Shown here one piece after another: positions 1-36,668 of a stretch of 36,668 bases of DNA. Positions within the stretch are counted from its first letter, which is position 1, and each line of letters starts with the position of its first letter. Origin of the DNA: Flavobacteriia bacterium (GTDB taxonomy: Bacteria; Bacteroidota; Bacteroidia; Flavobacteriales_D; Crocinitomicaceae); the NCBI GenBank assembly GCA_947455515.1, contig CANGOF010000014.1:1-36668 (forward strand), in the 5' to 3' direction. A program made the translations under genes and the position numbers. The notes under the pieces are model-generated. The model was given only the letters and a program-made list of their open reading frames with translations, searched no databases and had not been told where the DNA came from.

Positions 1-1647
1 AATAACGCTTTAAGAACCGTACAAGTTATTTTTCAACCAAACGAGGATTTATTTTTAGATGGAACGAATCCTTTATTCTTAATTGCGGACTTAACTTCTT
101 TGGGTAAAAATTGCGTTATTCCTCACTTCAAACGAGTACAAACCTTGGATGAGTATAATCCAACTTTTTGTATAACTTATTGGGAAGTGTATTTGGAAAC
201 GAAAGTTCCTAAAGAAGAAATTATGGATGTGTTTGTCTTTGTGGAAGGAAATGCAAAGATTGAAATGAATGAGTTTCCCTATGTTAATTTAATCTCCAAT
301 AGAGAATTCATTACAACTGTGAATAGCGTTATTTTTAAAGATGCATTAATCGACAAAGTAATCTTAACCGAACAAATTGAAAAAGTAGGAGAAAAAGTAT
401 CCTCAGTTACGCCAAATGCAAAAGGTGTAATAGTTCAAGATGCTGACACTACAGTACGCATAGAAAGCAAAGAAAAAGTGGTTTCAAGCATACGTGTTGC
501 TTCCGATAAATTGGATGAGTTGATGAACTTGGTGAGTGAATTAGTGACTACTCAAGCTAGTTTAACCTTGTACAATGAAAAAAATGAAACACCAGAATTA
601 GAAATAATTTCGGAAAACATTGAAAAATTATCCCGTCGTTTAAGAGACATTGCATTTGGAATGACCTTGGTTCCTATCAATAACATGTTCAGTCGTTTCC
701 AACGTTTGGTAAGAGATATGTCGGAAACACTTGGAAAAGAAATTCAGTTTGTAACGGAGGGTGGTGAAACGGAATTGGATAAATCCATTATTGAAACGCT
801 GACCGACCCATTAATGCATATCATTCGTAACAGCTTAGATCATGGCTTAGAAAAGCCAGAAGATCGCATGTTTCTTGGGAAGCCTAGAAAAGGTACAGTC
901 AAATTAAAGGCTTTTTATTCTGGAATCTCAGTATATATTCAGATTATCGACGATGGGAAAGGAATTGATGTAGAAGCTGTCAGAAATAAAGCGATTAGCA
1001 AAGGTTTCTTAAAAGAAGAAGATGTTTTATCGGAGAAAGAAATTTTTGACTTTATCTTTTTCCCAGGATTCTCTACGGCAGCGGTTGTTACCGATATCTC
1101 CGGAAGAGGAGTTGGAATGGATGTAGTTAAACGTAACATTACAGACTTAAAAGGTTCAATCGTTGTGGAATCAGCAGTAAATGTTGGGACTACACTGACG
1201 ATTAAATTACCATTAAGTCTTTCTATTATTGATGGTTTATTGGTTGAAATTGAAAAAGTAAATTACATTATTCCTTTATCGGTAGTGAACAAATGCTACG
1301 AAGTGGATAATGCAGATATGCTTCATAATTTCAATAAATTATTGGTGTTAGAAGAAAAACAAGTGCCATATATCAACATTCGAAAAGAATTTGGATACCA
1401 AGATTTAGTAGAGGACGAAAAATCACAATTGATTGTTGTGAGTGATGGAGATCACGAGGTTGGAATCTGCGTAGATTATATTGTTGGGGAATACCAAGCA
1501 GTAGTGAAACCAATCGGTAAATACTATAAAAATCAAGATTTTATTTCAGGTGCAACAATCCTGGGAGATGGTTCTATCGCGTTAGTGATGGATACACATA
1601 AAATAGTGGAATTATATACAGAACACGTTAAAATGGAAGTAAGATAA
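1..1647 (+). CDS. cheA: Chemotaxis histidine kinase CheA, C-terminal part (N-terminus outside window)
   Basis: The frame is open from base 1 (NNALRTVQVIFQPNEDLFLDGTNPLFLIADLTSLGKNCVIP...), so the TTG at 100 is not the real start. P3 dimerization (SSIRVASDKLDELMNLVSELV), P4 ATPase (DPLMHIIRNSLDHGLE, IIDDGKGID, GRGVGMDVVK) and P5 regulatory regions are present. Confidence 0.95.
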   Translation, partial: NNALRTVQVIFQPNEDLFLDGTNPLFLIADLTSLGKNCVIPHFKRVQTLDEYNPTFCITYWEVYLETKVPKEEIMDVFVFVEGNAKIEMNEFPYVNLISNREFITTVNSVIFKDALIDKVILTEQIEKVGEKVSSVTPNAKGVIVQDADTTVRIESKEKVVSSIRVASDKLDELMNLVSELVTTQASLTLYNEKNETPELEIISENIEKLSRRLRDIAFGMTLVPINNMFSRFQRLVRDMSETLGKEIQFVTEGGETELDKSIIETLTDPLMHIIRNSLDHGLEKPEDRMFLGKPRKGTVKLKAFYSGISVYIQIIDDGKGIDVEAVRNKAISKGFLKEEDVLSEKEIFDFIFFPGFSTAAVVTDISGRGVGMDVVKRNITDLKGSIVVESAVNVGTTLTIKLPLSLSIIDGLLVEIEKVNYIIPLSVVNKCYEVDNADMLHNFNKLLVLEEKQVPYINIRKEFGYQDLVEDEKSQLIVVSDGDHEVGICVDYIVGEYQAVVKPIGKYYKNQDFISGATILGDGSIALVMDTHKIVELYTEHVKMEVR

Positions 1648-2168
1648 TGAAGACAGATGTAACAAACGAAAACAACTTAGGGGAAACCAAGTCTTTCTTG
1701 TCCTTTAGATTAGGGGAAGAACATTTCACCATTCCAGTAATGAAAATTATGGAAATTTTGGAAGTTCCTAAAATAACCAAAGTACCGCAATCACCTAACT
1801 TCTTAGTAGGGGTGATAAACCTTAGAGGTGCTGTTTTACCTGTGATTGATACGCGAATAAAATTTGGGATGACCCAGATGGAATACACAATCAACACCTG
1901 TATTTTAGTATTGAGCGTAGAAGTGAATGACGAAACCTTAGTGGTAGGAGCTTTGGTTGACTCGGTGTCAGAAGTGTTCGAATTAAATGAATCAAAAATC
2001 AAACCTTCTCCTTCCATCGCAACGAAATACCGTGCAGATTATATCGCTGGTATGATACAAGAAGACGACCATTTCATGATGGTATTGAATATTGATAAAG
2101 TGTTTTCTTCCATGGATTTAGAGTCAATGGCAGAATCCAAAGAAGTAAAAGTTGAAGAGAATAAATAA
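1647..2168 (+). CDS. cheW: CheW coupling protein
   Basis: FRLGEEHFTIPVMKIMEILEVPKITKVPQSPNFLVGVINLRGAVLPVIDTR is typical CheW. The start overlaps the cheA stop (TAATG). Confidence 0.95.
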   Translation: MKTDVTNENNLGETKSFLSFRLGEEHFTIPVMKIMEILEVPKITKVPQSPNFLVGVINLRGAVLPVIDTRIKFGMTQMEYTINTCILVLSVEVNDETLVVGALVDSVSEVFELNESKIKPSPSIATKYRADYIAGMIQEDDHFMMVLNIDKVFSSMDLESMAESKEVKVEENK

Positions 2169-2195
2169 ATTGTTTAATTATAAAAAGTAAATAAA

Positions 2196-4592
2196 ATGGG
2201 ATTATTTGGAGGTGTATCATCAAAAGAAACGCAGCTTTTAGCGAGTGTTTTAGATAAAATAGCAAATGGCGATGTAAATGTGAAATTATCAATCGATAAT
2301 TTTTCAGATGCTTCCGTTGTTAGTGCAGTGAATAACTTAGTAAAATCAACGAAAGAATCCAACGAAAAATTGGTAGACAGTGCTTCGATGATTGAAGCGA
2401 AACAACAAGAAGTAAACGCGAAAAATGAAGCGATAAATGCACTACAAGGAATTAAATCTACAGTAGATGCATCCTTTGCTTCTATTGAATTTGATGTGAA
2501 AGGAAACATTCTTTCTGCAAATGCAAATTTTGTTCACGCATTAGACTATACAAATGAATCAGAGTTAGTTGGTAAACACCATTCAATGTTTGTTACCGAA
2601 GAATACAAAAGATCAAATGAATATTCCCAATTTTGGAACGACCTTGCACAAGGAAGAACACAAGCGGGTGAATTCATGCGTATCTCGCGTGATGGAAAAG
2701 AGATTTGGATCCAAGCTGCATATACGCCTCTAAAAGACGACAAAGGAAATGTAGTTAAAGTAATTAAAATTGCTTCGGATATTACAGCGCAAAAACAAGT
2801 ATTAAAAGAAAACGAACTAAACATTGCTGCATTAAAATCGGAAATAGAAACACGTATGAAGTTAGTAGATGAACTTTGTATCGTTTCCGAAGTAGATTTA
2901 CGTGGTCACATTACCTACGTTAACGATAAGCATTGTGAGGTTTCGCAATACAAACGCGAAGAACTTATTGGGCAAAATCAAAACATCGTTCGTCACCCAG
3001 ACATGAAAAAAGAGGTGTTTAAAGAACTTTGGTCTACGATCATGCGAGGAGAAGTATTTAGAGGTCCGGTGAAAAACCGCAAAAAAGATGGTACTCCTTA
3101 CTACGTAGATGGTGTGTTTGCTCCAGTGATGGGTCCAAACGGTAAACCGGTAAAATACATTGGGGTACGTTATGAAAATACCGAACAAACATTTGCAGCA
3201 CAAGAAGCAAAAGGGGTAGTAGATGCAATTAATACTTCGTTCGCTTACATTGAATTTGATACAAAAGGAAACATCCTTACTGCAAATGACAATTTCTTAG
3301 GTGCATTAGGTTATTCATTAAATGACATCGTTGGTAGACACCATAGAATGTTTGTGGATCCAGAAGTTGTAAATTCTTCGGCATATGTTAAATTCTGGGA
3401 TGACTTAGCAATGGGTATTGCTCAAAATGACTTATTCAAACGTATTACGCGTTCAGGAAAAGAAATTTGGATTCAAGCGGTGTATTCTCCTGTTAAAGAC
3501 GAAATGGGTAGAATAGTTAAAATTGTGAAAGTTGCTACGGATGTAACTGCGGCAACAGAAGCTGCAAAAGACACTGCGGAAGCTGCAGAAGAAGCAACAC
3601 GTGTATTAGCTTCTTTAGCAGAAGGGGATTTAACTCAAAAATACGAGGTGGAAACGAAAGGTAACCTTAAAATAATGGGTGAATCTTTAAATAGAACCAT
3701 CGATACCTTAAGCGAGTTGATTTCAACAGTTGTTACCAATGCAGATAATATTGCTGCTGCGAGTGTGCAAATGTCTTCTTCAGCACAACAATTGTCAGAA
3801 GGTGCAACGGGACAAGCAAGTTCAGTAGAGGAAATTTCATCTTCTATGGAACAAATGACTGCAAACATCCAACAAAATACAAGTAACTCTCGCCAAACAG
3901 AGAAAATTTCTACGCAAGCTGCTTCGGATATATTAACAAGTAAAGAATCGGTAATCGAAACAGTGGCTTCAATGAAAACAATTGCCTCTAAAATTTCGAT
4001 CATCGGTGAAATTTCAAGACAAACAAATTTACTTGCATTAAACGCTGCTGTAGAAGCTGCTCGTGCGGGTGAACATGGACGTGGTTTCGCGGTGGTTGCT
4101 GCTGAGGTACGTAAATTGGCAGAACGTTCGCAATTAGCAGCGACAGAGATTGATGAGGTTTCAGGGAAAAGTGTTGACATCGCTCAAAAATCAGGTGAAA
4201 TGTTGAACGAGGTAGTACCTAACATTCAAAAAACTTCCGATTTAGTGCAAGAAATCACGGCTTCAAGTGTAGAACAAAGCGCTGGTGCAGATCAAATAAA
4301 TAGTGCGATTCAAATGCTAAATAATGTAGTGCAAGAAAATGCTGCTACAGCGGAGGAAATGGCTGCTGGTGCGGAAGAATTAAATGCACAAGCCGAACAA
4401 TTACAAGAAGCGGTTGCGTTCTTTAAACTAGATAGCATTTCTAACAATAGAAAATTTGAACAAAAAGCAACGATTAAAAAACCAACGATTCATACCCAAA
4501 GACCTGTTGTTAAATCAACATTAAAGACGGGATCTGTGAATATTAATCTTGGTGGACCAGACAGCTTAGACAACGATTTCCAATCCTTCTAA
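2196..4592 (+). CDS. Soluble methyl-accepting chemotaxis protein with three PAS domains
   Basis: Two PAS of the '[19 protein letters not shown]' type and one Aer-like PAS (ITYVNDKH...RHPDM...[15 protein letters not shown]). HAMP-like segments, then an MCP signalling hairpin ([41 protein letters not shown]). No obvious transmembrane segment. Confidence 0.95.
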
Positions 4593-4599
4593 TCCGTAT

Positions 4600-4696
4600 G
4601 GGCGAATAAATATTCGCCCAAATCGTAGTTCGGGCGTGTTCGGGCGAATCGCGATTCGCCCTATATCCGCCCTATATCCGCCCTATATTCGCCCTT
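4600..4696. repeat. Intergenic palindromic repeat cluster (GGGCGAAT family)
   Basis: Perfect 20-nt palindromes GGGCGAATAAATATTCGCCC (4600-4619) and GGGCGAATCGCGATTCGCCC (4642-4661), followed by about three short repeats TATATYCGCCC. Confidence 0.85.
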
Positions 4697-4714
4697 AAAT
4701 AAAAAGCAACACCA

Positions 4715-5560
4715 ATGCCCATAATCGACGACAAAAAAGAATTATCTGAATTGGATTTCAATAAGTTAAGCAGCTTTATTTATTCCAATTTTGGGATTAA
4801 ATTACCCTTAGCTAAGAAAACGATGTTGCAATCGCGTTTGTTAGCGCGATTAAAAGCGAATAACATCGATTCGTATAAGGAATATTGCAATTTTGTACTT
4901 TCAGGTAAAAGTGGAGAATCAGAAATCATTAATATGATAGATCTGGTTTCTACTAATAAAACAGATTTCTACCGCGAACCTGCACATTTTGATTTTATGA
5001 AGCAGGTAATTCTTCCTGAATATTATCAAAATAATTCAGAAAAGCAATTCAAAGTTTGGAGTTCTGCAAGTTCGTCAGGGGAAGAGGCATATACGATTGC
5101 GATGGTGATCAGTGAATTTATGGAGGGCAAAAGAAAATTTGACTTTTCAATTCTTGGGACGGATATCTCAACACGTATTTTGGAAAAAGCTGCAACTGCA
5201 ATTTATCCCTTAGAGAGGGTGGATGTAGTCCCTTTAGCGCAAAAGAAAAAATACCTTCTGAAAGGAAAAGACGAAACAAATCCTTTAGTGAGAATTATTC
5301 CAGATCTAAGAGCGAAAACAAGATTCAAACGTCTAAATTTAATGGATAATAATTACGACGTACCGAAAGAATTTGATTTGATTTTTTGTCGAAATGTATT
5401 GATTTATTTTGATAGAGAGACCCAAGAAAAAGTAATTAATAAATTATGTACCCACCTTAAAGTGGGCGGCTATTTTTTCTTAGGACATTCAGAATCTGCT
5501 AACGGATTAGACGTTCCTTTGAGACAATTAAAACCAACTATCTTTATTAAAACACATTGA
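4715..5560 (+). CDS. cheR: Chemotaxis protein methyltransferase CheR
   Basis: N-terminal CheR helices, then VSTNKTDFYREPAHFDFM, VWSSASSSGEEAYTIAMV and DLIFCRNVLIYFD. Confidence 0.95.
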   Translation: MPIIDDKKELSELDFNKLSSFIYSNFGIKLPLAKKTMLQSRLLARLKANNIDSYKEYCNFVLSGKSGESEIINMIDLVSTNKTDFYREPAHFDFMKQVILPEYYQNNSEKQFKVWSSASSSGEEAYTIAMVISEFMEGKRKFDFSILGTDISTRILEKAATAIYPLERVDVVPLAQKKKYLLKGKDETNPLVRIIPDLRAKTRFKRLNLMDNNYDVPKEFDLIFCRNVLIYFDRETQEKVINKLCTHLKVGGYFFLGHSESANGLDVPLRQLKPTIFIKTH

Positions 5561-5568
5561 TAATTATT

Positions 5569-5651
5569 GTAGGGATGTTGCTGCTTGTAGGGATGTTGCA
5601 TTGCTTGTAGGGATGTTGCATTGCTTGTACGGATGTTGCATTGCAACATCC
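5569..5651. repeat. Tandem 20-nt repeat ending in a 21-nt palindrome
   Basis: GCTTGTAGGGATGTTGCATT repeated at 5583, 5603 and 5623 (one change in the third). Terminal palindrome GGATGTTGCA-T-TGCAACATCC at 5631-5651. Confidence 0.85.
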
Positions 5652-5681
5652 TTAAAAATCATCCCAATAAAAAAAAATAAT

Positions 5682-6584
5682 ATGAAACACGAATTATCAG
5701 ACCAGGAATTACTAAACGAATTAAAACAACGTTTTGATTTAAATGCTTCCATGCTTATTGAGCAACAAAATTTGATTACGCAATTAAATGAGGTAAATGA
5801 AAAATTACTTCTTTCGGAAACATTGAAAAGTAACTTCTTGTCTAACATTAGAAATGAAATTAATAATCCCATTGCTGCCGTATTGGAATTAGCAAAAAAT
5901 ATTTCAGAAGGTAATTTAGAGGTCCAATCCATGCAAAAATTTGCGACCTTAATTTATTCAGAAGTGTTTGATTTAGATTATCAGTTGAGAAACATTTTTT
6001 TATCTGCAGAAATCGAAGCTGGAGAGGCTCAACTTTCTATAAATACAATCAATATAACAAGTTTCTTAAAGAATTGCATCGACGCATTTGCAACAAAAAT
6101 CAAAAAGAAAAACATTCAGCTCTCCTACAAAAGTGGAGTGGAGGAGGATTTAAATTTCAAAACGGATGCTGAGAAATTACAATTAATTTTAAGTAATATT
6201 ATCGGAAATGCAATTCAATTTAATGCAAATGGTGGGGAAGTATGTATAGAAAGCACCTACGAAAATCACGGCCTTAAAATTGTAATTACTGACAACGGAA
6301 TAGGGATAAAAGAAGAAGATATTGACAAAATTTACGATCGTTTTCACCAGATAGAAGAAGGTTCAACAAAGACCTATGGTGGACATGGTTTAGGATTAAG
6401 TATTTCCAAAGCATTACTAGAAATTATAGATGGAACCATTTCTGTGGAAAGTAAATTTGGGGAAGGAAGCACGTTTACAATTCATCTAAATGAATTAGAA
6501 TCCGTTGATGGACAAGACGATATGTTTTCATCCGTTGGAAATGAATTTTTATTCGAACAAGACGAAGACGACATGTTATTTTAA
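5682..6584 (+). CDS. Histidine-kinase-like ATPase with Asn replacing the H-box His
   Basis: FLSNIRNEINNPIAAVLE aligns to canonical FLANMSHEIRTPLNAILG. N, G1, F and G2 boxes look intact (NIIGNAIQFN, ITDNGIGIKEE, DRFHQ, GGHGLGLSI). ATG at 5682 is preferred over the track start at 5601, which lies inside the tandem repeat. Confidence 0.85.
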   Translation: MKHELSDQELLNELKQRFDLNASMLIEQQNLITQLNEVNEKLLLSETLKSNFLSNIRNEINNPIAAVLELAKNISEGNLEVQSMQKFATLIYSEVFDLDYQLRNIFLSAEIEAGEAQLSINTINITSFLKNCIDAFATKIKKKNIQLSYKSGVEEDLNFKTDAEKLQLILSNIIGNAIQFNANGGEVCIESTYENHGLKIVITDNGIGIKEEDIDKIYDRFHQIEEGSTKTYGGHGLGLSISKALLEIIDGTISVESKFGEGSTFTIHLNELESVDGQDDMFSSVGNEFLFEQDEDDMLF

Positions 6585-6596
6585 TATTTTGCTGTA

Positions 6597-6619
6597 GGGA
6601 TGTTGCATTGCAACATCCC
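6597..6619. repeat. Palindromic element, same family as 5631-5651
   Basis: GGGATGTTGCATTGCAACATCCC, a 23-nt palindrome between the HK-like gene and cheD. Confidence 0.85.
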
Positions 6620-6635
6620 CATAATATAAATAAAA

Positions 6636-7094
6636 ATGGAACAAATAATAAATAAACACTACCTATACCCCTCGGCTCTTTTTGCGGAAAAAGAATCCTT
6701 TTGGGTAGACACGGTTCTCGGATCGTGTGTAGCAGTGTGTTTATTCGACCCTGTTACAAAGCTTGGAGGGATCAACCATTACATGTTACCCTTGTGGAAT
6801 GGGAATGGATTAGCATCTCCTAAATTTGGAAACATTGCCATCGAAAAATTAATTGAAAAAATGGTAAAAAATGGCGCGATCAAATCACGCTTAGTGGCCA
6901 AAATTTTTGGAGGGGCAGATCAAATGGCTAGTTCAATGAAAATTGGAGACAGAAATATTGAAATCGCAAAAGAAATTTTAAGCCTACATAACATTCCAAT
7001 TCTCGCTGAAAATACGGGTGGATTGGTTGGTAGAAAATTACGTTACGAAACAGGTACTGGAAAAGTGCTTATGAAATTTTTAACAAAAGGGTAG
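6636..7094 (+). CDS. cheD: Chemoreceptor glutamine deamidase CheD
   Basis: DTVLGSCVAVCLFDP...GGINHYMLP contains the catalytic Cys/His pattern; also KIFGGADQM. Confidence 0.93.
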   Translation: MEQIINKHYLYPSALFAEKESFWVDTVLGSCVAVCLFDPVTKLGGINHYMLPLWNGNGLASPKFGNIAIEKLIEKMVKNGAIKSRLVAKIFGGADQMASSMKIGDRNIEIAKEILSLHNIPILAENTGGLVGRKLRYETGTGKVLMKFLTKG

Positions 7095-8171
7095 ATGGAG
7101 AAGATTAAGGTATTAATTGTGGACGATTCAGCTTTAGTAAGACAAACACTGGTTGCTATTTTAGAGTCAGACCCTATGATTGAGGTCGTAGCGGTTGCTT
7201 CTGATCCATACGTGGCGGTAGAAAAAATCAAAGAGGTGGTTCCAGATGTTATCACCTTGGATGTGGAAATGCCTCGAATGGATGGGTTGACTTTCTTAAA
7301 GAAATTGATGTCGCAGCATCCAATTCCAGTGATTGTGATATCTACGTTGACGGAAAAAGGCACCGACTCTGCGATGTTAGCCTTAGAATATGGTGCGGTA
7401 GAGGTAATTGCAAAACCAAAAGTAAATACCAAACAAGGATTAGAACAAGCTAAAATTGAATTGTGTGATAAAGTTAAAGCTGCGGCACAAGCACAAATAA
7501 AAAAGAAAAATAGTTACAGTAGAGATTCAGATGCAGTAGCACCTAAGTTGTCTGCGGATGCCGTATTGGCGAAACGTGCATATACGAGTTTGGTTCAAAC
7601 AACCGAAACTGTTATTGCTGTGGGAGCTTCTACAGGCGGTACAGAAGCCTTAAAAGTATTTTTAGAAGGATTTCCATCCGATTGTCCTGGTATAGTAATC
7701 GTACAACACATGCCTGCGTTATTTACGCAACAATTTGCAAAAAGATTAAATGACATTTGTAAAATTACGGTCAAAGAAGCTGAAAATGGAGACAAAGTAT
7801 TACGTGGACATGCGCTTATCGCTCCAGGAGGAAAACATTTAGTATTGAAACGAAGTGGAGCGGTTTACCACGTCGAGGTGATAGATGGTCCATTAGTAAA
7901 TAGACACCGACCTTCGGTAGATGTACTTTTTCGTTCGGTAGCAAGATATGCCGGTAAAAATGTAGTAGGGGTAATACTTACAGGAATGGGCGATGATGGC
8001 GCAAGAGGAATGTTAGAGATGAAAGAAGCAGGAGCATATACGATTGCACAAGATGAAAAATCCTGTGTGGTATTTGGTATGCCTAAGGAAGCCATTAAGT
8101 TAGAGGCAGTAGATTCGATTTTGCCTTTGACGGAAATAGCTAAATTTGTGCTTAAAAAAGTGAATGTATAA
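7095..8171 (+). CDS. cheB: Protein-glutamate methylesterase CheB
   Basis: REC domain ([28 protein letters not shown]) plus esterase domain ([25 protein letters not shown]). Confidence 0.95.
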
Positions 8172-8189
8172 TTTAATAAATTAATAAAA

Positions 8190-8549
8190 ATGAAAAAAGT
8201 ACTTATTGTGGACGACTCGATGTATATGAGAACATTAATCAGCACAGCGTTAAAAAATACAGGGAGATACGAAATCATTGGTCAAGCGGGTAATGGAACA
8301 GATGGTATTGAAATGGCTTTAGAACATGAACCAGATTTAATTACTATGGATAATATCTTACCAGATATGATTGGTACAGATATCGTGAAGGAATTGAGAG
8401 CAGAAGGAATTACGGCTAAAATCATTATGGTGAGCGCGGTGGGTCAAGACGATGTGATCGCTGAAGGAATGGCAAATGGTGCACAAGACTATTTGGTAAA
8501 ACCATTTACTGGTGAACAATTAGTAGAAAGAGTGGATCTTTTATTTTAA
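8190..8549 (+). CDS. cheY: CheY-like single-domain response regulator
   Basis: [32 protein letters not shown] and LVKPF; sits in the che operon. Confidence 0.92.
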   Translation: MKKVLIVDDSMYMRTLISTALKNTGRYEIIGQAGNGTDGIEMALEHEPDLITMDNILPDMIGTDIVKELRAEGITAKIIMVSAVGQDDVIAEGMANGAQDYLVKPFTGEQLVERVDLLF

Positions 8550-8557
8550 GAAGAAAT

Positions 8558-9166
8558 ATGGATAATTTTACAAACGAACAACTTTTAGTTGCGAAAGAAA
8601 TAGTTTCCGATGGTTTAGAAAAAGCTGCGGAATCATTATCCTTTTTCTTAAATGAAAAGGTATCGCTATTTCAGTCAGAAGATGCGGAAATCTCTGATAT
8701 TTCAACTATCAGTTTACAAAAAAAACCAGGTGATATTATTTATTTTCTTACGACAAAAGTAATTGGAGAATTAAAAGGGGTGTGTTGTCTTATTTTCTCA
8801 GAACAAGAAGTATCTATGCTACATAAAGCTGCATTACCTCCTGAAGTTTTAAATGATCCTACAATGATGGCTGAAATGGGAGATGCAATCATGTTAGAAG
8901 TAGACAATATCATTTCTGCTTCGGTTATTACACAATTTTCGAATGCCTTAAAAGTTAAAATCCATGGCGGCGTGCCTTCCCTTCAAAAAATAAACTTTGA
9001 AGACATGGCAACCTACATTTCAGAAGAAATCAGTAAAGAATTATACTTAATAAGTTTCAAAACCAATTTTGAAACCGATAACATGAATTTCAGTCCAGAA
9101 TTTTTATGGCTGTTCGATAATACCTTCGTCGAAACAATCCAAGAATTCAGCAAACAAAACGCATAA
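8558..9166 (+). CDS. CheC/CheX/FliY-type CheY-P phosphatase
   Basis: MLEVDNIISASVITQFSNAL aligns to the CheC helix (EIGN..), and the E-x2-N-x22-P spacing is satisfied (EVDN...GGVP). Follows cheY. Confidence 0.75.
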   Translation: MDNFTNEQLLVAKEIVSDGLEKAAESLSFFLNEKVSLFQSEDAEISDISTISLQKKPGDIIYFLTTKVIGELKGVCCLIFSEQEVSMLHKAALPPEVLNDPTMMAEMGDAIMLEVDNIISASVITQFSNALKVKIHGGVPSLQKINFEDMATYISEEISKELYLISFKTNFETDNMNFSPEFLWLFDNTFVETIQEFSKQNA

Positions 9167-9172
9167 AACAAA

Positions 9173-9203
9173 AAAACCGACCTTAAAAAAGTTGGTTTTT
9201 TTA
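9173..9203 (+). terminator. Rho-independent-like terminator after the che operon
   Basis: AAAACCGACCTTAAAAAAGTTGGTTTTTTT: imperfect hairpin plus T-tract. Confidence 0.6.
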
Positions 9204-9220
9204 TTTTATCTATACCTTCT

Positions 9221-9271
9221 CGACTCCAGCGGATTCGCACATCGCTACGTCCAGCGGAGTCGCAAATCGCT
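9221..9271. repeat. REP-like repeat pair
   Basis: CGACTCCAGCGGATTCGCACATCGCT followed by ACGTCCAGCGGAGTCGCAAATCGCT. Confidence 0.75.
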
Positions 9272-9276
9272 ATAGG

Positions 9277-9666
9277 CTACACCCCTAATGCACGTGTAAT
9301 TTTTTTCTTCAATATTTTGACAGCATCCATATCTTTTATCACATAGTCTGTCGCTCCAGAATCTATCATATCTCCAGCTAATCCTAAACTATCTTGACCA
9401 CTCAACATAATCACACGCATTTCTGGATTGATTGCTAATATCTTTTTTAAAGCTTCTTGACCATTCATAGCATTTGGATCTTCTTTATCTAAATAATAAT
9501 CCAATACAATCAAGTCTGGTCGCTCATGTAAATTTTCTAAACAAGCTTCTGCCGTACTAAATCCTTTTACAGAATAAGATTCGTTTTCCGCTAAATCATC
9601 GGTAACAACTTCTAAGAAAAAGTTATCATCTTCTACAACAAATATTAAGTTTTTTGGATTGGACAT
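9277..9666 (-). CDS. Single-domain response regulator
   Basis: NLIFVVEDDNFFLEVV, DLIVLDYYLD, VIMLSGQ, YVIKDM; REC domain only. Confidence 0.9.
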   Translation of the reverse strand: MSNPKNLIFVVEDDNFFLEVVTDDLAENESYSVKGFSTAEACLENLHERPDLIVLDYYLDKEDPNAMNGQEALKKILAINPEMRVIMLSGQDSLGLAGDMIDSGATDYVIKDMDAVKILKKKITRALGV

Positions 9667-9885
9667 AAGCGTTAGTTTGTATTGTTTATATACAATAATA
9701 CGTAATTAATTTTAGTATTCAAACCTTTTAAACCAAAAATAATGAGTATGAATTACGTTTATTTACTTAAGTTATTCTATTAGAATGATTTTTCCCACAT
9801 TTACCTAGTACGAAGTATTAGGTACTCAGCGCCCTCTAAAACACCAAACACGTCCAAAATCTCTCCCTTCCTCTGCGCTAAAAAA

Positions 9886-12201
9886 TCAATCCAACATGTC
9901 TTGTAGTTCACCATATGCCACCTCACATTGTGATTTAAGCTCAGAAACCAATCCAGCAGTTTCGTCTAAGTTCACTTCATTTTTGGCATTATGTTCAATC
10001 TCTTTGGCAATAACACTTAATTGCGGCATCCCCATGTAGGTGAATTTTGCCTTGAAGGAATGCACCAACGTACCAAGTTCTGCATACTTTTTCTCGTCAA
10101 ACAATGTTTGCATTTTCTCCATTTCTTCTGGAGTAAACTTCAAAAACAAATTTACCATTTTAGCAATTCGTTCTTTATTTCCTTTGGTAAAATCGATAAT
10201 AAAAGCTTTATTTACTACTCCTTCTTGAGTGGCTTCAACCATCGTTTGTTCTTCCTCATTACTTGCTTTGTGCTCTGCTTTTGTTTCCTCTGGCTTTTCG
10301 GTAAATCTTGGATTATTTTTTATAAAAGCTAACTTTTCTTCGGTCAATAAATACTTCATTACCTTTCGGAAAAAATCTTCAGGCTGAAATGGTTTTGTTA
10401 TATAATCATCCATACCACTTAGCCTACTTATTTGTATATCCGACTCTGCAGCATGGGCAGACATAGCGATTATAGGTGTGTGATTTTTTGGAGAGTCAAA
10501 TTCTTCTCGTATTTTTTTAGTTGCGGTATGCCCATCCATTTCGGGCATTTGTATATCCATTAGAATTAAATCGAATGAATTTTTCCTTAACGCTTCCAAT
10601 GCTTCTAATCCATTTTCTGCCTCTGTAATAGCAAATGAAACACCCCATTCTTGCATGGTCTCGATTGCTACAGTTCGGTTAAATATAATATCCTCCACTA
10701 ATAAAACAGAAAAAGTATGCCCTTCTATGGAACGGATAATTTCGTCGGAAATAACATTTATTTTCTCATTGTTTCGAACGATAGCTTCCCCAATTTGATA
10801 AGGAATCGAAAAATAAAAATCAGAACCATGACCTAATTCACTTTCCACATGAATTGCTCCCCCATGAAGTTCAACTAATTGTTTTACAATACTTAATCCA
10901 AGTCCAGTACCACCATATTTTCGCGTAGTACTATCAGATGCTTGGGTAAAACTTTCAAACATTTTTTCCGCATTTTCTTTAGAAATTCCTATTCCAGTAT
11001 CTTTTACGCTAAATTTAATTTGAACCTCATTGTCGTTTAAAAACTTTTCCTGAGTAATAGTAACGGTTACCTTGCCATCTTTTGTGAATTTAACAGCATT
11101 CGAACACAGATTTAAAAGTATCTGATATAATCTTGTAGAATCTCCCTTAACCCAAGGATATAAATTGGGATCTAATTGTAATTCCAAAGTACTTTCATTC
11201 ATTTTCGCTTTTTCCTCACAAGCTGCGATCACTTGGTTGACAATTTCTTCAATCGAAAAACTAACTTTTTCTAAGATAATTTTTCCAGCCTCAATTTTGG
11301 AGAAATCCAAAATATCATTAATAATCACAAGTAGGTTAGAAGCATTGATTTTTATATTGGAGATGAATTCTTTTTGTTTAGGATTTAATTCGGTATTCAT
11401 CACCAAATTGGTAAAACCTATAATAGAGTTCATTGGGGTTCTAATTTCATGACTCATATTCGCTAAAAACATTTCTTTCATTCTTCGAGAATGTTCTGCC
11501 AATTCCTTAGCCTCAACAATATCGTATACCATTTTATCAAATACTGTTGCTAATACACCCAATTCATCTTTTCGATTCATGGATAAATTGGTGTGTTTTT
11601 TATTACGCGAAATGTTGACTGCTGCTTCTGTTAATTTAAGTATTGGATTAGAGATAGTTCGCTGAAAATAGAATAGAAAAGTAAACGTAATACTCAAGAC
11701 AATAACTACAATAAGGGAAAATAATTTTATAAATTGATTTAATTCATTATCAAGCTGGGTGAGTGAGGTTACTATTATCAGAGAAGCTAATTTGGTGTTT
11801 TCATAGGAAATAGATTTATACGTATATAAAAAATGGTCATCAAACTTATTGCTTGTTTTCTCTTTAAGTAATTCCCTTGTTTTTGTAATCGGAACTAATG
11901 AAAATAATTTTTCGGAAAGAAGTACTTTATTAGAATCATAAACCGCGGCATAGGCAATTACTTTTTTATCTTTTAGCCCTTCAATAATATTCAAAATAGA
12001 TAAATTATCCTGAAATATGATAGCCGGCTTTATGTTTTCACTTAAGATTTCTGAAAGTGCATTTGTATCTTCAACTAGTTTGTTTTTACTAGTTTTTTCT
12101 TGAAATAGTACTGTTACAATTCCTATGAGTAAGACGGATAAAGTAATCGCGATTATCGGCCCCCAAATTAATTTACTCTTAAGTGAAATAAATCTAGCCA
12201 T
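9886..12201 (-). CDS. Membrane hybrid histidine kinase: CHASE8-like sensor, HAMP, HisKA, HATPase, REC, Hpt
   Basis: N-terminal ENIKPAIIFQDNLSILNIIEGLKDKKVIAYAAVYDSNKVLL resembles CHASE8. H-box FLANMSHEIRTPMN, G2 GGTGLGLSI, REC LILMDIQMPEMDG and Hpt LVHSFKAKFTYMGM. Confidence 0.9.
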   Translation of the reverse strand: MARFISLKSKLIWGPIIAITLSVLLIGIVTVLFQEKTSKNKLVEDTNALSEILSENIKPAIIFQDNLSILNIIEGLKDKKVIAYAAVYDSNKVLLSEKLFSLVPITKTRELLKEKTSNKFDDHFLYTYKSISYENTKLASLIIVTSLTQLDNELNQFIKLFSLIVVIVLSITFTFLFYFQRTISNPILKLTEAAVNISRNKKHTNLSMNRKDELGVLATVFDKMVYDIVEAKELAEHSRRMKEMFLANMSHEIRTPMNSIIGFTNLVMNTELNPKQKEFISNIKINASNLLVIINDILDFSKIEAGKIILEKVSFSIEEIVNQVIAACEEKAKMNESTLELQLDPNLYPWVKGDSTRLYQILLNLCSNAVKFTKDGKVTVTITQEKFLNDNEVQIKFSVKDTGIGISKENAEKMFESFTQASDSTTRKYGGTGLGLSIVKQLVELHGGAIHVESELGHGSDFYFSIPYQIGEAIVRNNEKINVISDEIIRSIEGHTFSVLLVEDIIFNRTVAIETMQEWGVSFAITEAENGLEALEALRKNSFDLILMDIQMPEMDGHTATKKIREEFDSPKNHTPIIAMSAHAAESDIQISRLSGMDDYITKPFQPEDFFRKVMKYLLTEEKLAFIKNNPRFTEKPEETKAEHKASNEEEQTMVEATQEGVVNKAFIIDFTKGNKERIAKMVNLFLKFTPEEMEKMQTLFDEKKYAELGTLVHSFKAKFTYMGMPQLSVIAKEIEHNAKNEVNLDETAGLVSELKSQCEVAYGELQDMLD

Positions 12202-12203
12202 AC

Positions 12204-14201
12204 TTACTTTTTAGAGAGTGTATAGGTTAGTTTTAAAGAAACCTCTCTTCCCGTAGCTCGAAATGGATTCTTATCGTTGTTGTATGCACTTAGATATAAA
12301 TAATTACTATTCAACACATCAAAAAGTCCTACTCTCGCTTGCAATCCTTTAACCCCTAACGAATTTAATGTTACGGTTAGATTCCAAATAACGGTAGGAT
12401 TAAATTTCTTTTGCGTTTGTTCTGGTCCCATTCCTTCTACGAATCCATACCTTCTTCCTATTACTATCACAGAAGAAGATAGGTCAACAATTTTCCCAAA
12501 TTTATAGGTGCCACTAAAAGTTGTTTTGTGAGGCGAAAAAGCAATTAAATTTTTTGAATCCAAGGATTGGTATTTGTCGACATCATTTTTAACAACTTGA
12601 TAATAAGAATAATTACCACCTAAAGTCAAATTACCTTTATGAAATAAAGCTTCAGCCTCAATACCTCTTGTTGTCAAATTTTTATAGTTATTGTAATTTT
12701 CTATATTATCAATCACGCCATACACGATAACATTCGAAATAGAATTATTATATCCATTGATACTCAGCTGTAAATGGCGAGAAATTTTATAAGCAATTTG
12801 AAGTTCTAAAACACGAGTAATTTCAGGCTTCAAACTTGAATTTAAAATTAAATTTTCAGTAACTGGTGCTCTAAATGCATGGCTATATGCAAGTTTAAAG
12901 TTGAATTTTTCAAGTTGTTTAGTTGCAGCAAATCGCGGTAATAATACATTTCCAAAGGCCGAATGATTTTCTTGCCTTAACCCAAAAGAGGCAGTGTAAG
13001 TTGGTTTTTGTATAAATAATTCTGCATAATTAAACCAGTCTCTATACCTTGCGAAAACGGAGTCTTTTTTCGTAATACTAATAGGATACGATGCATTATT
13101 TTGTGTTGCTTGATCCAAGAAATAACCTGTTCCAATATTTAATTGGATGGCTTCCGATACTTTTAATTGTCCTGAAAGCGACCCAGTTAATCGCAAAATA
13201 CCGTGGTCATAAAAATAGTAGGAATTATCATTTACTGTCTCTGAGGATCGATATGGACGATTATAGTTTGCATTGAATCTCGGAATTAGTTTGAAGCGAT
13301 TTGTAACCTTCCAATTGTAAGTAACATCTAATTGACGTGTACTAAAATTGGACATTCCCGGTTTTTTTAAAATGGAGTCAATTTGGTAAGGTGTACGTGT
13401 ATTGTAATCCTCGTGAAAATATTTAAATACTAAATCTTTGTAATTCGCATGAAGTAAAAACTGGGTAGGGGTTACATAATTGGTTTTATTTTGATTTTGA
13501 ACAACAGATTTTTCATGATCTGTAAAAGTTCCTTCAGCTCTGTAAAGTTCACTTTTGGTAAAACTCGCTTTTACACCCCACTTTTCATTTCCCCATCCAC
13601 TGGTAATACTGAATTTTTGTCTACCTAAACTATTATCCAAACGACTATAAGTCCCATTCAATTCTATTCCTTGTATGTCTTTTGCTTTTTTTGTAATGAT
13701 ATTAATTACTGCTAAACCGGCATATCCATTGTAAGCAGCATAACCAGGACCTCTTATAATTTCTACTTTTTCAATTTGATTAATGTCAAAGCGGCCAATC
13801 CATTGTGTAGAACCATATAAATTTTCATTCATTTGAAGTCCATCAATCATAACCAGAACTTTTCCTTCAGTGGAATAGATGCCTCGCATTCCAATACCAA
13901 CTTCGGAGTTTACATCCGCGGCAAATTCAAATCCAGGAATTAAACGCATTACATCGGTAAAATCTTTCGAAGCACTACGTTCGATGTCATCTTTGGTTAT
14001 AACCGTAACAATCGCTGGTGTTTGCTCGATACTTAATTCTTTTTGTGAAGCAACAGTCAATTTAACATTCATTAAATCTTCCAATCCAATATCGTCAGAA
14101 AAGTCTATTTGACCCACAGTTTTTGTACTGTCTTGACCATTAACGACTAAAGAAAAGGTTAAAATGAATACTAGTATGTAAATGAGGTTTATTTTTTTCA
14201 T
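12204..14201 (-). CDS. TonB-dependent receptor
   Basis: Signal peptide; plug domain (TPAIVTVITKDDIERSASKDFTDVMRLIPGFEF...GMRGI...VLVMIDG...IEKVEIIRGPGYAAYNGYAGLAVINIITK), then a long beta-barrel. Confidence 0.92.
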   Translation of the reverse strand: MKKINLIYILVFILTFSLVVNGQDSTKTVGQIDFSDDIGLEDLMNVKLTVASQKELSIEQTPAIVTVITKDDIERSASKDFTDVMRLIPGFEFAADVNSEVGIGMRGIYSTEGKVLVMIDGLQMNENLYGSTQWIGRFDINQIEKVEIIRGPGYAAYNGYAGLAVINIITKKAKDIQGIELNGTYSRLDNSLGRQKFSITSGWGNEKWGVKASFTKSELYRAEGTFTDHEKSVVQNQNKTNYVTPTQFLLHANYKDLVFKYFHEDYNTRTPYQIDSILKKPGMSNFSTRQLDVTYNWKVTNRFKLIPRFNANYNRPYRSSETVNDNSYYFYDHGILRLTGSLSGQLKVSEAIQLNIGTGYFLDQATQNNASYPISITKKDSVFARYRDWFNYAELFIQKPTYTASFGLRQENHSAFGNVLLPRFAATKQLEKFNFKLAYSHAFRAPVTENLILNSSLKPEITRVLELQIAYKISRHLQLSINGYNNSISNVIVYGVIDNIENYNNYKNLTTRGIEAEALFHKGNLTLGGNYSYYQVVKNDVDKYQSLDSKNLIAFSPHKTTFSGTYKFGKIVDLSSSVIVIGRRYGFVEGMGPEQTQKKFNPTVIWNLTVTLNSLGVKGLQARVGLFDVLNSNYLYLSAYNNDKNPFRATGREVSLKLTYTLSKK

Positions 14202-14207
14202 ATAAAT

Positions 14208-14834
14208 CTATTTATAAACTTTAATAGCTAAGTTCATTAAAGAACTGGACACCTCTAAATTATTTATGGATGTTAGCGTATTATTGATTTCAAATTTATA
14301 ACTGTCATCAATATTTCTTAAATTGATACAGGATAGTTTCAACGGAATAGGGGTAGTATTCGTAATGACTAATACATTCGATAATGCACCTTTTTGAAAT
14401 TGACTCTCCGCTTGTTTAATATATTGATCATCTACATAAAGTAATTCACAAGGTGGTACTTTTTCACCTGGGGAAATTGTCTTAACAATAATGGGTTTGC
14501 CATTCACCTGTTTCGCAGCTTTCAATTGATTAAAATAGTTGGTAATTGGAGAATTCCCATACACCACAATCACAAAATCATTGGTTGCTGGTGTTGTCCA
14601 TTTTACGTATTTCGTGAAATTGTAAATTAATAAGGTTTGAATCTTATATTCAGAATCTGTAGTAACAGTTTTTCCTACCGAAAGTAACAAAAATGATAGA
14701 ATTACTATGGTTACAATTTTCTTCAAAAATCTTATTTTAATTTGGAAGTACAAAAGTAAGTTAAAATACGTAATAACCAACGCTTTCCTTAAAATATTAC
14801 AGGGTAAATATATGCTATACAATTCATCCAACAA
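14208..14834 (-). CDS. YfiR/DUF4154-like periplasmic protein
   Basis: SEYKIQTLLIYNFTKYVKWTTP...FVIVVYGNSP...PPCELLYVDDQYIKQA...SCINLRNIDDSYKFEIN is a YfiR-like pattern. The real start is probably internal, for example TTG at 14726 (LKKIVTIVILSFLLLSVGKT signal peptide). Confidence 0.75.
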   Translation of the reverse strand: MLDELYSIYLPCNILRKALVITYFNLLLYFQIKIRFLKKIVTIVILSFLLLSVGKTVTTDSEYKIQTLLIYNFTKYVKWTTPATNDFVIVVYGNSPITNYFNQLKAAKQVNGKPIIVKTISPGEKVPPCELLYVDDQYIKQAESQFQKGALSNVLVITNTTPIPLKLSCINLRNIDDSYKFEINNTLTSINNLEVSSSLMNLAIKVYK

Positions 14835-14836
14835 AC

Positions 14837-14912
14837 CGACTCCAGCGGAGTCATACCTTGCTTGCCTGTGGCAAGCTATTCTCCATCACGACTCCATCGG
14901 AGTCGCAAATTG
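14837..14912. repeat. REP-like repeats with an internal GCTTGCC-TGT-GGCAAGC hairpin
   Basis: CGACTCCAGCGGAGTCATACCTTGCT, GCTTGCCTGTGGCAAGC, CGACTCCATCGGAGTCGCAAATTGCT. Confidence 0.75.
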
Positions 14913-17732
14913 CTCTAACACAATATATGCTAACTTCGTCTGGCCCTCCAAATAGTTAAATAATTCTTGTATCTCTTCCAAAGCCCCTTCTTCTTTCGCT
15001 AGATATTCAATTTTCTTCGCTGTTTCTGAAAGTTCAGCCATACCCATATACATATATTTAGGTTTAAAGGAATGAGCAAGCGTCTGTATTGCAGCATAAT
15101 TTACTTCATCAATCAAAGACTTTAATCGTGCTAATTCATTTGGAGTATCCTTCAAGAACATACTAACCATTTTGTGTATACGTTCTTTTTTACCATTCGT
15201 AAAATCCTCGATAGCTTGAAAATAAATGCTCACTGTTGTAGTAGGTTTTTCTACTATTTGCTCGATCGGAACAACCGTTTGTCGAGCATATTTCTTAATT
15301 TTTTCAATTAGTTCATTTCCATCAAATGGCTTAGAAATATAATCATTCATCCCATTTTCGTAACAACGTGCAATTTCCTCAGTAAAAGCATGTGCTGTAA
15401 CTGCAATAATAGGGGTAGAGCATGCTGGCTCAGCTAATTCAGTTCGAATAATTTTACTCGCCTCATGTCCATCCATTATTGGCATTTGAATATCCATTAA
15501 AATGAGATTAAACGCGTTTTTTTGTAATGCATCAACGGCTTCTTCTCCATTTTCAGCCAACTGAATCTGTACCTTTGGATTCCAACCTTCAATGGTTTCT
15601 ATCGCTACCATTTGATTGAAAGAATTGTCTTCAACAAGTAGGATTTTTAATACTTCACTGTCTGTTCGTGTCTCGTTTGAAATCTTGTTTTCTGAGCGTT
15701 CATTTATTGGAAAACGAATCACAAATTCACTTCCTAAGCCAACCCAACTGGAAACTTGTATCGATCCTCCTATTAGTTCAACAATTTGTTTGCAAATAGG
15801 TAATTCAAAACCGGAAGTTTTTGGTTTGAATTCCGTTTGATCTTCGTTTAGCTCTAATGCTTCAAAAAGTACTTTCTGTTGCTCTTCGGTATATCCTTTC
15901 CCTGAATCAATCACTTTGAATAGTAAAAAGGATGCACTTCCCTGACTTTCCAATGCAGCAGCAAGTATTATTTCTCCTTTTTCTGTCATAAGAATACTGG
16001 AAGTGATTAATTGAGTTAACACTCTTTTTAAATGAGTTACATCGCCATTTTGCAAATCCTCTACTTCTTTTTCAATAAAATAACGTAAGGAAATATTTTT
16101 TTTAGTTGCCTCATGGATAGTGTTGGAAATAATACTACTTAATAATTCTTTAATGGAATAATTTTCAATCCGAATGGTAATTCCATCACTTGAAAGATCC
16201 TTGAAATTCAATACTTTGTTTACAATAGTTAACAGTTTCTTGGAACTATTCTGAATTTCGGTAAGGTATTCTTTTTGAGCAGGATGTTGAATTTCTATAG
16301 TTGAAAATAAATTCGAAATTCCAAGGATGGTATTAAGTGGAGTTCGTATCTCCGATTGCAAATTTGCTAATAAAGACGTGTACTGTTGATTCAAAGTTTC
16401 AGAAAATTCTTTTTCTTTCTGAAGGGATTGATTATTTTTTTCTAATAATTGGAGACGAGATTGCTCCGAATAATCTTGTATTGTACCATTAATCTCGATT
16501 ACTTTTTTCTGTTCATTTAATTGTAAAACAACATTTGCTAAAACTGGAATAATACTAAAGTTTTTTCGGACAATACGGTATTGAAGGGAAAACGATTTCC
16601 CTGTCTCAAATGCCGAAGTAAACATGGATTCATATGCACTATAATCGTCTGGATGAATTAACTCTTTCATCTCAAGAGCATGAATATCTGTTGACGTAGG
16701 TAGTTGAAATAACTCATACATATAATCCGACCAGGTATACTTACCGGTGATATAATTACGACTAAAACTACCTGTTTTTGCAATGCGTTGCGCAAATTTT
16801 AATTTGTTTTCTCGATCAATTTGTTGGGTAATATTTCGGGAAAAAACACAGGTGCCTCGTACTATTTTCTTGTTATTTTTAATTGGGTAAAAAGAATGTT
16901 CATAGACTTGTGCATTGGTTTCTTCTTCCTGAATGATTGTGAAAATTTCTCCAGATAATGCACGTTGGTAATATGTTTCCCATTCTTCTTTTAAGGTGGA
17001 GGTGATAATCAATAAATCTATTTTTTTTCCAACAGCGATAGAATGCATTCCTTGAAGTTGAAAATGCTTTAATGCCGCATTATTTGCGCTTAGTAATTTG
17101 TATTTTAAATCGATGGACCAAATCAAATCGGAAGTGTTTTCTGTAATCGCGGTAAAATTGGCTTCATTGTGTTTTAATCGTATTTCTGCCTTGATCTTCA
17201 TATTAATCCCTACGAAAATTACGATACTGATACAGCTAATAATTAGAATTACCATAATAGGGGAAATATCACCCTTAGGCGCTATAAAAGCAGTGATAAT
17301 AGAGATACACGTTGCGTAAACAATGTAAATATTTAAATGTAAATTTTTACGAAAAACCAAGGAGGTTCCTACATAAACCATTACTATCCCTACTAAGTGA
17401 TTCATCGAGTAGCCTCGTAAAAAAGCAATGTAGGTTAGATGACTAAACCCAACATATACCAAAATAGAGATAATAGTATAAAATCGATGTTGGATACGCT
17501 TCGAATAATAGGAGGCTCCAACGGAAATAGTAATTAATATACTGAATGCAATTCGCTGATATAGTATACTTAAAGTCTCATCTGCCGGTTTGTGAACAAA
17601 CGTATTGATATACCCAAAAACAGGATAAAGTAACAAGGTAAGAATTAGAAGTCGTCGATATATGCTTAAATCTTCCGCTTGTTTAAGTGTAAGATGTACA
17701 TTTTGTATGGCAGCTTTATTTTTTGTGTTCAA
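14886..17732 (-). CDS. Membrane PAS hybrid 'pseudokinase' with intact REC and Hpt
   Basis: Multi-TM N-terminus and PAS domains. HisKA-like LLANLQSEIRTPLNTILG (His to Ser), N-box ITSSILMTEKGEI and G2 KTSGFELPI are degenerate. REC (VEDNSFNQM, LILMDIQMPIMDG, SKPF) and Hpt (LAHSFKPKYMYMGM) are intact. Confidence 0.88.
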   Translation of the reverse strand: MNTKNKAAIQNVHLTLKQAEDLSIYRRLLILTLLLYPVFGYINTFVHKPADETLSILYQRIAFSILITISVGASYYSKRIQHRFYTIISILVYVGFSHLTYIAFLRGYSMNHLVGIVMVYVGTSLVFRKNLHLNIYIVYATCISIITAFIAPKGDISPIMVILIISCISIVIFVGINMKIKAEIRLKHNEANFTAITENTSDLIWSIDLKYKLLSANNAALKHFQLQGMHSIAVGKKIDLLIITSTLKEEWETYYQRALSGEIFTIIQEEETNAQVYEHSFYPIKNNKKIVRGTCVFSRNITQQIDRENKLKFAQRIAKTGSFSRNYITGKYTWSDYMYELFQLPTSTDIHALEMKELIHPDDYSAYESMFTSAFETGKSFSLQYRIVRKNFSIIPVLANVVLQLNEQKKVIEINGTIQDYSEQSRLQLLEKNNQSLQKEKEFSETLNQQYTSLLANLQSEIRTPLNTILGISNLFSTIEIQHPAQKEYLTEIQNSSKKLLTIVNKVLNFKDLSSDGITIRIENYSIKELLSSIISNTIHEATKKNISLRYFIEKEVEDLQNGDVTHLKRVLTQLITSSILMTEKGEIILAAALESQGSASFLLFKVIDSGKGYTEEQQKVLFEALELNEDQTEFKPKTSGFELPICKQIVELIGGSIQVSSWVGLGSEFVIRFPINERSENKISNETRTDSEVLKILLVEDNSFNQMVAIETIEGWNPKVQIQLAENGEEAVDALQKNAFNLILMDIQMPIMDGHEASKIIRTELAEPACSTPIIAVTAHAFTEEIARCYENGMNDYISKPFDGNELIEKIKKYARQTVVPIEQIVEKPTTTVSIYFQAIEDFTNGKKERIHKMVSMFLKDTPNELARLKSLIDEVNYAAIQTLAHSFKPKYMYMGMAELSETAKKIEYLAKEEGALEEIQELFNYLEGQTKLAYIVLEQFATPMES

Positions 17733-17749
17733 TCTTTTTTAGAATAAAA

Positions 17750-20700
17750 TTACTTTAAAAAATCTGTTTGTAACCAATAAGTTATCTTAGAAAATAAATC
17801 TTCTTCTTTGAAAGGTTTGGAAATATAATCATTCATTCCACTTTGGATACACGCTTCAATTTCTGAAGGGGTTGCTTGTGCAGTCATTGCTAATATTGGG
17901 ATGCGAATACCATATTCATTCCTCGCTTTTTGGGTAGCTTCATGTCCATCCATTTCTGGCATTTGAATATCCATCAACACTAGATCATACGAATTTTGCT
18001 GCAATTTCTCTAATGCGATAATACCATTTTCTGCGATATCTATTTGTAATTCGCCATGCCAATCTTTTAATGTGTCCTCCGCTACCATTTGATTAAATGG
18101 ATTATCTTCAACAAGCAAAATTCGATATTTCCCTATTAGTTCTGTAATTTGTAGAGGGATTTCAAAATTGGTTTGTTGTGCTTTCGCGGCTGCTAATTGA
18201 AAATTCAACTCAAAATAAAAAGTAGAACCAACATTAGGTTCGCTTTCTACATGTATTTCAGAATGTAAAGCTTTTATGATTTGATTAGAAATGGATAATC
18301 CTAAACCTGTCCCTCCATAAAGACGTGTAGTAGATGATTTTTCTTGAGAAAAAGGATCAAATATACTACCTATTTTATCCGCTTCGATACCAATACCAGT
18401 ATCTTTAATTTCAAATTTTATTCGTACTTGATTCTCATCTTTACTTACAAGTTTCAAATTTAGTTGAACATTTCCTTCATGGGTAAATTTAATTGCGTTA
18501 TTTGTTAGGTTTAATAAAACTTGATTCAAACGGGTAGAATCTCCAAGTAATAAAGAAGGTATTTCCTCTTCTATAGTAGATTTAAGCTCTATTTTCTTTT
18601 TATATGCAACTAAATGAAGGGATTTACTAACATTGTGCACCAATTCCTTGATGTCAAAATTTACCTTTTCAATTTCCAATTTACCTTCTTCAATTTTGGA
18701 TATGTCAAGGATGTCATTGATAATATTTAATAGGTTTTTTGAATTCAATTTGATGGTTTTCATATAATCCATTTGTTTAGGATTCAACGTTCCTACCTTT
18801 TCCATTAAATTACTTAGACCTAAAATAGAATTCATTGGCGTACGTATCTCGTGACTCATATTAGCTAAAAAACGTTCTTTTACTCTCGTTTTTTGTTCTG
18901 CTAATTCTTTGTCTTTTTGTAATTCAATGTTATTCAATTGCAAACGTTCTTGTTCTTTTTTCTCTGTGATTTCATAACGTATGGAGAAATATTGACTCGG
19001 TTTTCCTTGGTGATCTAAAAAGGGAACAATCAATGTATCTACCCAATAATATTCTCCAAACTTATTGACATTGCAAAGTTCTCCTCTCCAAGTTTTTCCC
19101 GAAGATATACTTTCCCAAAGCTCTTCAAATATAGTAGGAGGATTTTTGTCTGATTTCAAAATACGGTGATTCTTTCCTATTAATTCTGCTTCGGAATAGC
19201 CAGAAACTCTCGAAAACATTTCATTCGCAAAGATGATATTTCCTTGAACATCTGAAATGGATACTATCGCAATTTGATTCAATGCAGTTTTGTAATCCTG
19301 AACAGATTTTAAGGCGTTTTTTAAGTTTTCTTCCTGCTCTTTCTCCTTAGAAATGTCTTTAGAAATACCTAAATATCCTTGCACATTTCCATCTATATCA
19401 AGTACGGTATTCACCGATAATGAAACAAGTAAGTGTGATCCATCTTTTCGTACGTAAGTCCATTCGCGACTATCAGGAATTCCTGTTTTACTTGCCTTGG
19501 CATGAAACGTTTCTAATCCCAATGTGACAGGATATCCTAATTCTTCGCTTAACTCCTTTGTTCTTGCAATCATTTCACTTTCTAAGTGAAAAATAGATGG
19601 ATTTATTTTGTACAATACTTCATCACTTGAGTATCCTAACAATTTTTCGGCCCCATGATTAAATAATACGATGGTTCCTTCTAAATCTGTGGCAACGATA
19701 GCATATTCTGTTGAATTTACAATAGAATCTAGTTTGATCAGCGCATCGTTGAGTTGCTTTTCTTGTTTTTTTTCTATGCTAATATCTTGAGCAGTCCCTT
19801 TTATACCTACAATTTCACCTGACAATCCAATCGTTGCATTTCCTAAACCTCGTATGTGTTTTTCTTGATTGTTGGATAGAAGTACGCGATGGTTAAACTC
19901 AAAAGGTTGACCAGTATTAATTGTTTTTTCTACCAAAGGGTCCAATTTCAGAAAGTCTTCTGGATGAATTTTTGATCGATAAACGTCGTATAAGATTTCA
20001 TTCGGAGTATCGTAGGCGATTTCAAAAATATCATAATGCTCCTTACTCCAAAATAAATTGCTTGTTTTAAAGTCTAATTCCCAGTTACCTACCTTGGAAA
20101 TGCGTTGCGCTTCTTCTAATCGCGTTTGGTTAAGTTTGTTTTCTATCTCAAAGTGTTTTTTATCTGTAATGTCTTTACATGAACCTAAAATGCGATAACG
20201 AGTTCCGTCTTCTCTTGTTAAAAAATTAGCAATGTCATTAATCCATAGTATTTCATTACTTTCTTGATGGATAATGCGATACTCAATATTAAAATCTCCA
20301 GATATTAAAAAAGCATCGAATGCGTTTTCAACGAGTTTCTTATCCTCAGGGTGAATAATATCTACCCATAAATTAGGAAACTCAACGAGTTGATTTGGAT
20401 CTAAACCAAAAATTTCTTTCACCTTGTTATTTACAAAATAGATTTCTGTAAATTCAATGTTTGAAGACCATACAACATAAGAGAGAGCATTTAAACTAGC
20501 TAAATGTTCTTCTTTAGATAAAAATGTAGATCCTAATTCTTCCCCTAATATATTAATTCCTGTGGCAATAGTATCAAATGAATCAAACTTGTCACTTAAA
20601 GGAATAGTGTGATTAAAATCATGCTTCACATAGGATGTAATGGTTTCCAACATGAGATCAAGTTGAGAATTATTCAAATAATATGTTTGATTCTGAAGTT

Positions 20701-20833
20701 GTTCTGCATGTTTTTGAAGGTTTTTGAAAATTTTATGTTCCAGATCATTTCCTTCAGCAGTATCTAGGGAATTAAGTTTATCAAATTCACCGTTCAACAA
20801 TACTTCTGATAATTCAAGTAGTTTTTCTAACAT
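17750..20833 (-). CDS. Soluble multi-PAS hybrid histidine kinase with C-terminal REC
   Basis: Several PAS/PAC motifs, H-box FLANMSHEIRTPMNSILG, G2 GGTGLGLSI, REC LVLMDIQMPEMDG...SKPF. No clear TM and no Hpt. Confidence 0.92.
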   Translation of the reverse strand: MLEKLLELSEVLLNGEFDKLNSLDTAEGNDLEHKIFKNLQKHAEQLQNQTYYLNNSQLDLMLETITSYVKHDFNHTIPLSDKFDSFDTIATGINILGEELGSTFLSKEEHLASLNALSYVVWSSNIEFTEIYFVNNKVKEIFGLDPNQLVEFPNLWVDIIHPEDKKLVENAFDAFLISGDFNIEYRIIHQESNEILWINDIANFLTREDGTRYRILGSCKDITDKKHFEIENKLNQTRLEEAQRISKVGNWELDFKTSNLFWSKEHYDIFEIAYDTPNEILYDVYRSKIHPEDFLKLDPLVEKTINTGQPFEFNHRVLLSNNQEKHIRGLGNATIGLSGEIVGIKGTAQDISIEKKQEKQLNDALIKLDSIVNSTEYAIVATDLEGTIVLFNHGAEKLLGYSSDEVLYKINPSIFHLESEMIARTKELSEELGYPVTLGLETFHAKASKTGIPDSREWTYVRKDGSHLLVSLSVNTVLDIDGNVQGYLGISKDISKEKEQEENLKNALKSVQDYKTALNQIAIVSISDVQGNIIFANEMFSRVSGYSEAELIGKNHRILKSDKNPPTIFEELWESISSGKTWRGELCNVNKFGEYYWVDTLIVPFLDHQGKPSQYFSIRYEITEKKEQERLQLNNIELQKDKELAEQKTRVKERFLANMSHEIRTPMNSILGLSNLMEKVGTLNPKQMDYMKTIKLNSKNLLNIINDILDISKIEEGKLEIEKVNFDIKELVHNVSKSLHLVAYKKKIELKSTIEEEIPSLLLGDSTRLNQVLLNLTNNAIKFTHEGNVQLNLKLVSKDENQVRIKFEIKDTGIGIEADKIGSIFDPFSQEKSSTTRLYGGTGLGLSISNQIIKALHSEIHVESEPNVGSTFYFELNFQLAAAKAQQTNFEIPLQITELIGKYRILLVEDNPFNQMVAEDTLKDWHGELQIDIAENGIIALEKLQQNSYDLVLMDIQMPEMDGHEATQKARNEYGIRIPILAMTAQATPSEIEACIQSGMNDYISKPFKEEDLFSKITYWLQTDFLK

Positions 20834-20986
20834 AGCTATCGATTCAAACGGAGTCTAAGCTCCACTTTTTTCATGTAAATGTATAAATATTCTACAAAAT
20901 TAAGTACGTAAAATCAACTACTATACGTAAATGTGTTATACATCCCCGCTGCCACCGCTGTCATCGTCGCCGCCTCCGTCGACTGA

Positions 20987-21025
20987 GGTTCTCGAAGGCA
21001 GGCTCTCGAAGGCAGGTTCTCGAAG
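20987..21025. repeat. Short 14-nt direct repeat, about 2.8 copies
   Basis: GGTTCTCGAAGGCA, GGCTCTCGAAGGCA, GGTTCTCGAAG between divergent genes, preceded by a GC-rich stretch. Confidence 0.7.
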
Positions 21026-21163
21026 TTGAATATCTATAAATGAAAAACAATAATTCATTTTAAGTGAATTGACTCATAAAATAGTAGTTACATTTTTATA
21101 CTTTTGTTTTTTTTGTCTAAAATATCTGAAAGCGCTAACTAAAAAAACAATTAATTCAATTGA

Positions 21164-21922
21164 ATGTATAAATTTTTAATTTTCCCTTTGTTATTCGTTT
21201 GTTTGAATAGTTTTGGTCAAGATGCTCCAGTCATTTTTGATCGTCCAGGAGTTTCAGACAGTCCATACATCGTAGATTCAAATCGTTGGATTGTAGAGTC
21301 AGGGATCAGTTTTTCGGATCAATCAGATGTTTCTAGCGTACTTACCCCAAATATTATGCTTAGAAAACACCTTGGATTTAAAACGGAACTTAGGGCTACC
21401 TATAACTATTCCCCGCAAATGATGGGTATGATGAATAAAAACCAAGACCTAGGTTTTGATTTTATTGCGTTGGGCTTCAAACGTAAATTATGGGTTGAAA
21501 AATCAGGTTTACCAGAAGCGAGTATGATTATTAATTCATTTTATCCTACACAACGCCTTGCTTCATTTAAACAAAATGACATTTATAACTTAGAAGTTTG
21601 TTTTCAATTTCAAAGCCATTTCTCCGATTATTTCGCCTTGAATTACAACGTTGGTACGATTTTTACGAATCAATACAAAAAAGGAATTGTAAATTATTCC
21701 TTGTGTGCTACGGGTTTGATTCACAAAAATATAGAAGCCTTTGTAGAAGGTTTTGGATATAGCGCTACGAATGAACTCGCTGAATTTGGCTACGATGCAG
21801 GAATCATATTTTACCCCAATCGCTGGTCGCAGATCGATGTGTCTGTTGTCAATAATCGACTATATACAACGACCTATTCTGGTGTATTCTTGGGGTATTC
21901 ATTTAGTATAAACACTAAATAA
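21164..21922 (+). CDS. Outer-membrane/transporter-like protein (Phenol_MetA_deg-like)
   Basis: Signal peptide, then FDRPGVSDSPYIVDSNRWIVESGISF...LTPNIMLRKHLGFKTELRATYNYSP; beta-barrel-like. Confidence 0.6.
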   Translation: MYKFLIFPLLFVCLNSFGQDAPVIFDRPGVSDSPYIVDSNRWIVESGISFSDQSDVSSVLTPNIMLRKHLGFKTELRATYNYSPQMMGMMNKNQDLGFDFIALGFKRKLWVEKSGLPEASMIINSFYPTQRLASFKQNDIYNLEVCFQFQSHFSDYFALNYNVGTIFTNQYKKGIVNYSLCATGLIHKNIEAFVEGFGYSATNELAEFGYDAGIIFYPNRWSQIDVSVVNNRLYTTTYSGVFLGYSFSINTK

Positions 21923-21994
21923 AAAATAAATACGTTATTTAACTTATATAGTTTAGAGTATTATTGGTAAATTTGTATACCAAAACTAAATTAT

Positions 21995-23038
21995 ATGAAA
22001 AAAATTACATTGTTAGTGCTTTCCGTTCTTTCACTTTCAGGGTGGATGAACGCACAGGAAACAACCTTTAAAGGATTTGCAAACATTGATTACAATGCTG
22101 CCAATCACGGAAAAAATAATTTTATTTTAGGGGAATACGATCAATACATCACCTCCAAAATAACGGATCGTATCTCTTTCTTAGGAGAAGCAGTAATGGC
22201 GCACGATGGGACAAGCTTCGGTGTAGATGTGGAACGTATCATTATTAAATATGAAATCCAAGATTATTTCTACATCCGTGCAGGTAAATTTCACGCTCCA
22301 CTAGGATTTTGGAATAATGCATACCACCACGGAACGGTAATTCAACCAACTATTTCTAGACCACTTGCGGTTCGTTATGAAGACGATGGTGGGTTATTAC
22401 AAATCCACGAAACTGGTTTCTGGTTAGCAGGAGATAATATTGGTAAACTTGGATTCGGATACGATTTAGTTGTATCCAATGGTATTGGTTCTACACCAGT
22501 TACGGATAATAACTCTTCCAAAGCAATTACTACAACTTTGCGTTTCAATCCTATTGAAAATTTAAAGTTTGGAGTTACTGGATATTTTGATAACATTGCT
22601 TCTAGTGTACAAAGTATTGCAGAAGGTGGCTTAGGCTTTACTTCAAATCCTGTAGGTCGTGATTTAACACACCAAAATCTTTCTGGGTTCGTTTCTTTTA
22701 ACAACAACAAATTGCAAGTAATCGGTGAATACTACAACATTCAAAATAAAAACACTGAATTAGGAACCAAAACTACTCAAGCTGGGTTCTTATATGCTGG
22801 ATATAAGTTGTTTGGTGAATTAACGCCGTATGCACGTTATGATTTTATTAATACGCAAGCAGGAGATGTATATTACTCGAACCAACAAACAAGTATGATC
22901 ACTGGTGGTTTACGTTATGATTTCGCTTTCAATGCAAACGTAAAATTAGAATATAGCCACTACGACGCTAAGAATTTGAATGCAGGATCTTCTGTTATTA
23001 CAGATAATGTTAGACTACAATATTCAATTGGTTTTTAA
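21995..23038 (+). CDS. Outer-membrane porin-like beta-barrel protein
   Basis: Signal peptide MKKITLLVLSVLSLSGWMNAQ; FYIRAGKFHAPLGFWNNAYHHG...; alternating beta-strands; C-terminal aromatic residue (YSIGF). Confidence 0.7.
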   Translation: MKKITLLVLSVLSLSGWMNAQETTFKGFANIDYNAANHGKNNFILGEYDQYITSKITDRISFLGEAVMAHDGTSFGVDVERIIIKYEIQDYFYIRAGKFHAPLGFWNNAYHHGTVIQPTISRPLAVRYEDDGGLLQIHETGFWLAGDNIGKLGFGYDLVVSNGIGSTPVTDNNSSKAITTTLRFNPIENLKFGVTGYFDNIASSVQSIAEGGLGFTSNPVGRDLTHQNLSGFVSFNNNKLQVIGEYYNIQNKNTELGTKTTQAGFLYAGYKLFGELTPYARYDFINTQAGDVYYSNQQTSMITGGLRYDFAFNANVKLEYSHYDAKNLNAGSSVITDNVRLQYSIGF

Positions 23039-23067
23039 TCGTATTTATTTAATCATAAAATAATATC

Positions 23068-23517
23068 ATGAAAAAAATATTCTCTAAATTAACAAGTATA
23101 GCGCTATTAGCAGTTTCTCTGCTTTTAATGTCGGCAGCAAATGAAACCCAATTATCTGCGGTAGTCAATGACTCAGTGTCTGAAACAGAAGTTTCTTATG
23201 CCTACCTTAAATCCATTTTCAAAGCGCAAAAAACACGTTGGAAAGATGGTTCTAAAATTACTTTAGTAATGTTAAAACCAGAATCTGCTGGTGGGGCACT
23301 GATGTGTTCTAAAGTGTTTGGTCAATCTGCAAGTGATGTAAATAAATTTTACATGGCTTTAGTATTTCAAGGACAAATCACAGCTCCGAAATTTTGTAAT
23401 TCAGATGACGAATTAAAAGCGTATGTGAAAAATACGAAAGGCGCAATTGGTTTATTGCCAGCTAAAGATGCTGCAGGAGCTAAAACAATTAAAGTAGACG
23501 GTAACGTTGCATTTTAA
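23068..23517 (+). CDS. Small PstS-like phosphate-ABC substrate-binding-like periplasmic protein
   Basis: Signal peptide; ETEVSYAYLKSIFKAQKTRWKDGSKITLVMLKPESAGGALMCSKVFGQSASDVNKFYMALVFQG...TKGAIGLLPA resembles the short PBP_like family. Confidence 0.75.
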   Translation: MKKIFSKLTSIALLAVSLLLMSAANETQLSAVVNDSVSETEVSYAYLKSIFKAQKTRWKDGSKITLVMLKPESAGGALMCSKVFGQSASDVNKFYMALVFQGQITAPKFCNSDDELKAYVKNTKGAIGLLPAKDAAGAKTIKVDGNVAF

Positions 23518-23543
23518 GCTAAAATAATAATATTGATAAAAGG

Positions 23544-23573
23544 GCTGTTTCATTTTTTGAAACAGCTTTTTTT
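23544..23573 (+). terminator. Rho-independent terminator
   Basis: GCTGTTTCA-TTTTT-TGAAACAGC followed by a T-tract. Confidence 0.8.
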
Positions 23574-23696
23574 ATTCCCTATAAATGAGGATAATATATT
23601 CGTATAATTCAATATATTTTAAGTTTATTGACGTATAATAAAATTATTTTATATATTTTTAGATGCGAATTATTTTTAAAACAAAAACAACGTATT

Positions 23697-26249
23697 ATGG
23701 AGGTAGATAACACCGAAAAAAAAACCAAGAAATCCATTGGTTTAAAAAAGAAAAAAATAGGAAGTAAGTTAGCAATTATATTGATTATCAATTCACTTAC
23801 TATTTTTTTACTTGGGTTAGTGTCTTTTTATGGCTTACAAAAACTATTGTCTTCCAACGAACAAATTTTTGTTAATTCTAAAGTGTTAAACACACAATTA
23901 GAGTTAGAAAAAGAAAAAGATAATATCAACGGTGATATCTACGTTGGGGTATTATTAAATAAAAGTGATGAAACAGAAGTGAAACGCTACAAAGCGAATT
24001 TTTATAACCACATAAATTCCTTTAAAAAGCATTTATTTATTCTGGAAAAAAACAAAAAATCTACTTTCGTTAAAGAAATAAAAAAGAATATTCCAGATCT
24101 TCACGAGTTTAGTAAGTTGAGTGTAGACTTGGTGCAAGCTACCTTAAACCAAGACATGAGTGCTTTTGAGTTGTTACCATTGTACAAAGAAAAGTATGAA
24201 GTAATCACTGTCTCAGCGAAAAAATTATCAGAAAAATTATCCAAAGAATCTGATTTATTAGCAAAAGAAAATAAATTTACTTCCATTCAGATTTCAGGAT
24301 TTATCGTAGGATTCAGTATTATCGCATTGCTTATTGCTGTACTTATAAGCATGTATATTAATCGTTTAATTAAAGGTTCGGTTTCATTTATCCAAAAAAT
24401 GATTTCTAACCTATTAGTTGGTGAGTTAGAAGTGGAAGAAGATTCAAAACAAGTAAATCAAGAAGATTCAAACGATGAATTAGTGAAAATTGGCTATTCG
24501 TTAAATGATTACATGCATTCTTTAAAAAACACAGCAGATTATGCTCGTGAAATTGGAAAAGGGAATTTTGAACTATCCTATGCTCCTTTAAGTGAAAAAG
24601 ATGAATTAGGATTGTCGTTAATGGAAATGAAAGCAAGTTTAGAAAAAATTGCGGATGAAGATAAAAAACGTAACTGGGCAACAGAAGGACTCGCTAAGTT
24701 CGGTGAAATTTTACGTAACAATAACGATGGTCTAAGTATTCTTGGAGACAACATCATCTCAAACTTAGTAAGATACCTTGGTGCAAACCAAGGAGGTTTA
24801 TTCGTAGTGAATGATAACGATACAAACGATAAGCACCTTGAATTAATTGCTTGTTATGCTTGGAACAAAAAGAAGTACATCAACATGCGTGTCGACGAAG
24901 GGGAGGGATTAGTTGGTCAGGCATGGCAAGAAAATGACACACTATTCATCACAGATGTTCCAGAAGATTATGTGAAAATTACTTCTGGTCTTGGAGATGC
25001 AAATCCAAAATCATTTCTGATAGTTCCGTTAGCTGTGAATGATGAAATTTTTGGAGTTGTTGAAATAGCAGCTTTCTTTGAATTTGAGCAATATCACATT
25101 GATTTTGTAAACAAATTAGCAGAAAGTATCGCTTCTACTTTATCTACAGCGAAAACCAATGAACGCACAAAAATCTTGTTAGAGCAATCACAACAACAAA
25201 CAGAAGAAATGCGTGCGCAAGAAGAGGAAATGCGTCAAAACATGGAAGAGATGCAAGCGACACAAGAAGAGATGGAGCGCAAAGAAGGGGAGATGACGCG
25301 TATGGTGGAGCAAATGCAACAACAAGAAGAGGAAATGCGTCAAAACATGGAAGAAATGGAGGCTACGCAAGAGGAGATGGAAAAACAAAATGCCATTATT
25401 GCAGATAAAGCAGCAGAATCAAATGGAATTTTAGATGGTATCAATGCAACCATGGCAACGGTAGAATTTACACCACAAGGAATCGTTACTACAGCAAATG
25501 CAAACTTCTTAAATACAATGAAAACAGAGTTGCAAGAAGTGAGTGGTATGCCGCATAGTGGGTTTGTACCTGCTGAAATTCTTAATTCGGTTGAATACAA
25601 AACATTCTGGTCTGATTTAGCTGCTGGAAAAGACAAAAAAGGAATCTTTAAACGTATCAATGCTGCAGGTGAAATAGTTTGGTTAGATGCGATTTACAAT
25701 CCAATCAAAAATGCGGAGGGCAAAGTAGTGAAAGTGGTAAAATTTGCTACAGACATAACTGAAAAACGAGAAATGGAGGCGCAGTCCAAAGCACAAAATG
25801 ATATTATCAATGATATTGCGATTGTATCCAAAACAGATTTAAAAGGAAACATCACCTATGTGAATGAAGAATTCTTAAAATGGTCTAAATATACTTTAGA
25901 GGAAGTCATGGGTAAAAACCACAGAATGCTTAAATCTGGAGACCAGGAAGATAAGATTTTTGTAGATATGTGGAAAACAATTTCTTCTGGAAAAATATTC
26001 CGCGGTGAAATTAAAAACAAAGCCAAGGACGGATCATTCTATTGGGTAGATGCAATCATAGCTCCAATTTTAGATGAAAATGGAAAACCAAAAGAATACA
26101 TTGCGCAGCGTTTTGTGATTAATGATGTTATCGAACAAAAAGAGCGCGATTATGCCACTAAAAAACTATACGAAGGAGAAATTAATACCATGTATGACAA
26201 ATGGTATAATCAATTGAAGCGTATGGAAAAAAATATTAATTCTAAATAA
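23697..26249 (+). CDS. Output-less receptor A: 4HB-like sensor, TM, HAMP-like, GAF, Met-rich coiled coil, two PAS
   Basis: TM helices flank a helical periplasmic segment. GAF (NQGGLFVVND...GEGLVGQAWQENDTLFITDVP), repeated EEEMRQNMEEMQATQEEMER, two PAS. No HisKA, HATPase, GGDEF or MCP signalling hairpin. ATG 23697 (MEVDNTEKK) preferred over track start 23628. Confidence 0.85.
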   Translation: MEVDNTEKKTKKSIGLKKKKIGSKLAIILIINSLTIFLLGLVSFYGLQKLLSSNEQIFVNSKVLNTQLELEKEKDNINGDIYVGVLLNKSDETEVKRYKANFYNHINSFKKHLFILEKNKKSTFVKEIKKNIPDLHEFSKLSVDLVQATLNQDMSAFELLPLYKEKYEVITVSAKKLSEKLSKESDLLAKENKFTSIQISGFIVGFSIIALLIAVLISMYINRLIKGSVSFIQKMISNLLVGELEVEEDSKQVNQEDSNDELVKIGYSLNDYMHSLKNTADYAREIGKGNFELSYAPLSEKDELGLSLMEMKASLEKIADEDKKRNWATEGLAKFGEILRNNNDGLSILGDNIISNLVRYLGANQGGLFVVNDNDTNDKHLELIACYAWNKKKYINMRVDEGEGLVGQAWQENDTLFITDVPEDYVKITSGLGDANPKSFLIVPLAVNDEIFGVVEIAAFFEFEQYHIDFVNKLAESIASTLSTAKTNERTKILLEQSQQQTEEMRAQEEEMRQNMEEMQATQEEMERKEGEMTRMVEQMQQQEEEMRQNMEEMEATQEEMEKQNAIIADKAAESNGILDGINATMATVEFTPQGIVTTANANFLNTMKTELQEVSGMPHSGFVPAEILNSVEYKTFWSDLAAGKDKKGIFKRINAAGEIVWLDAIYNPIKNAEGKVVKVVKFATDITEKREMEAQSKAQNDIINDIAIVSKTDLKGNITYVNEEFLKWSKYTLEEVMGKNHRMLKSGDQEDKIFVDMWKTISSGKIFRGEIKNKAKDGSFYWVDAIIAPILDENGKPKEYIAQRFVINDVIEQKERDYATKKLYEGEINTMYDKWYNQLKRMEKNINSK

Positions 26250-26257
26250 GCACAGCC

Positions 26258-26608
26258 ATGGTACTTGATTTTTTTATAGCAAAGCAAAAACATAGAATGT
26301 GGATGATCAACATGAAAGCATATTTGCTGAATGTAGAAGATTTTAAAGCGGAAAATGTTGCTAAACATACGGATTGTGATCTTGGAAAATGGATTTATGG
26401 CTATGCAATTAACGCATTTAAAGGAAATAGTCATTTTGATGAATTAGAAAAAATTCACCAAGAATTACATAAAACAATTGTAAACATTATTCAATTAAAA
26501 GAAGCTGGAAGCCTCGAAGAAGCGAACCAATCGTTCACAAGCTTAGAAGAAATTTCCGGAAAAATATTACAACTATTAGATATTCTAGAACTAGAATCCG
26601 CAGCGTAA
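26258..26608 (+). CDS. Standalone CZB (chemoreceptor zinc-binding) domain protein
   Basis: KHRMW...DCDLGKWIYG...HFDELEKIHQELHK matches the CZB 3His/1Cys pattern. Starts 8 nt after receptor A. Confidence 0.85.
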   Translation: MVLDFFIAKQKHRMWMINMKAYLLNVEDFKAENVAKHTDCDLGKWIYGYAINAFKGNSHFDELEKIHQELHKTIVNIIQLKEAGSLEEANQSFTSLEEISGKILQLLDILELESAA

Positions 26609-26632
26609 TAGTATAAATCCAATTATGTTACA

Positions 26633-26660
26633 AACCGACCTCTCAAAGGTCGGTTTTTTT
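26633..26660 (+). terminator. Rho-independent terminator
   Basis: AACCGACCT-CTCAA-AGGTCGGTT followed by a T-tract. Confidence 0.85.
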
Positions 26661-26765
26661 GTCTCCCCATCTCCCTGCCTCCCTACCTCCCCATCTCCCT
26701 ACCTCCCCATCTCCCTACCTCCCCATCTCCCTGCCTCCCTGCCTCCCCATCCGTCCCCCCCTGAC
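26661..26765. repeat. Polypyrimidine 16-nt-type tandem repeat (CTCCCTACCTCCCCAT)
   Basis: Repeated CTCCCTRCCTCCCCAT. The complementary strand has regularly spaced GGG/GGGG runs. Confidence 0.85.
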
Positions 26766-26835
26766 CCCAGCGGGGTCACACATCGCTAGCCATGCAATGG
26801 CGACGCGTTCCGACTCCAGAGGAGTCGTACATCGC
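26763..26835. repeat. Composite REP-like element, left of the transposase
   Basis: GACCCCAGCGGGGTC-ACACATCGCTA-GCCATGCAATGGC-GACGCGTTCC-GACTCCAGAGGAGTC-GTACATCGCT. Confidence 0.85.
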
Positions 26836-26839
26836 TGTA

Positions 26840-27316
26840 TCACACATTGCTTGACCCTATTCCCCCATCAAACAAATATTTTTCATCATATTCCACCGCA
26901 TTTTGTTCTAACATTCCTACATATTCCTCTCCAAAACTTTGCCTAGCATGATGATCTTTCTGATTCAACACATACTTTATCACCCTCTCCACATGTGAAT
27001 TACTGTAAGAAAATGCTCCAAACCCTTCTTGCCATTGAAATTTATGAGGCAGCAAATTAGTCTCGTTAATATAATTCGTCGAATACTTTTTTACCTCTCG
27101 TACCAAATCAGATAAATTACAGGTTGGTTTCATCCCAATGAAAATATGAATATGATCTTCAACACCATTTATTGCCAGTAATTTTTGTCCTTTTTGTTGA
27201 ATAATTCCAGTAATTATTTTGAAAACCTGACCTTCAAAATGAGGTAAAATACAAGCTTGTCTATACTTTACTGCGAAAACTACTTGAATGTGAATTTGAG
27301 AATACGTGTTTGCCAT
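26840..27316 (-). mobile_element. Y1 (HUH, IS200-like / RAYT-like) transposase gene
   Basis: VEDHIHIFIGMKP (HUH motif) and VIKYVLNQKDHHARQSF (catalytic Tyr helix); 158 aa; intact ORF lying between REP-like arrays. Confidence 0.88.
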
Positions 27317-27420
27317 TTTTACTTGTTTTTTTGTTAATTCTCTATTGAATTTAAGAAATAAAAGGATCTAAATCCAAATAATTGCACTCGTTTTTTTACT
27401 AAAAAATGCTTTTTTCTCTC

Positions 27421-27644
27421 CTTCCCTTCCATCCCTTGACCCCAGCTGGATCAAACATCGCTTCCCTTTCATCCCTTGACCCCAGCTGGACCCACACATC
27501 GCTTCCCTTTCATCCCTTGACCCCAGCTGGACCCACACATCGCTTCCCTATCATCCCCTTCCACCCCTTGACCCCAGCTGGACCCACACATCGCTTCCCT
27601 TTCATCCCCCTTCCATCCCTTGACTCCAGCGGAGTCACACATCG
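27421..27644. repeat. Five-unit minisatellite carrying REP-like cores
   Basis: Units of 40, 41, 41, 51 and 51 nt: CTTCCCTTTCATCCCTTGACCCCAGCTGGACCCACACATCG. The last unit carries GACTCCAGCGGAGTC. Confidence 0.88.
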
Positions 27645-27748
27645 CTAGCCATGCAATGGCGACGCGTTCCGACCCCAGAGGGGTCGCATATTGCTTGCCA
27701 TGGCAAGCAATTATTTAACACCGACTCCAGAGGAGTCGTACATCGCTA
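27622..27748. repeat. Composite REP-like element, right of the transposase
   Basis: GACTCCAGCGGAGTC-ACACATCGCTA-GCCATGCAATGGC-GACGCGTTCC-GACCCCAGAGGGGTC-GCATATT-GCTTGCCATGGCAAGC...GACTCCAGAGGAGTC-GTACATCGCT. Positions 27634-27672 are identical to 26775-26813. Confidence 0.87.
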
Positions 27749-27869
27749 AATCCCTACGCTATTTTGCTTATAGTAATATTTTTTTACTAAGTGATTCGTC
27801 TATTTTTTTTAATGATTTTGCGCATTTTTTATTGATTAACAATGAATTAAATTTGTAAAAAATGATTTT

Positions 27870-30749
27870 ATGCAATTTAAAAATTTCCCCATCCGTAAAA
27901 AAGTAAGCGTTGTAGTTTTACTTTTAGTAGTGTTTAATCTTTTATTAGATGCCGTTATTCTGTATAGTAACTTTGCGAATAAAGATGCAGATTTACTAAA
28001 CACAGCTGGTAGAAATCGTTTCCTTTCCCAACGACTTACAGCCTTAGGAAATGCTTCATGTAGTAGGGATAAAACCATTGCAGCAAACGCAAAAAAGGAA
28101 TTAAACAAAACGATTATATTCTTTGAGAAGAATTTAGAGGTGCTTTTTAAAGGTGGACATCCCCCAAAAACGGATGCTTCCGTTCACATTGCTGCAGCTC
28201 CTGAGGTTGCTTTACCTGCGTTGAATGATATGAAGAATTCATTTAAAGGGACAAAAGCGTTATTAAACTCGGTAATGACACAGCCTGCAGATAGTCAAGA
28301 AGCAACAGAAGCCATCAATGAATTAAATAGGAGAGCGGTGAAAGGAAAAATGCTGAAAAAAGCACAAAACATTGTGGATGCATTTACAAAACATACAGAT
28401 AACAATAAAAGGATAGTATTAAATTATGTCTTATTTTTTACACTATTAAATTTTGGGATAATTATTCTTGTCTATTATATATTCAACAAGTTCATCTCAA
28501 AACCAATTAATGAAGTAAAAGAGGTAGCGAATGTAATTGCTGCAGGTGATTTTACCAAAACGGTAGCTATAGACTCCACAGATGATATCGGAAATGTGGC
28601 AGAATCTATCAATGTCTTAATTCACAACATGAATAGAGCGTCCGATTTTGCAGATAACATTGGACAAAATAAATTAGATGTAGCATTTGATTCATTGGGT
28701 GAAAAAGATACGTTGGGAATATCTTTATTGACCATGCGTACCAATTTAATTCAAGTTGCAGAAGACGAAAAGAAAAGAAATTGGGCAACGGAAGGTCTCG
28801 CTAAATTTGGGGATATCTTACGTAGCAATAACGATGGAATAGATGCACTTGCAAATAATATCATCGCCGGTTTAGTAAAATACTTAAATGCAAACCAAGG
28901 TGGGTTGTTTGTGGTAAACGATTCAGATAAAAATGATGAACACCTCGAATTAGTGGCTTGTTATGCGTGGAATAAAAAGAAATACCTGCATTCAAGAGTA
29001 GATAAAGGGGAGGGATTAGTTGGACAAGCGTGGCAAGAACAAGATACCTTATTCATAACAGATGTTCCTAAAGATTTTGTTCGTATAACTTCTGGTTTAG
29101 GAGATGCAAATCCAAATGCATTTTTAATTGTCCCTCTTACAGTGAACGATCAAACCTATGGGGTGGTAGAAATTGCATCGTTCAAACAATTTGAGCAATT
29201 TGAGGTTGATTTTGTACAAAAATTAGCCGAATCAATCGCTTCTACCTTATCCACTGCGAAAACAAACGAACGCACAAAAGTGTTATTGGAACAATCGCAA
29301 CAACAAACGGAAGAAATGCGTGCGCAGGAAGAAGAAATGCGTCAAAACATGGAAGAAATGCAAGCGACGCAAGAAGAGATGGAGCGCAAAGAAGGGGAGA
29401 TGACGCGTATGATGGAGCAAATGCAACAACAAGAGGAGGAGATGCGACAAAACATGGAGGAAATGGAAGCGACGCAAGAGGAGATGGAAAAACAAAATGC
29501 CATCATTGCCGAATCGAATGCAAATACAAAAGGAATTTTGGATGGAGTAAATGCCACCATGGCAACCATTGAATTCTCGCCGGATGGGTTTGTGATTACA
29601 GCAAATGATAATTTTAATGCTGCGATGAAAACTAATTTAGATGACATTAAAGGAGTGCATCATAGTGAATTTCTTCCAGTAGAAATAAAAAATTCTCCGG
29701 ATTACCAAACGTTTTGGTCAGATCTTTCAAATGGAAAAGATAAAAAAGGAATTTTTAAACGTAAAAATGCAAATGGAGAAGTAGTTTGGTTAAATGCAAT
29801 CTATAATCCAGTTAAAAATGCCAATGGGGAAATAATCAAAGTAGTGAAATTTGCTACAGATATCACGGAGCAAAAAGAATTAGAAGCACAAATGAAAGCG
29901 CAATCGGATATTATAAATAGTATCGCGATTGTTTCTAAAACGGATTTGAAAGGAAATATTACGTATGTAAACGACGAATTCTTAAAATGGTCTAAATATT
30001 CGAAAGAAGAAGTAATGGGTAAAAACCACCGTATGTTAAAATCTGGTGAGCAAGACGATCAAATTTTTGTAGACATGTGGAAAACGATTTCTTCGGGTAA
30101 AGTATTCCGTGGTGAAATTAAAAACAAAGCCAAAGATGGTTCATTCTATTGGGTAGATGCAATTGTAGCTCCAATTTTAGATGATAATGGAAAACCAGTC
30201 GAATACATCGCGCAACGTTTTGTGATTAACGAGCAAAAAGAGAAGGAAGAAAAAATGCAAATGATGATTGAGGAAACGCGTGCACAAGAAGAAGAAATTC
30301 GCCAAAACTTGGAAGAAGTACAGGCTACTTCGGAAGAAATGGAACGAGTTATTCGTGAAATGGATGCACAAAATTCGATTATCAATAGTGTTGCAATTGT
30401 ATCAAAAACAGATTTACTTGGAAACATCACCTATGTGAACGATGAATTTGTGAAATGGGCGAAATATTCAAAGGAGGAAGCAATGGGACAAAATCACCGT
30501 ATCCTTCGTCATCCAGACATGCCAGCTGCCGCTTTTGAGGATCTTTGGAAAACAATTTCTTCAGGTAAAATTTGGAGAGGTGAAGTGAAAAACTTAGCAA
30601 AAGATGGTTCTTTCTATTGGGTGGATGCAATCATCGCTCCAATTCTCGATGGTAACGGAAAGCCAAAAGAATACATCGCACAACGTTTTGTAATCAACGA
30701 CCAAAAAGAAAAAGAAGCACAATTAAACGAATTACTGAATAAAAAGTAA
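27870..30749 (+). CDS. Output-less receptor B: PilJ-like sensor, TM, HAMP, GAF, Met-rich coiled coil, three PAS
   Basis: NTAGRNRFLSQRLTALGNASCS is PilJ/type-IV-pili receptor N-terminal-like. HAMP, GAF and coiled coil nearly identical to receptor A, then three PAS separated by a second coiled coil. No catalytic output domain. Confidence 0.85.
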   Translation: MQFKNFPIRKKVSVVVLLLVVFNLLLDAVILYSNFANKDADLLNTAGRNRFLSQRLTALGNASCSRDKTIAANAKKELNKTIIFFEKNLEVLFKGGHPPKTDASVHIAAAPEVALPALNDMKNSFKGTKALLNSVMTQPADSQEATEAINELNRRAVKGKMLKKAQNIVDAFTKHTDNNKRIVLNYVLFFTLLNFGIIILVYYIFNKFISKPINEVKEVANVIAAGDFTKTVAIDSTDDIGNVAESINVLIHNMNRASDFADNIGQNKLDVAFDSLGEKDTLGISLLTMRTNLIQVAEDEKKRNWATEGLAKFGDILRSNNDGIDALANNIIAGLVKYLNANQGGLFVVNDSDKNDEHLELVACYAWNKKKYLHSRVDKGEGLVGQAWQEQDTLFITDVPKDFVRITSGLGDANPNAFLIVPLTVNDQTYGVVEIASFKQFEQFEVDFVQKLAESIASTLSTAKTNERTKVLLEQSQQQTEEMRAQEEEMRQNMEEMQATQEEMERKEGEMTRMMEQMQQQEEEMRQNMEEMEATQEEMEKQNAIIAESNANTKGILDGVNATMATIEFSPDGFVITANDNFNAAMKTNLDDIKGVHHSEFLPVEIKNSPDYQTFWSDLSNGKDKKGIFKRKNANGEVVWLNAIYNPVKNANGEIIKVVKFATDITEQKELEAQMKAQSDIINSIAIVSKTDLKGNITYVNDEFLKWSKYSKEEVMGKNHRMLKSGEQDDQIFVDMWKTISSGKVFRGEIKNKAKDGSFYWVDAIVAPILDDNGKPVEYIAQRFVINEQKEKEEKMQMMIEETRAQEEEIRQNLEEVQATSEEMERVIREMDAQNSIINSVAIVSKTDLLGNITYVNDEFVKWAKYSKEEAMGQNHRILRHPDMPAAAFEDLWKTISSGKIWRGEVKNLAKDGSFYWVDAIIAPILDGNGKPKEYIAQRFVINDQKEKEAQLNELLNKK

Positions 30750-30760
30750 TCACCCGTTAG

Positions 30761-30787
30761 AGCTGCCCAATTGGGCAGCTTTTTTTA
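30761..30787 (+). terminator. Rho-independent terminator
   Basis: AGCTGCCCAATTGGGCAGCT perfect palindrome plus T-tract. Confidence 0.9.
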
Positions 30788-31009
30788 TCCCCCTTTGCTC
30801 CGCTATACATCATTTGCCTAGCTGGAAGTGTCTTCCTTCGGTAAATAATGCCACACCCCATCATGGTCACATCTCGCTACCCGCTACATGCCCTATCACC
30901 CTCATCGTCCATCCCTCCCGACCCCAGATGCCTCCCTCATCGCTACCATGAAATAGCACACGTTCACGACTCCGTAAGATACGCACATGCACCTAAGTCA
31001 ATTAACTTA

Positions 31010-31043
31010 AAAATAATTATTATATTCGTCTAATAATTATTTT
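31010..31043. promoter_or_regulatory. Perfect 13-bp inverted repeat directly upstream of receptor C
   Basis: AAAATAATTATTA-TATTCGTC-TAATAATTATTTT, ending 8 nt before ATG 31052. Confidence 0.6.
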
Positions 31044-31051
31044 GAACTTGC

Positions 31052-33394
31052 ATGAAGATTCGCAACTATTTAACCAATTTAAAAATTTCCCAAAAGTTAG
31101 TATTGACCTCCATAGTAGTTATGTCTATACTAACGGTGGTTATAATCACCTATATTTCTATATCTTCTTTAAAAAGCACCAACGAACAATACCAAGTCCA
31201 ATCGAAAGCAAATGCTGCTTCTGTAATGGAAATGATCGACCGTAATTTCTATGAAAGATTCGGAGATGTGCAGGCATTTGCATACAATAAGTTAGCAGTA
31301 AGAACTGCTATGACAGATTCTGTTAAACAAGATGCACAAGATTTTATCAATACAATGGTTAGTTATTATGTATTGTATGATTTAATGATGATTACAGATA
31401 TAAATGGTAAAGTGGTAGCTGTAAATTCAAAAGATAAAAATGGCAACACTATTTTTTCAAAGGGAATAATAGGGCAAAACGTAACACACGAAGAATGGTT
31501 TAGCGCTTGTACTTCTGGTAATGGACCTCAAGGAGGTGCTTATTATTCGGATTTTATGATTAATAAAACGTCAGCATACATAAATAACAACAATGGGTGG
31601 GGGATGACCTTTGCCGCTCCAATTAGAGACTACAAAGGGAATATCATTGGTGTTTGGTATAACTATGCAAATTGGGGAGAAGTTACACAAGGAATACGTA
31701 ACGAGACAGAAAAAGCTTTAAGGAAAACGGTTAAAAATTCTTTTATCTTGGTTACCAATGAAAATAATCAAGTAATTGATGCGGAAGACAACAGCTTGGT
31801 AGTTTCCAACAAAATAATTGAGGAGACTAATTTTGAAAATGGATTAGAGTTTTCATATTTAGGAAGAACAATTTCCACGAATAATTATGTAATAGGGAAA
31901 GAAAAAGGCGACGGTGCATATAGTTACAGAGGTAAAAATTGGAACGCAATCACATTTATTCCTAAAGCGACATTTACTTGGACTTATTTTACGCAGCATT
32001 TAGCAATTTTGATTTTTGTAATTATATTGATATCTGTAATTATTTGTTATATTTTTTATCGTTTGGCTTCTGGAATTTCTAAAAATATCGATGCAGTAAA
32101 AGACTATATGGAGACACTTTCCAAAGGAAAATTATTGGAAGTTAGAGAAGAGAATATGGGCGAAATGACAAATACAGTGAAAAATTTAGTGGAAGGATTG
32201 AATGCAAAATCAAAATTTGCACTGGAAATTGGATCTGGAAATTTACAAGCCGATTATGAGACACTAAGTGAAGAAGACATACTTGGAAAATCCTTGTTAA
32301 ATATGCGAGATAATCTTGTGAAAGTTTCAGAAGAGGATAGTAAAAGAAATTGGATATCAGAAGGTTTAGCAAAATTTACAGTTTTTCTTCGGGATACTAC
32401 CGATGAACAACGTTTTTACGATACAATTTTATCTAATTTAATCCGATACATCCATGCAAATCAAGGGTATTTGTATGTAATCAACGAGGAAGATGAAAAT
32501 GACGATTTTTTAGAAGTAAAGTCTGTGTATGCTTATGGTAAACAACGTTACTTAGAAGAGAAAAAAAAGATAAAATGGAAACAAGGGTTGGTTGGTCAAG
32601 CTTGGTTTGATAAGGAACCTTTATTTTTTACGGAAATTCCTTCCGATTACGTGAATATTACTTCTGGTATGGGGGAAGCTACTCCAACGTGTGTTTTTAT
32701 AATTCCACTAATTATTAATGAGAAAGTATTTGGAGCCATTGAAATTGCTTCATTTGAACCGCTCTCAACAGAAAAAATTGAGTTCGTATCTAAACTTTCG
32801 GAAACTATCGCAAGTACAATTTCAACAGTGAAAGTAAACGCAAAAACAAAAATGTTGTTAAATCAGTCACAACAACAAACGGAAGAAATGCGTGCGCAAG
32901 AGGAAGAAATTCGCCAGAATTTGGAAGAAATGCAAGCTACTCAATCCGAAATGACTCGTATGCAACGCCATTTACAAGAAGAAAAAATAAAATTAGAAGA
33001 GGAATTTTTAGCACAATCGAATATCATAAATAGCGTTGCAATCGTTTCGAGAACAGATCTTCAGGGAAATATTACCTATGTGAATGATGAATTCTTAAAA
33101 TGGTCTAAATATGCTAAAGAAGAAGTAATGGGTAAAAACCACCGTATCCTTAAATCGGGTGACCAAGACGATCAAATTTTTGAGGATATGTGGCGTACAA
33201 TTTCTTCTGGTAATATTTTCCGTGGTGAAATCAAAAACAAAGCAAAAGACGGCTCTTTTTATTGGGTAGATGCAATCATCGCTCCAATTCTTGATAAACA
33301 TGGGAAGCCTAAAGAATACATTGCACAACGTTTTGTCATCAACGATAAAAAAGAAAATGAAGCAAAATTAAATGAGTTACTGAATAAAAAGTAA
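31052..33394 (+). CDS. Output-less receptor C: dCache-like sensor, HAMP, GAF, short coiled coil, PAS
   Basis: dCache-like periplasmic segment (LYDLMMITDINGKVVAVN...EEWFSACTSG...FAAPIRDYKGNIIGVWYNYANW). GAF, EEIRQNLEEMQATQSEM and PAS paralogous to A and B. No output domain. Confidence 0.85.
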   Translation: MKIRNYLTNLKISQKLVLTSIVVMSILTVVIITYISISSLKSTNEQYQVQSKANAASVMEMIDRNFYERFGDVQAFAYNKLAVRTAMTDSVKQDAQDFINTMVSYYVLYDLMMITDINGKVVAVNSKDKNGNTIFSKGIIGQNVTHEEWFSACTSGNGPQGGAYYSDFMINKTSAYINNNNGWGMTFAAPIRDYKGNIIGVWYNYANWGEVTQGIRNETEKALRKTVKNSFILVTNENNQVIDAEDNSLVVSNKIIEETNFENGLEFSYLGRTISTNNYVIGKEKGDGAYSYRGKNWNAITFIPKATFTWTYFTQHLAILIFVIILISVIICYIFYRLASGISKNIDAVKDYMETLSKGKLLEVREENMGEMTNTVKNLVEGLNAKSKFALEIGSGNLQADYETLSEEDILGKSLLNMRDNLVKVSEEDSKRNWISEGLAKFTVFLRDTTDEQRFYDTILSNLIRYIHANQGYLYVINEEDENDDFLEVKSVYAYGKQRYLEEKKKIKWKQGLVGQAWFDKEPLFFTEIPSDYVNITSGMGEATPTCVFIIPLIINEKVFGAIEIASFEPLSTEKIEFVSKLSETIASTISTVKVNAKTKMLLNQSQQQTEEMRAQEEEIRQNLEEMQATQSEMTRMQRHLQEEKIKLEEEFLAQSNIINSVAIVSRTDLQGNITYVNDEFLKWSKYAKEEVMGKNHRILKSGDQDDQIFEDMWRTISSGNIFRGEIKNKAKDGSFYWVDAIIAPILDKHGKPKEYIAQRFVINDKKENEAKLNELLNKK

Positions 33395-33405
33395 TCACCC
33401 GTTAG

Positions 33406-33431
33406 AGCTGCCCAATTGGGCAGCTTTTTTT
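33406..33431 (+). terminator. Rho-independent terminator, same sequence as 30761-30787
   Basis: GTAATCACCCGTTAGAGCTGCCCAATTGGGCAGCTTTTTTT is identical to the 3' end after receptor B. Confidence 0.9.
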
Positions 33432-33492
33432 CTACCCGCCAATCCCCACCTTTCCGCCCCCACCCTTCCTACCATCACCCTCCCCCCCCCTC

Positions 33493-33612
33493 CTGACCCC
33501 AGAGGGGTCTCACATCGCTCGCGACCCCAAAGGGGTCGATTAATTTATTTTTTTATAATTTAGTAACTTAAAATTTATCCCACTTCTCGTCTCCAGCGGA
33601 GTCAAACATCGC
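33493..33612. repeat. REP-like elements
   Basis: TGACCCCAGAGGGGTCTCACATCGCT, CGACCCCAAAGGGGTCG and CGTCTCCAGCGGAGTCAAACATCGCT. Confidence 0.78.
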
Positions 33613-33615
33613 TTT

Positions 33616-35607
33616 ATGCTTACAGCCAGACAAACATTACTACATTATTTGTCCTTAATTGGAATTCTGATTTCACTACTTCAAGTATTTGTGTTTTATT
33701 TTTTGACAAATATTATTTGGATTAGTGCGGCTTGTGTACTTTTTACTTTCTTATTTATTATCGTAAGTATTTTAAATGCTGGTCGTTATCATGATTTAGC
33801 AAAAGTCTTGTTTTTTACACTTACCACTTCATCCCTAATCGTTTGGGCATTGTTTTTACCACATAGAGTAGAGGTTTCAATCTATTTTATTCCCTTAACT
33901 TTAATGTTAATAAGGTTATACGACATTACTAAAATGACCTTAGGATTAAGATTTTCACTTTTAATTTGTATTGTTGGCTTATTTGTTAATTTTCAATTTG
34001 AAAGTGCTTTTTACAAAAATGTCAATTTGCATATTAATTTCTTATTAATCAACCATATTACATTAGTCCTTAGTTTTATTATTGTGTTAGGTATTACTAT
34101 GTCAATTATTAAAGAAACTAAAAAGGAAGATGAAGCTTTGTTTGAAACCAAAGAAAAATTAATGGCGATCTATGATAATCTAACCAATCCAATGATTTTT
34201 ATTAATCGAAATTTTGAAGTGCATTGGTTTAATAAAAATGCGGAAGTTGAATTCAAACAATTTTTTAATCTTGATATCAAAAAAGGGAAGAAAATAGAGG
34301 CTTTATTTTCAGAGGAATACGTTCCCAAATACAAACAAAGTTACGATTTAGCAGTAAGGGGTAAAATAGTTAAAAATGAACACGTATATGTACAAAATAA
34401 CTTGTCTAAAATGTATTACGAATATGAATACATACCAGTGTTTGATAAGTTTAATGAAGTAATTGGTGTGGTATTACAGATGATGAATACAACGAAGAGA
34501 AGTACCATTGAAAATGAATTAACCCAACAAAAAATGATGTTGGAAGAGGTATATAATCAATCCCCAGATGCATTGTTTTTAGTAAGTCTAAAAACCGAAA
34601 AAATTATATATTACAATAATACAGCGAAAGAATTATTTGCTTTAGATGACGATTCAAGTTTTATCTCTTACAAGCAATTATTCAAAGTCGAGGATAAAAA
34701 TAACTTTTGGAAAAAGATAGATACGCAATTAATCAAGCAAGATTCTGTTGTTTTTGAAGAAACGAACAAAAGGGAAAATAACGAACTGTTCATAGGTGAA
34801 ACACGTATTAAGAAGTTTGAAATTAATGGTATAGTTCATTTATTAGTTCGAATTTCTGACATAACAGATAAAGTAGCGCAACGAGAATTGAAATTTTCAA
34901 TACTGGAGATGGAACGTCAGAATGCCGAAAATTTACTGCGTCAAAAAAATCTGGGAATGATGATTCAAGGTCAGGAAGAAGAAAGACAACGAATTTCTAA
35001 AGATTTACACGATGGTATTGGACAAATGTTAACTGCCATTCGCTTAGAAATTTCTGCAATTGAAAGTGTGGAATATAAAGAACTTTCAAACGAAACGAAA
35101 GTAGCGAAAGAGATGATTGATAATACTATCAAAGAAGTAAAAAGAATTTCAAACAACCTAATGCCAAGTGCAATTGTTGATCTAGGCTTGATTCCTGCAC
35201 TTAAAATGTTATTGAATTTACCTGTGAATCAAATACAAATAATTTTTGATTACGATAGTTTTGTTCAAGAAATTGGTCTGAACAAAAAACAAGAGATAAC
35301 CATCTATCGTGTGATTCAAGAAGCATTAAACAATGCATTAAAATATGCAAATGCGACGATAATTAATGTAAAAGTAAATTTTTTTGACGTGAATCACCTT
35401 AACGTACATTTTTCAGATAATGGGGTCGGGTTTGAATCTTCGAATGTGATTTTTAAAAAATCAAATGGGTTAATAAATATGAAAGAAAGAGCAACATTAA
35501 TTAATGCTACTTTTGAGGTGAAAAGTAAAAAAAATAGTGGAACTTCAATTGAAATGATATTACCTTTAAATCCAGAAACTGCAGTGGAAAGTAGGATAGT
35601 ATCTTAA
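33616..35607 (+). CDS. NarX-like sensor histidine kinase (multi-TM, PAS, HisKA_3, HATPase)
   Basis: QEEERQRISKDLHDGIGQMLTAIRLEI (HisKA_3), VIQEALNNALKYANA, FSDNGVGF, GLINMKERATLI. Confidence 0.92.
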   Translation: MLTARQTLLHYLSLIGILISLLQVFVFYFLTNIIWISAACVLFTFLFIIVSILNAGRYHDLAKVLFFTLTTSSLIVWALFLPHRVEVSIYFIPLTLMLIRLYDITKMTLGLRFSLLICIVGLFVNFQFESAFYKNVNLHINFLLINHITLVLSFIIVLGITMSIIKETKKEDEALFETKEKLMAIYDNLTNPMIFINRNFEVHWFNKNAEVEFKQFFNLDIKKGKKIEALFSEEYVPKYKQSYDLAVRGKIVKNEHVYVQNNLSKMYYEYEYIPVFDKFNEVIGVVLQMMNTTKRSTIENELTQQKMMLEEVYNQSPDALFLVSLKTEKIIYYNNTAKELFALDDDSSFISYKQLFKVEDKNNFWKKIDTQLIKQDSVVFEETNKRENNELFIGETRIKKFEINGIVHLLVRISDITDKVAQRELKFSILEMERQNAENLLRQKNLGMMIQGQEEERQRISKDLHDGIGQMLTAIRLEISAIESVEYKELSNETKVAKEMIDNTIKEVKRISNNLMPSAIVDLGLIPALKMLLNLPVNQIQIIFDYDSFVQEIGLNKKQEITIYRVIQEALNNALKYANATIINVKVNFFDVNHLNVHFSDNGVGFESSNVIFKKSNGLINMKERATLINATFEVKSKKNSGTSIEMILPLNPETAVESRIVS

Positions 35608-35747
35608 CTCTAACTATAGAGGGCTTCTAAAAATTCGATTTTTTGAGGCAAATAAGAAATTTAATCCGTTCTTTACTTTAGTGTAGGAAGAGTTAAATTT
35701 GTAGTTGAACAAAAAAATAAAGGTTTAAGCCCCGAAATTTTATACCA

Positions 35748-36398
35748 ATGAAAAATAAAATTAAAATAGTCTTAGTTGACGACCACGCCCTGGTAACAAA
35801 AGGATTTAGAACAATTTTAGCCAAACATAAAAATTTTCTAATTGTTGGTGAAGCAAATTCCAGCCCTGAAGCCTTAGAAATTATTAAAAATACAGAGCCA
35901 AATGTAGTTTTATTAGATATTAACATGCCTGGCGAAACTGGAATTGAGTGTGCTAAAAAAATTGTAAAATCTTATTCAAATTCGAAAATCATTATGCTTA
36001 CTATGCACGATGAGGAACAATATATTCTAAAAGCATTGTCGGTTGGAGCACATGGATACGTGATGAAAAACAGTGAATTGGAAGAGTTAATAGAGGCTAT
36101 ACAGACCGTACATAATGGGGGAGAATATTTCAGTAAGCTAATTAACGCAGAAACTTTAGAAACCATTAAACTTAAATTAAAAGAGAATCCGGAATGGAAT
36201 GAGTTAACCGAACTTACAAAAAGAGAAATTCAAATAATTAAAGCAATTGCAGAAGGGTGGAGCAATAAAGAGATTTCAGATCAGTTATACATCAGCGATC
36301 GCACAGTAAATACACACCGTACAAATATTATGGCAAAAATGAAGGTGAAAAATTCGGTAGAATTAGTAGTGAAAGCAATGAAAGAAAAGTGGATATAA
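35748..36398 (+). CDS. NarL/FixJ-type response regulator
   Basis: REC (VLVDDHALVTKGF, VVLLDINMPGETG) plus LuxR HTH (ELTKREIQIIKAIAEGWSNKEISDQLYISDRTVNTHRTNIMAKM). Confidence 0.95.
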   Translation: MKNKIKIVLVDDHALVTKGFRTILAKHKNFLIVGEANSSPEALEIIKNTEPNVVLLDINMPGETGIECAKKIVKSYSNSKIIMLTMHDEEQYILKALSVGAHGYVMKNSELEELIEAIQTVHNGGEYFSKLINAETLETIKLKLKENPEWNELTELTKREIQIIKAIAEGWSNKEISDQLYISDRTVNTHRTNIMAKMKVKNSVELVVKAMKEKWI

Positions 36399-36521
36399 AA
36401 CACATTGATTATCAACTTTTTTCGACAAAAAATTAGAAAATTTTAATTTTTGCGTTTAATAACCTATTTTTCATCAGTTTTTTTATACGTATTTTTACCA
36501 ATAAATATAATTGTATAAGTA

Positions 36522-36668
36522 ATGAAATTTAAATCTAAATTAGTAAGTGCAGCTTTCGTACTTGCGTCCAGTCTTGCTTTTTCTCAAGCAGATTCAACAA
36601 AAAACGAAGAAGGAAAACTGTCGATTAATGGATTCATAGATAGTTATTATTTCACCAATTTTAATAAC
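36522..36668 (+). CDS. Outer-membrane beta-barrel protein, N-terminal fragment (truncated by window)
   Basis: MKFKSKLVSAAFVLASSLAFSQADSTKNEEGKLSINGFIDSYYFTNFNN: signal peptide and first strand; open to the window end and absent from the ORF track. Confidence 0.65.
   Translation, partial: MKFKSKLVSAAFVLASSLAFSQADSTKNEEGKLSINGFIDSYYFTNFNN

Follow-up and report, generated by a model that had tools for sequence, protein, structure and literature searches.

What becomes of a membrane-bound hybrid histidine kinase when its kinase core appears to be dead while its receiver and phosphotransfer domains stay intact? The question is raised by a gene at 14886-17732 on the minus strand of the window, by which we mean the whole 36,668-nucleotide stretch of Flavobacteriia bacterium DNA analysed here. 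To our knowledge, few histidine pseudokinases have been studied, most of them of such age that their origin can no longer be traced. In the present case, three congeneric species carry active homologues, and in two of these the genomic context is shared. Because active homologues survive within the genus, the states before and after the loss, and the shift in constraint on each domain, can be compared directly. Furthermore, a genome survey based on domain counts would take this pseudokinase for an active kinase.

The gene forms an open frame of 948 codons without internal stops, and begins with TTG, as do the homologues in the same-genus genomes G005 and G006. Its product of 948 amino acids starts with a hydrophobic membrane region (residues 1-192; 17157-17732), the first 190 residues of which are strongly hydrophobic, with four to five hydropathy segments located within residues 28-182. 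This region is followed by two PAS domains (Pfam PAS_4 and PAS_3; residues 193-430; 16443-17156), a degenerate HisKA or DHp region (residues 431-520; 16173-16442), a degenerate HATPase or CA region (residues 521-690; 15663-16172), a REC domain (15288-15653) and a terminal Hpt domain (14898-15182), all on the minus strand. HisKA, HATPase_c, REC and Hpt score 38, 53, 88 and 31 bits, respectively, in Pfam, all above the cut-offs, and their occurrence in one chain is the layout of an unorthodox (HK-REC-Hpt) kinase.

HisKA kinases need the phosphoacceptor His and the N- and G2-boxes for autophosphorylation. In this protein, the H-box reads LLANLQSEIRTPLN, with H460S (Ser codon at 16353-16355, minus strand) at a position that holds His in G005, G006, G004 and the more distant G020. 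Alignment with the homologues places N578S (codon at 15999-16001, minus strand) and K581L in the N-box, which reads TQLITSSILMT. The G2 box reads KTSGFEL, in which T639-S-G-F-E643 (15804-15818, minus strand) replaces GTGLG; G639T and G643E have thus occurred, and the middle glycine, G641, is retained. The G1 box (DSGKG, from D609) is also retained, as are E461 and T464 of the ExxT phosphatase motif, the His before them being Ser. Outside the core, E701/D702, D747, T779 and K801 of the REC domain are intact, as are H887, K890 and G897, the H-K-G signature of the Hpt domain. The protein therefore has the layout of an unorthodox kinase but fails its catalytic requirements, and is a histidine pseudokinase in the sense that Pfam still recognises a fold whose catalytic residues are replaced. 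A sequence-only reading of this DNA had described the H-, N- and G2-boxes as degenerate, with His replaced by Ser at exactly this codon, and the REC and Hpt domains as intact; residue checks and Pfam scores bear out both descriptions.

The rarity of this combination was assessed among all ORFs of 250 aa or more from the loci compared, using a HisKA-HATPase profile built from canonical members. Both columns could be aligned in 163 domains, a sample in which hybrid kinases of the type sought are over-represented, and the pseudokinase was the only one (1/163) without the H, the N and the two G2 glycines; the other deviants carried solely a His to Asn change, with an intact ATP site. Since phosphoacceptor, N-box and G2-box are all gone, autophosphorylation is predicted from these residues to be very unlikely, and the view of the protein as a dead kinase appears well supported by its sequence. 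An assembly error was considered as the cause and is unlikely, because the many substitutions are in-frame and concentrated in one domain pair, and are not frameshifts.

The N-terminal half of the pseudokinase served as query in a search for homologues across 240 genomes of the family. Full-length relatives came only from G005, G006 and G004, all of the same genus, and distant relatives from G020 and G078; a contig scan outside the genus gave a best identity of 34-35% and nothing closer. The closest homologue, that of G005, is 61% identical to the pseudokinase and has the upstream gene in common. It ends with its contig at about residue 735, and its REC-Hpt end was not found on other contigs; the G006 homologue is split over two contigs with small overlap differences, and was joined for alignment only. 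The boxes read FLANMSHEIRTPMN / LISNSLKFT / SGTGLGL in G005 and FLASMSHEIRTPMN / LLSNSVKFT / SGTGLGL in G006, and are canonical in G004, G020 and G078 also.

Intact boxes in orthologues, as a sign of recent decay, were among the findings that the sequence-only reading had named as evidence against itself, and the canonical boxes of the three same-genus and two distant homologues correct the earlier picture in this respect: the degeneracy is not old in the family. Conservation of the dead state across relatives, which would speak for a stable function although a pseudokinase does not strictly require it, is not seen: none of the 240 genomes yielded a second case, and the dead form is known only from a single assembly that is metagenome-like and incomplete (167 contigs, 87% complete). 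Since the homologues all keep canonical boxes, the simplest account of these sequences is that the degeneracy is recent rather than an old family property, and that the loss occurred on the window lineage.

Change in each domain was followed by Tajima relative-rate tests on amino-acid changes, comparing the window protein with that of G005 (outgroup G006 or G004) and with that of G006 (outgroup G004). These tests replaced absolute dN/dS because synonymous sites are saturated and the CA-domain fit failed; per-region codon models were dropped on the same grounds, and saturation makes it uncertain how strong, in absolute terms, selection is on each domain. With G006 as outgroup, the kinase core shows 58 changes unique to the window against 18 unique to G005 (p=4e-6), whereas the sensor shows 38 against 33 (p=0.55), a contrast with a Fisher p of 0.005; neither the membrane region nor the PAS domains are accelerated relative to G005. 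Within the core, the DHp region (24:4, p=1.6e-4) is among the fastest-changing parts, and the CA region is likewise accelerated (34:14, p=0.004). The core contrast between the window and G005 is weaker with G004 as outgroup (39:23, p=0.04). Against G006, the core is again accelerated (45:23, p=0.008), and neither the REC (16:12, p=0.45) nor the Hpt domain (10:9, p=0.82) is significantly so. The acceleration is hence significant in the kinase core alone, and the relaxed selection on REC and Hpt that would have spoken against a retained function was not seen. The direct contrast between the core and REC plus Hpt is not significant (45:23 versus 32:23, p=0.45); for this reason we describe the REC-Hpt end as non-accelerated, and not as more constrained.

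Of the positions that are invariant in four homologues, the core has changed at 23 of 59 and the sensor at 4 of 73 (Fisher p=2e-6), so that the change in the core exceeds what chance would produce. The frame nevertheless stays open over 260 core codons despite 142 amino-acid differences from G005, where some 6 stops per 100 random nonsynonymous changes are expected. A joint codon model, in which branch lengths lie at their bounds, yields a core omega of 0.15 on the window branch against 0.04 on the G005 branch (p=1.6e-4), and omega=1 is rejected. Preservation of the hydrophobic core was also examined: 16 of 21 changed sites are still hydrophobic, which does not differ from random one-step changes (p=0.14), and we therefore make no claim of constraint on the fold.

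The pseudokinase gene lies in a co-directional series of genes on the minus strand. A soluble PAS hybrid kinase (HisKA-HATPase-REC by Pfam; 17750-20833), canonical and without an Hpt, is encoded 17 bp upstream and is the proposed phosphate donor. A DUF4154 (YfiR/HmsC-like) protein (14208-14834; PF13689, 93 bits) is encoded from 51 bp downstream, followed by a TonB-dependent receptor-like outer membrane protein (12204-14201; PF07715 Plug) and by a hybrid kinase of CHASE8-HAMP type that carries both REC and Hpt (9886-12201; Pfam), also canonical, which may be an alternative donor or a heterodimer partner. Both neighbouring hybrid kinases keep canonical boxes, as had been claimed for 9886-12201 and 17750-20833. 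A single-domain response regulator on the same strand (9277-9666; PF00072, 64 bits) may represent the output. Only six Hpt domains are detectable in the organism's own genome.

A homologue of the soluble kinase is located directly upstream of the membrane hybrid in G005 and G006 also. Linkage of a REC-bearing kinase without Hpt to an Hpt-bearing sensor, the arrangement expected of a shared Hpt, is consequently present in the window, G005 and G006; the window and G005 have in common the upstream soluble kinase and the genes past it, and the G004 homologue of the membrane hybrid is preceded, on its own strand, by four Hpt-less kinases. At the DNA level, the sensor half of the soluble kinase (codons 1-630) is about 95% identical to that of G005, and from codon ~635 on identity falls to about 75% and third positions are saturated. 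This change marks a sharp recombination boundary near 18930, at the sensor-kinase junction.

The YfiR-TonB receptor-CHASE8 kinase module (9886-14834, minus strand) has its own distribution. In G006, where it is partly duplicated in tandem on C41, it is found on a contig without the membrane hybrid gene, and a glycosyltransferase-like gene lies downstream of the membrane hybrid homologue. In G004, the module faces a homologue of 21164-21922. No YfiR homologue was found in G005, in which the cluster is cut earlier. Among the genomes compared, only the window has the membrane hybrid and this module in one co-directional cluster. Its layout is reminiscent of YfiR/YfiN, except that the position of the diguanylate cyclase is filled by a hybrid histidine kinase.

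Our preferred reading, to which we assign a probability of about 0.45, is that a former unorthodox membrane sensor kinase (H1-D1-H2) of one Bacteroidota lineage has lost its autokinase activity and now serves, anchored in the membrane and linked to a sensor, as a phosphotransfer module that receives its phosphate from a neighbouring kinase. Because D747 and H887 are retained and its own core is dead, any phosphate on the pseudokinase would come from another kinase; since the residues for self-phosphorylation are lost and the end modules conserved, a phosphate relay from the neighbouring kinases is the likeliest account. The most economical, and most likely, donor is the soluble kinase. It would autophosphorylate and pass phosphate onto its own REC, from which it would move to the Hpt of the pseudokinase; alternatively, the His of the soluble kinase may phosphorylate the REC of the pseudokinase. 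The Hpt would then feed a response regulator, and the retained, dead DHp-CA fold would allow the membrane and PAS region to control where the REC-Hpt end lies or how accessible it is. REC similarity is no guide to the partner, the soluble kinase (0.54) and the CHASE8 kinase (0.53) being indistinguishable; phosphotransfer, partner and output are inferred. Of the earlier proposal that a dead kinase is kept as a REC-Hpt relay, the first half stands on the sequence, and the second has indirect support, as REC and Hpt are non-accelerated and their signature residues all persist. A relay or hub role is plausible on these features. The first of the two routes has a precedent in the demonstrated phosphorelay from LadS to the Hpt of GacS, in which a kinase of H1+D1 type without Hpt borrows that of another unorthodox sensor in the membrane, as would the soluble kinase here; GacS, the Hpt owner, is however an active kinase, while the pseudokinase is predicted to be dead (PMC4866733).

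A more ambitious version of the preferred reading, which we hold only tentatively, is that the locus provides a snapshot of an unorthodox kinase becoming a membrane-bound, sensor-gated REC-Hpt hub, its core made redundant by neighbouring kinases. The core is dead only in the genome where the membrane hybrid is seen to cluster co-directionally with the YfiR-TonB-CHASE8 module.

The same features may be read as those of a negative regulator akin to RetS of Pseudomonas aeruginosa, in which the dead core heterodimerises with the neighbouring CHASE8 or soluble kinase, dephosphorylates it through ExxT or drains its phosphate through D747; inhibition or draining of this kind would depend on the same retained residues as the relay. 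RetS is likewise a membrane hybrid sensor with a degenerate HATPase that lacks G-boxes and with an active receiver, and cannot autophosphorylate (as predicted for the pseudokinase), the loss of its G-boxes alone being enough; it receives phosphate from GacS on its REC2, and its phosphatase action depends on the T of HExxT (PMC5992135). The pseudokinase combines degenerate G-boxes with an intact REC and retains E461, T464 and the G1 box, and a laboratory-evolved ChrS pseudokinase has been found to heterodimerise with its paralogue (PMC9491836). The comparison is one of features and not of sequence relationship, and RetS differs in keeping the H-box His and in having two REC domains, whereas the pseudokinase lacks the His and the N-box and has an Hpt. 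Moreover, the DHp helix, the would-be dimer or docking interface, is among the fastest-changing parts (24:4), and a conserved DHp interface is therefore not suggested. We regard such a regulator as unlikely, though as a serious contender. That same fast-changing helix weighs against a reversal of the kind seen in DivL of Caulobacter, a PAS-containing, kinase-inactive protein of kinase fold in which Tyr replaces the phosphoacceptor His and which has been repurposed to bind DivK~P (PMC4211667). By this account, the dead DHp-CA would bind a phosphorylated response regulator, perhaps the downstream single-domain regulator (9277-9666), and report to the sensor or to REC-Hpt. It needs a conserved DHp docking surface and leaves the retention of REC and Hpt, in which the pseudokinase differs from the DivK~P sensor DivL, unexplained; we consider it very improbable.

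A further possibility is early decay, by which the core would have lost its function recently and the gene as a whole would be disappearing, with REC and Hpt looking intact for lack of time. The boxes are indeed intact in all homologues, the core is clearly relaxed, and a pair of REP-like palindromes reaches into the 3' end of the gene, whose final codons and stop it provides. Yet the 948-codon frame is open and without frameshift, the sensor, REC and Hpt are not accelerated, and 23 invariant core residues have already changed, so that the loss is not very fresh. In the joint codon model, the core rejects omega=1 along the window branch, which points the same way, weakly owing to saturation. 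We find decay rather improbable on balance.

Our preferred reading, a REC-Hpt module fed from a neighbouring kinase, may be set beside two further dead kinases. CC3162 (CCNA_03265) of Caulobacter is a hybrid kinase without the conserved His and with an intact REC Asp, for which the authors propose phosphorylation by an Hpt or heterodimerisation, the mechanism being unproven, as here; the passage that describes CC3162 mentions no Hpt domain, which the pseudokinase has (PMC11481889). ChrS(CA-fs), evolved in the laboratory in Corynebacterium glutamicum, resembles our case in that a recent CA loss produced a pseudokinase, with a paralogous kinase serving its regulator, but arose by a frameshift in a two-component kinase, as opposed to substitutions in a REC- and Hpt-bearing hybrid (PMC9491836). 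Dead kinases of this sort are clearly known already, and, judged by its residues, the protein at 14886-17732 is a well-resolved, lineage-specific new example; no described case of a hybrid pseudokinase of this exact make-up, with REC and Hpt kept, was found in the open-access papers searched.

Other features of the window deserve mention. In a che cluster, between CheR and CheD, a plus-strand gene (5601-6584) encodes a HATPase protein with intact N- and G2-boxes, in which the His of the H-box (FLSNIRNEINNPI) is replaced by Asn. Because this Asn is conserved in homologues from G005 (99% identical) and from G001 and G010 (58-59%), the protein looks like a conserved, pseudokinase-like component of a chemotaxis-like system. 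The REP-like palindromes (GACTCCGnTGGAGTC) have 14 strand matches with at most two mismatches in the window, where 0.06 are expected. They occur at 14838-14904, 26763-26826, 27622-27737 and elsewhere, are paired ~50 or 100 bp apart, and flank a Y1 transposase gene of IS200-like type (26840-27316), an arrangement found in REP-RAYT systems. The plus strand further encodes three large sensor proteins with GAF/PAS domains (23628-26249, 27870-30749 and 31052-33394), one of them with PilJ and HAMP; no output domain was recognised in the three, and the first is followed by a small CZB zinc-binding protein (26258-26608).
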